64,000 bases of DNA from Stenotrophomonas rhizophila (GTDB lineage: Bacteria > Pseudomonadota > Gammaproteobacteria > Xanthomonadales > Xanthomonadaceae), in contig NZ_CP007597.1 in NCBI RefSeq assembly GCF_000661955.1, forward strand, positions 1,171,605 to 1,235,604, read 5' to 3'. Shown piece after piece: positions 1 through 64,000 of the stretch. Within the stretch, counting starts at the first letter, position 1. Every line of letters begins with the position of its first letter. The notes under the pieces were generated by a model, which saw only the letters and a list, made by a program, of their open reading frames with translations, made no database searches and was not told where the DNA came from. Made by a program: the position numbers and the translations under genes.

Positions 1-182
1 ACGGCGATGACCGCCACGATGGCCGCAGCAACGATGGTGGCGGTCTGGTTGATGTACGGGATGAACCAGCAGGCGGCCAGCAGCACCAGGCTGACGATCG
101 TCCAGGTGATCAGCCGCATCCGGTGGTAGGCGACGATGGCGCCCGCCAGCAGGATGGCCAGGAAGGGAACGACAATGCTCAT
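1..182 (-). CDS. fadE: N-terminus of a FadE-like acyl-CoA dehydrogenase (cut by window edge)
   Basis: Only the first 60 codons are present; the gene runs off the left edge. The protein starts MSIVVPFLAILLAGAIVAYH and has two hydrophobic stretches. This resembles the membrane-associated N-terminus of FadE, the long acyl-CoA dehydrogenase of beta-oxidation in Gammaproteobacteria. The catalytic domain is not visible, so the call rests on this leader and on position. Its ATG overlaps the stop codon of the upstream hydrolase by four bases (ATGA), so the two are almost certainly one transcript with coupled translation. Control would come from the twin operators in front of the hydrolase. Confidence 0.55.
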   Translation of the reverse strand, partial: MSIVVPFLAILLAGAIVAYHRMRLITWTIVSLVLLAACWFIPYINQTATIVAAAIVAVIA

Positions 183-1099
183 GAGCGTGCTCCGGTGACG
201 TGCTCGGTAGTGGCGGACTGTGCAACGGCGGAGGCCGAGGGCAACACGTCCAGATAGTCCAACACAGTAGCGGTAAAGGCGTTGTTGTCATCACCGGCGA
301 CCATATGGGTGGCCTCCGGCAACTGCACATGGCGCGCATGCGGCACCAACGCGAGGAATTCGGCCACCGTCTGCGGGGTGACCAGCGTGCTGCGCCCGCC
401 GCTGACCAGCAGCAACGGGCATTTGACCTGGCGCGCCGCCTCGGCAAGCGCGTCCTGGTGCTGTTCGCTGTCGCGCGCCAGTTCGGCCACCAGGCGCGGG
501 TCCCAATGCCAGCGCCAGCGGCCATGACCATCCTCGCGCAGCAGGGCGCGCAGCGAATCGTCGGACTTGCGCGGCCGATGCGGCATGTAGGCCGAGATCA
601 CATCGGCGGCCTGCGCCAGCGAGGCGAAGCCGTCCGGATGGGCGGTCATGAACATCAGGATGCGTTCCACCCCGGCGGTGTCCCAGCGCGGGGTGATGTC
701 CACCAGCACCATGGCCGAGAACAGGCCCGGCCAGCGCGATTCGGCGAGCAGCCCGAACAGCCCGCCCATCGAGGCGGCAACCAGGATCGGCGGCTGCGGC
801 TGTTCGCCGGCCAGCACGATCAGGTCATCGGCGAACTGTTCGCCGTGGTAGGGCAGGTCGGCCGGGTTCCAGTCCGAGTCGCCATGGCCGCGCGCATCGT
901 AGGCCAGGGTCTGGTAACCGGCGGCGGCGAGGGATTGTGCGGTGGACGTCCAGGCATGCCGGGTCTGGCCGAAGCCATGGGCGAACAGCACGGTGCCGCG
1001 GCGCCCGGGCGAGGTGCGGGTGGCGGCCAGCACGGCATCGTGCGCGCCGGTCAGTCGCTCATCGTCAACGCGGGGCAGGGTAGAAGAAGGAATGACCAT
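179..1099 (-). CDS. alpha/beta hydrolase
   Basis: Alpha/beta-hydrolase-fold protein of 306 aa if started at the internal ATG MVIPSSTLPR; a longer reading adds ten residues. It has an oxyanion-hole HGFGQT, a nucleophile elbow AASMGG and a C-terminal EATHM carrying the probable catalytic His. The substrate is unknown; pairing with a fadE-like gene suggests an ester, a lactone or a CoA thioester from lipid breakdown. The shorter start is preferred because a good sigma-70 promoter (-10 at 1107-1112) places the transcript start within a base or two of this ATG, giving a leaderless message. The longer start would lie inside the promoter. The stop overlaps the next gene by ATGA. Confidence 0.85.
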   Translation of the reverse strand: MVIPSSTLPRVDDERLTGAHDAVLAATRTSPGRRGTVLFAHGFGQTRHAWTSTAQSLAAAGYQTLAYDARGHGDSDWNPADLPYHGEQFADDLIVLAGEQPQPPILVAASMGGLFGLLAESRWPGLFSAMVLVDITPRWDTAGVERILMFMTAHPDGFASLAQAADVISAYMPHRPRKSDDSLRALLREDGHGRWRWHWDPRLVAELARDSEQHQDALAEAARQVKCPLLLVSGGRSTLVTPQTVAEFLALVPHARHVQLPEATHMVAGDDNNAFTATVLDYLDVLPSASAVAQSATTEHVTGARS

Positions 1100-1113
1100 A
1101 CTCGCTAGTATGG
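1096..1113. promoter_or_regulatory. operator 1 (18-bp inverted repeat), probable TetR-family site
   Basis: CCATACT-cgct-AGTATGG is a perfect 7-bp inverted repeat with a 4-bp spacer. It covers the -10 element of the hydrolase promoter and the first bases of its coding region. A second copy of the same pattern lies 36 bp away at 1132-1149. Its place between tetR and its divergent neighbour is typical of TetR-type autoregulation; binding itself is inferred. Confidence 0.75.
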
Positions 1114-1134
1114 ACCTGCCCGTGGGCATGTCAA
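1107..1134 (-). promoter_or_regulatory. sigma-70 promoter of the hydrolase-fadE operon
   Basis: On the minus strand, TTGACA (1134-1129) is followed after 16 bp by CATACT (1112-1107). Predicted initiation near 1100 coincides with the hydrolase ATG at 1099, so the mRNA should be leaderless. The -10 lies in operator 1 and the -35 overlaps operator 2, so a bound repressor would block polymerase. Confidence 0.7.
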
Positions 1135-1149
1135 TACTTTGGGGTATGG
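1132..1149. promoter_or_regulatory. operator 2 (18-bp imperfect inverted repeat)
   Basis: CAATACT-ttgg-GGTATGG keeps the length, spacing and half-site sequence of operator 1, with one mismatch in each half. It overlaps the -35 of the hydrolase promoter. A lone half-site GTATGG recurs at 1247-1252 beside the tetR start, which hints at autoregulation. Confidence 0.65.
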
Positions 1150-1225
1150 AGGCCTGCCGCGGACCGCCGGAAGGGCGCCAAGTGCGCCACGGTGCGGGCG
1201 TTGGCGCGGGTCACGGCGTGCCATT

Positions 1226-1258
1226 TTGGCGGACACGGACCCCGGCGTATGGTTAAAT
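1226..1258 (+). promoter_or_regulatory. possible promoter of tetR
   Basis: TTGGCG at 1226-1231 and TATGGT at 1248-1253 are separated by 16 bp and sit just before the tetR ATG at 1266. TTAAAT at 1253-1258 is an alternative -10. The match is modest. The very short leader would again give a nearly leaderless mRNA. Confidence 0.4.
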
Positions 1259-1265
1259 CAACGCC

Positions 1266-1868
1266 ATGAATGAACCTGAAGCTTCCGCCGGCGAGCCACG
1301 TGCCGGCCGCAACAGCCGCCTGAGCGCGGAAGACTGGGCCCAGGCTGCCCTGGACCTGATTGCAGAACAAGGTGTCGGTGCCGTGGCGGTGGAGCCGCTG
1401 GCGCGTCGCTTGGGGGTCACCAAAGGCAGCTTCTACTGGCACTTCCCGTCGCGTGATGCGCTGCTGCAGGCCGCGCTGGAACGCTGGGAACTGTTCGAGC
1501 AGGAGCAGGTGTTCGGCAGCCTGGAAGACGTGCCGGACCCGCGTGCGCGCCTGCGCCAGCTGTTCCAGGTGGTGGCCCATGAAGTGCAGCCGCACATCAT
1601 CTACAGCGAGCTGCTCAAGGCGTTGGACCACCCGATGGTGCGCCCGGTCATCGACCGCGTCTCGCACCGCCGGCTGGAGTACCTGGTGGCCTCGTTCCGC
1701 CAGGCCGGGCTGAGCCGTACCGATGCGCAGCACCGCGCGCGCCTGGCGTATGCGGCGTACGTGGGCTTCCTGCAGCTGTCGCTGCAGCTGCAGCAGCCCA
1801 AGCAGGCTCGCGAGGATTTCGAGGCCTACGTGGAGCATGTGATCGAGACGTTGATCCCGCTCGGCTGA
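1266..1868 (+). CDS. TetR/AcrR-family transcriptional regulator
   Basis: 200 aa. The N-terminal helix-turn-helix (about residues 18-65) includes the recognition segment GVTKGSFYWHFPSRDALL, a textbook TetR signature. The remainder is a helical ligand-binding and dimerisation domain. It is divergent from the hydrolase-fadE operon with two 18-bp operators between them, so it most likely represses that operon and responds to a fatty-acid-related or hydrolase-substrate ligand; the ligand is inferred from neighbours only. No strong Shine-Dalgarno precedes the ATG. A clear intrinsic terminator follows. Confidence 0.92.
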   Translation: MNEPEASAGEPRAGRNSRLSAEDWAQAALDLIAEQGVGAVAVEPLARRLGVTKGSFYWHFPSRDALLQAALERWELFEQEQVFGSLEDVPDPRARLRQLFQVVAHEVQPHIIYSELLKALDHPMVRPVIDRVSHRRLEYLVASFRQAGLSRTDAQHRARLAYAAYVGFLQLSLQLQQPKQAREDFEAYVEHVIETLIPLG

Positions 1869-1893
1869 CGCAGGTGCCTGCGTTGCGACGAAG

Positions 1894-1921
1894 AAAAGGC
1901 CGCGGAAACGCGGCCTTTTTC
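1894..1921 (+). terminator. intrinsic terminator of tetR
   Basis: AAAAGGCCGCG-gaaa-CGCGGCCTTTTT is a perfect 11-bp stem with a GAAA tetraloop, followed by a T run. It lies 26 bp after the tetR stop codon. Confidence 0.92.
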
Positions 1922-1954
1922 GTGGGCGCGCATCAAGAGTGCCGATGCTGCGCA

Positions 1955-1985
1955 AAAGACAACGGCCCCTTTCGGGGCCGTTGGT
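1955..1985 (-). terminator. intrinsic terminator of the TonB-dependent receptor gene
   Basis: The 10-bp stem CAACGGCCCC / GGGGCCGTTG (1960-1983) has a GAAA loop when read on the minus strand and is followed there by TCTTTT. It stands 30 bp beyond the receptor stop codon. Confidence 0.85.
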
Positions 1986-2014
1986 TTACACCGTCAGATC
2001 GCGGTCAACTGCGA

Positions 2015-4915
2015 TCAGAAGCGCTGACGGTACTCCATGTACATGTAACGCCCGGGGGTGTCGTACTGGTAGTCGAAGGAGTTGGCGAAGGCCTGGGTGG
2101 CCACCGGCGGTTCCTTGGCGAATACGTTGTTCAGACCCACCGAGATCGTGCCATTCCACGGCACGGTGTAGCGCAGCTGCAGGTCGTGGTAGGTGGTGGC
2201 AGCCAGCTTGTTCTGCGGGTCTGCACGACCTTCCAGGCCGATGTGGTCCGGATCGCTGCACAGCGATGCGGTGCCCGGGAACTTGCAGTTTTCGGTCAGG
2301 CCGGAGAAGTAACGCACCGTCCAGCTCGCACCGAAGTCACCGTAGTTCCAGTTGGCGGTCAGGTTCGAGCGGATGCGCCAGACCGGGGTGTCGCGGGTAT
2401 AGGTGCCCACTTCAGACGGATCCCACTCCGATTCCGGCGTGGCCTTCTGGCGGTAGTTGGCCATGTAGACGCTGTCCCACACGAACGAGAACGAGCCGAA
2501 GTTCGTATCCGGGATCGAGTAGCGCAGGGTCAGATCGTAGCCTTCAACTTCCAGCTCACCCAGGTTCTGCAGGTAGCGGGCCATGTAGGTGATCTGGCCC
2601 AGCGCGTTGCGGGTCAGGCCGGAGTTGGCCAGCACGTCACACCAGCCAGCGCTGCCTTCCACATAGCACTGGTCCAGCATGTAGTCGGCGGTCGGGCGGC
2701 TGATCACGTCCTTGATGTTGATCTTCCACCAGTCCAGCGAGACGTCGAAACCGCTGACGAAGCTCGGGCTGTACACGATGCCCAGGCTCTTGGAGGTCGA
2801 GGTTTCCGGGCTCAGCTCCTGGTTGGACTTCCAATCAAACGGCCAGGAAGTCTGGGAGCCATAGCCTTCACGCTGCACGTAGCTGGTCGGAATGCCGGCG
2901 GCTGCGCAACGCTGTGCCACGGCTGCACCGCCGATGTACGGGCTGTCGCTCGAGCACGGATCGCCGTAGCTGTCGTAAGACTGGCCCGAACCACCGAACA
3001 GGTTGGAGATCGACGGAGCACGGAAGCCTTCGGCCCAGTTACCACGGACCATCAGGTCTTCGATCGGCTTCCACTTGAAGCCGAACTTGCTGTTGAGCGT
3101 GTCACCGAAGTTGCTGTAGTCCGAGCGGCGGGTGGCGGCGCTGATTTCCAGCAGCTTGGCACCCGGCAGGTCCTTCAGCAGCGGCACGGCCAGTTCGAGG
3201 TAGACATCGGTCAGGTCGTAGCTACCGGAGGTCGGCTGGCGGCCATTGCCCGAGCTCAGGCCGGCCGAGACGAAGGCGTCCGGCATGTCGTAGCCCGATT
3301 CCTTGCGCTTTTCCACACCGGCCGCGAAGCCCATCATGCCGCCCGGCAGTTCGACGATGTCGCCGGACAGGTTGGCGGTGAAGGCCTTGGACTTGTTCTG
3401 GTACTTGTCCTTGGCGTTGAACAGGATGTAGTCCAGCTGGTCCTGCGGCATGTTGCCCGCGCTGCTGAACGGATTGAAGGGCACGCAGCCGGCAATCACG
3501 GCACCCGGCGCACCGCACTTGACCACGCCGTCGGTGTCCAGGAAGGACGCGCCGGTGGCGGTGTACAGGTTGCCCATGTTGACGTCGCCAACCTGGGTGT
3601 CGATCTGGTCGGACACGTTGTAGCTCATGCCCGCATCCCAGCTGAAGAACCGGTCTGCGAACTGGAACGAGCCTTCCAGGCCACCGTACCAATGGAACGT
3701 CTTGACGTCCTGTTCGTAGAAGCGGTCCTGTTCGACCAGGCGGCGGTTCCAGTTGAGTTCGCGCGGGTTGCCGGTGTTCTTGGTCGGGTTGTAGTAGCTG
3801 TCAGCCGACAGGCCCTGGTCACCGCCCAGGTAGCTGCCCGCGCTGAGCGGGAAGCCGGCCAGCTGCTGTGCCGACAGACGCTGGTTGTACAGCGCATCGG
3901 TGCGGATGGCGATGGAGTCGGTCAGGTCGTAACGGCCCTGGATGAAGATCGACTTGCGCTCCTGCGGGGTACGCAGGTAGTTGTCGGCCGCGTAGTTGTA
4001 CGAGTCGGCGCTGCTGAAGGGATGGTAGTTGGCGAGGTTGTTACCTGCCGCATCCGGGTTCACCACGAAGCGCGAGAGGCCCGCGCGGTCGGCGGTGGCT
4101 TCGTCGTCGCTGCCAGCCAGATCGGACCATGCGTCGTAGTCATCGGTGCCGACGCCGTCGATGGTCAGGTCCCAGATACCGCCCGAGGAGGTCTGGCTGC
4201 TGTACTGCGAGGCACCCAGGCCGTACACCGGATCACGCGAGATCTTGCGTGCGCCGGCCATCACGGCCTTTTCCTTCACGTAGCTGGCACCGAACACCAG
4301 GCTGCCGCGCTCGTTGCTGCTGCCCAGGGTCAGGTCGAGCGCCTGGCGCTGGCCGTCGCCCTTGCTGAACTGGCCGTAGTAGACGTGCGCTTCGCCACCA
4401 TTGAAATTGTCGCGGGTGATGATGTTGACCACACCGGCGATGGCGTCCGAACCGTAGATGGAGGAGGCGCCGTCCTTGAGGACTTCAATGCGCTCCACGA
4501 TCGCGGTCGGGATGGTGTTCAGATCGACGGTGCCGTCCAGGGCCTGCACCCAGCGACGACCGTTGACCAGCACCAGCGTGCGCGAGGCGCCCAGGTTGCG
4601 CAGGTCGACGCCGGCCGAGCCATCACCGCCGTTGTTGAACTGGGTGTTGATCGCCGCGCCGTTGCTGGCGATCTGCTGCAGCACTTCGGCGACGTTGGTG
4701 CGACCGGTCTGCTGGATGGCTTCGCGGGTCAGGGTGAGGACGGGCTGCTGGGTTTCCAGATCAACCGAGCGGATGCGCGAGCCGGTGACCTGGATGCGAT
4801 CCAGGTTGGTCGGGCCGGAGGCCGGAACATCCTGGGCCTGCACGGCGCCCGTGGCACCCGTCGCGACCAACGCGACGATTACCGCGTCACGCAGTTTGTT
4901 GGATTTGAAATTCAT
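2015..4915 (-). CDS. TonB-dependent outer-membrane receptor
   Basis: 966 aa from the ATG at 4915, which has a GGAGAG ribosome site 8 bp upstream; longer in-frame readings lack one and run into the promoter. The signal peptide ends near AVQAQDVP. Next comes a plug domain with IQVTGSRIRSVDLETQQPV, LVNGRRW and IERIEVLKDGASSIYGSDA types of motif, then a 22-strand barrel ending in a terminal Phe (YMEYRQRF), the usual outer-membrane insertion signal. It would import a large substrate using energy from TonB-ExbBD. Xanthomonadaceae have dozens of such receptors, and the substrate cannot be told from sequence. It is monocistronic, with its own promoter and terminator. Confidence 0.95.
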   Translation of the reverse strand: MNFKSNKLRDAVIVALVATGATGAVQAQDVPASGPTNLDRIQVTGSRIRSVDLETQQPVLTLTREAIQQTGRTNVAEVLQQIASNGAAINTQFNNGGDGSAGVDLRNLGASRTLVLVNGRRWVQALDGTVDLNTIPTAIVERIEVLKDGASSIYGSDAIAGVVNIITRDNFNGGEAHVYYGQFSKGDGQRQALDLTLGSSNERGSLVFGASYVKEKAVMAGARKISRDPVYGLGASQYSSQTSSGGIWDLTIDGVGTDDYDAWSDLAGSDDEATADRAGLSRFVVNPDAAGNNLANYHPFSSADSYNYAADNYLRTPQERKSIFIQGRYDLTDSIAIRTDALYNQRLSAQQLAGFPLSAGSYLGGDQGLSADSYYNPTKNTGNPRELNWNRRLVEQDRFYEQDVKTFHWYGGLEGSFQFADRFFSWDAGMSYNVSDQIDTQVGDVNMGNLYTATGASFLDTDGVVKCGAPGAVIAGCVPFNPFSSAGNMPQDQLDYILFNAKDKYQNKSKAFTANLSGDIVELPGGMMGFAAGVEKRKESGYDMPDAFVSAGLSSGNGRQPTSGSYDLTDVYLELAVPLLKDLPGAKLLEISAATRRSDYSNFGDTLNSKFGFKWKPIEDLMVRGNWAEGFRAPSISNLFGGSGQSYDSYGDPCSSDSPYIGGAAVAQRCAAAGIPTSYVQREGYGSQTSWPFDWKSNQELSPETSTSKSLGIVYSPSFVSGFDVSLDWWKINIKDVISRPTADYMLDQCYVEGSAGWCDVLANSGLTRNALGQITYMARYLQNLGELEVEGYDLTLRYSIPDTNFGSFSFVWDSVYMANYRQKATPESEWDPSEVGTYTRDTPVWRIRSNLTANWNYGDFGASWTVRYFSGLTENCKFPGTASLCSDPDHIGLEGRADPQNKLAATTYHDLQLRYTVPWNGTISVGLNNVFAKEPPVATQAFANSFDYQYDTPGRYMYMEYRQRF

Positions 4916-5296
4916 TGCTCTCTCTCTCCAAGGGAATCTTGGGTATTCACTGGGGTGTTTGCCTGCAGCGGCACCAAATGAGCGCCAATCACCACGAGGC
5001 TGACTCGATAGTAACTGCCGACCGGAGAGAATTAAAGCCACGTTAATGGAAGGTGTGAACTAGGTTAAATTCGGCAAAGTCGTTGTGGATCAATGATTTT
5101 CCGCAGAAACACGCCTTTTGGGTCTCATTGGTTAAGCATTTGTGATGAAAATAGTTGCGGTTGATTTGTAACGGCATGTATCAGCACGTATCGACACGTC
5201 GCAGCGGCACGCCAAATGCGACATCGGCGATACGCCGGGCACGCCCTGGCACCGGCTCGCAGGGGCGATGCCGTTTGAGGATAGGAGTGCAGGCAT
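4916..5296. other. intergenic region, receptor 5' leader and upstream DNA
   Basis: About 110 bp of this is the untranslated leader of the receptor mRNA. The AT-rich part from 5040 to 5180 contrasts with the surrounding high-GC genes and probably carries regulatory sites. No open frame here looks coding. Confidence 0.6.
5031..5059 (-). promoter_or_regulatory. promoter of the TonB-dependent receptor
   Basis: On the minus strand, TTCACA (5059-5054) and TTTAAT (5036-5031) are separated by exactly 17 bp. Transcription would start near 5024, giving a leader of about 110 nt before the ATG at 4915. Confidence 0.55.
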
Positions 5297-5321
5297 AAAA
5301 AAACGCGCCATGAGGCGCGTG
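5297..5321 (-). terminator. intrinsic terminator of the outer-membrane protein gene
   Basis: Read on the minus strand, ACGCGCC-tcat-GGCGCGT is followed directly by seven T. It lies 40 bp past the stop codon of the 286-aa protein. Confidence 0.9.
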
Positions 5322-5360
5322 TTTTTGACTACTTCGACGGCGCCGCTCGGCGCCCGCCGA

Positions 5361-6221
5361 TCACAGATCCTGTTCGTAACGGACGTACGGCACGGTGCCT
5401 TCGTCGGTGCTCTCGTTACGCGGCGCGAACGGATTCTTGCCGCGGGTAATCACGTTCTCGGCACCCACGGTGAGCTGGCCGCTCCAGGGGGTGCGCCAGG
5501 TCAAGCCGACCCCGAGGCCTTCCCACTTGCCGGGCTGACCGGGCACATCGACCACGCGGCCGATGATGTTGCCGCTGAAGTTGCCGTAGCCGGCGCCGAT
5601 GGTCAGGCTCTTGCTGTCCCAGCGGTCCACGATGGCCGGGGAGGCGTCGGACAGCGGCACCAGGCGCGCCTTGGCGTAGGTGCCACCGATCGAGACGAAG
5701 CCTTCGCGACCGATGTTCTTCTGGCCGAACACGGTCAGGTCGTTCTGCTCGGCGCGCAACGCCGGGGATTTGTTCGGGCCGGCCAACCACGCCGGCAGGG
5801 TGTCACGGCCGGTGCCGGCGGTGATGCCCAGGCGACCGCCGGGGCGGTTGAACGCAGCGGTACCGCTGACACGGCGACTCAACGCGGTGTTCTCGTCGTC
5901 ATCGCCCAGGCTGGCCAGCATGCAATGACTAGCCAGGCCGCTGATGCTGGTGCCGCGGCTGCTGTTGCACAGCAGGCCCAGCGAATCGCCCGAGGACAAC
6001 CCGAAGGCGGCGTCGAGCGAACTGCGGCCGAAGTGCCAGCGGGCGCCCACGGCCTGTTCGCCGGTGGGTTCCAGGTACAACAGGGCCTCGACCTTGCCGC
6101 TGCCCTTGTTCCACACCGGAATCACCGTGCTGTCCTGCCGCGGCTTGTTTTGCGCATGCGCGCCCGTCATCGCGGCGAGGGCGATCACAAGGGCCAGCGG
6201 TAGACGCAGAAGGGAGCGCAT
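5361..6221 (-). CDS. exported protein, probable outer-membrane beta-barrel (Xanthomonadaceae type)
   Basis: 286 aa with a clear signal peptide (residues 1-23, cleavage after AHAQ). The mature part is rich in alternating polar and aromatic short strands with Gly turns and ends YVRYEQDL, which looks like a small barrel. I do not recognise a named family. A segment with two Cys (LLCNSS and ASHCMLAS) could form a disulfide. It is transcribed alone from a good promoter with a 5' stem-loop and has its own terminator. Strong promoter, stabilising leader and terminator together fit an abundant envelope protein. Confidence 0.7.
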   Translation of the reverse strand: MRSLLRLPLALVIALAAMTGAHAQNKPRQDSTVIPVWNKGSGKVEALLYLEPTGEQAVGARWHFGRSSLDAAFGLSSGDSLGLLCNSSRGTSISGLASHCMLASLGDDDENTALSRRVSGTAAFNRPGGRLGITAGTGRDTLPAWLAGPNKSPALRAEQNDLTVFGQKNIGREGFVSIGGTYAKARLVPLSDASPAIVDRWDSKSLTIGAGYGNFSGNIIGRVVDVPGQPGKWEGLGVGLTWRTPWSGQLTVGAENVITRGKNPFAPRNESTDEGTVPYVRYEQDL

Positions 6222-6254
6222 GGGAACTCTCAGACAGCAGCGGTGAGCACAAGT

Positions 6255-6270
6255 TCCCGCCGAAGCGGGA
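6255..6270 (-). promoter_or_regulatory. 5' leader stem-loop with UUCG tetraloop
   Basis: On the transcribed strand TCCCGC-ttcg-GCGGGA forms a 6-bp stem closed by the very stable UUCG loop. It would be the first structure of the mRNA, right after the predicted start near 6269. Such 5' hairpins protect long-lived outer-membrane protein messages from decay. Confidence 0.55.
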
Positions 6271-6275
6271 CACTG

Positions 6276-6304
6276 ATCCTAGGGCGTTTATGAATTCTTA
6301 ACAA
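6276..6304 (-). promoter_or_regulatory. promoter of the outer-membrane protein gene
   Basis: On the minus strand, TTGTTA (6304-6299), 17 bp, TAGGAT (6281-6276). This is the only AT-rich stretch in the gap. Confidence 0.6.
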
Positions 6305-6340
6305 GTCTTGGTTCTCCCCAGAACAAAACTCGTGCGGCAA

Positions 6341-7234
6341 TTACTGAAGCCGTTCAGGTGCCGGTGAGGAAACACCGGTGTCGCTGAACAGTATGGCGAA
6401 CTCCGTCAACGGAAAGTGATACTCCTGTCCGCAGAATTCGCAACGCACTTCCACCGCACCGGTCGGTTCGGCGGCCGCGCGGGCTTCTTCCTCGCCCAGC
6501 GACTGCAGCATGCCTTCCACCCGCTCGCGCGAGCACGAGCATGCGAAGCGCAGCCCCCGCTCGCCGAGCAGTTCCGGCCTCTCTTCATGGAACAGGCGGT
6601 GCAGCAGGTCATTGCCCGCCACGTCCAGCAGTTCCTGCTTGCCCAGGGTCTCGAACAAGGCGCTGGCGCGTGACCAGCCGTCGTTGTCGCCTTCGTCGCC
6701 GGGCAGCTTCTGCAGCAGCAGGCCGGCGGCCCGGGTGCCGTCGGCGGCCAGCAGCAGGCGCGTGGGCAACTGCTCGGACTGCCGGAAGTAGTCTTCGAAT
6801 GCCTCGTCCAGGCCGGCGGCGGTCAGCCCGACCAGGCTCTGGTAGCGCTGCGGTTCGCGCGGGTCCAGGCCCGGGTTTTCGATGGTGATGGCCAGCAGCG
6901 CGTCATCGCCCAGGGTGGTCAGGTCACGCGGGGCGTCGCCGCCGTCGGCCAGCTGCACGATGCCGCGCAGGGTGCCGGCGGCCGTGCATTCGGCGAACAG
7001 CGTGCGCATGGCGGTGTTGCTGCGCAGCTGGATCGACAGGCGGCCATCGACCTTGGTGTGGCCGGTGAACAGGGCCGAGGCGACGGCGGCTTCGCCCAGC
7101 AGCTCGGCAGCGGCCGGCGGGTAGACCGCGTGCGACAGGATTTCAGCCCAGCTCGCATCGAGGTGGACATGCACGCCGCGGACGCCGGCATCGGGGAGCA
7201 GGAAACGGACAAGGGTGTCGGATTGGGCGGTCAT
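6341..7234 (-). CDS. hslO: redox-regulated chaperone Hsp33
   Basis: 297 aa from [15 protein letters not shown], close to the usual 290-300. Hsp33 is a cytoplasmic holdase switched on by oxidative unfolding. The substrate-binding domain fills the first ~230 residues. The C-terminal zinc switch is intact: CSC ([12 protein letters not shown]) and CEFC ([12 protein letters not shown]), the CxC and CxxC pairs that bind zinc when reduced and form disulfides under HOCl or peroxide. It is divergent from mtgA. An in-frame upstream extension overlapping mtgA is rejected because it lacks homology. Confidence 0.96.
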
Positions 7235-7313
7235 CGGTTCTATGGGCGCGCGAAGTGGGATGCAGTTGCCGGATAATGCGCCGACAACCGTGCAAGCAAA
7301 GGATGCACCACTA

Positions 7314-8063
7314 ATGGGGGCAGAGCGCAGCAACCTCAAGGCCGAACCGGGCCTGGAACCACCGCGCCCGCGACGCTGGCACTGGAAACGACTGCTGTGG
7401 CTGCCGGTGCTGTTTGCCGCGTTCAGCGTGCTGCAGGTACTGGTGCTGCGTTTCATCGACCCGCCGGTGTCCACGGTGATGCTGTGGCGGTACGGCGAGG
7501 CACTGGGCCAGGGCGAGTGGGGCTACCGGCTGCACTACCAGTGGCGCGACCTGGACCAGATGGCGCCCAGCCTGCCCATTTCGCTGGTGGCCGCCGAGGA
7601 CCAGCGCTTCCCCGTGCACAACGGCTTCGACCTGCAGGCCATCGAAAAGGCGCGCGACCACAACGCCAAGGGTGGCCGCCTGCGCGGGGCCAGCACGATC
7701 AGCCAGCAGGTGGCCAAGAACCTGTTCCTGTGGCAGGGCCGCAGTTGGGTGCGAAAGGGCCTGGAGGTCTGGTACACGGTGCTGATCGAGGCGCTGTGGC
7801 CGAAGTCGCGGATCCTGGAGATGTACGCCAACATCGCCGAGTTCGGCGACGGCATTTACGGCGCCCAGGCGGCCGCACGGCAGTACTGGGGCAAGGACGC
7901 GGCGCGGCTGAGTCCGGCCGAAAGCGCCCGCCTGGCGGCCGTGCTGCCGGCGCCACGGCGCTACAACGCGGCCAAGCCGGGGCCGTTCGTGCAGCGCCGC
8001 GCGGCCTGGATCCAGCGCCAGGCCCGGCAGCTGGGCGGCACTGCGTACCTGGCCGACGACTGA
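7314..8063 (+). CDS. mtgA: monofunctional biosynthetic peptidoglycan transglycosylase
   Basis: 249 aa from the ATG at 7314, which has AAGGA ten bases upstream; longer in-frame starts at 7215 and 7260 are possible but overlap the hslO region. After a short basic head comes one membrane anchor ([20 protein letters not shown]), then a GT51 domain: AAEDQRF with the catalytic Glu, [21 protein letters not shown] and [10 protein letters not shown], all hallmark motifs. It polymerises lipid II into glycan strands on the periplasmic face. There is no transpeptidase domain, and the length matches MtgA rather than a class A PBP. Confidence 0.95.
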
Positions 8064-8090
8064 CGATTCATGATCGTGACGCGCCCCGCC

Positions 8091-8096
8091 TACAAT
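8091..8096 (+). promoter_or_regulatory. possible -10 element giving a leaderless glycosyltransferase mRNA
   Basis: TACAAT ends six bases before the ATG at 8103. A weak -35 (TTCATG, 8067-8072) lies 18 bp upstream. If used, transcription starts at or next to the start codon; there is no Shine-Dalgarno, which fits. Confidence 0.35.
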
Positions 8097-8102
8097 CCCG
8101 GC

Positions 8103-9122
8103 ATGACTGCCCAACGCCTGACCGTTGTCATCGCCGCCCACAATGAAGCACTGGCCCTGCCGCTGCTGCATCCGCGCCTGCGCGCGGTGCTGGACGGGCT
8201 GGACGATATCGAGGGGCGGGTGCTGTACATCGATGACGGCAGCAGCGATGCCACCTGGTCGGTGATGGAGGCGCTGGCCGCGGCCGATCCCGACGTGGGC
8301 GTGCTGCGGCTGTCGCGCAACTTCGGCAAGGAAGCGGCGCTGACGGCGGGGCTGGATTTTGTCGACGACGGCGCGGTGATCATCCTCGACGCCGATGGCC
8401 AGGACCCGCCGGAGCTGATTCCCGAGTTCGTCGCGCTGTGGCAGCAGGGCTATGACAACGTGTACGGCACGCGGTTGGCGCGCGACGGTGAAAGCTGGCT
8501 CAAGCGCAGCGCGGCCGCCGCTTTCTACCGGGTGATCGGGCGACTGTCCAAGACGCCGATCCCGGCCGACACCGGCGATTTCCGCCTGCTTTCGCCGCGC
8601 GCGCTGCAGGCGCTGGGGCAGCTGCGCGAGCGCCACCGGTTCATGAAGGGGCTGTTCGGCTGGGTCGGTTTCCGGCGCAAGGCGCTGCCCTACCACCGGC
8701 ACGCGCGGATGGTGGGCGACAGCAAATTCGGGCTGTGGAAGCTGTGGAATTTCGCGCTGGAGGGCATCACCGGTTTCTCCACGGCGCCGCTGCGGGTGAC
8801 CACCTACCTGGGGCTGTTCACGGCCAGCGTGGCGTTCGTGTTCGCCGTATGGGTGGTGGCCAAGGCGGCGATGTACGGCGACCGCGTGGCGGGGTGGCCG
8901 ACCATGATGGCGGCGATCCTGTTCCTGGGCGGGGTGCAGCTGATCGCGCTGGGCCTGATCGGGGAATACCTGGGGCGCCTGTACGAAGAATCCAAGCAGC
9001 GGCCGTTGTACCTGGTTGACACCTGGCAGCCCCCGATCGTGGCAGACTCGGCCGTGCATTCCATCGGTGGAGAGCAACGAGATGACCACGGTACGACAGC
9101 TGTTGGACGGCAAGTCCCCTGA
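8103..9122 (+). CDS. family 2 glycosyltransferase, GtrB/DPM1-like with two membrane segments
   Basis: 339 aa. The N-terminal GT-A domain has VVIAAHNEA, YIDDGSSDAT, RNFGKEAALTAG and the metal-binding DADGQDPPE. Two C-terminal hydrophobic helices (about residues 230-250 and 265-290) are followed by GEYLGRLYEESKQRP. This architecture matches bactoprenol glucosyl or mannosyl transferases such as GtrB, which load a sugar onto undecaprenyl phosphate on the inner leaflet. The acceptor and sugar are unknown. Its last 41 bp overlap the following CBS gene in another frame, so the final ~13 residues are poorly constrained. Confidence 0.9.
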   Translation: MTAQRLTVVIAAHNEALALPLLHPRLRAVLDGLDDIEGRVLYIDDGSSDATWSVMEALAAADPDVGVLRLSRNFGKEAALTAGLDFVDDGAVIILDADGQDPPELIPEFVALWQQGYDNVYGTRLARDGESWLKRSAAAAFYRVIGRLSKTPIPADTGDFRLLSPRALQALGQLRERHRFMKGLFGWVGFRRKALPYHRHARMVGDSKFGLWKLWNFALEGITGFSTAPLRVTTYLGLFTASVAFVFAVWVVAKAAMYGDRVAGWPTMMAAILFLGGVQLIALGLIGEYLGRLYEESKQRPLYLVDTWQPPIVADSAVHSIGGEQRDDHGTTAVGRQVP

Positions 9123-9513
9123 GGTTTTCGCGGTAGGCCCGGAATCGGCGGTGATCGACGCGATCCGGCTGATGGCCGAAAAAGGCATCGGCGCCGTGCT
9201 GGTGATGGAGGGCCGGCAACTGGTTGGCATCCTGTCCGAGCGCGATTACGCGCGCAAGATCGTGCTGCATGAGCGGTCGTCGCGGACCACGCGGGTGAGT
9301 GACATCATGACTGCCAAGGTGGTGACGGTGGCGCTGTCCGAGCAGGTGGAGCATTGCCTGCAACTGGTGACCGACTACCGGATCCGGCATCTGCCGGTGG
9401 TGGACGGCGGCAGCGTGGTGGGCGTGATCTCGATCGGTGACCTGGTGAAATCGGTGATCGACGAGCAGGCCCAGAAGCTGGACCAGCTGCAGCAGTACAT
9501 CGTCGCGGGGTAA
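9082..9513 (+). CDS. stand-alone CBS-domain pair protein
   Basis: 143 aa from an ATG preceded by GGAGAG seven bases upstream. It consists of two CBS motifs: the first around VIDAIRLMAEKGIGAVLVME...GILSERDYARK, the second around RIRHLPVVDGGSVVGVISIGDLV. Bateman pairs of this kind bind adenine nucleotides and sense energy charge, but as a stand-alone protein its partner is not known. It overlaps the glycosyltransferase by 41 bp, so they are co-transcribed. Confidence 0.93.
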   Translation: MTTVRQLLDGKSPEVFAVGPESAVIDAIRLMAEKGIGAVLVMEGRQLVGILSERDYARKIVLHERSSRTTRVSDIMTAKVVTVALSEQVEHCLQLVTDYRIRHLPVVDGGSVVGVISIGDLVKSVIDEQAQKLDQLQQYIVAG

Positions 9514-9547
9514 GTAAGCGCGGTTGGCGCGTTGCTGGCACGTGGCT

Positions 9548-9654
9548 GAGCCCATGGGCAGGCCGGTGCAGGACACGCCGTGAACCCATCCGTGGGGGCT
9601 CGTGGGCGGCATCCATGCCGCCCAACGGTCCTGCACCGGCCTGCCCACGGGCTC
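9548..9654 (+). repeat. structured dispersed element, copy A
   Basis: A 27-bp outer stem (9548-9574 with 9628-9654, one mismatch) encloses a 53-nt core (9575-9627). In the core, CCCA-tccg-TGGG (9585-9596) and GGGCGGCAT-cc-ATGCCGCCC (9604-9623) form two hairpins. The same core with different but self-complementary arms occurs at 12088-12194 and 55794-55900. It sits between the 3' ends of the CBS and AsmA genes, so it could also act as a bidirectional transcription stop. Family unknown to me. Confidence 0.85.
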
Positions 9655-9694
9655 TGGACAGTTCTTGAGCGCGCGGTTGGAAGAGGGGCGGAGC

Positions 9695-9787
9695 GTGTCG
9701 ACCAACGGTCGACACCTACCTTGTGCTTAGTCCGATCGCGCGATACACGCATACCGCTCCCGGTAGGTACCGACCGTTGGTCGGTAC
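9695..9787. repeat. pair of SMAG-like GTAG hairpins in inverted orientation
   Basis: GTGTCGACC-aac-GGTCGACAC followed by CTAC (9695-9719), and GTAG followed by GTACCGACC-gtt-GGTCGGTAC (9763-9787). The tetranucleotide GTAG, the 8-9 bp stem and the GTT/AAC loop are the features of the S. maltophilia SMAG REP family. Confidence 0.75.
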
Positions 9788-9803
9788 GCTGACTTGGCCG
9801 CAC

Positions 9804-11789
9804 TCACTTCGCGTAACGACCCCCGCAGTTCGAATCCTTGCCCGGACCGGTTTCGATGGTGGCCAGCAGCGCGGCGGGCGGGGCGATGCTGCCCAGGGTC
9901 AGGGCGATCGCACCGCGGATGCCGAGTGCCTTGAAGTCCGGGCGGAACGACGGGTCCTTGAAGCTGCCGCCGATACGCAGCGGCGAGCGCAGGGCGAGGA
10001 TGCTGATGTCCTTCGGCCGCGGGCGCAGCAGCAGGTCCAGCTGTTCCTGCTTGAGGTCCACGGTGCCCTCGCCCACGATCAGCGTGTCGGTGGTATCGAA
10101 GGCAAGCGCGCGCGAGGTCATCACCCCGTTGGCCACGCCGAAGTCACCGAAGGCGCAGCGCAGCGGAATCTGTTTGTCGCCGGTGAACAGGAATTTCAGC
10201 GACTCGGCCACGTCCAGCCCCGCCAACTCCATCACCAGGTTACCGACATGCCCGCGGCCGATCCCGAGGGCGACGTTGCCGTCCGAACTGCCCAGCATGG
10301 CCGCAACCGAGTTGCCCGTGCCGGCCAAGGTGAGGTCGCCGCTGATGCCGCCGGAGGCCTGCTCGGCCAGTTTGGAATCAGGCATCAGCTTGCCGAGCTG
10401 GATCTTGCGCAGGCTGGCCTGCAACTGTGTGGCGATGGTGTCCTTGCGGGCATCCATGCGGATGGTGCTGCGGATGTCGCCGCCGGCCACGCCGAAATTC
10501 AGCGGCTCCAGGCGCAGCAGGCCGGCCTCCAGCTTGAGGTGCGCGTCCATGTCGTCCAGCGGCAGCACCGGCGAATTGATCCGCTGCGCCTTCCAGCGCA
10601 CGTCGGCGTCCATGGCGCGCAGCTTGGTGAGGTTGTACGGAGTGTCCGGCAGCACCTTGGCGCGTGCGGCGAGCGCGGCGGCCTTGGCCTTCTGTTCGGC
10701 GTTGGCGGTCTCGCCGGCGCCGGTCTTCGGGGGCGCCCCGATGAAGCCGGCCAGATCATCGAAGTCCAGGCGCTTGGAGACTAGGTCGGCCTTCAGGAAC
10801 GGCCGTTCGCCACCGACGTCGATCTGCGCGGTGCCGCCCAGGTCGCTGTCGCCGGCGGTACCGGTGAAATTCTCGTAGCGCCAGATATCGTTGTTGCGCT
10901 TGAGCCGGCCCTTCAAGCGGTACGGCGGCGTGGAGGGCATGGCCACGCCGATCAGCGGGAACAGGTCTTCCATGTCCTGGCCACTGAGCATCAGTTCAAG
11001 ATCGAAGGTGCGCAGCGCGAAGGGGTTGGTCAGGGTGCCGCTGGCGATGGCATGGGTACCACCGGCGCGCCCGTCCAGGTGGATGCGGAACGGGTGGTCG
11101 CTGTTGGTCAGTTCCAACGGCGATTCGGTGCTGCCGTCCAGGGAGAACGGGTTGCCTTTCCAGCGGCCCTTGCCACTGACCAGCAGGGGCGGGGCGCTGT
11201 CTGCGCTGCGCGGTTTGCCGCTGTTGAGGGCGACCAGCACGTCGGTGCGCCCGGCGGCATCGAGAAACTTCAGGCGCCCATCATCGATGAGCAGGCGCTG
11301 CAACTGCGGCGGGTTGCCGGTGGAGGGCCCCAGGAAATCCCAGTTGCCGGGCGTGTCCTTGCCGGGCCCGGTTTCGAGCAGCAGGTCCGGGCGGGTGAGG
11401 CGGACTTCGGGGATATGAACCTGGCCGCGCAGCAGGGGCCAGACGCGGATGGCGATTTCCGCGCGGTCGGCGCTGGCCATCTGCGGGGTCTTCGCCCAGG
11501 TGGCGTTGGCGAAGGTGAGGCGGTCGGCGCGAATGGTGGTGGTGCGGCCAAGGTCGACGTCGAGATCCCCGTTGATATGGAACTCGCGCCCGGTCTTGGC
11601 TTGGACGGCGCGTTCGACGGGGCCTTTGAACCAGTTCCAGTCCCACAGCGCGATGAGCAGGAGGATGGCGGCGAAGAGGAAGACGAGGATGGCCAGCCAA
11701 CGCTGTCCACGTTTGCCGGGACGACGCCAGCGCCAACGGCGCGACACGGGGGATGGGGCAGGGGAGTCGACAGTGTTCACATGCTCCAT
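9804..11789 (-). CDS. AsmA-family inner-membrane protein
   Basis: 661 aa from an ATG preceded by AGGGAAGG. A short basic cytoplasmic head leads into one transmembrane helix (WLAILVFLFAAILLLIALW), then a long periplasmic region. The N-terminal AsmA domain has GREFHINGDLDVDLG and the TTIRADRLTFANATW pattern of the family. The C-terminal half has the repetitive beta structure (DLLLRPRPKDISILALRSPL, then IGGSFKDPSFRPD) now linked to bridge-like lipid transfer across the periplasm. E. coli relatives are AsmA and YhjG; this one is closer to YhjG by length. It is monocistronic as far as can be seen. Confidence 0.9.
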   Translation of the reverse strand: MEHVNTVDSPAPSPVSRRWRWRRPGKRGQRWLAILVFLFAAILLLIALWDWNWFKGPVERAVQAKTGREFHINGDLDVDLGRTTTIRADRLTFANATWAKTPQMASADRAEIAIRVWPLLRGQVHIPEVRLTRPDLLLETGPGKDTPGNWDFLGPSTGNPPQLQRLLIDDGRLKFLDAAGRTDVLVALNSGKPRSADSAPPLLVSGKGRWKGNPFSLDGSTESPLELTNSDHPFRIHLDGRAGGTHAIASGTLTNPFALRTFDLELMLSGQDMEDLFPLIGVAMPSTPPYRLKGRLKRNNDIWRYENFTGTAGDSDLGGTAQIDVGGERPFLKADLVSKRLDFDDLAGFIGAPPKTGAGETANAEQKAKAAALAARAKVLPDTPYNLTKLRAMDADVRWKAQRINSPVLPLDDMDAHLKLEAGLLRLEPLNFGVAGGDIRSTIRMDARKDTIATQLQASLRKIQLGKLMPDSKLAEQASGGISGDLTLAGTGNSVAAMLGSSDGNVALGIGRGHVGNLVMELAGLDVAESLKFLFTGDKQIPLRCAFGDFGVANGVMTSRALAFDTTDTLIVGEGTVDLKQEQLDLLLRPRPKDISILALRSPLRIGGSFKDPSFRPDFKALGIRGAIALTLGSIAPPAALLATIETGPGKDSNCGGRYAK

Positions 11790-12280
11790 CCTTCCCTGTT
11801 CATCGTGCAGGGGGTGCGAAGCATTGGTAAGGATGGTGTCAGGGTGCGGTTTTTTTAGAAGCTTTGGAGCAACAGCAAGAGCAACAGCCACAGCAACTGC
11901 AACTGCAACTTCAACGGCCTTTGGCTGAGGGTTTTGCTGGAGGAGAGGCGCTGGCTGTTGCCTTGCCGTCGCTCCTGCACTCGCTCAGTGCCGACCTCCG
12001 GTCGGCATGCCCTTACCCCTCCCACAAAAGCGGCAATAGCTCAGCTCCGCTCCACCGCTTTCACCAAGAGGCCCGAAAAACTGTCAGGGGTCGGGGCGGG
12101 TGGGTTGGCGGGACCGTTGGGCGCCATGGATGGCGCCCACGAGCCTCCAGGGATGGATTCACGGCGTGTCCCGCCAACCCACCCGCCCCGACCCGACCGA
12201 CAGCACCGGCCAACCGGCTCCAGCAGTTGAAGTTGAAGTTGACCTTGACGTTAAAAAGTTGCCGAAAAAAATCAACAACC
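11790..12280. other. intergenic region with low-complexity tracts and repeat copy B
   Basis: Holds an AsmA leader, a repetitive CAAC/CAG tract (11865-11920), the structured element (12088-12194), and a GTTGAA repeat tract (12225-12245) partly complementary to the first tract. Open frames here translate to repetitive nonsense; I see no gene. Confidence 0.6.
12088..12194 (-). repeat. structured dispersed element, copy B
   Basis: Perfect 27-bp outer stem (12088-12114 with 12168-12194) around a 53-nt core in minus orientation. Relative to copies A and C, the first inner hairpin has T at core position 11 and A at position 22 instead of C and G, preserving the pair. The second hairpin carries the C-G form of the 35-44 pair. 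Flanked by low-complexity tracts. Confidence 0.85.
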
Positions 12281-12922
12281 TCAAAGAATCTGCGCAGTAA
12301 CCGCGACGAAATGGCAGACGCTGCCGCCGATCACGAACAGATGCCAGATCGCGTGCGAATAGCGGATCGACTCGCGGTGGTAGAAGTACGTGCCCAACGT
12401 ATAGGACAGCCCGCCGGCCAGCAGCCAGCCCAGCGTCCAGCCGTCGATCGACGCCCACATCGGCTTGATCGCCACCATCACCATCCAGCCCATCGCGATG
12501 TAGATGATCGTCGACAGCAGCTTGAAGCGGCCCGTAAAGAACAGCTTGAAGATCACCCCGGCCAGCGCCAGCGCCCAGATCGCCGTGAACATCCCCCAGC
12601 CCCACGGACCGCCGCGCAGGCCGATCAGCGTGAACGGCGTGTACGTACCGGCGATCAACACATAGATCGCACAATGGTCGAAGACCTTCAGCCGCCCCTT
12701 CGCCACCGGGTGCTGGATCGCGTGGTAAAGCGTCGATGCCGTGTACAGCAGCAACAGTGCCACCCCGAACACGATCGCGCTGGCCAACTGCCAGCCGTCG
12801 CCATGGATGGCGGCAAGGGTGATCAGCACCGCACTGGCGGCGAGCGCGGCAACCGCGCCCAGCCCGTGGGTCAAGGCGCTGGCGATTTCTTCACGAACAG
12901 AAGCAACTGTAGTCATGGCCAT
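12281..12922 (-). CDS. hemolysin III / PAQR-family membrane protein
   Basis: 213 aa with seven predicted transmembrane helices. The family's conserved metal-type residues are visible: EEIASALTHG near the N-terminus, LYTASTLYHAIQH, HCAIYVLIAGTYTP, and the C-terminal SHAIWHLFVIGG. Bacterial members are annotated hemolysin III or YqfA; despite the name, the function is more likely membrane homeostasis or hydrolase activity related to PAQR receptors and ceramidases. A start two codons downstream (MTTVASVRE) is equally possible. It lies between a structured repeat and prfC and appears independent. Confidence 0.92.
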   Translation of the reverse strand: MAMTTVASVREEIASALTHGLGAVAALAASAVLITLAAIHGDGWQLASAIVFGVALLLLYTASTLYHAIQHPVAKGRLKVFDHCAIYVLIAGTYTPFTLIGLRGGPWGWGMFTAIWALALAGVIFKLFFTGRFKLLSTIIYIAMGWMVMVAIKPMWASIDGWTLGWLLAGGLSYTLGTYFYHRESIRYSHAIWHLFVIGGSVCHFVAVTAQIL

Positions 12923-12934
12923 CGACGGTGCGGG

Positions 12935-12954
12935 GAGGGGGACCCGCTCCCCCC
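12935..12954 (-). terminator. weak hairpin between prfC and the hemolysin-III gene
   Basis: AGGGGG-gagcgggt-CCCCCT on the minus strand, 53 bp beyond the prfC stop. There is no T run, so termination is uncertain. Confidence 0.35.
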
Positions 12955-13006
12955 TATCATCGCCGCGTTGGCACGCGCATGCACGCGTGCCTGTTCAGCC
13001 GCTGTC

Positions 13007-14611
13007 TCAGGACACCGAAATGCTGTGTGCCGCCTCGCGCGTGGCCGCGAACCGCACGTCCGGTGCGCGTTCCTGCGCCAACTGCAGGTTGACCCGCGTC
13101 GGTGCCAGGTACACCAGCTGGCCGGCGGCATCGATGCTCAGGTTGCCCGCGTTCTTCTCGCGGAACTCCTCCAGCTTCTTTTCATTGCTGCAGGTCACCC
13201 AGCGCGCCGTGGTCACGCTGACCGGCTCGAAGGTGGCTTCCACGCCGTACTCGTCCTTCAGGCGGTAGGCCGCCACGTCGAACTGCAGCACACCCACCGC
13301 GCCCAGGATCAGGTCGTTGCTCATCAGCGGTCGGAAGAACTGGGTGGCGCCCTCTTCGGACAGCTGCGCCAGGCCCTTCTGCAGCTGCTTGAGCTTGAGC
13401 GGATCGCGCAGGCGTGCGCGGCGGAACAGTTCCGGGGCGAAGTTCGGGATGCCGGTGAAGCTGACCGCTTCGCCTTCGGTGAAGGTGTCACCGATGGAGA
13501 TCGTGCCGTGGTTGTGGATACCGATCACATCACCCGGCCACGCCTCGGCGGCGATCTCGCGGTCGCTGGCCATGAAGGTCAGCGCGTTGGCCAGCTTCAT
13601 TTCCTTGCCGGTGCGCACATGGAAGGTCTTCATGCCCGCCACGAAACGGCCCGAGCACACCCGCATGAACGCCACGCGGTCGCGGTGCTGCGGGTCCATG
13701 TTGGCCTGGATCTTGAACACGAAGCCGGTCAGCTTGTTTTCCTGCGGGGCGATCACCCGGCCGGTGGTGGCGCGCGGCTGCGGCGACGGCGCGTGCTCGA
13801 CGAAGAAGTCCAGCAGCGGCTGCACGCCGAAGTTGTTCACGCCCGAGCCGAAGAATACCGGGGTCTGCTTGCCGGCCAGGTAAGCCTCCAGGTCGAACGG
13901 ATGGCTGGCGCCCTGCACCAGTTCCAGTTCGTCGCGCAGGTCGGCCAGCATGCGCTCGCCGATCTTCTCGGCCAGGCCCGGCGAATCGATCGACGGGAAG
14001 ATGGTCGAATCCTGGCGGGTGAAGTTGCGGCCCTGCTCGTACAGGTGCACTTCACCGCTGATCAGGTGCACCACGCCCTTCAGGCGCTGGCCCATGCCGA
14101 TCGGCCAGGTCACCGGCGCGCACTGGATGCCGAGCACGCTTTCCACTTCATCGAGCAGGTCGATCGGCTCCTTGCCTTCGCGGTCGAGCTTGTTGATGAA
14201 GGTCATGATCGGGGTGTCGCGCAGGCGGCACACTTCCATCAGCTTGATGGTGCGCTCTTCCACGCCCTTGGCCACGTCGATCACCATCAGCGCCGAATCC
14301 ACCGCGGTCAGCACCCGGTAGGTGTCCTCGCCGAAGTCGGCGTGGCCGGGGGTGTCGAGCAGGTTGACGATCTTGCCTTCATACGGGAACTGCATCACCG
14401 AGGAGGTGACCGAGATCCCGCGCTCCTTTTCCAGCGCCATCCAGTCGGACGTGGCGTGGCGGGCGGCCTTGCGGCCCTTCACCGAGCCGGCCATCTGGAT
14501 CGCACCGCCGAACAGCAGCAGCTTTTCGGTCAGCGTGGTCTTGCCGGCGTCAGGATGGGAAATGATGGCGAAGGTACGGCGGCGCGCAGCTTCGGTAGCG
14601 ACTTCGGACAT
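13007..14611 (-). CDS. prfC: peptide chain release factor 3
   Basis: 534 aa; E. coli RF3 is 529. It is a GTPase that recycles RF1 and RF2 from terminated ribosomes. G-domain motifs are clear: [15 protein letters not shown] (P-loop), [12 protein letters not shown] (switch I), [14 protein letters not shown] (switch II) and FINKLDREG (NKxD). The translation-factor beta-barrel domain II and the RF3-specific C-terminal domain ([12 protein letters not shown], then [19 protein letters not shown]) follow. There are no anomalies. Confidence 0.98.
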
Positions 14612-14687
14612 GGCGTGACGCGCCCGCCCGGGGCGCTTTTCATGGAGATAAGCCGCCCAGTATAGCGGGGGTAGGGGGCGGCCGGGG

Positions 14688-15578
14688 TCAGGGTTGCCCG
14701 GCGTCGCCGCCGGCGGCGGCCTCGCGGGCGAAGTGCAGCTCGCCCTGCGGGGTCACGATACGCACCGGCACCGAGCGCAGTTGCATGCCGCTGTTGGCCT
14801 GGACCACGAAGTGAAGGTGCGGGGCGGTGCTGTAGCCGGTGTTGCCCGACACCCCGATGCGCTGGCCGGCTTCCACCCGCTGGCCGCTGCGCACCAGCAC
14901 GCCATTGGCCTGCAGGTGGGCGTAGACCGCCATGCTGCCGTCCTCGTGCAGGATCCGGATGAAGTTGGCCCGGTCGCGATCGCGCTGCGGATCCAGGCCG
15001 TGGTCAACGAAGTTGCCCTGCACCTGCATCACCCGGCCGGCCCGCGCGGCCAGCACCGGGGTGCCCTCGGGGAGGGCGAAGTCGATGGCATCGCGGTTCT
15101 CGGCATCGGTATGGCTGAAGCGGCCCTGCGGGGCCTGGCTGACCTGGAGGTGGGCGGCGTCGAAGGGCAGCCGGTAGGCCACGTCCTGGGCCTGCGCGGC
15201 CGGGTCGCCGGGCACCGCGTCCAGCAGCAGGTCCAGCCGCGGCACGCCGTCGGGCAGCTGCAGGCGGGTCACCACCACGCTGGACGCGCCGGGCAGCACG
15301 CTGCGCAGCGGCAAGCCGGGCAGGGGGGCTGCGCCGGGGGGCTGGCGCAGGCCGACCTGCACCGGGCCGGCCAGGTGGTTGTCCACCCGCGCCTGCCAGC
15401 GGCGGTCGGCGCCCTCCAGCGCGACCGAGGCGATCGGGCCGCTGTCGGCGCCCTGCGGCGTGGCCGCTGGCGGCTGGGCGATGCCCCAGCCGCTGCGCCA
15501 GCCGGCCCCGTTCGGCGCCGCCACGGCCGGGATCGCCAGGGGGCACAGCAGCAGGGTGGCCAGCAGGGCACGGCGCAT
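14688..15578 (-). CDS. M23-family (LytM) metallopeptidase, exported
   Basis: 296 aa from [20 protein letters not shown], a signal peptide; an upstream in-frame extension is rejected. The C-terminal peptidase M23 domain has the zinc ligands in [17 protein letters not shown] (H and D), YAHL and APHLHFVV, so it looks catalytically competent. It would cleave or regulate cleavage of peptidoglycan cross-bridges in the periplasm. The N-terminal half (about residues 45-170) is an immunoglobulin-like spacer. It is divergent from the autotransporter gene. Confidence 0.93.
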
Positions 15579-15755
15579 GGGCGGGATCCGGGACAGGTGG
15601 GCGCGACTGTACGCAAGCGCGCTCGTTGAGGAAAGCACGCCTGCCATGGGGGCCGCCGGGCACGTGCGGCGATATTCGCCGTTACCTCACTGACGCTGAA
15701 TGAGGCTGCCGCATGGGTTCACGTGGATGCCCGGGGCCGCGAGGAGGGCCCGTCC

Positions 15756-18647
15756 ATGATCAACACTGCCACGCCGCGGCTGCGTGTGCGGCCCCTGGTG
15801 GCCGCGCTGCTGCTGTGCGGTGCGCTGCCGGCCACGGCGGCCGACAACCCGCAGGTCGCCAACGGCGTCCACCTGGATGTACCGCCGGGCACCTATACCT
15901 CCTCGACCGGGGAGGTGTTCCGCGCCTCCGGCAATGGCGGCTCGATCAGCGGGCGTGATTCGGTGCTGACCGCCACGGCGGAAGGAGGCACCGGGCGCGG
16001 CGTGGTGGCATTCGGCGCAGGCAGTTTGGTCACGTTGGACAACAGCGAGATCGTGGTGACGGGCGAGTCCGGTGTCGGGGTGGAAGCGGCCTCGGGCGGA
16101 GAAGTGCGCATTGCGGGCACACGCATCGAAATGCAGAAGCGGGGGTTCGGTGTCCTTATCGGCACCAACAGTACCGGCACCTTGACCGACAGCACGATCA
16201 TTCATGCCGGTGCGAACTTTGGGGTGCTGAATTCGGGCGCACTAACGCTGGTTCGGACAACCGTGCTGACCAGCGAACCGGGAAGCATCGGCATCAGCGC
16301 TGCGGGTGTGTCGACCGAACTGCAGGACAGCGTGGTGCGCACTATCGGGAACTTTGCCAATGCCCTGGCGATGAGCCAGGGCGTGACGGTGCAGATGGCC
16401 GGCACCACGTTGTCCACCTCCGGCAGTAACGCCGCGGCCGTGCTGGTGCGCAGCGGCGGGACGCTTGCGGTCAGCGGCGGGACGATAGCCACCGGTGGCG
16501 ACGATGCGGCGGGGATCCAGTCGCAGGTATTCGGTGGGGTTCCGGCCACCATCGGCCTGGACGGCGTGGCGATCACCACCTTCGGTGCCCGCTCCGCCGG
16601 CATCCAGCTCAACGGCGCGACTGCCCTGACCGTCACCGGCGGCAGCATCGACAGCGTGGCCTCGGCGGTGATCGCCGGTGCCGACAGCGCCACGTTCACC
16701 GGCACACGATTGACCTCCACCGGCGATGCGGCCTCGACGCTGCGCCTGACCGATGCCGCCGGTTCGTTCCAGTTGACCGATACCCAGCTGCGCGCGTCCG
16801 GTGCCGACAGCTGGGGCGCCGACATTGCCGGCCGGTTCGAGATGGCCGGTGGTCGCCTGGACAGCGTGCAGTACGGGGCGCTGCGCAGCGACGGCGGCGT
16901 GGTCGAGCTGTCGGCAGGGGCGCAGGTGAGTGGCGGCAACGGGCATCTGTTCGACCAGGCCAGTGCCGCGCCCACCACCTTGTCGATGCGCGGTGCGACG
17001 CAGGCCAGCGGGGATATCGGCTTCGTTCCCGGGACGCCATCGGGCAGCTTCGCCGCAGCGACCACGGTGGCCCTGGACAGCGGGGCGGTCTGGACCGGCG
17101 CGACCAGCGCCACCGTCACCGGGCTGTCCATCGCCGGCGGCAGCCGCTGGCAGCTCACCGCCGGTTCGGACGTGCAGGCACTGCGCGTGGACAACGCCAC
17201 GGTGGCTCTTTCCGATCCCGCCGCCGCGGGTTTCCACACCCTGCGGGTGGACGGCGACCTGGACGGTGGTGGCGGCACGTTCGCACTGCGTGCCCGGCTC
17301 GGCGCCGATGGTTCGCCCGGCGACCTGCTGCATGTGCGGGGCGATGTCCGCGGCCAGTTCGGTCTCCAGGTCGACAATGCCGGCGGCGCCGGCGGGTTGA
17401 CCGTGGAGGGCATCCGCCTGGTGCAGGTGGACGGCGCATCCACCGGCGGCTTCACCCTGGCCGGGCGCGCGGTGGCCGGGGCGTACGAGTATTTCCTGTT
17501 CCAGGGCCGGCCGACCGTTGCCGACGGTCACTGGTACCTGCGTTCGGTGTACGTGCCGCCGCCGGATCCGTGCACCGCCGATCCGAATGGGCCCGGCTGC
17601 ACCCCGCCGCCGGATCCTTGCACCGCCAACGCGTCCTTGCCGGGCTGCCCGCTGCCACCGGACCCGTGCACGGCCACTCCGGACCTGCCGGAGTGCCGCC
17701 CGCCGACGCCGATCTATCGCCCGGAACTGGCCGCCTACCTGGCCAACACCAGCGCGGCGATCGACCTGTTCCAGTACGCGCTGCACGGGCAGGCCGGCAT
17801 GGCGATGGGGCCGGCCGGCGCTGTGCCGGACCGCGGCGCGTGGGTACGCGCCGACGGCCGCCAGCGCAGGCTGCCGGGCGAAGTCGGCCAACTGTCCACC
17901 GCGCAGGAGTCCGCGGTGCTGCGCGCCGGCGTGGATCTGCTGGCCTCCGATGACGGGCGCGCGGCCGTCGGGGTGATGGCCGCCCACGGCGTGGCGACGG
18001 TGCAGGCGGCATCGCGGCTCACCGGCTACAACGCCCGCGGGCGGGTGCAGGGCGCCGCGGTCGGTGTCTATGCCAGCTGGGTACAGGCGACAGCGCAGCC
18101 CGGTGGTGCGTTCGCCAGCGGGTGGCTGCAGGCGGGGCGCTATCGCAACCGGGTCGATGGCCAGGCCATCGCGCCGGAGCGGTACGACACCCGCAGCTGG
18201 GCCGGGTCGGTGGAGGGCGGCTACCGCTGGCACCTGCCCATCTCGCCGGTCGCCGCGCTGGTGGTGGAACCGCGTGTGCAGGCCACCTATACCCAACTGC
18301 GTGGCGGCGACCACCGCGAAGCGAACGGCACCGTGGTGGCCGGATGGGACCAGGGCGTATGGCGCGGGCAAGCCGGTGTTCGGCTGGCCTGGCGGGACAC
18401 GGCCGGCCCGGTCCGGGTGCAGCCGTTCATCGGCGTCAGCGCCGTCCGCGACAGCCGCCCCACCACGCTGGCGCTGGACCAGGCGCGGTTTGCCTCGGCC
18501 CAGCCGCAGGACCGTTACCAGGTGCAACTGGGCGCCGAACTGGCCCTGGCCTCGGGCTGGAGCGGGACCGGCCTGCTGGTGTTGGAGCGTGGCGGCCACG
18601 GCTACCGGCAGCACTCGGGCGAGCTGGGGCTGCGCTACCGCTGGTAG
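15756..18647 (+). CDS. type V autotransporter with right-handed beta-helix passenger
   Basis: 963 aa from an ATG with GAGGAGGG eight bases upstream. Signal peptide 1-28 (ends ATAAD). The passenger (about 30-590) is built of short Gly/Ser/Thr-rich repeats with alternating Val/Ile, as in pertactin-like beta-helices. Next comes an unusual linker (about 603-660) with three repeats of PPDPCT, each closing on a second Cys about ten residues later. The translocator barrel starts near PIYRPELAAYLANTS and ends LGLRYRW with a terminal aromatic residue. No protease motif is visible; adhesion or autoaggregation is likely. Copies of its 3' end lie downstream at 27.7 and 30.8 kb. Confidence 0.93.
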   Translation: MINTATPRLRVRPLVAALLLCGALPATAADNPQVANGVHLDVPPGTYTSSTGEVFRASGNGGSISGRDSVLTATAEGGTGRGVVAFGAGSLVTLDNSEIVVTGESGVGVEAASGGEVRIAGTRIEMQKRGFGVLIGTNSTGTLTDSTIIHAGANFGVLNSGALTLVRTTVLTSEPGSIGISAAGVSTELQDSVVRTIGNFANALAMSQGVTVQMAGTTLSTSGSNAAAVLVRSGGTLAVSGGTIATGGDDAAGIQSQVFGGVPATIGLDGVAITTFGARSAGIQLNGATALTVTGGSIDSVASAVIAGADSATFTGTRLTSTGDAASTLRLTDAAGSFQLTDTQLRASGADSWGADIAGRFEMAGGRLDSVQYGALRSDGGVVELSAGAQVSGGNGHLFDQASAAPTTLSMRGATQASGDIGFVPGTPSGSFAAATTVALDSGAVWTGATSATVTGLSIAGGSRWQLTAGSDVQALRVDNATVALSDPAAAGFHTLRVDGDLDGGGGTFALRARLGADGSPGDLLHVRGDVRGQFGLQVDNAGGAGGLTVEGIRLVQVDGASTGGFTLAGRAVAGAYEYFLFQGRPTVADGHWYLRSVYVPPPDPCTADPNGPGCTPPPDPCTANASLPGCPLPPDPCTATPDLPECRPPTPIYRPELAAYLANTSAAIDLFQYALHGQAGMAMGPAGAVPDRGAWVRADGRQRRLPGEVGQLSTAQESAVLRAGVDLLASDDGRAAVGVMAAHGVATVQAASRLTGYNARGRVQGAAVGVYASWVQATAQPGGAFASGWLQAGRYRNRVDGQAIAPERYDTRSWAGSVEGGYRWHLPISPVAALVVEPRVQATYTQLRGGDHREANGTVVAGWDQGVWRGQAGVRLAWRDTAGPVRVQPFIGVSAVRDSRPTTLALDQARFASAQPQDRYQVQLGAELALASGWSGTGLLVLERGGHGYRQHSGELGLRYRW
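18483..18647 (+). repeat. autotransporter 3' end, parent copy of the dispersed tail repeat
   Basis: These last 165 bp of the autotransporter, encoding the final barrel strands, recur nearly identically at 30754-30919. The last ~40 bp and the DNA after the stop recur at 27698 onwards. The parent frame is intact. Confidence 0.9.
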
Positions 18648-19297
18648 CACCGGATGTGCTGCCGGCCGGAAAATCTTGGCGGCTGATGAGGGAAATCCCT
18701 GGATCGAACCGTAGCTTCCTTCAACGCCCTACGGCCATCTTCGGGCGTCGGTTATATGCAGTGGCAATGGTCCCGCTCATGGCTTCTTCTTCTGATTTCG
18801 CCACTCATCCCTGATGGGATCCTCACCTTCGTTCAAACCTGCTTCCGGGCCTGTTAAAGGGTAATCCGGATGCCCCAGAGAAAGCGATGTAACGAAAATT
18901 TTCACGTCGCCATTTCGCAAGAAATGGACTGCCATTTGAGAAGCTTCCGCATCATATTCTGGAACAGCCACTACCTTTTGCTTGAAGTTTTCCAGATCGT
19001 TGGTCCACTCAATTGCGACCTCATAACCAGGATGCCACCTGCCGGGGATTGACGTACAGCAACTGGTCTTGCCACCGCCCCGGTGGGCGTCAATGAAACC
19101 ATCCCCTCCACCCCCATCCAGAACAAACTGGACGATCGTGGTATCGGTATGGTTATAGCCGACCACACCCACAGAACTCATTTTTGAACCTGGCCTGCAA
19201 GCCACTGCCGTCAGGCTCACCAGGAGCAAAAGGCCCAGTAGTCCAATGGGTTTCAGGCGCATTCAAATTACTCCATTGTCGCGGTGCGAGTGCTGAG
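18608..19297. repeat. long direct repeat, left copy (autotransporter tail plus DUF3304 gene)
   Basis: About 690 bp, from the end of the autotransporter through the complete 161-aa lipoprotein gene and its start region, is repeated at 27698-28396 in the same orientation. Sequence identity is very high, including the shared string CTTCCTTCAACGCCCT. The copies are 9.1 kb apart. Confidence 0.88.
18777..19262 (-). CDS. DUF3304-like lipoprotein, copy 1
   Basis: 161 aa. A lipoprotein signal ends at VSLTAVAC, with C22 as the lipidated residue. The mature part has the pattern I associate with DUF3304: VGYNHTDTTIVQFVLDG, a CC pair (KTSCCTSIPGRWHPG), EVAIEWTND, VPEYD, VHFL and GHPDYPLTGPEAG. Function is unknown. 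A GGAG ribosome site precedes the ATG by 8 bp. The gene is distinctly less GC-rich than its neighbours, a sign of transfer. A 95% identical copy lies at 27876-28361 and a distant relative at 29251-29832. Its convergent placement at the end of the autotransporter is part of the duplicated unit. Confidence 0.82.
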   Translation of the reverse strand: MRLKPIGLLGLLLLVSLTAVACRPGSKMSSVGVVGYNHTDTTIVQFVLDGGGGDGFIDAHRGGGKTSCCTSIPGRWHPGYEVAIEWTNDLENFKQKVVAVPEYDAEASQMAVHFLRNGDVKIFVTSLSLGHPDYPLTGPEAGLNEGEDPIRDEWRNQKKKP

Positions 19298-19371
19298 CAC
19301 ATTGCAGCTGTCGTTAAGGCGGATGGATAAGGAGGAGCCCCGTGTCACGGTGCTGTCTGGTACTGGCGGAA

Positions 19372-19746
19372 CTACAACGACGCGGGCTCAGCGCCGTAGC
19401 GGTTCGGGCCGGTCGTTCCGGGCATCAGGGTAAGCGCCAGCAGGATCAATCCACCGATGTACGGAATCACCACCAAGAGGCAAAACCACCCGGAAATGTC
19501 GCTGTCGTGCAGACGACGAACGGTCACCGCAATGGACGGAACAAGGACCGCTAGTCCGAGTGCCGTCAACAGCGTCGCGTACAGTACCAGCAGAATTTCG
19601 CTCTGAATGGCGTAGCCGACATACATTGCCGCATATCCATTTGCCGCGACCAAGCACAGCATCAGGTAGAACATCCAATATTCCTTACGGCCGGAACGGC
19701 CCCGGAAATCGGCATAGCGCTTCAGCGCTAGAAACATCGAACTCAT
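19372..19746 (-). CDS. DUF805 membrane protein
   Basis: 124 aa from MSSMFLALKRYADFRGRSGR; a start three codons later is possible. The FRGRSGRKEYWMFYL opening, four transmembrane helices and the late motif VRRLHDSDISGWFCLL define DUF805. The proteins are small inner-membrane proteins of unknown function that are common in accessory regions and phage or transfer islands. No clear ribosome site is seen. Base composition is again lower in GC than the core genes nearby. Confidence 0.88.
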   Translation of the reverse strand: MSSMFLALKRYADFRGRSGRKEYWMFYLMLCLVAANGYAAMYVGYAIQSEILLVLYATLLTALGLAVLVPSIAVTVRRLHDSDISGWFCLLVVIPYIGGLILLALTLMPGTTGPNRYGAEPASL

Positions 19747-20066
19747 CTGAGAGGTAAATCCAAAGGAGGAGGAATGCGCTGCGGCACATCGGTATGTGGA
19801 CCGACGCACGCAAAGCGTGCCTGCATCCTAGGAAAGGGTGGAACGAAGCGCCATGCCACAAGTTGCATATGTGAAAAGGTCCGCGCTACGGCTATGGCCT
19901 ACTGCCCCTCCAAAACGGGATACGACTCCATCTCACACTCCTGCCGAATTGGACCAGTCCTTCCGCGCTACTACGGCCGCTCGATAAGGCGAGGACAGCG
20001 CCTCCTGCGAACCGGTCAATAGATTGCAGTTGATAGTCGGGCCCAGATCCGTCGGTGCGCCCGGAC
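19747..20066. other. intergenic DNA between the DUF805 gene and the IS remnant
   Basis: About 320 bp. Short open frames exist on both strands but none has coding character or a convincing start. It is probably decayed DNA around the old insertion. Confidence 0.5.
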
Positions 20067-20520
20067 TGAATCGCCCCGGCTTCTCTGTAGACACACCGAA
20101 GCCTCATTTTGATTGCTGCTTTTCGAGCTCTACCGGAGATAGCCCGTTGTTGTGCCCGTGCTGTCGTCTGGTGTTGTAGAACGTCTCGATGTAGTTGAAG
20201 ACGTCGGACTTTGCTTCCTCGCGAGCCACGTAGATCCGGCGCTTGATGTGCTCGCGTTTGAGAAGTTGGAAGAAGCTCTCGGCGACCGCGTTGTCGTGAC
20301 AGGTATGTCGCCGGCTCATGCTACTGACGAGTCCATGCGCTTTCAGGAAATCTTGCCAGTCGTGTCCAGTGAACTGCGTGCCTTGACCGGAATGCACTAG
20401 CAGCTCGGCGGGCGGCTTCCGTCGCCATACGGCCATCATCAAGGCTCGCAGCACCAGGTCGGCGTGCATCGTCGATTGCATCGCCCAACCTACGACCATT
20501 CCTGAAGGAAGATTCAGGAC
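20067..20520 (-). mobile_element. IS3-family insertion sequence remnant (right end)
   Basis: Holds the C-terminal ~135 codons of an IS3-type transposase OrfB (stop at 20104) and a likely right terminal inverted repeat at 20067-20095, starting TGAATCGCCCCGGCTTC. The protein reads GMVVGWAMQST, SSMSRRHTCHDNAVAESFF, then FYNTRRQHGHN, all typical of the rve_3 end. The second catalytic Asp of the HSDQG motif is replaced: VHSGQGTQF. The N-terminal integrase half, OrfA and the left end are missing, so it is dead. It abuts the small membrane-protein operon, only 17 bp away. Confidence 0.9.
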
Positions 20521-20537
20521 GGCAGCGGCGATCGGGG

Positions 20538-20882
20538 TTAACAGTGGCCCCGTGGCCGCAACAGCAACAGCGCAAGCATCGATCCGAGCGGAGGGCACAC
20601 CAAGGCCAGCAAACCCCAGGCAAGTGCGTTGCGATGGCTGCGATGTGCCGTGACGAGCAACGCGACGAGGTGCACCGCGCCGCCTGCCACGATGACGGGC
20701 AGGTGCAGCGCTACCGCGATTGAGGACGGGTAGAGCTGCCAGATCAGCAGCGCCGGGCCGATGGCGGCGGCTGCCAGCAAGTACGCGTTGAGTGCCCATT
20801 GATAGCTGCAGCCCGGGCATGCCCGGGCCTGCTGTTGTGGTGGTGCCAGGGGCGGCAGCGGCGGAGGTTGTCGGTCGCTCAT
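20538..20882 (-). CDS. small membrane protein with CPGC motif, type C, copy 2
   Basis: 114 aa from MSDRQPPPLPPLAPP. A proline-rich head is followed by RACPGCSYQWALNAYLLAA, then three transmembrane helices and the end LALVCPPLGSMLALLLLRPR. I do not recognise the family. The CPGC could bind metal or form a disulfide at the membrane edge. Its ATG overlaps the stop of the gene before it by four bases. A clear paralog is at 21612-22013 (CPGCSYRWALNAFLLAA). It is the last gene of a three-gene coupled set, with the IS remnant directly downstream. Confidence 0.72.
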   Translation of the reverse strand: MSDRQPPPLPPLAPPQQQARACPGCSYQWALNAYLLAAAAIGPALLIWQLYPSSIAVALHLPVIVAGGAVHLVALLVTAHRSHRNALAWGLLALVCPPLGSMLALLLLRPRGHC

Positions 20883-21181
20883 GCGAGAGTGAGTACAAGC
20901 AGGAGTACAAGCTCGGTGGCTCCGGCCAACGCCACGCCGCAGGCGAGCCCGCCAATACTGGCGCCTCGAGTGCCACACAAGTGACCAGCGACCAGCGCGG
21001 TGACAGGCAGTACCGTTGCCGCTGCAGCGGCGGTCCACCATGCCCAATAGTTGTGGAACATGAAGTCAGCCATTGTCAGTACCTCCACCGTGGCGTACGC
21101 GGCCATTCCGACGCCGGCCCAGATGGTCAGCGTGCACAGGGAGGCAGGGCTGTAGGCAGACCTTCCGCCACTGCACGTCAT
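20879..21181 (-). CDS. small membrane protein, type B
   Basis: 100 aa from MTCSGGRSAYSPASLCTLTI. Three hydrophobic helices (around 17-37, 50-70 and 75-98). No known domain. Its ATG shares one base with the stop of the preceding gene (TGATG) and its own stop overlaps the next ATG, so it sits in a tightly coupled operon. The first module (21.6-22.4 kb) has no counterpart of this gene. Confidence 0.65.
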   Translation of the reverse strand: MTCSGGRSAYSPASLCTLTIWAGVGMAAYATVEVLTMADFMFHNYWAWWTAAAAATVLPVTALVAGHLCGTRGASIGGLACGVALAGATELVLLLVLTLA

Positions 21182-21522
21182 CACGCAGCCCAGTCGGATA
21201 GGAGGGTGTATACGTACAGCACGATCCGGTAGCCCACCACGGCGACAGGGAGACTCACGAGTACACCGGAAAGCGAGGCGCCGAGCGTGTTGCGTGTGAT
21301 GCCCGTGATCAGGGCCGCCACTAGCAGAACGACGTAGCCTCCTGCCAATGTAGCCAACGCCAAGTAGGCGTAGCCAATGCCTCGGCCCGGGTCGGAGAAC
21401 GCCAGCGCGACGATGATCATCAGCAGAGGGCACGCGCTGCACCACGCAAAGAAATCAACCATTCCACCGCGGCGGCGTGGGGCAGGCAGGGCCATCGGGG
21501 ACGAGCTTGAACTGTTGGTCAT
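21181..21522 (-). CDS. small membrane protein with WCSAC motif, type A, copy 2
   Basis: 113 aa. After a Ser/Pro head comes MVDFFAWCSACPLLMII, then two further helices with AALITGITRNTLGASLSGVL. The paralog at 22104-22436 has MTDFIAWCSACTLLPLI and AAIITGIIRKTLLASLVGVL, so the WCSAC block and the ITGI-R-TL-ASL-GVL block are family signatures. Function unknown. It is the first gene of the coupled A-B-C operon. Confidence 0.7.
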   Translation of the reverse strand: MTNSSSSSPMALPAPRRRGGMVDFFAWCSACPLLMIIVALAFSDPGRGIGYAYLALATLAGGYVVLLVAALITGITRNTLGASLSGVLVSLPVAVVGYRIVLYVYTLLSDWAA

Positions 21523-21611
21523 AATTCAAATATCGCGGTGGCTGGTCTAGCGGGTGGATATGGCTTGCGAGAGAGCATCTGCGTCGATGATGCGGTCGGG
21601 GATGGCGTCGT

Positions 21612-22013
21612 TCAGCGGGGAACGTCCTGTGCGTTTGAGCACGTGTGGGGACAGCGAGGCCGCAGCAGCAACAGCGCAAGGATCGATCCGAACGGGGGGC
21701 ATAGCGTCGCCGCCAGCCCCCACAGAACCACGCTGCCAAGGCTGCCATGGCTGCGATACGCCGTGGCCACCAACATGACGACGTGCACGACGGCGCCTGT
21801 CATGATGACGGGCAAGTAGAGCGCCACCGCCACCGAGTCCGGGGCGATGTGTGCCAGCAACTGCGCCAGGCCACTGGCGACAGCGGCCAGCAGAAATGCG
21901 TTGAGTGCCCAGCGGTAGCTGCACCCTGGGCATGCCCGGGGGACGCCGCCGCTCTGCTGCGGTGACGTTGCGATGGGTGGTAACGGCGGAGGCCCTGCGA
22001 CTCTGTCATTCAT
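21612..22013 (-). CDS. small membrane protein with CPGC motif, type C, copy 1
   Basis: 133 aa from MNDRVAGPPPLPPIATSPQQ. Same plan as copy 2: proline-rich head, ACPGCSYRWALNAFLLAAV, helices, then LCPPFGSILALLLLRPR and a 12-residue tail with two extra Cys nearby. There is no good ribosome site; a GTG further upstream is an alternative start. It lies between the two type A genes, so the order A1-C1-A2-B2-C2 points to a tandem duplication with loss or gain of B. Confidence 0.7.
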   Translation of the reverse strand: MNDRVAGPPPLPPIATSPQQSGGVPRACPGCSYRWALNAFLLAAVASGLAQLLAHIAPDSVAVALYLPVIMTGAVVHVVMLVATAYRSHGSLGSVVLWGLAATLCPPFGSILALLLLRPRCPHTCSNAQDVPR

Positions 22014-22103
22014 GCGGGAGCCGCCAGCCGTCCTGCGCGTAGCCCAGATAGCGATCACGTTGGTGGATTCGGCGGGAGGACAACGTTACGTCAGCGCATT
22101 TCA

Positions 22104-22436
22104 TCATGTACCCCAGGCGTGCAGGCTCATCACGATGAGCAGGATCACCACCGCGATGGGATAGCTGATCAAGACACCCACCAGGGATGCTAGAAGTGTC
22201 TTGCGTATGATGCCCGTGATGATGGCCGCGAGTGTCAGTGCGATGTAACCGACGACCAATGCAAATGCTGATAGATAGTAGTAGCCAGCGGTGCCGTCGG
22301 TGACAGAAAACAGCAGTTCGGTGATGAGCGGGAGCAGGGTGCAGGCACTACACCAGGCAATGAAATCGGTCATTTTATGGCGGCGGGACGGGGCGGCTGC
22401 GGAAGTCGCGGAAGCGGGAAGGGGGGCGTGCGACAT
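22104..22436 (-). CDS. small membrane protein with WCSAC motif, type A, copy 1
   Basis: 110 aa from MSHAPLPASATSAAAPSRRH. Signature MTDFIAWCSACTLLPLI followed by helices and ITGIIRKTLLASLVGVL. Paralog of 21181-21522, most alike in those two blocks and divergent elsewhere. Function unknown. It begins the whole five-gene minus-strand set; no promoter could be pinned down in the 300 bp upstream. Confidence 0.7.
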   Translation of the reverse strand: MSHAPLPASATSAAAPSRRHKMTDFIAWCSACTLLPLITELLFSVTDGTAGYYYLSAFALVVGYIALTLAAIITGIIRKTLLASLVGVLISYPIAVVILLIVMSLHAWGT

Positions 22437-22733
22437 AAGGCACTGGCTCGCTTCTATGAAGACCGGATGTCCGGCAGGAAAGCCGAATCCTAGCGCCGAG
22501 CAGCGGCGACTTGAATGCAACAATTCTGAAATTCGTGGTGGAGGCGGTCTGTGCGACGGTCTGCGCACGCAAGCCAGTCTGCCACGGGGAGCACGGGGTC
22601 ACATGCGACAAAGGTTGCACCCGTCGCCAAGAGGTTTTGCAACCTTTTGTATTCTGGTGCGTCGTCTGTGCTCGCTACCATGCGTGCTTCTGTCCTGAGG
22701 GAATCACGTCCGGACGCTGCACTTGGAGTACTG
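22437..22733. other. divergent intergenic region
   Basis: 297 bp between the membrane-protein set and the exported protein gene. It probably carries both promoters. No RNA or repeat is recognised. Confidence 0.4.
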
Positions 22734-23819
22734 ATGCAATCCCACGTCTCCGTACGTTCCGTCCTTGCCACTGCTCTACTCCTACCGTGGCTGACGGTCG
22801 TGCCGAATGCCCTGGCCAACCTGCCTGAAGCCGAGCCCGGACCTGCGCTCGCCGCGGACCTGGTGGCCGTCATCGAATGCCGTGCAGATGCCGACGTGCA
22901 CGAGCGCATGGGCACGTTCGTACGTGCACTGGGCCCGCAGGGGTCGCCCGCTGGCTTCGGCCCGGGCGGGATGCCGGCGTGGACGAAAGCCGACTCGGGG
23001 AGTGCATTCCAGTCCGACTATCGCCTGTCGGCCCCCATTACCGTGTTCGGGCATGCGACGACGCGTGTGGCCCTGCAGGGAAACGTCTACGCGGCCGTGC
23101 TGGAGGGGGTGACGCTGCCGGCGTTCGCTGCGGCGCATGCGTTGGCGCCGGACGTGGAACGCCCGGGAATCGTCGCCCGCACGATCGCAATGGAAGGGCG
23201 GGGGAGCGGTTACGTGGAGCGTATGTCGCTGGAGGCTGCCTGGGTTGCCAGGGATCCTGGTGGCGTCCTGGCTGGTTGCGAGGTGCGCGTCTCGAATCGC
23301 TGGGACGCAGTCGCTGACGACGTGTCGTCGCCCGCGCGCGTAGCGGTGGACAAGGACCTAGGCAGTGTCCTCCAGCGCGTGCTGGTGTGTCGCGCGGGCT
23401 TCGCCGAGGCGAGGGAGGCACGCGGCGCGCTGAACCGGGCCCAGGCCGGTGCGACGCCGGTACAGGGCTGGCGGCCGGCGCGCGATGCCGATGGCAATGG
23501 GTACTGGGATGCGCCTGCAGGCTTCCGGGTGGATGGCCGCGCGGTGGCGCGCATCGTCGAATCCAATGGCCACCTGGCGGCGGTTCACCCAAGTGACGTG
23601 CCGGCTACCCTTGCCGGGCGGCTCGGCATGAACGAGGTCGAAGACGAGCACGGTGTGGCGATGTTCCTCGGTGAATTCGACCCGCACCTAGCGGAGGACG
23701 GGTGGTGGGAAACACGGACGCCGTTTGTACGCGGTCATGCCAGCGGCGGCGCACTTCGCGGCTGCGAGTACGTGGAGGAGTTCGCAGGTGAGCCCGAGGC
23801 AGATGCCAATGGCAACTGA
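22734..23819 (+). CDS. exported protein with two tandem copies of an unknown Cys-containing domain
   Basis: 361 aa from an ATG with GGAG six bases upstream. Signal peptide 1-28 (VVPNALAN). Two homologous halves follow. The first runs from LVAVIECRADADVHERM to GVLAGCEVRV; the second from VLQRVLVCRAGFAEARE to GALRGCEYVEEF. Each has an opening Cys-Arg, a central F-V-G-V element and a closing GC, so each domain probably has one disulfide. The next gene encodes a third, single copy. I know no family name. Its stop overlaps the start of that gene, so they are one operon. Confidence 0.72.
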   Translation: MQSHVSVRSVLATALLLPWLTVVPNALANLPEAEPGPALAADLVAVIECRADADVHERMGTFVRALGPQGSPAGFGPGGMPAWTKADSGSAFQSDYRLSAPITVFGHATTRVALQGNVYAAVLEGVTLPAFAAAHALAPDVERPGIVARTIAMEGRGSGYVERMSLEAAWVARDPGGVLAGCEVRVSNRWDAVADDVSSPARVAVDKDLGSVLQRVLVCRAGFAEAREARGALNRAQAGATPVQGWRPARDADGNGYWDAPAGFRVDGRAVARIVESNGHLAAVHPSDVPATLAGRLGMNEVEDEHGVAMFLGEFDPHLAEDGWWETRTPFVRGHASGGALRGCEYVEEFAGEPEADANGN

Positions 23820-24477
23820 CCACGCCGCATCCGCTGCAGGTTCTGCAGCACAGCGCCACCTTTGCTGGGCGGATGCACGTCGCATTGCGGTGGTGGCGAT
23901 CATCGCGCTGGCGACGGGCTGCACCTCGCTGGACGGGGCAGGTGGCGCGCGTCTCCCGGCGCAGCATGCCGTGCTTGACGACCTGGCGACGCTGATCGAA
24001 TGCAGGGGCGACGCAGGTGTCTATACGCGTGTATTGACAGCCTTGATCGCCACCATGGCTACGGGAGATGCGCCGACAATGCCCGGTGCCGGGCCTGTGT
24101 GGACCATTCGCAAAGGGGATGTGGGGCCGTATGTCATTGAACTCGAACTTTCCACATCGATCACTGTTGCCGGGCACCGCACGCGACACGTCGCCTTTCA
24201 ATCAGCCGGTGCAATGACCGGTGCTGTCGCTTACCTCGATGGCACCTCCCCGGCCAGGGTCGCGCACCAGCTGGGGCTCACCCACGAACCTGGGGAGCCC
24301 GATGAGGTCTGGTCGAAGGAGTTTGAACCCGCTGAGGGAGACGCCGGGATGCAGAACATATCCCTGCACGTGGACGCCGTGATGGAGCGCGACGATGAAG
24401 GGGAGGGGCGTGTCGTGCGCGGCCCTGTCATGGTCGCCTGCGTCGTGGATCCCAGCCCCGACGTTGGCTACGATTAA
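23803..24477 (+). CDS. lipoprotein with one copy of the same unknown domain
   Basis: 224 aa from MPMATDHAAS (or 222 aa from the ATG two codons later). An N-terminal stretch ends IIALATGC, a lipobox. The domain starts LATLIECRGDAGVYTRVL and ends GPVMVACVVDPS, matching both halves of the upstream protein. A GAGG site is just upstream, and the start overlaps the preceding stop, so translation is likely coupled. Envelope location and shared fold suggest the two proteins act together; the role is unknown. Confidence 0.7.
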   Translation: MPMATDHAASAAGSAAQRHLCWADARRIAVVAIIALATGCTSLDGAGGARLPAQHAVLDDLATLIECRGDAGVYTRVLTALIATMATGDAPTMPGAGPVWTIRKGDVGPYVIELELSTSITVAGHRTRHVAFQSAGAMTGAVAYLDGTSPARVAHQLGLTHEPGEPDEVWSKEFEPAEGDAGMQNISLHVDAVMERDDEGEGRVVRGPVMVACVVDPSPDVGYD

Positions 24478-24597
24478 TGCCGACACTGCGAGCCCTTGAA
24501 ACATCGGGCGTCGGCGTTTCGTCTTCCCGCTCACTAAAGGCGCCGCCGTCGTTCTGTTGGTGCAGGCCGGGGCCGGGCGCTACCATCCAGCGCCTGT

Positions 24598-24690
24598 GCG
24601 CGCTCGCTGGGCTATGCCAGTCCTAGCACCTTCGCCGCGATGTTCAAGAAGCGCTTCGGGCAGCTGTCGAGTCAGTTTTTCGCTTATTCT
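24598..24690 (+). pseudogene. remnant of an AraC-family regulator (C-terminal HTH)
   Basis: In this frame the DNA reads ARSLGYASPSTFAAMFKKRF followed by GQLSSQF, which is the second helix-turn-helix of AraC proteins (LGYAS-S-F-F---FG). No start, first HTH or sensor domain exists upstream, and the reading continues into unrelated residues. It lies in the convergent gap between the lipoprotein gene and the WG-repeat gene. Confidence 0.75.
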
Positions 24691-24745
24691 CCCCGTCGCA
24701 CCACATGGTGGGGCGACGTTGCGCGGTGATGCGTCGCACCGCCAC

Positions 24746-27595
24746 CTACTGTGGCTGCAATCTGATTTTCCTGCGCCCATTCTTGTAGAGATACGTGACA
24801 GTCATCGGCTCACCGACGGTAACGCAGTCCAGCAGCAGGTCGGCCTCGGCGCCATTGCCGTCGGTCCAGTTGCCCACCCAGTGCCACTGGTCACCTTGAC
24901 GATGGTTGCCGCCTCCGAAGCGCACCCACGCCCGGACATGGGTTTCCGAACGGCGATGTGATGCCATTCGCCGCGAGGTCAGCAGCACCTCCGTGGCGAT
25001 GCCGCGGTAGCTGCGCTTGCACAGGTTGGGACTACGCCGCCAACGGAGCGCACGCAGTTGCGGATTGCTCAGCAATGCCAGTAGACCCAATCCGACCATG
25101 CTTCCGCCGACGATGCCCAGCATCCACGGCAGTTGGTGCAGGGGAAGGCCCAGCAACAACAGCACCGCCACGAGCACCACGAGACTAGCGCCGAATATAA
25201 GGCAGATACCTCGGACTGCGGCCTCTGCAGAACCGCGCAGTTCCGCCCAATCCGCGTCCGTCATCGGGCCTTCCTGCACTTCAACTTCCGGTATCTCCGG
25301 GTAGCGCAGCGCCGCCAGCCAGTGTTCGTCCACCAGCGTCGCCATGGCTGGCATCCCCGTTACCACCGGCACGTACAGATCGATCCGCGCATCCTGGGCC
25401 CACCGTGGTACGTCCAGCTCAACCTGGCGGCTGCCCTCGGCGGTCAACAGCAGGATGTCACGCGTCCCGGTTGCGGCGACGGCCTCCAGACCGGTGGCTT
25501 CCAGCCGGTTGTCCACCCGACGCTGTGGATGCGCGGCACACCGGGTCATGGATCGTGCCGGCCGCCGCCGTTCGGCGGCCCGCAGTCGTAGCAGGTGGGG
25601 GATGGCAAACGGCAGGCCGATCAGGGCCAGCAGCACTCCCGGAGCGGCGAGCGCGACCAGCTCCGGTGCGCGGACCGGTTTGGCGGCGGTAAGCAGCAGA
25701 TACAGGCCTGCGACAGTCCCGGGCAGGATGAAGGTCATCGCGATCAATATGACGATGCGTCGTGCCGTGCGCAGCTCGGCCTGGAATTCGCGTTTGACCT
25801 GCTGCGCACGCTGATTGACCGGCAGATGTGGAGGGTTGGGGGAGGGCACGGGTGTCACGGGTGCTCGGAGGGAGGAGCAGGTGAGGGGGGGAGCGTAGGG
25901 CCCGGTGGCGGAGGTGGGCCGTTCGGAGGGCAGGCTGGCCAGGATCCGCCCTTCGGCGGTCAACAGATGCATCAGGCCATCCACGCCAATCCCTTCGATC
26001 AAGCCATCGGCCCGTTCCGACGCGGACACCAGCAGCGGCTCAGGCTGTTCAGAGTGGCTGGCCAGATCGTAGAACCGGGCCGTCGCCTCGCCCGCCGCCG
26101 GTGCTTGTCGGTAGACCAGCACGGCGCCTCCCACGGAAGCCACTTCCGCGTAACGAGGCGGCACCCGCCAACGACCGTCTTCGCCGAGCAAGCCATGGAA
26201 CTCGCCCGATTGAACGACGAAACCGCTGCTGCCATCGGGCAATGGAACGCGCGCGGGTAACGTCGAGGATGCTGCGTCGATGGCGGTTCCAGTGATGTCC
26301 AGTATCTGCCACTGCTCGTCATCGGCCCGTGCCGCCACCAAGGTGGTGCTGAGCGGGACGATCTCCTCGTAACGCGGGGCAATTCGCCAGTCGCCGCGCA
26401 GGTCCAGCAGGCCGACTCCTTCTTCGACATGGGCGACCAATAGATCGTCTCGGAGGACGGTCGTGGTTCCGTTCTCGACAAACGCCTTCAAGCCCTTGTA
26501 GCTGCACGGAAGCAGTGGCTTGCCCTGCGGGGTGGCCGTGCCAGCACGCCATTCGTGGTCCACCTGGAGGACGGCGCGCCGGTTCAACGGCATCAGCACA
26601 GGGCCCATCATCGGCGACATTGCCTCGCCTTCGAGCGTCGCGACATAGGAACCCTGCTGGTTTGCGAAGATGTAATAGCCCAGTGCAGCACCACCGCCCT
26701 GCACACAGTCATCGCGCTTCGGCGACAACGCTTCCCCCTTTGCAGTGAAGTACAGGCAGGTTTGGGAGTTGGGCAGGGTCGCGATGTACATACCCGTGTC
26801 CAGGCGTCCCATTTCCTGGTAATCGGCCAGCGGCAGCAGCTCGCGGCCTTGCGCGTCCAGGACCGTTCGGCCGCCGTCGCGCTCGGCCAGCAATACCTTG
26901 CCGGCAGCCCGGATATCGGCGTAATCGCCGCGCCCTTTCCAGGCCAGTTGCGTGTCGATCAGGCCGAAGGTACGACCATCCCGCGAGGCTGCGGCGAAGT
27001 CATGGCCGTCGAGTTCCTTAAGCGAAGCAAATTCTGCCAGCGTGCGGCCATCGGCACCCAGTACCGACGTCGTGCAAACATCGTTGTTGCACTGTTCCAC
27101 GGTGGGCGCGCCTGCCCAACTGCGCGCGTGGTGGCGTCGGCCCGTGCCGCCGGCCTCGAAGTGGCGTACCCGCTTCCCGGTGCGGTCGTAGTAGGACAGG
27201 TCGCCGCCGTACTCGCTGGCACGGGCTTGGATCAGCCCGTTGCCATGCACTTTCAGTGAGTAGAACTGCCCGTGCACAACCACCTTGCCCGTGGCATCGA
27301 TGATGCCTTTGCCGACACCGTCGTAGTCGTCGAATACCGCCAGTCCGTTGGTGAACGTGGAGATGGCCTTCGTTTGGTAGGCGCCCAGCCGATTGCCGGT
27401 GCCGTCAACCAGCACGCAGTAATTGGCATGGCACAGCGCGTGGTGGGTGTCCTTGCCGGGGGCCGGAGGCCGGTCTGCCAAGGGCAATGGCGCGGAGGTC
27501 GCCACCAGCGGGAGTGCGGCGGCGAGCAGTGCGGCTGGCCATGCGCGGAGGCGCTGTTGTGGAAAGAGGGGGCGGGCAAGAGAAGGGGAGGGCAT
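24746..27595 (-). CDS. large exported WG-repeat-like protein with C-terminal membrane segments
   Basis: 949 aa. Signal peptide 1-35. Residues about 50-560 form degenerate WG-type beta repeats, for example GLLDLRGDWRIAPRYEEI and GLLGEDGRWRVPPRYAEV. A Pro-rich hinge leads to two transmembrane helices (about 615-670), a soluble domain, two more helices (about 790-850) and a basic tail ending KNGRRKIRLQPQ. WG repeats are common in secreted or cell-surface proteins of unknown role. Which side the C-terminal domain faces is not clear. The gene is convergent with the domain-repeat operon and sits next to the right copy of the duplicated segment. Confidence 0.8.
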   Translation of the reverse strand: MPSPSLARPLFPQQRLRAWPAALLAAALPLVATSAPLPLADRPPAPGKDTHHALCHANYCVLVDGTGNRLGAYQTKAISTFTNGLAVFDDYDGVGKGIIDATGKVVVHGQFYSLKVHGNGLIQARASEYGGDLSYYDRTGKRVRHFEAGGTGRRHHARSWAGAPTVEQCNNDVCTTSVLGADGRTLAEFASLKELDGHDFAAASRDGRTFGLIDTQLAWKGRGDYADIRAAGKVLLAERDGGRTVLDAQGRELLPLADYQEMGRLDTGMYIATLPNSQTCLYFTAKGEALSPKRDDCVQGGGAALGYYIFANQQGSYVATLEGEAMSPMMGPVLMPLNRRAVLQVDHEWRAGTATPQGKPLLPCSYKGLKAFVENGTTTVLRDDLLVAHVEEGVGLLDLRGDWRIAPRYEEIVPLSTTLVAARADDEQWQILDITGTAIDAASSTLPARVPLPDGSSGFVVQSGEFHGLLGEDGRWRVPPRYAEVASVGGAVLVYRQAPAAGEATARFYDLASHSEQPEPLLVSASERADGLIEGIGVDGLMHLLTAEGRILASLPSERPTSATGPYAPPLTCSSLRAPVTPVPSPNPPHLPVNQRAQQVKREFQAELRTARRIVILIAMTFILPGTVAGLYLLLTAAKPVRAPELVALAAPGVLLALIGLPFAIPHLLRLRAAERRRPARSMTRCAAHPQRRVDNRLEATGLEAVAATGTRDILLLTAEGSRQVELDVPRWAQDARIDLYVPVVTGMPAMATLVDEHWLAALRYPEIPEVEVQEGPMTDADWAELRGSAEAAVRGICLIFGASLVVLVAVLLLLGLPLHQLPWMLGIVGGSMVGLGLLALLSNPQLRALRWRRSPNLCKRSYRGIATEVLLTSRRMASHRRSETHVRAWVRFGGGNHRQGDQWHWVGNWTDGNGAEADLLLDCVTVGEPMTVTYLYKNGRRKIRLQPQ

Positions 27596-27697
27596 GGGGT
27601 GCGTTAGCGGCGGCGTTGCGTGACAGCCTGGCCGAGTGCAAGGTATGCAATTAGTTGCGAATTGCCGGCGAATGTCGCATCCGCTGTAGCGCGGTCG

Positions 27698-28396
27698 CGA
27701 CGGCTTCCGGCAGCTCTCGGGCCAGTTGGGGCTGCGCTACCGCTGGTAGCGCAGGATGTGCTGCCGGCCGGAAAATCTTGGCGGCTGATGAGGAAAATCC
27801 CTGAATCGAACCGTAGCTTCCTTCAACGCCCTGCGGCCATCTTCATCGGTTACATGCCAGTGGCAATGGTCCCGCTCATGGCTTCTTCTTCTGATATCGC
27901 CACTCATCCCTGATGGGATCCTCACCTTCGTTCAAACCTGCTTCCGGGCCAGTTAAGGGATAATCCGGATGCCCAAGAGAAAGTGATGTCACAAATATTT
28001 TCACGTCGCCGTTGCGCAAAAAGTGGACTGCCATCCGTGAAGCCTTCGCGTCATATTCTGGAACAGCTATAACCTTTTGCTTGAAGTTTTCCAGATCGTT
28101 GGTCCACTCAATCGCGACCTCGTAGCCAGGGTGCCACCTGCGTGGGATTGACGTACAGCAACTGGTATTACCACCGCCCCGGTGGGCGCGAATGAAACCA
28201 TCCCCTCCACCCCCATCCAGGACAAACTGGACGATCGTGGTATCGGTATGGTTATAGCCGACCACACCCACCGAGCTCATTTTGGAACCTGGTCTGCAAG
28301 CCGCTGTCGTCAGGCTCACCAGGAGCAACAGGCCCAGTAGTCCAATGGGTTTCAGACGCATTCAAATTGCTCCATTGTCGAGGTGCGAGTGCTGTG
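27698..28396. repeat. long direct repeat, right copy (autotransporter tail fragment plus DUF3304 gene)
   Basis: Matches 18608-19297. It begins inside the autotransporter coding end (GGGGCTGCGCTACCGCTGG) with no gene before it, then continues through the stop, the shared spacer and the complete lipoprotein gene. The left edge is where similarity to the autotransporter stops, about 40 bp before the stop codon. Confidence 0.88.
27876..28361 (-). CDS. DUF3304-like lipoprotein, copy 2
   Basis: 161 aa and the same length as copy 1, differing at about nine positions (for example TTAAC for TAVAC at the lipobox, GNTSCCTSIPRRW for GKTSCCTSIPGRW). All motifs of the family are intact, so it is not a pseudogene. 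Most changes are single substitutions, several charge-altering (D-R, G-R, E-K, Q-R), which is more than expected from neutral drift on a recent duplicate and could reflect diversification. It is the gene carried by the right copy of the duplicated segment. Confidence 0.82.
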   Translation of the reverse strand: MRLKPIGLLGLLLLVSLTTAACRPGSKMSSVGVVGYNHTDTTIVQFVLDGGGGDGFIRAHRGGGNTSCCTSIPRRWHPGYEVAIEWTNDLENFKQKVIAVPEYDAKASRMAVHFLRNGDVKIFVTSLSLGHPDYPLTGPEAGLNEGEDPIRDEWRYQKKKP

Positions 28397-28518
28397 CGAA
28401 GACCCTATGCAATCGGGTAGCCATCGATGGGCTGCCTGCGCTCCGTTTGGCAGCGTGTCTACTGCACCGAAAAAGTGATCGGCTGTTTTGCGTGGCGACC
28501 CGTGCCGAGGCGGGAGGA

Positions 28519-29031
28519 TCACCAGTGACCCTTGGGTGGCGTGCGATAGATCAGGGTGGCGGTGACCTGATCGCCGTTGAGGATATGGAGCAGCGCATCG
28601 TCGCTCGCCAGCCGGTAGCCAGTGGCATTGCTCAGGGCGGCGGCGAAGCGGTCCCCCACGTTGTTGAACTTCTCCTTGTGGCAGCGCGAGCCGATGCGGG
28701 CCAGGCCGTCGATCTTCAGCCGCGCGCCCTGTTGGTGGTACAGCGCGGTCATCGGCTGGCAGCCGGCGTAACCGGTGAGGTGCTGGCCATCGGCTTCCAG
28801 GATGATGAAGCCGGCGTGGGATTCGGGCGAGAGGGTGATGGCCGGATGCGCGTCGCTGGCCGGCAGATCGCGCAGCTTCCATACCGTGTTCAACAGCGGT
28901 TGCGGCGGTTCGGGTGCGGTTGGCCAGGTTCTCCAGATATCGGGCACTGACGGGTCTGTCAATTCGGTTTGTGCGCAGGCAGTCAGCACGGCCGCGATGA
29001 GCAGCAGGGGCAGGGCAGGTTGTCTTTTCAT
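28519..29031 (-). CDS. META-domain lipoprotein (HslJ-like)
   Basis: 170 aa from MKRQPALPLLLIAAVLTACA, a lipoprotein signal with lipobox LTAC. AGGA lies six bases upstream of this ATG. The domain shows LLNTVWKLRDL, the YAGCQPMTALY element (usually GCN-F-G-Y) and a late RIGSRCHKEKFN, as in META/HslJ proteins. Such proteins sit at the inner face of the outer membrane and are linked to novobiocin resistance or heat shock in E. coli. Their molecular role is unknown. Confidence 0.82.
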   Translation of the reverse strand: MKRQPALPLLLIAAVLTACAQTELTDPSVPDIWRTWPTAPEPPQPLLNTVWKLRDLPASDAHPAITLSPESHAGFIILEADGQHLTGYAGCQPMTALYHQQGARLKIDGLARIGSRCHKEKFNNVGDRFAAALSNATGYRLASDDALLHILNGDQVTATLIYRTPPKGHW

Positions 29032-29250
29032 GGTCATTCCTGAAATTGCGCGCCGGGCGGCAATGCGGAGGAAGGTGCAGAGCGGGTGCCGCGCTTCATT
29101 GCCCGTTGCCGCACGCCAGAACGCGGCGCGCCCCATTGCTGTGCCCCCGGCTGGCCGCGAACCAGCGCGGCACGTGTTGCAGGCCCGCGCTTGCATTGGC
29201 AGGTTCGTTGAACATGCGTGTTGGGAGCGCCGTCAGGTAGCCGAGCGAGT

Positions 29251-29832
29251 TCATTCATCGCGGCCAATTCCAATTTCTTCGTTGAAGTTTTTGTGAGGGA
29301 ATCCTGCGCCGGGATATTCAGGATGGTTCGGGGCCAGCATGGCCGGAACCACCAGCACGTGGTCGTCGGCGAAGATGTGCAGCCAAGTGTGGCCCACATG
29401 CGTGTAAGGATGAACGGGGACGTCCTTTTCAATCCAGCGACAGCCTTCGTCCTGAGGTATGCCGGGGATGTAGTAAGTGCCACGCGCACAGCGCCGCCAT
29501 TTGACATGCACGGTCAACCCTGGGTGCCAGCGTTGCGGCAGACTTATCGCGCTGAGCACGGTGCTGCCGCCAGCCCCGGCGCTGTCGCCGCCACGCCCAT
29601 TGACATAGACCGGGCGCACGAAGGTATCGGTAGGCTCATAGTCCATCGAGGTCAGGCTGCCACCAACGCGGCTGGATGGATCGTTGTCATGGTCATCCGG
29701 CTGTTTGCAGGCACCGAGGAGAGTGCATGCCAATGCGACCAACAGCAGGACGCGACGCTCCGGATGCGCTGACCCACTGTCGCGATCAGGGTTGGGTGCC
29801 CCGCCAAGGGTGTGCAGATCAGATGCGTTCAT
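29251..29832 (-). CDS. DUF3304-like lipoprotein, divergent third member
   Basis: 193 aa from MNASDLHTLGG. A hydrophobic stretch ends ACTLLGAC, a lipobox preceded by an unusually long ~35-residue head, so the true start may be further in. The domain keeps SMDYEPTDTFVRPVYVNGRG, LPQRWHPGLTVHVKW and ILAPNHPEYPG-like blocks of the two shorter paralogs, but has GSTVLSAISLP where they carry a CC pair. Probably an older paralog. Its neighbours are the META lipoprotein and a non-coding gap. Confidence 0.7.
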   Translation of the reverse strand: MNASDLHTLGGAPNPDRDSGSAHPERRVLLLVALACTLLGACKQPDDHDNDPSSRVGGSLTSMDYEPTDTFVRPVYVNGRGGDSAGAGGSTVLSAISLPQRWHPGLTVHVKWRRCARGTYYIPGIPQDEGCRWIEKDVPVHPYTHVGHTWLHIFADDHVLVVPAMLAPNHPEYPGAGFPHKNFNEEIGIGRDE

Positions 29833-30265
29833 GGTGGTCAGCGCCCGCAATTTGAAGCCGCTGGATATTGCCGCGTATCAGCTGCTCGGCGCAGCCTCGT
29901 CCAGCGACGGGGGAAGGTACCGGGGGAAGGTGCCGGGGTGCATGTCAGGTGCCGGATGGGGTACAGCCAGTGTGGCTGCGGCGTCCCGGGTGGGCCATGC
30001 AACTTGTTGAGGATTTCGGTTCCGGCACGGCAGGGTCACCCCGGCACTCCACTTCCGCGGCGGAACGTGGACGCCTGGCCGCTCTTCAGTCTCATTTGCG
30101 GGGCAGATGCGACAGGCCGGCGGATGGGCGGACCATGCACGGCCGGTGCTCAACCGACCTGCGCGGGGCTGGGTAATGCGGAGCGGGGTGTGGCGGAATA
30201 CCATGTGACGCCCTGCATTGGATGGCACGTGGCAGGCGGGTGGGAAAATACGATGGGGAGTCGAC
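29833..30265. other. intergenic region without a convincing gene
   Basis: 433 bp. Open frames on both strands lack start signals and have odd composition. A short direct repeat occurs at about 29910-29940 (GGGGGAAGGTRCCGGGG twice). It presumably carries the promoters of the flanking genes. Confidence 0.5.
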
Positions 30266-30742
30266 ATGAATGCACGAAGACGAATTGTCCTGACCATGCC
30301 TGCGTCGGCGGTCGATACGTTCGAGGCTTTCCACAACCATCAGGTTCGCCTGGAATGGGATACGTTGCTGTCGTGCGCGCAGATCGAAACCGGGGGCACG
30401 CATCCATATATCGGCGCTGTCAGCTACAACCAGGGGCGCGGTTGGAAAAAGCACCTGTCGATGCGCACGCGCTTTATCAACTATCGTCGCTCGGAGCTCG
30501 CTGCGGCCATACTGGTTGAGCCCAGCGGCCCATTTGAATTCTGGGGCGCGACAATGCGTCACCGTGATCTGGACAGCGGCACGTCGCAGTTGGTGTACTC
30601 CTTCAACCTGCGGCTGAGGCCTGCCTGGCTTGGGTTTTTGTTGAATGGCGTGGCGATCCGGATATTCGAATATGAAACGCGGCGGCGATTCCAGGCACTG
30701 GCCGGGTATCTGGAGCGTCAGGCCGGGCGATCATTGATCTGA
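30266..30742 (+). CDS. SRPBCC-superfamily protein
   Basis: 158 aa from an ATG with GGGGAG five bases upstream. It has the helix-grip layout: an N-terminal strand (RIVLTMPASAVDTFEAF), LEWDTLLSCAQIETGG early, central strands, and a long C-terminal helix (RRRFQALAGYLERQAG). This resembles polyketide-cyclase or START-type SRPBCC proteins that bind hydrophobic ligands. The exact family is not identified. It directly precedes the autotransporter tail remnant. Confidence 0.75.
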   Translation: MNARRRIVLTMPASAVDTFEAFHNHQVRLEWDTLLSCAQIETGGTHPYIGAVSYNQGRGWKKHLSMRTRFINYRRSELAAAILVEPSGPFEFWGATMRHRDLDSGTSQLVYSFNLRLRPAWLGFLLNGVAIRIFEYETRRRFQALAGYLERQAGRSLI

Positions 30743-30753
30743 TTGCGTATTCA

Positions 30754-30919
30754 GCGCGGTTTGCCTCGGTCCAGCCGCAGGACCGTTACCAGGTGCAACT
30801 GGGCGCCGAACTGGCCTTGGCCTCGGGCTGGAGCGGGACCGGCCTGCTGGTGCTGGAGCGTGGCGGCCACGGTTACCGGCAGCACTCGGGCGAGCTGGGG
30901 GGTGCGCTACCGCTGGTAG
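30754..30919 (+). pseudogene. autotransporter 3'-end fragment (tail copy 3)
   Basis: 166 bp corresponding to 18483-18647 with only a handful of substitutions. It encodes the last barrel strands but has no upstream gene. One extra base near GAGCTGGGGGGTGC shifts the frame just before the end, so the terminal LRYRW is lost. After the former stop the sequence differs completely from the parent and leads into the met riboswitch. Confidence 0.9.
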
Positions 30920-30980
30920 CCCGCCCCGCCGATCGACCGCTGATGAGAAAAAGCTATATCGCTTCATCCGGATGAAAGGA

Positions 30981-31009
30981 TTGACATCTCCGGAAAGGGC
31001 TGGCATCGT
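30981..31009 (+). promoter_or_regulatory. promoter of the met operon
   Basis: TTGACA at 30981-30986, 17 bp, CATCGT at 31004-31009. The -35 is perfect and the -10 weak. The predicted start near 31016 is the first base of the riboswitch P1 stem. Confidence 0.6.
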
Positions 31010-31015
31010 AGCCTC

Positions 31016-31133
31016 ACCATCGAGACCGGCAGAGGGACAGGCCCTTTGAAGCCGGGGCAGCCCGCAGGCGCGCAAGCGACCTGCGTAGGTGCCAAATCCT
31101 GCGGAGACCGTTGTGGTCTTCCGAAAGATGGTT
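31016..31133 (+). promoter_or_regulatory. SAM-I (S-box) riboswitch
   Basis: P1 is ACCATC (31016-31021) pairing with GATGGT (31128-31133). The conserved core reads CGAGACCGGCAGAGGGACAG, then GCCCTTTGAAGCCGGGGCAG, and later GGTGCCAAATCCTGCGG, which are the SAM-I consensus elements including the kink-turn and the J3/4 region. P4 is GGAGACC-gttgt-GGTCTTCC. It senses S-adenosylmethionine and shuts off methionine synthesis. No T-run terminator follows; a CGAGCT/AGCTCG hairpin at 31165-31183 before metX suggests translational control. Confidence 0.93.
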
Positions 31134-31211
31134 CGAACCGTGCGCCGTGCGTGCACCTCGAACGCGAGCTCCGCGAAAGCTCGATGGCCGACTCCTTCTC
31201 TGGATACCGCC

Positions 31212-32243
31212 ATGGGTTTCGCTACTGCCGCCGCTGTTGCCACCGACGCCTTCGCACCGATCAGCGTCCCGCTCGATACCAGCTTGCACGCCGTGCGCGG
31301 CGATATCGCCGCGGTGCTGTCGATGCGCCATGGCGGGCCGCGGCCGGTGCGCCTGCGCTATGAGCTGGTGGGCCGCAGCGATGCGCCGGTGGTGGTACTG
31401 GCCGGCGGCATCTCCGCGCACCGCCACGTGGCGGCCAATGCCGACTTCCCCGAGAAGGGTTGGGCCGAGGGCCTGGTCGCGCCCGGGCGCAGCCTGGATC
31501 CCACCGCCCTGCGCATTCTCGCCTTCGATTTCATCGGCGCCGACGGTGCGCTGGACCTGCCGATCGATACCGCCGACCAGGCCGATGCGCTGGCGTTGCT
31601 GCTCGACCAGCTCGGCATCGGCCAGCTGCACTGCCTGGTCGGTTACTCCTACGGTGCGCTGGTCGGCCAGCAGTTCGCGGTGCGCCATCGGCAGCGGCTG
31701 CGCAAGCTGGTGGCGGTCAGCGGCGCGCACCGCCCGCATCCCTATGCCGCCGCCTGGCGCGCGCTGCAGCGCCGCGCGGTCGCATTGGGCCAGCTGCAGT
31801 GCGCCGAAAGCCACGGGCTGGCGCTGGCCCGCCAGTTCGCCATGCTCAGCTACCGTACCCCGGAGGAGTTCGGCGACCGCTTCGACACCGCCCCGGAGCT
31901 GGTCAATGGCCGCGTGCGCGTGGCTGCCGAGGACTATCTGGACGCCGCCGGCGCGCAGTACGTGGCGCGCACCCCGGTGGACGCCTACCTGCGCCTGTCC
32001 GAATCGATCGACCTGCACCGCGTCGATCCCACCGCCATCCAGGTCCCCACCGTGGTGGTGGCCGTGGAAGGCGACCGCCTGGTGCCGCTGGCCGACTGCG
32101 TCGGCCTGGTCGAGGGACTGGGCCCGCGCGGCAGCCTGCGCGTGCTGCGCTCGCCCTACGGCCACGACGCCTTCCTGAAAGAAACCGATCGCATCGACGC
32201 GATCCTCGCCAACGCCATCCATTCCCCGGGAGAAACCGCATGA
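31212..32243 (+). CDS. metX: homoserine O-acyltransferase, MetX type
   Basis: 343 aa from MGFATAAAVATDAFAPISVP; upstream in-frame codons fall in the riboswitch. It is an alpha/beta-hydrolase-fold acyltransferase with the nucleophile elbow GYSYGALVGQQFA and a C-terminal GHDAFLKE carrying the catalytic His. It activates homoserine for sulfur transfer. Whether the donor is acetyl-CoA or succinyl-CoA cannot be told; this short form with GYSYGA instead of the usual GGSMGG is typical of Xanthomonadaceae. SAM control through the leader and the ATGA overlap with metB support the role. Confidence 0.88.
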   Translation: MGFATAAAVATDAFAPISVPLDTSLHAVRGDIAAVLSMRHGGPRPVRLRYELVGRSDAPVVVLAGGISAHRHVAANADFPEKGWAEGLVAPGRSLDPTALRILAFDFIGADGALDLPIDTADQADALALLLDQLGIGQLHCLVGYSYGALVGQQFAVRHRQRLRKLVAVSGAHRPHPYAAAWRALQRRAVALGQLQCAESHGLALARQFAMLSYRTPEEFGDRFDTAPELVNGRVRVAAEDYLDAAGAQYVARTPVDAYLRLSESIDLHRVDPTAIQVPTVVVAVEGDRLVPLADCVGLVEGLGPRGSLRVLRSPYGHDAFLKETDRIDAILANAIHSPGETA

Positions 32244-33484
32244 GTCTGTCCACTGGCACCCCGCCGTCCTGTAGCCGCGTCACCGCCGCCGTGCGTGCCG
32301 GCATCGACCGCGATACCGCCCACGGCGCGGTGACCCCGCCGATCGTGCTGTCGTCGAACTTCAGCTTCGATGGCTTTGGCAACAAGCGCCAGTACGACTA
32401 CACCCGCAGCGGCAACCCGACCCGCGACCTGCTGGGCGAAGCGTTGGCCGAGCTGGAAGGCGGCGCGGGCGGCGTGATCACCTCCACCGGCATGGGCGCG
32501 ATCAACCTGGTACTCAACGCGCTGCTGCAGCCCGGTGACACGCTGGTGGTGCCGCACGATGCCTACGGCGGCAGCTGGCGCCTGTTCAACGCACTGGCGA
32601 AGAAAGGCCACTTCGGCCTGATCACCGCCGACCTCACCGACCCGCGCTCGCTGGCCGATGCGCTGGCGCAGTCGCCCACGCTGGTGCTGGTGGAAACCCC
32701 GTCCAACCCGCTGCTGCGCATCACCGACCTGCGCTTCGTCATCGATGCCGCGCACAAGGCCGGGGCCAAGGTGGTGGTGGACAACACGTTCCTGTCGCCG
32801 GCGCTGCAGCGGCCGATCGCCTTCGGCGCGGATCTGGTGCTGCATTCCACCACCAAGTACATCAACGGCCACAGCGACGTGGTCGGCGGCGCGGTGATCG
32901 CGCGCGATCCGGCCGTGCACGAGCAGCTGGTGTGGTGGGCCAACGCGCTGGGCCTGACCGGCTCCCCGTTCGACGCGTTCCTGACCCTGCGTGGCCTGCG
33001 CACGCTGGGTGCACGCCTGCGCGCGCACCAGGAAAACACCACCGAGGTGGTCAACCTGCTGGCCGCCAGCGATGCGGTGGCCAAGGTCTACTACCCGGGT
33101 CTGGCCGACCACCCCGGCCATGCCATTGCCGCCCGCCAGCAGGACGGCTTCGGCGCGATGCTGTCCTTCGAACTGGCCTCCTGCCCGGGCGATGATCCGC
33201 ACGCGGCGGTGCGCGCGTTCGTGGATGGCCTGCGCTGTTTCACCCTGGCCGAATCGCTGGGCGGTGTCGAAAGCCTGGTGGCGCACCCGGCCACCATGAC
33301 CCACGCGGCCATGACGCCCGAAGCGCGCGCGCATGCCGGCATCAGCGAGGGCCTGCTGCGCCTGTCGGTGGGCATCGAGTCGCCGGAAGACCTGGTGGCC
33401 GACCTGCAGGCCGGGCTGGAGCGCGCGCAGGCGGTGATCGACCTGCACGCGCAGGCCGTGGTGCGCAAACAGGTGGATGCATGA
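32240..33484 (+). CDS. metB: cystathionine gamma-synthase (PLP)
   Basis: 414 aa. Cys/Met-metabolism PLP enzyme: YTRSGNPTRDLLGEALAELE, TGMGAINLVLNALL, ETPSNPLLRITDL, DNTFLSPALQRP and the cofactor lysine in HSTTKYINGHSDVVGG. It joins acyl-homoserine with cysteine to give cystathionine; direct sulfhydrylation is a possible side role. Its ATG overlaps the metX stop (ATGA) with GGGAG just upstream. An open reading frame extends far upstream in the same frame but that part is only the shadow of metX. Confidence 0.93.
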   Translation: MSLSTGTPPSCSRVTAAVRAGIDRDTAHGAVTPPIVLSSNFSFDGFGNKRQYDYTRSGNPTRDLLGEALAELEGGAGGVITSTGMGAINLVLNALLQPGDTLVVPHDAYGGSWRLFNALAKKGHFGLITADLTDPRSLADALAQSPTLVLVETPSNPLLRITDLRFVIDAAHKAGAKVVVDNTFLSPALQRPIAFGADLVLHSTTKYINGHSDVVGGAVIARDPAVHEQLVWWANALGLTGSPFDAFLTLRGLRTLGARLRAHQENTTEVVNLLAASDAVAKVYYPGLADHPGHAIAARQQDGFGAMLSFELASCPGDDPHAAVRAFVDGLRCFTLAESLGGVESLVAHPATMTHAAMTPEARAHAGISEGLLRLSVGIESPEDLVADLQAGLERAQAVIDLHAQAVVRKQVDA

Positions 33485-34548
33485 GCGCGGTTCTGTCCCT
33501 GGTGGCCGCGCCCGCACGCCGCCTGGCGCTGCTGGGTACCGGCACCGTGGGCACTGCGTTCGTGCAGCGCTACCAGTCACTGCAGGCGCGCGGCGTGGCC
33601 TTGCCGGCGTTCTCGTGGCTGGCCAATTCGCGTACCGCCCGTGCCTGTGCGCAGGCACCCGACCACGAACTGCAGCAGGCCAACCTGGCCGTGCGCGGCG
33701 CGCCGGCGCTGCAACCGTGGGCGGAAGCGGAAGGCCTGCAACGTGGCGATGTGGTAGTGGATGCCACGGCCAGCGACGACGTGGCCAACTGGCACGAACA
33801 ATGGCTGGCGCGTGGCGTGCACGTGGTGACCGCCAACAAGCTGGGCCAGGGTGCGCAGCTGGCGCGGGCGCAGGCGATCACCGAAGGGCGGCTGGGCGGC
33901 GGTGCGCAGTACGGCGACAGCGCCACGGTCGGTGCCGGGCTGCCCCTGCTCAGCAGCCTGCGCGCGCTGGTGGCCGGCGGCGACCGCATCCACCGCGTGG
34001 AAGGCGTGCTGTCCGGTTCGTTGGCCTGGCTGTTCCATCACTACGTCGGCCAGCGCGCATTTTCAGAATGGGTGCGCGAGGCGGCCAGCGCCGGGTATAC
34101 CGAGCCGGATCCGCGCGTGGACCTGTCCGGTGAGGACGTGCGCCGCAAGCTGCTGATCCTGGCGCGGGCCAGTGGCATCGCACTGCGCGGTGAGCAGGTG
34201 GCGGTGACCTCGCTGGTCCCGGCCGCGCTCGCCGCGCTGCCGACTGACGCCGCGTTGGCACAGTTGTCGTTGCTGGATGCACCGCTGCAGGCGTTCTGGC
34301 AGCAGGCGCAGGAGCAGGGCGGCTGCCTGCGGTTCGTGGGCGGCTTCGACCATGACGGTGCAACGGTGGGCCTGCGCATCCTGCCGCTGGGCCACCCGCT
34401 GGCCGGTGGCGGCCAGACCGACAACCGCGTGGCCATCCACAGCGATCGCTATCCCACCCAGCCGCTGCTGATCCAGGGGCCGGGTGCAGGCGCGGACGTC
34501 ACTGCGGCGGCGTTGCTGGATGACGTACTGGCGATCGTGCGGCGGTAA
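33481..34548 (+). CDS. hom: homoserine dehydrogenase (monofunctional)
   Basis: 355 aa. Rossmann motif LGTGTVGTAF at the N-terminus, TANKLGQGAQ, and the signature GYTEPDPRVDLSGEDVRRK with the catalytic Lys and Asp. It reduces aspartate semialdehyde to homoserine, the substrate of MetX. There is no aspartokinase fusion and no ACT domain, so feedback must come from the riboswitch. It overlaps metB by ATGA, giving a fully coupled three-gene operon. A cluster of SMAG repeats follows. Confidence 0.94.
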   Translation: MSAVLSLVAAPARRLALLGTGTVGTAFVQRYQSLQARGVALPAFSWLANSRTARACAQAPDHELQQANLAVRGAPALQPWAEAEGLQRGDVVVDATASDDVANWHEQWLARGVHVVTANKLGQGAQLARAQAITEGRLGGGAQYGDSATVGAGLPLLSSLRALVAGGDRIHRVEGVLSGSLAWLFHHYVGQRAFSEWVREAASAGYTEPDPRVDLSGEDVRRKLLILARASGIALRGEQVAVTSLVPAALAALPTDAALAQLSLLDAPLQAFWQQAQEQGGCLRFVGGFDHDGATVGLRILPLGHPLAGGGQTDNRVAIHSDRYPTQPLLIQGPGAGADVTAAALLDDVLAIVRR

Positions 34549-34597
34549 CGCCTACCGTTGGTGGGTTGCTCTTGATCTGATGCCTCGCGCGAACGGC

Positions 34598-34878
34598 AGC
34601 CGACCAACGGTCGGCTCTACCGGTTCGGGTGCAGCGGTGAAGCGGGGCATGTTGTTGCTGGCGCCTCTCTTCTCGTAGAGCCGACCGTTGGTCGGCTGCT
34701 CCTGATCTCAGCATCGCGCGAACGGCAGCCGACCAACGGTCGGCTCTACCGGTGCGGGCGCATCGGTGACACGGGATATTGCAACGCTGGCGCACTCCGC
34801 TCGTAGAGCCGACCGTTGGTCGGCTGCTCTTGACGTCATGCATCGCGCGAGCGGCAGCCGACCAACGGTCGGCTCTAC
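34598..34878. repeat. array of five SMAG hairpins
   Basis: Hairpins AGCCGACC-NNN-GGTCGGCT at 34598, 34679, 34727, 34807 and 34856, with GTAG or CTAC alternating so that neighbours face each other. The spacers also repeat (GCATCGCGCGAACGGC, CGGGTGCAGCGGTGAAGCGG), so a ~130-bp unit has been tandemly copied. Between the ends of hom and the hydrolase, it may terminate both transcripts. Confidence 0.88.
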
Positions 34879-34938
34879 CGGTGCGGGTGCAGCGGTGAAG
34901 CGGGGCGTGCTATTGCTGGCGCATCTCTACGCCGGTGG

Positions 34939-35940
34939 TCAGGGGGCGGTGGACAGCGCCTTCAGCAACGCGGTGTTGAACCGTGCAGGCGCCTGCACCT
35001 GAGGCGAATGGCCCAGGTCGTCGAAGGTCACCAAGGTGGCACCGGGGATGGCGGCTGCTGCGGCTTTGCCCAATGCGGGATAGTCGCCGAGGGTGGCCTT
35101 GAGGGCGGGCGGCGCCAGGTCGCGGCCGATCGCGGTGCGGTCTTTCTGCCCGATGAAAAGCGTGGTGGGGACGCGGATGTCCGGCAGCTCGTAGACCACC
35201 GGCTGGTTGAACACCATGTCCGAGGTCAGAGCCTGGCTCCAGGCAACCGCCTGTTTTCCGGGGCCGTCGTACATGCCTGACTGCATGCGCGCCCACTGCG
35301 CGTACGCCGGCGTCCAGTCGCCGTTGTAGTACACGTCCAGCTGGTACTTCTTGATGCTCTCGAAGCTGGTCTTCAGTTCGCCTGCATACCATGCATCCAC
35401 GCTGCGCCAGGGCACGCCCTTGGCTTTCCAGTCTTCCAGTCCGATCGGGTTGACCAGCGCCAGCCGGCGCAGCTGCTGCGGGTACATCAGCGCATAGCGC
35501 GCGGCCAGCATGCCGCCCATCGAATGGCCGACCAGGTCGACCTGGGCCGCATCCAGGCCGAGGTGGGCGAGCAGCGCATGCGTGTTGGCAGCCAGTTGGC
35601 CGAACGAGTACTGGTAGCGCTCGGGCTTGCTGGATTTGCAGAACCCGATCTGGTCCGGCGCGATCACCCGGTAGCCGGCCGCGCTGAGCGCGGTGATGGT
35701 GTCTTTCCAGGTGGCCGCGCAGAAGTTCTTGCCGTGCAGCAGCACCACCGTGCCCGCCACACCCGTGCCGGCCGGGGGGACATCCAGGTAGGCCATCTGC
35801 AGCGGCTGCCGCTGCGATTCCAGGTCGAAGGTCTTGACCGGCCACGGGTAGTCGAAGCCCTCCAGGCGGGGGCCGTAGGTGTCGGCGGCAAGCGTGGTCA
35901 GCGGCAGGCAGGCAAGCAGGGCGGCAGCCAGGATGCGCAT
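34939..35940 (-). CDS. exported alpha/beta hydrolase
   Basis: 333 aa from [19 protein letters not shown], a signal peptide; GGAGA is upstream. Alpha/beta-hydrolase motifs: [12 protein letters not shown] (oxyanion hole), [17 protein letters not shown] (nucleophile Ser), [12 protein letters not shown] acid region and DDLGHSPQ with the catalytic His. It acts in the periplasm; the substrate is unknown. The upstream in-frame extension is rejected because it crosses a SMAG repeat. It is transcribed away from sdaA with a SMAG between them. Confidence 0.88.
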
Positions 35941-36015
35941 GGCGGTCTCCGGAACAGGGGAGTGCCGACTGTACCGGAGCGGCCGTGCAGGCGGGCCGAT
36001 CATGCGCATGCGAGC

Positions 36016-36038
36016 AGCCGACCAACGGTCGGCTCTAC
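36016..36038 (-). repeat. SMAG hairpin
   Basis: AGCCGACC-aac-GGTCGGCT followed by CTAC; a single copy 17 bp beyond the sdaA stop codon, where it probably helps end that transcript. Confidence 0.85.
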
Positions 36039-36054
36039 CGCCGGGGGCGGTCGA

Positions 36055-37437
36055 TCAGCACTCGATGACGTTGACCGCCAGCCCGCCGCGGCTGGTTTCC
36101 TTGTACTTGTCCTGCATGTCGCGGCCGGTGTCGCGCATGGTCTTGATCACCTTGTCCAGCGAGACCTTGTGCTTGCCGTCGCCGCGCATGGCCATGCGGC
36201 TGGCGTTGATCGCCTTCACCGCGCCCATCGCGTTGCGCTCGATGCAGGGAATCTGCACCAGCCCGCCGATCGGGTCGCAGGTCAGGCCGAGGTTGTGCTC
36301 CATGCCGATTTCGGCGGCGTTCTCGATCTGGCTGGGGTTGCCGCCGAGCGCGGCGACCAGGCCGCCGGCCGCCATTGAGCAGGCCACGCCCACCTCGCCC
36401 TGGCAGCCCACTTCGGCGCCGGAGATCGAGGCGTTTTCCTTGTACAGGATGCCGATGGCCGCCGAGGTCAGCAGGAAGTCGAAGATGCGTTGTTCGTTGG
36501 CGCCGGGGCAGAAACGGTCGAAGTAATGCAGCACCGCCGGCAGCACGCCGGCCGCACCGTTGGTCGGCGCGGTGACTACGCGGCCACCGGCGGCGTTTTC
36601 TTCATTGACCGCCAGCGCGTACAGATTCACCCAGTCCAGGGTGGTCAGCGGATCGCGCATGCCCGCTTCGGGCTTGGACGACAGCTCGCGGTACAGCGCC
36701 GGGGCGCGACGGGACACGTGCAGGCCGCCGGGCAGGGTGCCTTCCTGGCGGATGCCACGGGCCACGCAGGCCTGCATCGCGCCCCAGATCTCGCGCAGCT
36801 GCTCGCGGATCTCGTCTTCGCTGCGCCAGCACTTCTCGTTCTCGAACATCATCTGGGCAATGCTCAGCCCGCTGCGCGCGGTCTGCGCCAGCAGTTCGTC
36901 GCCGCTCTTGAACGGGTAGGGCAGCGGGGTTTCATCGGGCACGATGCGGTCGTCGGCGGCATCGTCCTGGTTGACCACGAAGCCGCCCCCGACCGAGTAG
37001 TAATCGCGCGTGGCGATGACCTGTTCGTCGGCGTCATAGGCGGTAAAGCGCATGCCGTTGGTGTGATACGGCAGCTTCTGGCGCTTGTTCAGGCCCAGGT
37101 CGCGCTTCTCGTCGAAGGCGATCTCGTGGGTGCCCATCAGCTGGATCCGCTTGCTGCTGCGGATGCGTTCGAGGGTCTCGGGGATGATGTCCGGGTCGAT
37201 CAGGTTCGGGCGCTGGCCTTCCAGCCCGAGCAGGACCGCCTTGTCGGTGCCGTGCCCGCGCCCGGTCAGGGCCAGCGAGCCGTACACGTCGGCGCGGATG
37301 CGCACCACGTCCTGCAGGCGGCCCGGGTCCAGCAACCAGCGGTGCACGAAGCGTTCGGCGGCCTTCATCGGTCCCACGGTGTGCGAGGAGCTCGGGCCAA
37401 TGCCGATCTTGAAAACGTCGAACGTGCTGACAGCCAT
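36055..37437 (-). CDS. sdaA: L-serine ammonia-lyase, iron-sulfur type
   Basis: 460 aa, single chain like E. coli SdaA. The N-terminal half has [20 protein letters not shown]. The catalytic domain carries the [4Fe-4S] cysteines in [16 protein letters not shown] and [16 protein letters not shown], ending with a conserved C-terminal Cys (NVIEC) that plugs the active site in the resting enzyme. It deaminates serine to pyruvate and ammonia. A start three codons upstream (MAIMAVS) is possible. Confidence 0.96.
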
Positions 37438-37534
37438 GATTGCCAAACTGCGGGTATCGGATGGAGCACTATTCTATGCTGTCGCAGGCGCCAGCCTTGA
37501 GTGCGGCGCAACATTTCCGAAGGCGGGTGGGCCG

Positions 37535-37753
37535 GTGTTTACCTTGTTCCAGCGTGATGACTGCCATCTGTGCGACCAGGCCCTGGCGGTCCTGGCCCAG
37601 GCCCGGGTGCCTGGGCTGGACAGTGTGTTCGTTGACGACGATGCGGCCCTGGAGGCCCGTTACGGCCTGCGCGTGCCGGTGCTGCGCGATGCGCGGGGAC
37701 GGGAACTGGACTGGCCGTTTGATGTGGCGGCGGTGGAAGCCTGGATCCGGTAG
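37535..37753 (+). CDS. glutaredoxin-like (DUF836) protein
   Basis: 72 aa with a GTG start (GTG TTT ACC TTG) after a GGCGGGTGGG purine stretch. Thioredoxin-fold redox protein: LFQRDDCHLCDQALAVLAQ with the CxxC pair, DDDAALEARYG, then VPVLRDARGREL with the cis-Pro. Likely a glutathione or thiol-disulfide oxidoreductase in the cytoplasm. It is divergent from sdaA, whose start is 98 bp away. Its last bases run into a SMAG repeat. Confidence 0.85.
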   Translation: MFTLFQRDDCHLCDQALAVLAQARVPGLDSVFVDDDAALEARYGLRVPVLRDARGRELDWPFDVAAVEAWIR

Positions 37754-37905
37754 AGCCGACCGTTGGTCGGCTGCGCGGACTACGGCAGCCGACCAACGGT
37801 CGGCTCTACCCCCGGGGTGTCGTTGTTGCTGCGGTAGCCGACCAACGGTCGGCTCTACCTCGGGTGTCATGGTTGCTGCGGTAGCCGACCAACGGTCGGC
37901 TCTAC
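37750..37905. repeat. four SMAG hairpins
   Basis: Stems AGCCGACC/GGTCGGCT at 37754, 37787, 37836 and 37883. The first is headed by GTAG, which overlaps the stop codon of the glutaredoxin-like gene. The other three carry CTAC and are partly symmetric. They lie between converging genes. Confidence 0.87.
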
Positions 37906-37939
37906 CCGGTCTGGGCGAGCCGGCCGGCACCCGGGCGGG

Positions 37940-38506
37940 TTACTTTGCTTTCAGTACGACCTTGGTGCTGATCGCGGTTTCGTTCGGGATGGTCTTGGTG
38001 TCGGCCCAGTCGCCGCCGCCCACGCCGAAGTCCAGGCGCTTGACCGTGGCCTTGCCGCTCAGCACCGGCTGCGCGCCCGGGGTCCAGGTGAAGGTGAGGG
38101 TGACCGGCTTGCTGACGCCGCGCAGTTCCAGGGTGCCGTCGGCGGCGTACTGGTTGTTGCCCAAGGCGCGGAACTTGCTGGCGCTGTACTTGGCCTGGGC
38201 GAACTTGCCGACGTTGAAGAAGTCCGCGCCCTGCAGCGTGGAATCGCGGTCGTTGTTGCCGCTCTTGGCGCCGGCCAGCGGGATGGTCACTTCCAGCTTC
38301 GATCCGTCCAGCTTGGCCGGGTCGAAGCTGAGCTTGGTGTCGAAACCGGGGAAGCTGCCGGTGAACACTTCACCGTCGTACTTGGTGGCAAACACCAGCA
38401 CCGAACCCGGCGCCTGCACGTAATCGGCGGCCAGCACCGGCGCGGTGGCCATCAGCCCGGCCAGGGCAGCGGCCACGGCCGCGGGAGTGGAGAGCTTGAT
38501 GTTCAT
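37940..38506 (-). CDS. YceI-family periplasmic protein, copy 1
   Basis: 188 aa from MNIKLSTPAAVAAALAGLMA with AAGGA seven bases upstream. A signal peptide ends VLAADY. Then the YceI lipocalin-like barrel: VLVFATKYDGEVFTGSFPGF, AKSGNNDRDSTLQGADFFN, KYSASKFRALG and GTLELRGVSKPVTLTF. YceI proteins bind polyprenoids such as isoprenoid quinones in the periplasm. The gene follows a cytochrome b561 gene by two bases, so they are co-transcribed. Confidence 0.92.
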   Translation of the reverse strand: MNIKLSTPAAVAAALAGLMATAPVLAADYVQAPGSVLVFATKYDGEVFTGSFPGFDTKLSFDPAKLDGSKLEVTIPLAGAKSGNNDRDSTLQGADFFNVGKFAQAKYSASKFRALGNNQYAADGTLELRGVSKPVTLTFTWTPGAQPVLSGKATVKRLDFGVGGGDWADTKTIPNETAISTKVVLKAK

Positions 38507-38508
38507 GG

Positions 38509-39081
38509 TCAGTCCTTCTGGGGGGAGGCAAGCCAGCGCTGCGGCAGCATGCGCGCAAGGGTGGCATCGCGTTGGTAAAAATGGTGGTAAAGCGCGGCGC
38601 CGGCGTGGGCCAGCACCACCGCGATAAGCAGCCAGAAGCCCCATTCGTGGATGGCATGGGACAGCTGCGTGGTGCGTTCATCCGGACCGCTGAGCTTGGG
38701 CACGTTGACCAGCCCGAACCAGCGGAACGGGCGCAGCCCGCTGGCCGAGTCGTACAGCCAACCCGACAGCGGAAGGGCGAACATCAGCACGTACAGCAGC
38801 CAATGCGTGGCCGAGGCGATGCGTTCCTGCCAGGTCGGCGTGCCGGGCACCGGGGTCGGGGCGCCGGCGTACAGGCGCCAGCCCAGCCGGGCCACCACCA
38901 GCGCCAGCACAGTGATGCCCACCGACTTGTGCAGCGTGTAGATCCAGAAGTACTTGGGCGTCTTGGGGAACTCGCCCATGGTCAGGCCCAGGATGCCCAT
39001 GGCCAGGATCAGCAGGGCGATCACCCAGTGCAGGGTCTGGCTGACGCCGCCCCAGCGGGTCGCGGTGTTCTTGGCAGTCAT
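38509..39081 (-). CDS. cybB: cytochrome b561
   Basis: 190 aa with four transmembrane helices. The haem-b histidines are visible in GVSQTLHWVIALLILAMG, YTLHKSVGITVLAL, ASATHWLLYVLMFALPLSGW and LSHAIHEWGFWLLIAVV. It moves electrons within the inner membrane, with quinol or superoxide as likely partner. Its ATG overlaps the stop of the upstream yceI paralog (ATGA), and the other yceI gene follows. The yceI-cybB-yceI arrangement is a recurrent one and suggests a shared quinone-related task. Confidence 0.93.
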   Translation of the reverse strand: MTAKNTATRWGGVSQTLHWVIALLILAMGILGLTMGEFPKTPKYFWIYTLHKSVGITVLALVVARLGWRLYAGAPTPVPGTPTWQERIASATHWLLYVLMFALPLSGWLYDSASGLRPFRWFGLVNVPKLSGPDERTTQLSHAIHEWGFWLLIAVVLAHAGAALYHHFYQRDATLARMLPQRWLASPQKD

Positions 39082-39764
39082 GGCGTGGTCTCCTCGACCG
39101 GCGGTGGGGATGGAACCTGGGAGTCGTCGCGCGGCACGGGAGTTCCCGTGGCATCGACCGGCGGCGTATCGGCCGGATCGGCGGCGTTTCTGTCGCGAAC
39201 GGCTTCCGCTTCGATCCGCAGGTCCACCGCGTCGCCGATCATCGACGGCCAGCCAGATACGCCGAACGCGCTGCGGCTGAGCGTGGCGGTGGCGGAGAAA
39301 CCCGCGGTGCGGCGGAACGGGGGCAGCGGGTGACGCTTGAGGGCGTTGAGGGTGACCGCCAGGGTGACCTCGGCGGTGACGCCGTGCAGGGTCAGCTGGC
39401 CGGTTACGTTGGCGTGGGTATCGTCGATGGGCTCGACCCGGGTCGAGACGAACCGGGCCTGCGGGAAGCGCTCGGCATCCAGCAGGTTGCGCGCCAGGGT
39501 AGCCGTGTTCCATTTTTCATCGCCCAGGTCCAGCCGCTGGATCGGAACGCTCACACTGAGGGTGGCGGTCCGCCAGTCCTGCGGATCGAACACCAGCACG
39601 CCTTCGCTGCCGGACACCGTGCCCAGCGCGTGGGAGAAGCCGGCGTGTTCCACCGCGAACAGCACGCGGGTGTGGACCGGATCCAGGCGGTAGGTATCGG
39701 GCGCGGCATGCGCTGCCCAGGGGGCAGTGCACAGCAGCAGGGCAAGGGTCAGGCGCTGGATCAT
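39078..39764 (-). CDS. YceI-family periplasmic protein, copy 2
   Basis: 228 aa. Signal peptide ends AAHAAPDT. The barrel has [58 protein letters not shown] and [19 protein letters not shown]. Compared with copy 1 it has a Pro/Asp-rich C-terminal tail of about 35 residues ([17 protein letters not shown]). It is the first gene of the yceI-cybB-yceI operon and is divergent from the sensor-kinase array. Confidence 0.92.
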
Positions 39765-39884
39765 GGCCGGGCTCCGGGAAGGTCAGGGCCGATCATACGC
39801 ACTGCACCGTTATCGGCAGCAGTGTCATGGCTGCAACAGATCGTGGTGCAACTTTCCGGTTCGGGCGGCCCGGCGGCAGTTGAC

Positions 39885-39898
39885 GCCCGCGCGCGGGC
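39885..39898. promoter_or_regulatory. GC palindrome upstream of hybrid kinase 1
   Basis: GCCCGCGCGCGGGC is a perfect 14-bp palindrome 41 bp before the kinase 1 ATG. Possible regulator site or mRNA hairpin; no direct evidence. Confidence 0.3.
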
Positions 39899-39939
39899 GC
39901 AGGGGCTGTGGGACAATCAGCGGCTACAGGGAGATCTGG

Positions 39940-42900
39940 ATGGCGATGGGAACGCGTGGCTGCTGCGCGGGCATCGTGCTGCTGGTACTGGCACTGTGCC
40001 TGGTGCCGGCGGCGGCATGGGCCGCAGAAACAACGGCTGGATCATCGGCAGAAACGCCGCGCATGCGTCGCCTCGGCGCTGCCGACGGCATGCCGTCGCG
40101 CATGGTGTTGGCGCTGGCACAGGATCGCCAGGGCTACATATGGGCAGCCACCGACGACGGCCTGGCACGCGTGGATGGCGTGGGCCTGCGGGTCTGGCGG
40201 CACGACCCGGCCGACCCCGGCTCGATTCCCGGCAACGAGGTGGAAACCCTGCTGGTGGACCCCATGGACCGCGTGTGGGTGGGGGTGAACGGCGTCGGCC
40301 TGAGCATGTTGGCCCCCGGGCGTGCGGCGTTCCAGCATTTCACCGACCTCAATGCCCGCTGCGATGGCCAGTTCTGGTCGCTGGCCTATGCGGCCAAGTC
40401 GCTGTGGATCGGCACCAACCGGCACGGCATCTGCCGGCGGGGCGAAGACGGCAGCCTGGTGCAGTACCACGCCGATCCCAACGATCCCACCAGCCTGCCC
40501 GATGACACCATTTACACGATGCTGGCCGACCCGAAGGGGCATGTGTGGGTGGGCACCGGTAGTGGCGTGGCCCGCTGGGACGGACAGCGCTTCCATCGCA
40601 TCGCACCGGCATTGCTGGGCGGCAAGAGCGTGTTCCGCCTGACCCGCGAACCCGATGGCACCGTGTGGGCCGGCACCGAAGGCGGCCTGTTCCGCATTGA
40701 TGCCGATGGCAGCGTGCGCAAGGCGCCGTGGACGCTCAGCGCCGATGTGCGGGCGGCCACCGTCATCCATGACCGCAACGGCGGCTATTGGCTGGGAACG
40801 GCCGATGGCCTGTACCGCGGCGACGCGGCCGGCGTGCACCTGCTGGCCGGCGACGCCGGTAGCGGCTTCCTGACCGCGCGCAGTGGCGTGCTGGACATGT
40901 TGCAGGACCACGAAGGCGGACTGTGGGTGGCCATGCTGACCCAGGGGCTGGCCTACCTGCCACCGGGATGGAAGCGCTTTTCCACCTGGTACCAGCTGGA
41001 TGGGAAGCCGCTGGACAGTGTCTACCTGCTGAGCGCCGCCGCGGCCGGCAATGATTTCTACATCGGCGGTGCGCACGGCATCTACCAGCTGGACGCGCAG
41101 GGCACGCTGCGCCAGATCGCCGACGATACGCAGGTGGGCGTGGGCGCCATCTGGTCGGTGCTGCCGCGCGCCGATGGCGCGCTGTGGATCGGTCGGGGCG
41201 GGCGGCTGGGCCTGTACCAGCCACGTACCGGCCAGCTGCGCGAGTGGAAGATCGGCGGCGGTTCGGATGTACGTCAGCGCATCGATCTGATCCGCCAGGC
41301 ACCCAACGGTGAGCTGTGGCTGTCGGTCATGAGCCTGGGCATCCAGCGACGCGATGCGCAGGGCAACCTGCTGGACACCATCCGCATTGAAGAAGGCCGC
41401 GGGCTGACCGAGAACCCGGTCGAGCAGATGCTGTTCGACCCGCGCGGGCAGCTCTGGATCATGGGCGACATGGGCCTGCTGCGCTGGAACGAGGACCGCT
41501 TCGAGCAGGTCCCGGGCATCTCCCGGGGCAGCATCTACGACATCACCTGGACCAGTCCCGGCGACGTCTGGCTGGCGCGCAACGGCGCGCTGGAGCGGTA
41601 CAGCTGGGACGGCCTGAGCATGACCCTGCGCGAGCGCGTGGGTGCTGCGCAGGGTTTGCCGGCGGTATCGATGGGCGGGGTGGTCACCGGCCGTCAGGGC
41701 CAGGTCTGGGCCACCACGCCGCGCGGGCTGGTGCGCTGGGATGGCGCGCAGCGCCGGTTGCGCGTCTACGGTGAGCGCGACGGGCTGCCCGACGTGGAAT
41801 TCAGTGGCCGGCCGCCGGTGCGTGCGGCCAACGGGCGGATGCTGGCAGTGACCGCGACGGGGCTGGTCGGCTTCGACCCGGATGCCGCCGATGTGCCGCT
41901 GCCGCCCTCGCAGCTGGTGATCGACAACGTGCAGGTACGCCGCGACGACGCCGAAGGCCAGCAGTCGCTGCCACCGGATGCGCCGATCGTGCTGGGGCCG
42001 CAGGACCGCGACCTGATCATCACCGCACGGCTGTTGTCCTTCGCCAATCCGCAGGGCAACCGCTATCGCTACCGCGTGTCCGGCTACGACCAGAACTGGG
42101 TGATGCAGGCAGCCGATGGCGAACGCCTGCTGTCGCGCCTGCCCTCCGGCCACTATGCCATCGACGTGCAGGCGGCCACGCCGCAGGGGCAGTGGACGCC
42201 CTCGCGTACGCTGAGCGTGGAAGTGCTGCCGCCCTGGTGGCGCAGCAGCTGGGCGATTCTGGGCTATCTGCTGCTGTGGCTGCTGCTGGTGGCCGTGGTG
42301 GTGTACGTGGCACGCGTGCGCCTGCGCCGTCGCCAGCAATGGCAGCTGACCGTGCACAAGCAGCAGATCGCGGAGCAGGCATCGCAGGCCAAGAGCCAGT
42401 TCCTGGCCACGCTGGGCCACGAAGTGCGCACGCCGATGACCGGCGTGCTGGGCATGAGCGAACTGCTGCTGGCCACGCCGCTGGATGAACTGCAGCGTGG
42501 CTATGCGGCCTCGATCCAGCATGCCGGCACGCACCTGCTGCGGCTGGTCAACGATGCGCTGGACCTGGCCCGTATCGAAGCCGGTCGCCTGGAACTGGAC
42601 ATCCGTCCGTTCGACCTGATGTCGATGCTGGCCCAGGTGCAGGCGCTGATGGAGCCGATGGCGCACCACCGTGGCCTGGCGTTCGAGCGCAGTTTCAATC
42701 TGCCCGGCCCGATCCTGGTCAGTGGCGACGAAATGCGCGTGCGGCAGATCCTGATGAACCTGCTGGGCAATGCGATCAAATTCACCGAGCGCGGGCACGT
42801 AAGCCTGGGCGCCGAGCTGATCGATGGCGGCATGGGCATCATTTTCGAGGTCGCCGACACCGGGCCGGGCATCAACACCGATCAGCAGCAGCGCCTGTTC

Positions 42901-43503
42901 CATCGCTTCGAACAGGCCGATGGCCCGCGTACCGCATCGCGCTATGGCGGAAGCGGGCTGGGCCTGGCGATCTGCCAGGAACTGGCGGTGGCGATGGGCG
43001 GGCGTATCGACATCGACAGCCGGCTTGGCCATGGCGCACGGTTCAGCGTGCAGCTGCCGCTGCCGTGGACGCAGCAGCAGGGCAACGTCGCCAGCCACGC
43101 GTCGGACGCCGCGCGGATCCAGTTGCCGCCCTTGCGACTGCTGCTGGTGGAAGACGACCCGACCGTGGCCGATGTGATTGCCGGCCTGCTGCAGGCGCGT
43201 GGCCACGAGGTGGTGCACGTGCTGCACGGATTGGCCGCGTTGTCGGAAGTGGCTGCGGGCCGCTTCGATGCGGGGCTGCTTGATCTGGACCTGCCGGCGC
43301 TGGACGGCATCGCCATCGCGGGCCAGCTCCGTGCCATGGGCTATGAGTTGCCGCTGATCGCCGTCACGGCACGGTCGGATGCCTACGCCGAACAGCAGGT
43401 GCTGGAGGGCGGTTTCGACGGCTTCCTGCGCAAGCCGGTGACCGGTGACCTGCTCATCGATGCCATTGCCAAGGCGCGTGCACTGCGTCAGCGAGAGAGC
43501 TGA
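39940..43503 (+). CDS. hybrid sensor histidine kinase 1 (beta-propeller, Y_Y_Y, HisKA, HATPase, REC)
   Basis: 1187 aa. AGGGAGA precedes the ATG by six bases. Signal peptide 1-30; periplasmic beta-propeller of Reg_prop blades ([31 protein letters not shown]); a Y_Y_Y domain ([14 protein letters not shown]); one transmembrane helix near 765-790. The kinase core is complete: [13 protein letters not shown] with phospho-His 827, [20 protein letters not shown] and GGSGLGLAI. The receiver has LLLVEDD, LLDLDLP with Asp 1115, and FLRKPVTGD. It would sense a periplasmic ligand, phosphorylate itself and its receiver, and needs an Hpt or regulator elsewhere. First of four paralogs. Confidence 0.94.
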
Positions 43504-43552
43504 GCGCTGCTCGTGATTCATCGCATCAGTCGATAGTCGGCATTCGATCCAA

Positions 43553-43568
43553 TCTGGAATTCTCCAGA
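43553..43568. promoter_or_regulatory. 16-bp palindrome between kinases 1 and 2
   Basis: TCTGGA-attc-TCCAGA, perfect inverted repeat, 89 bp before the kinase 2 start. Candidate operator for the kinase 2-3 pair. Confidence 0.35.
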
Positions 43569-43656
43569 ATGTGATCCCGCGCCGAGGCGGGGGCTGTGTT
43601 CCTGCTGTCGCCGCTCTATCGTTCCCGCGATGACTTGGTTGCCGTTCGATTGACAG

Positions 43657-46600
43657 GTGCGTTTGAGCAGGACAAGGCGGCGCATCGGCAGCCGCTGGCT
43701 GATAGCACTGGTGCTCGGGTGCTGGCCATGGGCCCTGCTGGCGGCCGTGCTCGATCTGCCATGGCCCCGGCAGCTGGGGGTCATCGATGGCCTGCCCACC
43801 ACCGGCATCCACGCCATGGCCGAAGATGCCACCGGCTATCTGTGGATGGCCAGCAGCGAGGGACTGCTGCGCTTCGACGGGCGGCGGTCGCGGGTGTGGG
43901 GGGACGAACACGGGTTGCACGACACCACCTTGCGCGCGCTGCATGTCGATGCCGCCGACAGGGTATGGGTTGGCACCGTCTCGCAGGGGCTGTTGATGCT
44001 GGGAGGTGACCGTCGCCGCTTCGAGCGCGCCGGTACACAGATGCCGTGGGCCGTGCGTAGCGGCACCATCCACGCCATTGCGGGCGGCGGTGGCAGCACG
44101 CTATGGGTGATCGGGTCGGATCATCGTCTCTACATGCTGCCGGCGCTGGATGCGCGCTGGCAGGTGGTGGATGCCGCGGCGGATACCGTCACCGCCCTGG
44201 CCATCGACCACGCCGGGCGTCTGTGGGTGGGAACGTCGCAGGGACTGCGTCGCTTCGCCGACGGCCGCCTGCAGCGGGCCGGTACCCCCCCGGGTGCCGA
44301 CGGTCCGATACAGGCCGTGTGGCCCGATCCCCAGGGCGGCATCCATGCCAGCAACGGGGTGCGCACGTGGCGGGAAGCCAAGGGCCGGACGTCCGGCACC
44401 ACGCCGGGGACCGGGCGACCGCTGCTGCGCAGTACCGATGGCGCCTTGTGGACGCAGCGCGACACGGGCCTGTACCTGTCGCGCGGAACGCACACCCAGC
44501 GCGTTCCCCTCCGGCCGTTGCAGGGGCCGTCAACGCGCGCGGTGGAGATGGACGCGGCGGTGCAGGACCGGCACGGCGACATCTGGTTCCTGAGCAGGAC
44601 GCATGGCGTGTGGCGGCTGCCGGCGCGGTGGCGTGAGTTCACCGCATTGCCCATGGCGGGCGAGGGGCTTCCGGGTATTCGCAGCCACTACGCGCTGGCC
44701 CTGGCCGGGGCGGCGGATGGTCGGCTGTGGGTGGCCGGCAGCCAGGGGCGGCTGCAACGCCTGGACCTGCGCACCGGTGCAAGCAGCGATCATCTTGACC
44801 TTCCCCACGCCGGGCTCAGCGTGCAGCCGGTGGGGATGGCCGAGGATCGGCAGCAGCGGCTCTGGATCGCCAGTGCCGGGCAGTTGACCCGCTACGACCC
44901 TGCACGGGGCGAGGTACGCCGGTGGCCGCTGGACTGGCCATCGGCCGACGGTGCGCTGCATCTGCAGGTCTGCCCGGATGGCACGGTGTGGTTGGCCGGA
45001 AGCGGGCAGATCCAGCAATGGTCGCCGCATGGCCAGCGACAACTGGCGCAGCCACCGGGCGACTTGGGCCTGAGCGGGGCAATGTCGCGACGGCAGCTGC
45101 TGTGCGCGCGCGACGGTGTGCTGTGGGCGACCGACCGCGACGGGCTCAAGACCTGGGATGCGCCCCGTGGCCGCTTCGTGGCCGCCGAACGCACGGGCGC
45201 TGCAGTGGCGGCCATTGCCGAGGCCGACGATGGAAGCCTCTGGCTCAGCCGCCAGGATGCACTGGAACAGCATCGCTGGGATGGACGCGCGCTGCAGCGG
45301 CTGCGCCGGTTCGATGGCGCGCAGGGCTACCCGCTGCTGCGCGCCGAGGCACTGGTGGTGGATGGCCAGGGCGTGGTGTGGGCCGGTGCCGCGCGCGGCA
45401 TGGTGCGGCTGGACCCGGCGCGCGGTGGGGTGCGCGTGCTGGGCAGCGCCGAGGGCCTGCCGGTGCAGGAGATTCTTGCGCACCGGCTGGTACGGCTTGG
45501 CACCGGGGCGCTGGCCGCCGCCGTGCGCGAGGGCGGACTGCTGCTGATCGACCCGGCGGCCGTGGTCGAGCGTGGCCCGCCGCCGGTATTGGTGGTCAAC
45601 GCGGTGCGCGTCGAGCGCAATGGCACCCCGGTGACCGTGCGCGCCGATGCGGCGAACGTGGCATTGGCCAGCAGCGACCGCAACATTCAGATCGCGGTCA
45701 ATCTGCTGGGCGCGGGCGATGCCGATCGCATCCAGCATCGGTTCCGACTGGACGGGCACGACCCGGACTGGGTGGAGACCGGGCCGGTTGCGCTGCGCAC
45801 TTTCGCGCGCCTACCGCCGGGCGAGCACCGCGTGGAGATACAGGCACGGCATGGCGAAGGGACGTGGTCGGCGCCTTCCGAACGGCTGCTGCAGGTCGCG
45901 CCGGGGTGGTGGGAGACCGCCGCAGGCAAGGGTGTAGTACTGATGTTGGTGACCCTGGTGGTGGTCCTGCTGGGCCGGCTGGTCACATGCGTGTTGCGGC
46001 AGCGGGCCGCCCTGCGCGAGGCGCGCGTGCAGCGCTGCCTGGCCGAGCAGGCGTCGGCGCGCCGCACGCGGTTCCTGGGGCGTCTTGGCAGGCGCATCCG
46101 CATCCCGATGACGATCATCGCCGGCTGGAGCGAACTGCTGCTGCAAGGACCGCTCTCGCCGCCACAGCAGGCACGCGCCGACAGCCTGCGCCGCGCAGGC
46201 CTGCACCTGGTGCAACTGGTGGACGACGCCCTGGACCTGGCCAGCATCGAAGCCGGGCGCCTGCAGCTGGACCACGTGGCGTTTTCGCCGGTCGCCCTGC
46301 TGCACGACCTGCACGCGCTGATGGCGCCGGTGGCCGATGCAAAGGGCGTGCGGCTGCACTGGAGCAGCCACCTGGATCCGCAGCGATGGCTGCTGGGCGA
46401 CCCGCGGCGGTTGCGTCAGATACTGCTCAACCTGGTCGGCAATGCGCTGAAGTTCACCGCGCAGGGAAGCGTCGAGGTATCGGTGCAACCGGGTGCGGGA
46501 GGGCAGGGCCTGCAGCTGGTGGTGGCCGACACGGGACCGGGCATGACCGCAGCCCAGGTGCAGCGGTTGTTCCAGCGCTTCGAACAGGCCGATGGGGCCG

Positions 46601-47160
46601 CGACGATGGCGCGCCACGGCGGCAGTGGCCTGGGGTTGGCGATCAGCCGCGAACTGGCCCAGGCGATGGGGGGCGATATCACGGTCGACAGCCGGCCGGG
46701 GCTCGGCACCCGGTTCGAGGTGCAGGTGCCGCTGGCAACCACATCACCCCCGACAATCGCGCCTGCCACGGACGCGGTGACCGGTGAGGCGGTGCTGGTT
46801 GGCATGTCGGTCCTGTTGGTGTTGCCGGATCCGGACATCGCCGAGGTCGTTGCGGCGCTCTTGCGCGCGCAGGGGTGTCGGGTGGCCGTGGGGTGTGATG
46901 ATGCGAGGGCCGTGCCCGGCGTACCGGACGCACCGTGGCAGCTGCTGGCAACCGATCCGGATCTGCGGATCGGCGATGTGTTGGCCGGCGCGTGGCTGGC
47001 GCGGCGCTGGCCCGGGGTGCCGCGACTGGCGTTCACCGCGCGTGCCGACGCCGATGCAGAACGCGATGCGATGGCGGCCGGCTACGCTGCGTTCGTCCGG
47101 CTGCCCCTGGGCGATGCCGCCCTGCGTGCGGCCCTGCTGCAGTGCCGGGCAGGACGATGA
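43657..47160 (+). CDS. hybrid sensor kinase 2: ATPase domain intact, His and receiver sites lost
   Basis: 1167 aa from a GTG; a TTG two codons later is an alternative, both before the signal peptide. Same plan as kinase 1 (propeller, Y_Y_Y, one helix). The phosphorylation box is destroyed in place: FLGRLGRRIRIPM, so His is Arg 812, the catalytic Glu is Arg and Thr is Ile. The HATPase domain is intact (QILLNLVGNALKFT with Asn 929, [19 protein letters not shown]). In the receiver the acidic pair is lost (VLLVLPDPD), the phospho-Asp is Ala 1098 (QLLATDPD) and the Lys is Leu (FVRLPLGD). It can bind ATP but not carry phosphate; it overlaps the next gene by ATGA. Confidence 0.92.
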   Translation: MRLSRTRRRIGSRWLIALVLGCWPWALLAAVLDLPWPRQLGVIDGLPTTGIHAMAEDATGYLWMASSEGLLRFDGRRSRVWGDEHGLHDTTLRALHVDAADRVWVGTVSQGLLMLGGDRRRFERAGTQMPWAVRSGTIHAIAGGGGSTLWVIGSDHRLYMLPALDARWQVVDAAADTVTALAIDHAGRLWVGTSQGLRRFADGRLQRAGTPPGADGPIQAVWPDPQGGIHASNGVRTWREAKGRTSGTTPGTGRPLLRSTDGALWTQRDTGLYLSRGTHTQRVPLRPLQGPSTRAVEMDAAVQDRHGDIWFLSRTHGVWRLPARWREFTALPMAGEGLPGIRSHYALALAGAADGRLWVAGSQGRLQRLDLRTGASSDHLDLPHAGLSVQPVGMAEDRQQRLWIASAGQLTRYDPARGEVRRWPLDWPSADGALHLQVCPDGTVWLAGSGQIQQWSPHGQRQLAQPPGDLGLSGAMSRRQLLCARDGVLWATDRDGLKTWDAPRGRFVAAERTGAAVAAIAEADDGSLWLSRQDALEQHRWDGRALQRLRRFDGAQGYPLLRAEALVVDGQGVVWAGAARGMVRLDPARGGVRVLGSAEGLPVQEILAHRLVRLGTGALAAAVREGGLLLIDPAAVVERGPPPVLVVNAVRVERNGTPVTVRADAANVALASSDRNIQIAVNLLGAGDADRIQHRFRLDGHDPDWVETGPVALRTFARLPPGEHRVEIQARHGEGTWSAPSERLLQVAPGWWETAAGKGVVLMLVTLVVVLLGRLVTCVLRQRAALREARVQRCLAEQASARRTRFLGRLGRRIRIPMTIIAGWSELLLQGPLSPPQQARADSLRRAGLHLVQLVDDALDLASIEAGRLQLDHVAFSPVALLHDLHALMAPVADAKGVRLHWSSHLDPQRWLLGDPRRLRQILLNLVGNALKFTAQGSVEVSVQPGAGGQGLQLVVADTGPGMTAAQVQRLFQRFEQADGAATMARHGGSGLGLAISRELAQAMGGDITVDSRPGLGTRFEVQVPLATTSPPTIAPATDAVTGEAVLVGMSVLLVLPDPDIAEVVAALLRAQGCRVAVGCDDARAVPGVPDAPWQLLATDPDLRIGDVLAGAWLARRWPGVPRLAFTARADADAERDAMAAGYAAFVRLPLGDAALRAALLQCRAGR

Positions 47161-50100
47161 CGTGCCGGTTGGCATGCCGGTGCATGGCCCTGTTGCTGCT
47201 GGCATTGTTCGCATCGGCCGCGGCGGCGCGCTTGCCCGAGGCCGCTCGTTTCACTACCGCCGATGGCCTGCCTTCCAATGCCGTGCACCAGGTTGTCCAG
47301 GATCGGCAGGGGTACCTGTGGTTCGCCACCGACGATGGGCTCGCGCGTTTCGATGGACGCCAGTTCCGCCTCTGGCGCCGCGAGCAGGGATTGGCCGACA
47401 ACGCGCTGCTCAGTCTGGCCGTAGACGCCCAGGACCAGCTCTGGATGGGCACCGGCTATGGCACGCTGATGCGGATGTCGGCCGATCGCAGCCGGATCGA
47501 CGGGTTTGGTGGCGACACCCACCCGGCCTTGGCCGGGGTGCCGATCAGCGCGGTGCTGCCCGACGCAGAAGGCGGGGTGTGGTTCGGTAGCCGTGGCGCC
47601 GGACTGTTCCGACTGGACCCGCAGCAGCGCATCCGCCAGTTCCTGCCGACCCTGCGCGATGACGGGGTGCCGGCGGGCGATGTCGGGTACTTGTTGGCCG
47701 ATGACCGTGGCGTGCTGTGGATAGGCACATCGCACGGGTTGGCCTGTTGGCAGGCCGGGCGCTTCCATCGGCCGCCCGATCCCCGCCTGGCCCAGGCGTC
47801 GGTCACCGGACTGCACCAGGACACCGCAGGCGTGGTGTGGGCCAGCACGGCGGTGGGCCAGTGGCATGGCACCGCGTGCAGCACGTTGCAGGCCGCACCG
47901 GTGCCTGCACCGCGCCGGTTGTTGGGCATCGGTTCCGACGGGGCGCACTGGCTGGCCGAAGCCGACCGGATCTGGCGCCAGCCAGTGGACGGCGCGGCTG
48001 CAACGCCGGTGTCGCTCGCCGCGGCCGGGCGCGGCGCACCGCCCAGCCTGCGGGCGGTCTTCGAGGATCGGGATGGGGGCGTCTGGCTGCTGGGACGCCA
48101 CCTGGGCATGTGGCGCCTGCTGCCGCGCTGGTCCCGGTTCACGCGGCAGCAGGCGCCCGCGCGTCGGTTGGGGCTGGACGGATTTTTGCCCGAATCGGCC
48201 CGGGTAAGTGAGGAACTGGCCTGCGACAACGCACGCTATTGGCGCATCCACAACGGCATGCTGGAGGGCCGTGGACCGGCGCGGCGCCGCCAGGTGCGCT
48301 GGCCGCTTCAGGGGGCTGGGCAGGCACCGCTGCGCGGGCCGGTGTCGCTGCACTGCGCCGGCGACGGTGGCGTGTGGCTGGGCAGCCGCGATGGGCTGAT
48401 GCGTTGGAACGGCGCGCAACTGCACCCGGTCGCCGGTGCACCCGCAGCGATCAGTGCATTGCACGTTGCCGCCGATGGGCACTTGTGGGTGGCCAGCACC
48501 GGCGCCCTGCAACGTTACCAGTGGCAGCAGGGACGCCTGCTGCGCAACCTGCGCCTGGACGACCGCGATGGCATGCCGGAACAGGCGGTGCATGCACTGG
48601 CCACCGACGCCGACGGCGTGCTGTGGGGGGTGTCCCACCATGGCCTGTTGCGGGTTGCAGCCCCTTGGCGTGAGGTGCACATCTACACGCGCGACGACGG
48701 CATCCCACCCGCCCTGCTGAAGGCCCGCCTGCAGGCGCAGGGTCGGCAGATGCTGGCCATTGATGCCGACGGCGCGATCGCGTTCGATCCCGCCCTGCTG
48801 GCGCGCCCGGCCACGCCATCGGCGCTGGTGATCGAGCGGGTGCAGCTGCGTCGCGACCAGCGCCTGCTCACGCTGCCCCCGGCGGCGTCGCTGCAGCTGC
48901 ATGAAGGGGATCGTGAGATCCAGATCACCGCCAGGGTGCTGTCGGCCCAGCTCGACCCCGGCCAGCAGTATCGCTTCCGGCTGCGCGATGGCACACGTGG
49001 TTGGCGCCGAACCCGCAGCCGTGGGACGGTGGAGTTTCCGACGCTGGCGCCGGGTCGGCATGCGCTGGATTACCAGGAGCGCAGCGGCGAGGGCCGTTGG
49101 TCGGCCGCGCAAACCCTGGTGCTCAACGTGCAGCCCGATGGCTGGCCGCACCGGCAGCCGTCGGTTGTGCATGCCGCCAGCGTGGTCGCGATGCTGGGGC
49201 TGTTGGTCTGGCTGGGCGGGCGGAGTCTGGCGCGTTCGCGCGCGCGCCGCGCCGCGGAGCAGCGGCACGCGTGGGCGCAGCAGTCGGCGCAGGCCAAGGC
49301 GCATTACCTGGCCACGTTCGGGCACGAAGTACGCACGCCATTGACCGGCGTACTGGGGATGACCGAGCTGCTGCTGGCCTCGCCGCTGGACGCGCAGCAA
49401 CGGCAGCGACTGCAACGGATCGATCGGGGCGGTCGGCAGTTGCTGGCGATCGTGAACCAGGCACTGGATGACGCCCGCATGGATGCCGGCCGGTTGCCAC
49501 TGCAGTGCAGCGACGTTGATCTGGCGACGCTGCTGCAGCGCTGGCGGCAGTCCGCGCAGCTGGACCTGTGCGCGCGTGGCAGCAGCCTGGCGGCGTGCGT
49601 GGACCTGCCCGGCGCGGCGCCCGTGCATACCGACCCGGCGCGCGTGCAGCAGGTGCTGCAACGGGTAGTGGATGTGATGGTGCAGACGCTGGGCGCGTGC
49701 AGGATGTCGTTCCGTGCCAGCTGGCTGCCAGGCCGCAGCGGCCTGCTGGTGGATATCGACGCGGTCGCCACGTCAGCAGCGCCGCTGCCGTCAGGGACGT
49801 TGTCCAGCGACGCGTTGGAGTCCGCACAGGCCGGCGCGCACGCCTTGGGTGGATGCGTGCGGCTGGTCAGCGCCGGGGGCGGGTCGGGTGGGCGCGTGCT
49901 GCTGAGCCTGCCGATGGTGACGGGCGCGGAATGCGCCACCTGCATACCGGCCCCGTCCGGGGTGGCCGCGGACACGGCGGCGATACGCCACGGTGAGCGG
50001 GTTCTGCTGGTCGAAGACGAGCCTCTGGTGGCCGACGTGCACGCCGGCCTGCTGGCGGCAGGCGGCGCGCAGGTGGTGACCGCCGCGCATGCCCTGGCCG

Positions 50101-50351
50101 CGTTGGGCGAACTGGCGGTGGCGCCATTCGATGTGGTGCTGCTGGACCTGGACCTGCCCGGCGTGGACGGGTGGCAACTGCTGGACATGCTGGCCGCACA
50201 GGGATGCGCGGTGCCGGTTGTGGTCCTGACCGCGCGCCGTGACCCCGACCTTGCCCGACGGTCGGCGGCGGCCGGCGCGGCAGGATGGCTGCACAAGCCG
50301 GCCAGCGGCGAGCAGTTGCTGGCGGCGGTGCGTGCGGCGCGGCAGGCCTGA
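47157..50351 (+). CDS. hybrid sensor kinase 3: His and receiver intact, ATP-binding domain lost
   Basis: 1064 aa from the ATG overlapping the stop of kinase 2. Signal peptide, propeller ([14 protein letters not shown]), Y_Y_Y domain and one helix as in its paralogs. HisKA is intact: YLATFGHEVRTPLTGVLGM with His 723. The following domain is eroded. The N-box reads VLQRVVDVMVQT (Arg 836 and Val 840 for the two Asn), G1 is gone (VDIDAVATS), and the lid and GSGLGL loop are deleted, about 25 residues in all. The receiver is complete (LLVEDEP, LLDLDLP with Asp 997, VLTAR, LHKPASGE). It can accept phosphate but not make it, the mirror image of kinase 2. Confidence 0.92.
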   Translation: MTCRLACRCMALLLLALFASAAAARLPEAARFTTADGLPSNAVHQVVQDRQGYLWFATDDGLARFDGRQFRLWRREQGLADNALLSLAVDAQDQLWMGTGYGTLMRMSADRSRIDGFGGDTHPALAGVPISAVLPDAEGGVWFGSRGAGLFRLDPQQRIRQFLPTLRDDGVPAGDVGYLLADDRGVLWIGTSHGLACWQAGRFHRPPDPRLAQASVTGLHQDTAGVVWASTAVGQWHGTACSTLQAAPVPAPRRLLGIGSDGAHWLAEADRIWRQPVDGAAATPVSLAAAGRGAPPSLRAVFEDRDGGVWLLGRHLGMWRLLPRWSRFTRQQAPARRLGLDGFLPESARVSEELACDNARYWRIHNGMLEGRGPARRRQVRWPLQGAGQAPLRGPVSLHCAGDGGVWLGSRDGLMRWNGAQLHPVAGAPAAISALHVAADGHLWVASTGALQRYQWQQGRLLRNLRLDDRDGMPEQAVHALATDADGVLWGVSHHGLLRVAAPWREVHIYTRDDGIPPALLKARLQAQGRQMLAIDADGAIAFDPALLARPATPSALVIERVQLRRDQRLLTLPPAASLQLHEGDREIQITARVLSAQLDPGQQYRFRLRDGTRGWRRTRSRGTVEFPTLAPGRHALDYQERSGEGRWSAAQTLVLNVQPDGWPHRQPSVVHAASVVAMLGLLVWLGGRSLARSRARRAAEQRHAWAQQSAQAKAHYLATFGHEVRTPLTGVLGMTELLLASPLDAQQRQRLQRIDRGGRQLLAIVNQALDDARMDAGRLPLQCSDVDLATLLQRWRQSAQLDLCARGSSLAACVDLPGAAPVHTDPARVQQVLQRVVDVMVQTLGACRMSFRASWLPGRSGLLVDIDAVATSAAPLPSGTLSSDALESAQAGAHALGGCVRLVSAGGGSGGRVLLSLPMVTGAECATCIPAPSGVAADTAAIRHGERVLLVEDEPLVADVHAGLLAAGGAQVVTAAHALAALGELAVAPFDVVLLDLDLPGVDGWQLLDMLAAQGCAVPVVVLTARRDPDLARRSAAAGAAGWLHKPASGEQLLAAVRAARQA

Positions 50352-50472
50352 GCGGATCGTCGCCGCGTAGCGAACCGTTTACCATGCGGACTGGCCCAGG
50401 ATCGGCGCGCCGGCAGCAACGCGCGCCCGTAGCCTCTGGGGTGCATCCATGGACGATGGGGGAGATCCACCA

Positions 50473-53400
50473 GTGGTGTCATTGCGTTGGCTGCTCCTGA
50501 TCGGGATTGCATGGCTGTGGCCGACCTTCGGCCAGGCCCAGCCCGTGCCGCCAACGCCACGCCAGCTGACCGTGTTCGATGGACTGCCGTCCAACACGGT
50601 CAACCGCATGGCCGAAGATGGCTACGGCTACCTGTGGATCGCCACCAACGACGGCCTGGCCCGCTACGACGGGCGCAACTACCGGGTCTGGCGCGCCGAG
50701 GATGGCCTGCGCGACAACCACGTGTGGAGCGTGCATGTGGATGCCCGCAACCAGCTGTGGATCGGCACCGAGAATGCCGGCCTGGCGATGATGTCGGCCG
50801 ACCGCCGCGAGCTGCGCTTCTTCGACCGCGCCAGCCACCCGCAGATCGGCAGCAACACCATCTGGTCGATCACCTCCACCGCCGATGGCACCGTGTGGTT
50901 CGGGACTTACGAAGGCGGCCTGCACCGCCTGGACCGTGACGGCAAGGTCACCCGTTTCATGCCCGAGCGCGGCAATCCGCGCAGCCTGCCCGCCGCGTCG
51001 GTGACCCAGCTGGCCACCACCCGCGATGGCAGCCTGTGGGTGGGCACGCAGGCCGGCCTGGCACGTTGGACCGGCACGGATTTCGAACGGGTATCCACCC
51101 GCGATGTGCCGGCGCAGGTGATCAACGGCTTGACCGCCGAGATCGATGGCAGCCTCTGGATCGGCACCAATACCGGCGTGTTGGTGCGGCGGCCGGACGG
51201 GCGCTTCGAACCGGCACCGTGGAAGGTGGCGGCCGGCGACCAGGTGCTGGGCATGATGCTGCGCGACGAGCAGGGCGGCTACTGGCTCGATACCCGGTCC
51301 GGGCTGGGGCGCGCCTACGACAACCAGTTCCAGCAGGTGCCGCTGTACAGCGCGGTGGCGCGTGGCCAGGTACGCCCGAACTGGACCGGCGCCTATGAAG
51401 ACCGCGAAGGCGGGATCTGGCTGGCCAGCATCAACGGCGGGTTGTGGCACCTGTTGCCGCGCTGGTGGCAGTTCTCGGTGCTGTCGCGCCTGGAGGACGA
51501 TCCGGGGTCGCTGCGCAATGGTTACGTGCTGGGCACGTCCGCCGCCGCCGATGGCGGGGTATGGGCGGTGGGAACGCACGGGGCGCTGGACAAGTTTGAT
51601 CCGGTCAGCGGCCGTGTGACGCAGCATCGGAGGGGTGTGGACGGGACGCAGTGGCTGCAATCGGTACAGGAAGATCCCCGCGGCCAGGTCTGGATCGGCT
51701 CGGCGTCGGCCTTGCTGCGCTATGACCCCAAGGATGCATCGATCCGCCGCTGGGGGCACGATGCTGCCGTTGATGCGGCGATGGAGGGCCAGCTGGAATC
51801 GTTGGCGGTCTGCGACGGCCAACGCCTGTGGAGCGCTGCGTCGACCGGGTTGCAGCAGCGCGACCTGGACGGTCGCGTGCTGCACCGGGTGCCGGCCGGG
51901 CATGCCGGGCTCGCGGCCGGGCAACTGGCCCTGGACCTGCTGTGCGGACCGGACGATACGCTGTGGGTGGCCACCAACCAGGGCCTGCTGCAGTGGATGC
52001 CGGGCCGTTCACGGTTTGAACCCGTGCCGGGTGGTCCAGCGGCGGCGATCCACGCGCTGGCGCGCGCCGACGATGACAGCGTGTGGCTGTCCGAAGAAGG
52101 GCGGTTGAGCCAGTACCGGTGGCAGGATGGACGGCTGTTGCTGCAGGCGGTCGTCGGCGGTGGCGCGGGCTATCCGGAAGTGTCGGCAACCGGGCTGGTG
52201 GTCGATGCGCAGGGCGTGGTGTGGGCGGCCAGCGCACGTGGCCTGATCCGGGTCGACCCGCAGATGGGCAACGTGCGCCTGTATGGCGTGCACGATGGCC
52301 TGCCCAGCCAGGAGTTCCGTCGCAGCACGCTGAGCCGCACCGCCAGTGGCCGCATCGTTGGCGGCACGCCGGCCGGCGTGGTGGTGTTCGACCCGCGCCA
52401 AGTGCGGCCGTCCAACCGGCGTGCGCCGCTGGTGATCGAACGGGTCGAGGTGCGTCGCGGCGACCGCGTCGCCGACCTGACCCACCTGACCCCGCTGGAG
52501 GTCGCTGACGCCGACCGCGATCTGCGCATCGTGGCGCGTCTGTTGTCGTTCGCCGATTCGTCGTCCAACAGCTACCGCTACCGGCTGGCCGGCTACGACC
52601 CGGACTGGGTGGAAGTGGGGCCGGCCGGCGAGCGCGTGTTCTCGCGGTTGCCACCGGGCCGCTACCGGCTGGAGGTGCAGGCGCGTTCGGCCGACCAGGT
52701 GTGGTCGCGGGTGCAGTCGCTGGAATTCCGGGTGATGCCGCCGTGGTGGCGGAGCATGTCCGGGCTGCTGGTACTGACCTCGATGACGCTGCTGTTGATG
52801 AGCCTCATTGCGTGGTTGTACCGGCGCCGGTTGCAGCGTCGGCATGCCTACCAGCTGGCCTTGCAGAAGCAGGAACTGGCCGAGCAGGCGTCAGCGGCCA
52901 AGACCCGCTTCCTGGCCAACCTGGGGCATGAGGTGCGCACGCCGATGACCGGTGTGCTGGGCATGAGCGAGCTGCTGCTGGGGTCGTCGCTGGACCCGCA
53001 GCAGCGCAGTTGGACCGCGTCCATCCGGCATGCCGGCGAGCATCTACTGCATCTGGTGAACGATGCGCTGGACCTGGCCCGCATCGAGTCCGGGCGGCTG
53101 CAGCTGCAGTCGCAGCCGTTCGACGTCCACAACGTGGTGAGCGATGTCTGCACGCTGATGGCCGCGCTTGCCGAGCAGAAGCACGTGCGTTTCGTGGTGG
53201 ACAACCAGTTGCCACCGGGCCTGGCCAGCGTGGGCGATGCGGTGCGGGTGCGGCAGATCCTGCTCAACCTGCTGGGCAATGCGGTGAAGTTCACCACGCA
53301 TGGCGAGGTGCGGCTGAAGGCAACCACGCTGTCGTCCGAGCGTGGCCTGCATTTCGAGGTATCCGACACCGGGCCGGGCATCAGCGCCGACCAGCAGCAG

Positions 53401-54003
53401 CGCCTGTTCCGGCGTTTCGAGCAGGCCGACGGGGCGCGCACGGCGGCGCAGTACGGCGGCAGCGGGCTGGGCCTGGCGATCTGCCGGGAGCTGGCGTTGG
53501 CGATGCAGGGCCAGATCGGGGTGGAGAGCCAGCTGGGCGTGGGCACGCGCTTCAGCGTGAGCCTGCCGTTGCCGCTGCACATCGCCGCGCTGCCGGCTGG
53601 CGGCGAGCCGGGCAGTGAGAGCCTGCGCCTGCCGCCGCTGCGCATTCTGCTGGTGGAGGACGATGCAACGGTGGCCAGTGTGATCACCGGTCTGCTGGGC
53701 GCGCGCGGGCATGACATGGTGCATGCCGAACATGCGCTGGCTGCGTTGCGCGAGGTCAGCGGGACGCCGTTCGACGTGGCGCTGCTGGACCTGGACCTGC
53801 CGGGTCTGGGCGGCATCGAGTTGGCCGGGCACCTGCACAACCAGGGCTACGAGATGCCGATGATCGCGGTGACGGCGCGTACCGACCCGGGGATCGAGCA
53901 GCAGGTGCACGAGGCCGGTTTCAGCGGCTTCCTGCGCAAGCCGGTGACCGGCGACCTGCTGGTGGAGGCGATCGCGCGGGCGCTGCGGCAACCGCGCGGG
54001 TAG
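50473..54003 (+). CDS. hybrid sensor histidine kinase 4, complete
   Basis: 1176 aa from a GTG that has GGGGGAG eight bases upstream and opens a clean signal peptide (MVSLRWLLLIGIAWLWPTFG). An ATG at 50449 adds eight residues. Propeller blades (YLWIATNDGLARYDG, QLWIGTENAG), Y_Y_Y (SYRYRLAGYDPDWVE), a transmembrane helix, then His[15 protein letters not shown] (His 819), [29 protein letters not shown], and a complete receiver (ILLVEDDA, LLDLDLP Asp 1106, FLRKPVTGD). It is closest to kinase 1. The gap to kinase 3 is 121 bp. Confidence 0.94.
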   Translation: MVSLRWLLLIGIAWLWPTFGQAQPVPPTPRQLTVFDGLPSNTVNRMAEDGYGYLWIATNDGLARYDGRNYRVWRAEDGLRDNHVWSVHVDARNQLWIGTENAGLAMMSADRRELRFFDRASHPQIGSNTIWSITSTADGTVWFGTYEGGLHRLDRDGKVTRFMPERGNPRSLPAASVTQLATTRDGSLWVGTQAGLARWTGTDFERVSTRDVPAQVINGLTAEIDGSLWIGTNTGVLVRRPDGRFEPAPWKVAAGDQVLGMMLRDEQGGYWLDTRSGLGRAYDNQFQQVPLYSAVARGQVRPNWTGAYEDREGGIWLASINGGLWHLLPRWWQFSVLSRLEDDPGSLRNGYVLGTSAAADGGVWAVGTHGALDKFDPVSGRVTQHRRGVDGTQWLQSVQEDPRGQVWIGSASALLRYDPKDASIRRWGHDAAVDAAMEGQLESLAVCDGQRLWSAASTGLQQRDLDGRVLHRVPAGHAGLAAGQLALDLLCGPDDTLWVATNQGLLQWMPGRSRFEPVPGGPAAAIHALARADDDSVWLSEEGRLSQYRWQDGRLLLQAVVGGGAGYPEVSATGLVVDAQGVVWAASARGLIRVDPQMGNVRLYGVHDGLPSQEFRRSTLSRTASGRIVGGTPAGVVVFDPRQVRPSNRRAPLVIERVEVRRGDRVADLTHLTPLEVADADRDLRIVARLLSFADSSSNSYRYRLAGYDPDWVEVGPAGERVFSRLPPGRYRLEVQARSADQVWSRVQSLEFRVMPPWWRSMSGLLVLTSMTLLLMSLIAWLYRRRLQRRHAYQLALQKQELAEQASAAKTRFLANLGHEVRTPMTGVLGMSELLLGSSLDPQQRSWTASIRHAGEHLLHLVNDALDLARIESGRLQLQSQPFDVHNVVSDVCTLMAALAEQKHVRFVVDNQLPPGLASVGDAVRVRQILLNLLGNAVKFTTHGEVRLKATTLSSERGLHFEVSDTGPGISADQQQRLFRRFEQADGARTAAQYGGSGLGLAICRELALAMQGQIGVESQLGVGTRFSVSLPLPLHIAALPAGGEPGSESLRLPPLRILLVEDDATVASVITGLLGARGHDMVHAEHALAALREVSGTPFDVALLDLDLPGLGGIELAGHLHNQGYEMPMIAVTARTDPGIEQQVHEAGFSGFLRKPVTGDLLVEAIARALRQPRG

Positions 54004-54193
54004 CAGCGCACCGTGGCTGCGCTGGGGGGTCATCGGACGAACCAGGGTAGCGGCGCACCGTTGGTGCGCTGGTGGGTCATCGGACGAACCAGGGTAGCAG
54101 CGCACCGTTGGTGCGCTGGCCTTTCATCGGACCAACGGGCGCGGTGGGTAAACGCGTTTTTTAAAGGTCATCGGACCAACGGTCCGATGCTAC
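54000..54193. repeat. four SMAG-like hairpins between converging genes
   Basis: Three are GTAG-headed with AGCGCACC/GGTGCGCT-type stems (54000, 54047, 54094) and the last is ATCGGACC-aac-GGTCCGAT with CTAC (54170-54193). A ~47-bp unit containing GGTCATCGGACGAACCAGG is tandemly repeated. It probably ends both kinase 4 and the exporter transcript. Confidence 0.82.
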
Positions 54194-54204
54194 CCGGAGG
54201 TCGC

Positions 54205-55608
54205 CTATTCGGCGACCTCCTCCACATCGCGCGGCGATGGGCGGGTGTCGGGCAGCTGCCAGAAGATGAGCGTGGAGGTCAGGGTGATGGCGCCGACGCA
54301 GACGAACGTGGCGTGCAGGGCGGCAGTGGCGCCATGCAGCTGGTCCAGGTGCGCGAAGGCGGCCAGCAGGCTGCCGGCGGCGGCGGCGCCGAAGCCGGTG
54401 GCGAGCATCATCACCATGGAGAGCAGGCTGTTGCCGGCACTGGCGAAGTCGCGGTCGAGGTCGCGCAGGGTGACAGTGTTCATGACGGTGAACTGCAGGG
54501 AATTGACGGCGCCGAACAGCGCCAGCTGGATGACGCGTACCCACAGCGGCTGGCCGGGGGTCATGAAGATGAAACTGGCCATGGCCAGGCCGACCAGTAC
54601 GGTGTTGACCATCAGCACGCGGCGATAGCCGAAGCGCTCGACCAGTTTGACCGCGTAGCGCTTGGCCAGCATGCCGGCGGCGGCGACGGGGATCATGAGC
54701 AGGCCGGCATTCATCGGGCTCATGCCCATGCCTACCTGCAGCAGCAGGGGGATCAGCAGCGGCATGGCGCTGCTGCCGATGCGCGAGAACAGGTTGCCGA
54801 GGATGCCGATGCGGTAGCTGGGCACGTGGAAGAGGGCGAGCGAGAACAGCGGGGCGGTGGAATTGGCGGCGTGCAGCCAGTAGCCGACGAGGGCGGCCAG
54901 GCCGGCGACGGTCATGAGCATGACCAGGGCGTGCGGGGTGGCCATGCCGGAGATGCCGTCGAGTGCGAGCGACAGGACGATCATGCCGAAGGCGAGCATG
55001 AGGTAGCCGGCGATGTCGAAGCGGGTGCGGTGTTCGGCGTAGTGGTCGGGCATGACTTTCGTGGCGGCGATGTAGCCGATGACGCCGATGGGCAGGTTGA
55101 TCAGGAAGACCCAGTGCCAGGAGGCCACTTCGACCAGCCAGCCGCCGAGGGTGGGGCCGATGAGGGGGCCGATGAGGGCGGGGATGGCGATGAAGCTCAT
55201 GGCGCGGAGGAATTCTTCGCGCGAGACGGAACGCATGACGGCGAGGCGGCCGACGGGGAGCAGCATGGCGCCGCCGATGCCCTGCAGGACGCGGGCGCCG
55301 ACGAGTTGGTGGAGGGTTTGGGCCAGGGCGCAGGCGAGCGAGCCGAGGGTGAACAGGATGATGGCGACGAGGAAGGTGCGCCGGGTGCCGAAGCGGTCGG
55401 CGATCCAGCCGGAGGCGGGGATGAAGGTGGCGACGGCGAGGGCGTAGCTGAAGACGACCGACTGCATCTGCAGGGGGCTTTCGCCGAGGCTGCGGGCCAT
55501 GGCGGGGAGGGCGGTGTTGACGATGGTGGAATCCAGCATCTGCATGAAGATTGCCAGCGATACGAGCCACAACAGGGGCCGGATCGAGGCGTAGCTGCTG
55601 GTCGTCAT
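54205..55608 (-). CDS. MFS exporter, DHA2 family (14 helices)
   Basis: 467 aa from MTTSSYASIRPLL, with AAGG eight bases upstream. DHA2-type drug:proton antiporter: LDSTIVNTALPAMARSLG (motif D1), GWIADRFGTRRTFL (motif A) and RVLQGIGGAMLLPVGR (motif B and C region). Fourteen helices fit the length. E. coli MdtD is the nearest familiar relative. The substrate is unknown. There is no membrane-fusion partner or regulator next to it. Upstream lie low-complexity DNA and a structured repeat. Confidence 0.93.
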   Translation of the reverse strand: MTTSSYASIRPLLWLVSLAIFMQMLDSTIVNTALPAMARSLGESPLQMQSVVFSYALAVATFIPASGWIADRFGTRRTFLVAIILFTLGSLACALAQTLHQLVGARVLQGIGGAMLLPVGRLAVMRSVSREEFLRAMSFIAIPALIGPLIGPTLGGWLVEVASWHWVFLINLPIGVIGYIAATKVMPDHYAEHRTRFDIAGYLMLAFGMIVLSLALDGISGMATPHALVMLMTVAGLAALVGYWLHAANSTAPLFSLALFHVPSYRIGILGNLFSRIGSSAMPLLIPLLLQVGMGMSPMNAGLLMIPVAAAGMLAKRYAVKLVERFGYRRVLMVNTVLVGLAMASFIFMTPGQPLWVRVIQLALFGAVNSLQFTVMNTVTLRDLDRDFASAGNSLLSMVMMLATGFGAAAAGSLLAAFAHLDQLHGATAALHATFVCVGAITLTSTLIFWQLPDTRPSPRDVEEVAE

Positions 55609-55704
55609 CGTGGGGGCCTTCATCAACGAGGCGCACATGATCGCCGATGTGGGATCAGGGTGTGGTCAAGATGTGGTTGTGGACTGGATTGGCAAAGTTT
55701 TTCA

Positions 55705-55772
55705 GAAGCTGGAGCCAGAGCCAGAGCTCGAGCCGAAGCCGAAGCCGGAGCCGGAGCCGGAGCCGGAGCGCT
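55705..55772. repeat. hexanucleotide low-complexity tract
   Basis: Repeated GAGCCR and GAAGCC units upstream of the exporter and 22 bp from the structured element copy C. Similar CAAC/GTTGAA tracts flank copy B. Slippage-prone; no coding potential. Confidence 0.7.
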
Positions 55773-55793
55773 TGGTGTGGTGGCGACCTGGCT

Positions 55794-55900
55794 GGGCTGG
55801 CGTGGGTGGGTTGGCGGGACACGCCGTAAACCCATCCATGGGGGCTCGTGGGCGCCATCCATGGCGCCCAACGGTCCCGCCAACCCACCCACGCCAGCCC
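55794..55900 (+). repeat. structured dispersed element, copy C
   Basis: Perfect 27-bp outer stem (55794-55820 with 55874-55900) around a 53-nt core, same orientation as copy A. The arms resemble those of copy B but differ at several pairs, both sides changing together. Inner hairpins CCCAT-cc-ATGGG and GGGCGCCAT-cc-ATGGCGCCC. It is followed by a small hairpin CCGACA-ctt-TGTCGG (55901-55915). Confidence 0.85.
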
Positions 55901-55988
55901 CCGACACTTTGTCGGTGTGCATGGCGACAGCGGTAGAGCCACGCCATGCGGGACTGCTGTTGTTGCCGGTGCTGCGTAACCACATACC

Positions 55989-56340
55989 GGGTGGCCCTAC
56001 CGGTTGCGGGATGGTTGGTGTGACCGTCGGTTGCGATGTGGTTGGTGTGACCGCCGGTGTTTGGGGGTAGAGCCGACCGTTGGTCGGCTGCCCTCCACGC
56101 CGATCGATCAACGCTTACGTCAATCGATGCACGGGTTCGCGTGGCTGCAGTTCTTTCCGGCCTTACGTGTAGCCACCCATGGGGTGGCTCTACCGGTTGC
56201 GGTGTGGTTGGGCGTGACCGCCGGTTCGGATGTGGTTGGGTGTGACCGGCGACGGGGTGTTTGGGGGGTAGAGCCGACCGTTGGTCGGCTGCCCTCCGCG
56301 CGGATGGATCAGCGCTTGCTCAACCGGTGCACGGCCTCGA
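55989..56340. repeat. tandem duplication with SMAG repeats and a hemE tail relic
   Basis: About 155 bp at 55989-56146 recur at 56182-56340. Each unit holds GGTGGCYCTACCGGTTGCGG, TGTGACCG repeats, a GTAG-headed SMAG (56067 and 56268) and the end of hemE. In the left unit the hemE end is decayed: it still reads EPVHRL before an in-frame stop. A third SMAG variant AGCCACCC-atg-GGGTGGCT is at 56171-56189. Confidence 0.75.
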
Positions 56341-57382
56341 CCAGCACGCCCACGTGTTCGGGGTTCATGTCGGGGGACATGCCGTGCCCCAGGTTGAACA
56401 CGTGGCCTTCGCGGGAGCCGCCGTTGCCGTCGGCGTAGCTGTCGAGCACGCGGGCGGCGGCGCGTTCGATGGCTGCGGGGTTGCCGTACAGGGTGGCGGG
56501 ATCCAGGTTGCCCTGCAGGGCGACGCGGCCGCCGGTGCGGGCGAGTGCGTCGGACAGATCGAGGGTCCAGTCCACGCCGAGGGCGTCGGCGCCGGTGTCG
56601 GCCAGTGCGCCCAGGTGCAGGCCGGTGCCCTTGCCGAACAGGATCAGCGGGGTGCGCTGGTCGCCTTGGCCGCGTTCGAGTTCCTGGGCGATGCGGGTCA
56701 GGTAGCGCAGCGAGAATTCGCGGTACATGCCGGGGCTGAGCACGCCGCCCCAGGTGTCAAAGACCTGCAGTACCTGCGCGCCGGCGGCGCGCTGGGCGGC
56801 CAGGTAGGCGATGACCGCGTCGGTGACCACCGACAGCAGCTGGTGCAGGGCGGCCGGTTCGTTCAGGGCCATGGCCTTGATGCGGGCGAAGTCCTTGCTG
56901 CCGCCGCCTTCAACCATGTAGCAGGCCAGGGTCCACGGGCTGCCGGAGAAGCCGATCAGCGGCACGCTGCCGTCCAGTTCGCGGCGGATCACGCGGACCG
57001 CGTCCATGACGTAGCGCAGTTCGGTTTCCATGTCCGGCACGGCCAGCTTGGCGATGGCGGCGGTGTCGCGTACCGGGTGACGGAACTTGGGGCCTTCGCC
57101 ATCGACGAAGTACAGCTCCAGGCCCATCGCGTCGGGAATGGTGAGGATGTCCGAGAACAGGATCGCCGCATCCAGGTCGAAGCGACGCAGCGGCTGCAGG
57201 GTCACTTCGCAGGCGATGTCGGGGTTCTTGGCCATGGCCAGGAAGCTGCCGGCCTTGGCGCGGGTGGCGCGGTACTCGGGCAGGTAGCGGCCGGCCTGGC
57301 GCATCAGCCAGACGGGGGTGCAGTCCACCGGTTCGCGGCGCAGGGCGCGCAGCAGGCGATCATGGCGGGAGGGGCTGGTCAC
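56309..57382 (-). CDS. hemE: uroporphyrinogen decarboxylase
   Basis: 357 aa with a GTG start, AAGGA eight bases upstream. It decarboxylates uroporphyrinogen III to coproporphyrinogen III in haem synthesis. Signature [17 protein letters not shown] near the N-terminus, [14 protein letters not shown] with the substrate-binding Asp, [16 protein letters not shown], and the late [16 protein letters not shown]. Standard length. Downstream is a duplicated fragment of its own 3' end. Confidence 0.98.
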
Positions 57383-57445
57383 GTAACGCTTCCTTGGACT
57401 CTGGTGGCACGGGGCCGGGATGAAAGAGCGGGGTTGGGCCGGCGC

Positions 57446-57697
57446 TCAGCGCGGCGCGGTGCCGCTGGTGTAGGTGATCTGGTAGCCACGTTGCAGGTGG
57501 ATGTCGCGCGTCTTCTCGAAGGCGCGCTGGGCCGGCTCGGCCTCCGCGAACACCTCACACCGCAACCGCGCGCGACCGCCAACCACGCCCGATTCGTGCA
57601 GCAGTTCCCAACTGCCGAACAGGTCCGGCTGCAGGGTCAGCTGAAGGTAGCGGGCCGGTTCAGTGCCGCCGGGGTGGTGCTGCAGGAAGACGCGCAT
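57446..57697 (-). CDS. small WGR-domain protein
   Basis: 83 aa, a single WGR-like domain: YLQLTLQPDLFGSWELLHE, then RLRCEVFAEAEPAQRAFEKT and a terminal QRGYQI. WGR domains bind nucleic acids in PARPs and in bacterial stand-alone proteins. Here the name-giving W-G-R is altered to ESGVVGGRA, so the nucleic-acid contact may be changed. It lies between aroB and hemE on the same strand, 63 bp before hemE. Confidence 0.78.
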   Translation of the reverse strand: MRVFLQHHPGGTEPARYLQLTLQPDLFGSWELLHESGVVGGRARLRCEVFAEAEPAQRAFEKTRDIHLQRGYQITYTSGTAPR

Positions 57698-57769
57698 GGC
57701 CGCGATTGTAGCCGTGAACGCCGGGGCAGGCCGTGGTGGCCCACCCCACCTGCGGCCAACGGTCGCAGG

Positions 57770-58879
57770 TCAGCGGGCGGCCAGCACGCGCAGTACGTCG
57801 GCTTCGTCGACGTCGGCCACCACTTCGGCGCGGCCGATGCCCCGCCACAGCACCAGGCGCAGGCGCCCGGCGATGTTCTTCTTGTCCAGGCGCATGCGCG
57901 CCAGCAGCGCCTCGGGGGCCAGCCCGGCGGGAATCTCCACCGGCAGTTCGTAGCGCAGCAGCAGGTCGCGCAGCTGCGCGGTGTCGGCCTCGCTGCTCAT
58001 GCCCAGCTGGGCCGACAGGCGCGCCGCCAGCACCATGCCCACCGCGACCGCTTCGCCGTGGTTGAGGTTGTCGTTGCCGGGCGCGCCATAGCCCTGTTCG
58101 GTTTCGATTGCATGGCCGAAGGTATGGCCGAGATTGAGCAAGGCGCGTTCGCCCTTTTCATGCGGGTCGCGGGCCACGATCTCGGCCTTGTGCTCGCAGC
58201 TGCGCGCGATCGCCTGGGCCAGCGCGGTATCGTCGCCGGCCAGCAGCGCGGCGTGTTCGGCCTGCAGCCACTGGAAGAACAGCGGGTCGCGGATGGCGCC
58301 GTACTTGATCACCTCGGCCAGCCCGGCGCGCAGTTCGCGCGGCGGCAGGGTGCGCAGCGCGGCCGTGTCGGCGATCACCGCGCGCGGCGGGTGGAACGCG
58401 CCGACCAGGTTCTTGCCTTCGGGGATGTCCACGGCCGTTTTGCCGCCCACCGAGGAGTCGACCATCGCCAGCAGCGAGGTGGGCAGCTGCACGCAGTCGA
58501 CGCCGCGCATCCAGCAGGCGGCCGCGAAGCCGGCCAGGTCGCCGGCAACGCCGCCACCCAGGGCCAGCACGCAGGCATCGCGGGTTGCGCCAAGCGCGGC
58601 CAAGGCGGTGATGGCCGCGCCGAAGTTGGCCAGAGTCTTGGACGCTTCACCGGCCGGCAGCACCAGCTCGCCGACCCGCAGGTCCGGGCGTGCGGCCAGC
58701 AGCGCTGCTTTCACGCCGGCGAGGTACAGCGGGGCCACCGAGGAATCGCTGAGCAGCAGCACGTGACGGCCGCGCACGTGGCGGGCAAGCAGGTCACCCT
58801 GGCCCAGCAGGCCGGGGCCGATATGGATGGTGTAGGGCGTGTCGCCGCCAACGGCGACGGTACGGGGGGCGGGGGTCAT
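57770..58879 (-). CDS. aroB: 3-dehydroquinate synthase
   Basis: 369 aa from [14 protein letters not shown], whose ATG overlaps the aroK stop (ATGA). It converts DAHP to 3-dehydroquinate, the second shikimate step, using NAD and zinc or cobalt. Motifs: [15 protein letters not shown] (NAD), [31 protein letters not shown] with the metal Glu, and the metal His in [11 protein letters not shown] and [10 protein letters not shown]. Confidence 0.97.
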
Positions 58880-59418
58880 GCGGGTGGGTCCTGTCGCTGC
58901 CATTGGGCGGCCAACCGCAGTACGAGCTGCGCGGTGGCCTCGGCGGGGGTGTAGAGGTCGGTATCCAGGGCCAGGTCGGCCAACGCGCGGTACAGCGGGT
59001 CGCGCAGCGCCGCCATCTCGTGCAGCACCTGCTCGCGGTCCGGGCGCTGCAGCAGCGGCCGGGTGCGGTCGCGGGCCAGCCGTTCCAGCTGCCCGGCCAC
59101 GCTGACCCGCAGGTACACCACGAAACCGCGTTCGGCGATGATGGCGCGGTTGTCGGGGTCCAGCACGGCGCCGCCGCCGGTGGAGACCAGCTGGTTGCGC
59201 CCGCGCAGCAGGGTCTGCAGCGCCTGGCGTTCGTACTGGCGGAAGCCGGCCTCGCCGGAGTGCTCGAAGATCGCCGGGATGCTGGCCCCGGCGGCGTCCA
59301 CGATGGCCTGGTCGGCGTCCACGAAGTCCAGCGTGAAGCGCTCGGCCAGGCGGCGCCCGATGCAGGTTTTGCCGGCGCCCATCGGGCCAATCAGGATCAG
59401 GTTCGGAGCAGGGTTCAT
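58876..59418 (-). CDS. aroK: shikimate kinase
   Basis: 180 aa from [20 protein letters not shown]. Walker [13 protein letters not shown], substrate-binding [21 protein letters not shown] and [13 protein letters not shown], then the lid with RPLLQ. It phosphorylates shikimate. aroK-aroB is a conserved operon with coupled translation. Confidence 0.97.
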
Positions 59419-59462
59419 TACCCCCGATCCTAACATTTCCGTGCCGTGGCCTTTACGCGCCG

Positions 59463-59479
59463 GCCCCCATGGTGGGGGC
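59463..59479. other. GC-rich hairpin between aroK and dodecin
   Basis: GCCCCCA-tgg-TGGGGGC, a perfect 7-bp stem in the divergent gap, 35 bp before the dodecin ATG. Leader structure or protein site. Confidence 0.4.
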
Positions 59480-59513
59480 TGCGGAATGTCCCGCAGGCAG
59501 CCGGAGCGTGCCC

Positions 59514-59717
59514 ATGTCAGTGGCCAAAATCATCGAGATCAATGCGTCCTCCAAGACCAGCGTCGAAGACGCGGTGCGCAGCGGGCTGAAGAAGGTGTCC
59601 GAAACGGTCAAGGGCATCCAGGGCGCATGGATCAACGAAACCAAGGTGGTCACCGACGGGGAGGGCAACATCACCGAATGGCGGGTCAACCTGCGGGTGA
59701 CCTTCGTGGTGGGCTGA
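59514..59717 (+). CDS. dodecin (flavin storage protein)
   Basis: 67 aa from an ATG with GGAG eight bases upstream. [34 protein letters not shown] and [15 protein letters not shown] are the dodecin pattern, with the Trp that stacks on flavin (AWINE). Dodecamers bind FMN, riboflavin or CoA and buffer free flavin. Monocistronic. Confidence 0.95.
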
Positions 59718-59762
59718 GAAAAACGGTGGCCGCCCGGTCGATTTGACCGGGATCGGCGCCGC

Positions 59763-60593
59763 CTACACGGGCGCCGTGACGACCTGCCGCTGCTCGTCCA
59801 GCGCGATGACCCGGTCGGCCAGCCCCGGCAGGGTGCGCAACGCCTGGCGGCTGACCCGTTCGTAGTACTGCACGAACCGCTCCAGCTGGGCGCGGCTCAT
59901 GCTGCTGCGTTCCGGCTGGGCAGCCTGCAGGTTCTGTTCCTGTTGCCAGCGCCAGCGCGGCACCACCGCGAAGTCCGGCGGCTGCAGGAACCAGAGGCGG
60001 TCGCAGCGCTGCCACAGCGCGGGGTAGTGCGCGGCCAACGCCTGGTTGCACCACTGCCGCCAGCGTCCGTCGGCGTCGGCGTCGCGCTCCAACGCGTTCA
60101 AGGGCGGCTGCAGGTCGGCTTCGGGCTGGGCAGGCGTGCCCAGGAACCAGCCTTCGAACACCAGCAGGTCCAGCGGGCCGCTCACGCGCGGCCATTCGGC
60201 CTGCGCCACGCGTTCGTCGGCCAGCTTGTCGAACCGTGGCAATGCCACCGGCTGGCGTGCCGCGATGGCGTCCAGCGTGGCATGCGCCAGTGGCAGGTCG
60301 TGCGTGCCCGGCGGGCCGCGGGTAAGCAACAGCGGATGGACTTGGCGGGCCAGGCGTTGGCGTTGACTGCGGGTCAGGTAGAAATCGTCGATGGACAGGG
60401 CCGCTGCGCGCAGCCCGCGCTGTTCGGCCAGCGCCACCACCTGGGCTGCCAGCGTCGATTTGCCGCTGCCCTGCAGCCCGCTGATCGCCAATACTGGCAC
60501 CTCCGTGCCAGCTGCCAGCGCATCCTCCAGTGCCTGGGCGACCAGTGCATCGGGAAATCCTTTGTTGCGGGGCATGTACGCGGTAGCAGGCAT
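59763..60593 (-). CDS. P-loop kinase, D-glycerate 3-kinase-like
   Basis: 276 aa from [15 protein letters not shown] (270 aa if started at the next Met). Walker [12 protein letters not shown], then [37 protein letters not shown] and [14 protein letters not shown]. This is the layout of plant D-glycerate 3-kinase and yeast Tda10. E. coli-type glycerate kinase is unrelated. Substrate assignment is by family only. Divergent from pdxH with a 41-bp gap. Confidence 0.85.
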
Positions 60594-60634
60594 GCGGTGA
60601 CAATAAACCCAAATCGAATGGCAAGAAACCAACC

Positions 60635-61234
60635 ATGACCGATCTGTATACCGAAGCGTTGTCCACCTTTGCCGCGCTGTTCGAGGAGGCCAAGCACAGC
60701 GCGGAAATCGAACCCAATGCGATGACCGTGGCGACAGCCGACACCAGCGGCCAGCCGTCGGCACGCACCGTGCTGCTGAAGGCCTTCGACGCGCGTGGGT
60801 TCGTGTTCTATACCCATCTGGACAGCCACAAGGGCCGCGAGTTGCGCAGCAACCCGCGCGCGGCCCTGCTGTTCCTGTGGCGCAGCCTGCGCGAGGCGGG
60901 CATCCAGGTGCGGATCGAAGGCCGTGTCGAGCAGGTGGACGATGCCGAAGCCGACGCCTACTTCGCCTCGCGCCCGCGCATGAGCCAGATCGGCGCATGG
61001 GCCTCGCTGCAATCCAAAACGCTGGCATCGCGCGAGGAGTTCGACGCGCGGGTAGCCACCACCGAAGCCAGCTTCGCCGACCGCGAGGTGCCGCGACCGG
61101 AAGGCTGGAGCGGGCTGCGCGTGGTGCCGCAGCGGATCGAGTTCTGGTACGGCGCGCAGTTCCGGCTGCACGAGCGCTGGTGCTACGAGGTCGATCACGA
61201 CGGGCAGTGGAACAAGCGGTTGCTGTTCCCGTAA
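60635..61234 (+). CDS. pdxH: pyridoxamine 5'-phosphate oxidase
   Basis: 199 aa. FMN enzyme making [51 protein letters not shown]-type strand and the late signature [20 protein letters not shown], ending NKRLLFP. A split-barrel flavoprotein of normal length. Confidence 0.97.
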
Positions 61235-61332
61235 GGGCGCGTCCATCGAAAACTGCGCGCGGCACGCGGGGGTGGGAAACCGCCGGTTAGGATCGGGGCG
61301 GACGACACTGTCTGCCCTGGAACCGCGCTGTC

Positions 61333-61794
61333 ATGCCCATTTCTGCCATGCCTGTCGAGACTCGAATCCCCGCCTCGCTGTTGTTGCTGCTGTCGCGCAT
61401 CGTCGCGGGCACGATGTTTGCCGTATCGGGATGGAACAAGCTGTTCACCGATGACGGCAGGGATCGCATGCTGGCCACACTCGCCGAGGCGGGTATCCCG
61501 TGGCCGGCGGCCAGTGCCCCTGCAGTGGCGATGGTGGAATGGGTGCTCGGCACCACCCTGGTGCTTGGCGTGCTGCCGCGCCTGTCGGCCGCGGCGCTGA
61601 TGATGATCTGCGCGGTAGCGGCCTTCACCGACGGTATCGGACGTATCCCGGCGGGCCTGGGACCCCTGGATTGGTTGAGCTGGTTCCTGTATCTGCCGGA
61701 GGTGCCACTGGGCGTCGCCCTGGCGTGGGTGTGCGTGCTGGGCGCGGGGCGTTATGCGCTGTGGACGGGACGCGGCGCTTCGCCCATGGCATGA
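61333..61794 (+). CDS. DoxX-family membrane protein
   Basis: 153 aa, four transmembrane helices. LLLLSRIVAGTMFAVSGWNK at the start and AMVEWVLGTTLVLGVLPRLS in the second helix are DoxX-like. Function is not established; relatives link to thiosulfate:quinone oxidoreductase or oxidative stress. It stands between pdxH and an ankyrin gene on the same strand. Confidence 0.82.
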   Translation: MPISAMPVETRIPASLLLLLSRIVAGTMFAVSGWNKLFTDDGRDRMLATLAEAGIPWPAASAPAVAMVEWVLGTTLVLGVLPRLSAAALMMICAVAAFTDGIGRIPAGLGPLDWLSWFLYLPEVPLGVALAWVCVLGAGRYALWTGRGASPMA

Positions 61795-61869
61795 ACGGTG
61801 GCGCGCAGCGCCCGCGATGCGGGCTCCTGCATACTTGCGGAGACATCCACCCACACACGGATCTGCCGC

Positions 61870-62706
61870 ATGACCATCGCACCCGCTTCTTCGCCGGCCA
61901 TCGATCTCTGCGCGGCCGCCCTTGCGGCCGACGTGGCGGCAGTGCAGGCCGGCCTTGCGGCGGGCGCCGACGTCAGCGCAGAAAACGCCCATGGCTTCAC
62001 TGCGCTGGAATGTGCGGCACGCGCGACCCATGACACCCCGGCCGACCAGCACCTGCAGGTACTGCGCCTGCTCATCGATGCAGGAAGCCCGCTGGAACAC
62101 CTTGGCGGCGGTGGGCGGACCGCGCTGTACCTGGCCGCTGAATTTGCGCTGGCGTGCGCGCCGGTGCAGATGCTGCTCGACGCCGGTGCGAACCCGGCGG
62201 TGCGCGACGGCGGCGGCAACCATATCGTCGTCAACGCGATGATGCCGGAGGTACAGGCGCTGCTGTCTGCGGTGACCGGCTTTCCCATTCCGGTGCAGGC
62301 CGAGCCCCGGCCGCCGCAGAAGATGCGGGCCGCCGACTGGCGCGCCGCCCACGCGAAGATCACGGCGGTGTTCGCCGGCCTTGAGGCCGAGGGCATCGTC
62401 ACCGCGCAGGACATTGGCCTGACCCAGGACGATGGCTTCGCCGACACCGCCCAGCAGTTCATCGAACGCGGCGGTATGGACGCCGGCCTGGTGGGTCTGT
62501 GCTTCTACACCCGCCAGGATCTCAACCGCGCCAAGCGCAGCAGCGATCTCAGCCTGGGCTTCTGGGCCGGGCCGGAGGGCGCCAGCGCCGCCATGGAACA
62601 GGTGGGGCGCACGATCGTGGATGCCTTCAGTGCGGCGGGGCTGGCGGTGGACTGGGATGGCTCGGCAGCGCAGCGGCCCACGGTGAACCTGCGCGGCGTG
62701 GCGTAA
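61870..62706 (+). CDS. ankyrin-repeat protein with C-terminal DUF6891-like domain
   Basis: 278 aa from MTIAPASSPAIDLCAAALAA. Ankyrin repeats cover about 10-130 (GLAAGADVSAENAHGFTALE, LLIDAGSPLEHLGGGGRTAL, LLDAGANPAVRDGGGN). The second half (about 150-278) has AKITAVFAGLEAEGIVTAQD, LVGLCFYTRQDLNRAKRSS and LSLGFWAGPEGASAAMEQVG, which resembles the DUF6891 domain. No catalytic motif. Cytoplasmic. Convergent with the regulator gene, only 9 bp away. Confidence 0.8.
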   Translation: MTIAPASSPAIDLCAAALAADVAAVQAGLAAGADVSAENAHGFTALECAARATHDTPADQHLQVLRLLIDAGSPLEHLGGGGRTALYLAAEFALACAPVQMLLDAGANPAVRDGGGNHIVVNAMMPEVQALLSAVTGFPIPVQAEPRPPQKMRAADWRAAHAKITAVFAGLEAEGIVTAQDIGLTQDDGFADTAQQFIERGGMDAGLVGLCFYTRQDLNRAKRSSDLSLGFWAGPEGASAAMEQVGRTIVDAFSAAGLAVDWDGSAAQRPTVNLRGVA

Positions 62707-62715
62707 GCCGCGTTC

Positions 62716-64000
62716 TTAGCCGGTGGTGCTGCGCAGCCAGCGCCACAGCGTGGTACGCGACACGCCCAGACGCTGGGCGACCTGCTCACGGTTACCGCCG
62801 TGGTCGTCGAGCAGCTGCTGCAGCGTGTCGTTGCCGGGGCGCGCGGCCGCGCGCTGGGCCACGCCACCCGGCACTGCGCCGGCCAAGGCGAGCGGCGCGG
62901 TGGGGACCGATGACAGCTCCGGCAGCCAGGCCTGCATCTGCGCAAGCGACAGCTCGCCCCGCCCATGTGGCCAATGGATGCGCAGCCGGTCGACCATGTT
63001 GCGCAGCTCGCGCACGTTGCCTGGCCACGCGTAATCGCACAGCCGCTGCAGCGCCGCGGCGGCGAGCGGTGACGGCGTACCGGCCAGCAGGGTGAAGAAG
63101 TGTTCCAGCAGCAGCGGCACGTCGTCGCGGCGTTCGTGCAGGGTCGGCAACGCGATCCGCAACGCAGCCAGGCGGTAGTAAAGGTCGCGGCGGAAGCGCT
63201 GCGCATCCACCAGCGATTCCAGCGTCTGCAGCGTGGCCGCAACCACGCGCACGTCCACCGGGGTAGGTTCGGTGGCACCCACGCGCAACACTTCGCGCTC
63301 CTCCAGTACCCGCAGCAGCCGTGTCTGTAACGGCAGCGGCAACTCGCCGATCTCGTCCAGGAACAGGGTGCCGCCGTCGGCCGCCTCGACCAGGCCGACA
63401 CGGCCGCCGCGCCGCGCGCCGGTGAAGGCGCCTTCGGTGTAGCCGAACAGCTCCGCTTCCAGCAGCGATTCACTGATGGCCCCGCAGTTGAGCGCGACAA
63501 ACCGCCCGCGCCGGCCACTGCTGCCGTGCAGTTGCCGGGCGACCAGTTCCTTGCCGGTGCCGGTCGCGCCGGTCACCAGTACCGTGCTGTCGTGCGGGGC
63601 ATACAGCGCGATGCGGTCGCGGACCTGCTGCATCGCGGCGCTGTCGCCGAGCAGCGCGTGGTCGGCATCGCGGCGACGGGCCGGCGGACGACGCCGCGGC
63701 GAGGGGGCGCCCACCCGCGCCAGCGTCTGGGTGAGTTCCAGTGCGTGCTCGAACGCCTGGCGCACCGAATCGGCCGAGTACAACAGCACCCCGGGCAGGC
63801 CCACCTGTTCGGCATGGTCGATGGCCATGCCGGTGCCGACGATCACTTCGATGCCGTTGGCGCGCAGGTCGGCGATGCAGTCGCGTGCGTCTTCACGGGT
63901 CACGAAGCGGCGGTGCTCGATGTCCAGCCCGAAGCTGTGCTGGAAGCTGCCGAAGGTGGGCACGTCGGTGGCGTGGGTGACCAGGCCGATCCGGGGCGCG
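62716..64000 (-). CDS. prpR: sigma-54-dependent propionate catabolism regulator (cut by window edge)
   Basis: The last ~427 residues; the start lies beyond the right edge. The N-terminal part resembles PrpR_N ([30 protein letters not shown]). Then an AAA+ domain: [17 protein letters not shown] (Walker A), the sigma-54 contact loop [25 protein letters not shown] (Walker B), and the C-terminal HTH ([20 protein letters not shown]). PrpR activates prpBCD in response to 2-methylcitrate; those genes are expected to the right. Confidence 0.93.

Follow-up and report, generated by a model that had tools for sequence, protein, structure and literature searches.

Two adjacent sensor kinases of Stenotrophomonas with complementary losses in their catalytic cores are probable subunits of one heteromeric histidine kinase

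Histidine kinases are usually homodimeric. In the split kinase CheA3/CheA4 of Rhodobacter sphaeroides neither protein autophosphorylates alone and the mixture of the two does (PMC3591291). Hik36-Hik43 of Synechocystis is likewise a histidine kinase contained in two proteins, which interact in a two-hybrid assay, but unlike the pair K2/K3 described here it is a CheA homologue cut in two, encoded at distant loci and without paralogous sensors (PMC7656254). The split kinases in the literature that we compared are CheA-type, with whole domains missing. GacS of Pseudomonas aeruginosa is reportedly a complete kinase. It signals by hetero-interaction with a second sensor kinase, RetS, which has no kinase activity and down-regulates GacS; unlike in K2/K3, reciprocal loss is not described in the part of that report consulted (PMC5992135). 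The native paralogous kinases ChrS and HrrS of Corynebacterium glutamicum heterodimerise in a two-hybrid assay and a CA-defective ChrS is functional, but its defect is a frameshift that arose in laboratory evolution, no heterodimer was seen with the truncated ChrS, and HrrS stays the kinase (PMC9491836). Searches of the openly licensed PMC literature yielded, by the titles and abstract openings listed, no kinase that arose from reciprocal erosion of full-length membrane sensors.

The locus examined here lies in a 64,000-nucleotide stretch of Stenotrophomonas rhizophila DNA (the window) and encodes two altered sensor kinases, K2 and K3, between two intact ones, K1 and K4 (Table 1). K1 and K4 have the reg_prop/Y_Y_Y/HisKA/HATPase/receiver architecture and qualify by Pfam and motifs as class-I hybrid sensor kinases; K1 shares 43% identity with K4 and 32% with each of K2 and K3. 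K2 and K3 each fall short of the one-chain class-I definition (propeller, HisKA His, HATPase_c and working receiver). Like CheA3/CheA4, the pair would carry catalytic function on one protein and the phosphorylated His on the other, as judged for K2/K3 from sequence alone (PMC3591291). CheA3/CheA4 belong to the CheA class and have lost whole domains (P1 in CheA4, P3 and P4 in CheA3; PMC3591291), whereas K2 and K3 are full-length class-I (HisKA) transmembrane sensors with their own propellers and residue-level erosion of opposite domains. Pfam finds neither an Hpt nor a CheW domain in them, only HisKA, HATPase_c, Response_reg and Reg_prop.

Table 1. Features of the four-kinase locus (positions in the window)
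Feature	Coordinates	Strand	Remarks
K1, intact reg_prop hybrid histidine kinase flanking the pair	39727..43503	+	longest ORF; translation probably begins further downstream than 39727
K2, proposed catalytic (ATP) subunit	43657..47160	+	1167 aa; reg_prop / Y_Y_Y / TM-like segment / eroded HisKA / intact HATPase_c / pseudo-receiver
K2 former phospho-acceptor box LGRRIRIP	46084..46107	+	R812 at His position, R813 for Glu, I816 for Thr
K2 HATPase_c	46396..46737	+	ATP-binding boxes intact: N925, N929, D958, G960, G962, G989, G991, G993
K2 pseudo-receiver	46810..47136	+	D1100 (Asp) present; acidic pair absent, Leu (L1149) in place of Lys
ATGA start/stop overlap, K2 end / K3 start	47157..47160	+	
K3, proposed phospho-acceptor subunit	47157..50351	+	1064 aa; reg_prop / TM-like segment / intact HisKA / eroded ATPase domain / receiver
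K3 HisKA with FGHEVRTPLTG	49302..49490	+	H723 codon 49323-49325
K3 eroded catalytic domain	49572..49946	+	without N, G1, F and G2 box; boundaries approximate
K3 receiver	50001..50333	+	D997, K1047
K4, intact reg_prop hybrid histidine kinase flanking the pair	50449..54003	+	

A sequence-only reading of this locus had proposed that K2 lost its acceptor His and kept its ATP-binding boxes. Both points stand: K1 and K4 read LGHEVRTP where K2 has its altered box (RRIRIP for HEVRTP), and the HATPase_c domain of K2, with N, G1, F and G2 boxes all present, matches Pfam with E 1.2e-31. The ATP-binding residues are constant among public K2 proteins (N, N, D, G, G and the G2 glycines in 38/38; the F-box Phe in 36/38, with Tyr in the other two), and the acceptor box is degraded in the same proteins, as Glu is lost in 38/38 and His and Thr in 36/38 each. 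A His at the acceptor position, with the Glu absent, occurs in K2 of G047 (P0128) and in public K2 P0156, while K2 of G041 has Asp in place of the Glu; the eroded box retains a fair degree of conservation (rank 45 among 425 windows). The DHp domain of K2 also carries a Trp, W824, peculiar to K2. The same reading was right about the Leu in place of the receiver Lys but had placed the receiver Asp wrongly, taking A1098 for its replacement; in the alignment the Asp position is occupied by D1100 of ATDPDLR, which is kept in the K2 of 18 + 2 clusters and in 38/38 public K2. We nevertheless regard the K2 receiver as disabled because the acidic pair (L1056, P1057) and the Lys are lost.

K3 shows the opposite pattern. 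Its acceptor His, its receiver Asp and Lys and the absence of the N-box, G1 box and GSGLGL loop had all been read correctly, and the F box is missing as well. K3 has no Pfam match to HATPase_c, and none of 18 K3 (S. rhizophila and 17 relatives) gave one at E<=10, a search in which the HMMER filters drop most matches above ~0.1. The N-box Asn pair, G1 Asp, F-box Phe and first G2 Gly are lost in 47/47 public K3-type proteins, all of which keep the His, Glu and Thr of the acceptor box. The receiver is less constant: its Asp is lost in 4/18 clusters and 11/47 public K3, which overturns the earlier statement, as extended to relatives, that the two proteins hold exactly one working copy of every part. 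Both proteins have hydrophobic segments like signal peptides and TM helices, as had been claimed, although this rests on hydropathy; the accompanying description of full propellers was loose, as K3 here lacks ~80 propeller residues that 5/18 K3 keep.

The acceptor His and the ATPase function thus lie on different proteins by motifs and Pfam, with G047/P0128 and P0156 as exceptions. As had been predicted, this complementary pattern recurs in relatives, both in 20 complete clusters (18 + 2), where K2 of G047 is the only His exception, and among public proteins, some of them encoded in the very genomes that hold the clusters; the 18-cluster motif count did not include K2 of G015 or, for G085, the first fragment of K2. 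Chance is therefore a very unlikely source of the pattern as a one-off. Among 148 other public proteins, two lack the His (P0093, which has Tyr, and P0163, a fragment without kinase core), and in a control six K4 motifs were present in 86/86 K4, with the N-box and Asp patterns widened to take in observed variants. Since the complementary breakage is preserved in related species, K2 and K3 probably work only together, and we consider it likely that they are two subunits of one obligate heteromeric class-I transmembrane histidine kinase. That the two subunits need each other was already the core of the sequence-only reading; the idea passed the sequence tests, with A1098, the one-copy claim and a frameshift (below) on the negative side.

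The pair is also inherited as a unit. K2 and K3 are both held by the same 20/91 genomes of the genus, between K1 and K4, and neither turned up alone in the 91 genomes searched, again as anticipated, except in the drafts G015 and G082, whose contigs end inside K2 and which are not judgeable; by a yardstick of our own, taken from no paper, the two genes are jointly retained. In G077, which branches within the clade of carriers (support 0.999), K1 adjoins K4 with neither K2 nor K3 between them, and this lineage appears to have lost both together. The pair is missing in most of the genus and is dispensable. Scattered horizontal acquisition was rejected, as the K4 tree groups the 20 carriers with the partial G015 in a single clade that has G077 within it (86/91 genomes; G016, G054, G082, G083 and G084 left out). 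A wider spread in the family was also rejected: 4/297 genomes (54 genera drawn) gave hits at E<=1e-280, all in the same genus, in a survey that scored two candidates per genome only and that divergent pairs could escape. The sequence comparisons show that the half of the catalytic core that one protein has lost is strongly conserved in the other, and that the two genes are inherited together.

If K2 and K3 instead engaged their neighbours, K3 would serve as acceptor for K1/K4, and K2 would phosphorylate or modulate K1/K4 in mixed dimers in the manner of RetS-GacS. We consider such cross-pairing unlikely, though it is the best placed of the alternatives. K1 and K4 flank the pair with intact catalytic boxes in the 20 complete clusters (K1 of G063 is frameshifted), the acceptor box of K3 hardly differs from those of K1 and K4, phosphoryl groups must leave for another receiver where K3 lacks its Asp, and the raw rate correlations with K4 are high (0.82 for K2, 0.84 for K3; with K1 0.56 and 0.61). 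However, K1 and K4 persist in other species without K2 and K3, which themselves co-occur, and with the clock, K1 and K4 held fixed the rates of K2 and K3 covary with each other (partial r=0.86) and not with those of K1 or K4 (partial r -0.17 to 0.20). The rate analyses cover 18/20 carriers (G061 and G063 left out). The one just described uses a two-gene clock and replaces an earlier one with a K1+K4 reference tree, a choice that by construction makes K1 and K4 anti-correlated. With that poorer reference the propellers of K2 and K3 gave 0.83 and their DHp domains, the proposed interface, no significant covariation (r 0.27, p 0.14). Both K2 and K3 evolve at about four times the rate of K1 and K4, which can inflate a rate correlation. 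The layout also speaks against cross-pairing, as the frames that overlap are those of K2 and K3, by the ATGA noted earlier, whereas the K1-K2 and K3-K4 junctions are mostly gaps. A K3 candidate start lies at -4 or -1 relative to the K2 stop in 18/18 clusters examined; the ORF from 46935 is K3 with an upstream extension inside K2 and nothing else.

A role as a switchable phosphatase or phosphate sink, in which K3 dephosphorylates shared receivers, its conformation being controlled through ATP bound to K2 with no real kinase activity, seems less probable still. It is consistent with the Glu + Thr motif being more constant in K3 than the receiver Asp (47/47 versus 36/47), but the N, G1 and G2 residues of K2 are more constant than a nucleotide switch would seem to need, and the reciprocal losses would be a coincidence. 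We think it improbable that the two are non-catalytic pseudokinases, kept as decoys or allosteric sensor partners for ligand binding or complex formation. Their fast evolution, the pseudo-receiver of K2 and the eroded ATPase domain of K3 fit this explanation, yet the surviving catalytic boxes are the most conserved windows of each kinase core: the N-box of K2 is the best of 428 and the H-box of K3 the best of 425, in a ranking of the cores with the propellers unranked and the broken K1 of G063 left out; a separate comparison took in the longer piece of that K1. Decay of two duplicated kinases to pseudogenes, to which the frameshift in the K2 propeller of G085, the joint absence in G077 and the high divergence might point, is highly improbable, as frames are open in 19/20 K2 and 20/20 K3 of the complete clusters, dN/dS is well below 1, and the catalytic boxes are constant although the K3 of the 13 more distant of 17 relatives compared are only 36-45% identical to that of S. 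rhizophila.

Both K2 and K3 are under purifying selection, as the sequence-only reading had expected. The bootstrap interval of dN/dS lay below 1 in 71/72 domain-by-pair tests, and K3 CA in the pair G047-G068 gave 0.74 [0.47-1.12]. A frameshift in a relative, which that reading had named as evidence against itself, occurs once, in G085, beside an open K3 (draft assembly JAHREJ01, whose public record is labelled Bacillus subtilis); across the clade, both dN/dS and motifs argue against pseudogene decay. In the gene tree (propeller + DHp; 12 genomes and 7 outside proteins) K2 and K3 are each monophyletic and are sisters, a relation that may partly be long-branch attraction.

For the proposed heteromer, the DHp domains of K2 and K3 would pair side by side, and sensing by the two periplasmic propellers would lead the K2 ATPase domain to phosphorylate H723 of K3 in trans. 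K3 would then donate to, and probably dephosphorylate, a receiver because its HExxT motif is kept. In S. rhizophila D997 of K3 would take up the phosphoryl group and hand it to an HPt and response regulator elsewhere; in lineages without the K3 receiver Asp, such as G031 and G074, some other receiver must accept it, perhaps the one in K1/K4. As neither homodimer would autophosphorylate, output would require both proteins. We somewhat favour the fuller account, in which an obligate heteromeric class-I sensor kinase arose by tandem duplication and reciprocal loss of catalytic parts, acts as a two-propeller AND gate in one Stenotrophomonas clade, and makes a product that may feed the receivers of the flanking kinases. 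If true, K2/K3 would clearly exemplify a duplication in two-component signalling that led to obligate heteromerisation. The pair would then allow a clean trans-phosphorylation test with one direction alone possible, and would test DHp partner choice among close paralogs in one cell and whether splitting yields switch-like responses, a behaviour modelled in the CheA3/CheA4 report (PMC3591291).

The 10 ORFs scanned in 33481-63963 gave no Pfam match to a response regulator or HPt, and the only related ORF among them encodes a sigma-54 activator (62716-63963) without receiver match. A promoter/terminator scan returned no promoter-like site and one terminator-like site, against 1.6 expected by chance. 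Hpt matches in the whole genome number 12.

Of the reg_prop sensor kinases K1 to K4, which form a head-to-tail array, the outer two (K1 and K4) are complete hybrid kinases, and a Pfam scan of K3 gave no HATPase_c match. A sequence-only reading had proposed that K2 and K3 are broken in complementary ways and probably form an obligate two-subunit kinase. The residues on which it relied (R812 of K2; H723, D997 and K1047 of K3) were confirmed, as was the ATGA overlap, in which K3 begins at the ATG overlapping the K2 stop codon. Its placement of the K2 receiver Asp position at A1098 was a misalignment, the Asp column being D1100, which is retained, but Leu does replace the receiver Lys (L1149). The K2 receiver has lost its acidic pair and Lys and keeps D1100; D1100-P1101 and the R-L-P replacing the Lys motif are invariant in K2 alignments. 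Judging from these alignments, this pseudo-receiver is conserved for a purpose other than ordinary phosphorylation.

Features discussed in the text (window coordinates)
Feature	Position	Strand	Description
Kinase array	39727-54003	+	K1 to K4
K1	39727-43503	+	
K2	43657-47160	+	HATPase_c match, E 1.2e-31; acceptor box LGRRIRIP, not LGHEVRTP
W824 of K2	46126-46128		DHp domain
K2 receiver	46810-47136		pseudo-receiver
K3	47157-50351	+	Pfam HisKA and receiver families matched
K4	50449-54003	+	
897-aa ORF	56261-58954	+	GC3 0.74

Profiles of K2 and of K3 each find the same 20 of 91 genomes of the genus, K2-type matches (1308-1918 bits) being separated by score from those to K4 (≤1079 bits); in two further drafts, G015 and G082, a contig end interrupts K2. 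In the resulting 20 clusters (18 plus two further ones) the paired degeneracy anticipated for relatives is conserved, except for the acceptor His of K2 in genome G047. K2 keeps its ATP-binding N, G1 and G2 boxes in all 20 and has lost the acceptor His in 19, with the acceptor-box Glu changed to R or Q in 19 and to D in G041. In K3 of all 20, His, Glu and Thr are present and the ATPase boxes missing; the K3 receiver Asp has disappeared from 4 of the 18 clusters (G031, G042, G074 and G041) and is retained in both additional ones. Throughout the 20 clusters K1 and K4 have their boxes intact, those of K1 in G063 lying on two frameshift pieces. In that genome (locus L158) the frameshift, near the ATPase domain, splits K1, and K2, K3 and K4 are open.

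Public proteins show the same pattern, although some stem from the cluster-set genomes, so that the two sets of counts are not independent. Among the best 120 of 1018 matches of the K3 profile to 5.8 billion proteins, 47 are K3-type (at least 1227 bits, vs ≤919 bits for ordinary kinases), and none of these 47 carries a HATPase_c annotation. Likewise, 38 of the best 120 of 837 K2-profile matches are K2-type (at least 1295 bits), none with a receiver annotation. Among the matches listed, K3 His, Glu and Thr are each present in 47/47, with receiver Asp in 36/47 and Lys in 33/47. The K2 matches listed keep N, N, D, G, G and the G2 glycines in 38/38 each and the F-box Phe in 36/38; they have lost the acceptor-box His in 36/38 (P0128 and P0156 still carry it), Glu in 38/38 and Thr in 36/38, and in the receiver all 38 keep Asp and have Leu for Lys. 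His is present in 146 of 148 other proteins among the matches listed.

Retained boxes also lead the conservation ranking within each core. In K3 the acceptor box ranks first of 425 twenty-column windows (mean identity 0.92, with a core average of 0.45), and in K2 the N-box ranks first of 428 (0.94, core average 0.55); the eroded K2 acceptor box ranks 45/425 and the eroded K3 N-box 286/428. Purifying selection on both genes was borne out by dN/dS (Nei-Gojobori with bootstrap; 8 domains × 9 genome pairs): the interval lies entirely under 1 for 71 of the 72 combinations, and the sole exception, G047-G068 at 0.74 [0.47-1.12], concerns the K3 ATPase domain, generally the most relaxed. The evolutionary rate of K1 and K4 is about a quarter of that of K2 and K3. 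Taken at the level of sequence, these data establish reciprocal loss and retention of catalytic parts, under selection, in two co-inherited genes.

Across 33 branches, with the flanking serine dehydratase and alpha/beta hydrolase genes serving as a nucleotide clock, the rates of K2 and K3 correlate at 0.95. The raw values for K2 and K3, respectively, are also high with K4 (0.82 and 0.84) and K1 (0.56 and 0.61), and are 0.37 and 0.44 with the control hydrolase. Holding fixed K1, K4 and the clock leaves a K2-K3 partial correlation of 0.86 (p = 1.6e-10); the others are 0.20 (K2-K4), 0.20 (K3-K4), -0.17 (K2-K1), 0.16 (K3-K1) and 0.50 (K1-K4). Per-domain rates, referred to a K1+K4 tree that is poorer than the two-gene clock, covary at 0.83 for the propellers, 0.51 for K2 CA-K3 DHp and only 0.27 (p = 0.14) for K2 DHp-K3 DHp. 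On balance, this covariation points to K2 and K3 being each other's partners, in a small sample where both genes are fast.

All K2 fall into one clade and all K3 into another. The two clades group as sisters in the propeller+DHp tree (support 1.000) and less strongly (0.915) in the DHp-only tree; this grouping may be long-branch attraction. The K4 tree (86/91 genomes) unites the 20 carriers of the pair, the partial G015 and the non-carrier G077 in one clade (0.999), in agreement with a K1+K4 tree of 29 genomes that has only 9 non-carriers and does not include G077. Within the carrier clade, G077 (locus L273) has K1 followed directly by K4, and profile searches gave no K2- or K3-type match there, so K2 and K3 appear to have been lost jointly. 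A candidate K3 start lies at -4 or -1 from the K2 stop in 18/18 clusters examined; most other kinase junctions have gaps, and two K3-K4 junctions also have a start at -4. The K3 type occurs in 4 of 297 family genomes drawn, all four Stenotrophomonas.

By known histidine-kinase biochemistry, the K2 DHp would pair with the K3 DHp, the K2 ATPase domain would phosphorylate H723 of K3 in trans, and the phosphoryl group would then move to a receiver. Since some lineages have lost the K3 receiver Asp, it would there have to leave for another receiver, possibly that of K1 or K4; the ORFs scanned beside the cluster included no receiver or HPt gene. Two DHp residues are possible determinants of pairing specificity in the heterodimer, namely W824, fixed in 20/20 K2 (Met in all K1 and K4 examined and in 85% of K3), and R803, a fixed K2-only residue (Lys in K1, K3 and K4). 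Counting against the pair reading are the two public K2 proteins with His, the dispensability of the pair, and a frameshift in the K2 propeller of draft G085, an outcome that the sequence-only reading had named as adverse. The G085 record JAHREJ010000001.1 (L079 / L072), titled Bacillus subtilis SK7B5, has a Stenotrophomonas-type chromosome segment and is mislabelled or contaminated.

Split kinases are described for CheA3/CheA4 (PMC3591291) and Hik36/Hik43 (PMC7656254); these pairs are of the CheA class, whereas K2 and K3 are class-I membrane sensors. PMC3591291 also counts 1556 of 42417 HisKA proteins in SMART without HATPase, 711 of them with a phosphatase motif, which could be split bifunctional kinases, and a 2025 review treats pseudo-histidine kinases as partly defective proteins employed in signalling (PMC12632262). 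K2/K3 offers a concrete, conserved class-I membrane-sensor case, in which the missing half adjoins in a full-length paralog.

Two further features were observed. Some 80 residues of the propeller of K3 (columns 340-446 of alignment A2) are kept in 5/18 K3 and missing from 13, including the K3 of the window; this is a blade-scale deletion in one lineage. Downstream of the array, the 897-aa ORF has no Pfam match at E ≤ 0.001 and a lower GC3, and lies near other ORFs of lower GC3; the region around it was possibly acquired.
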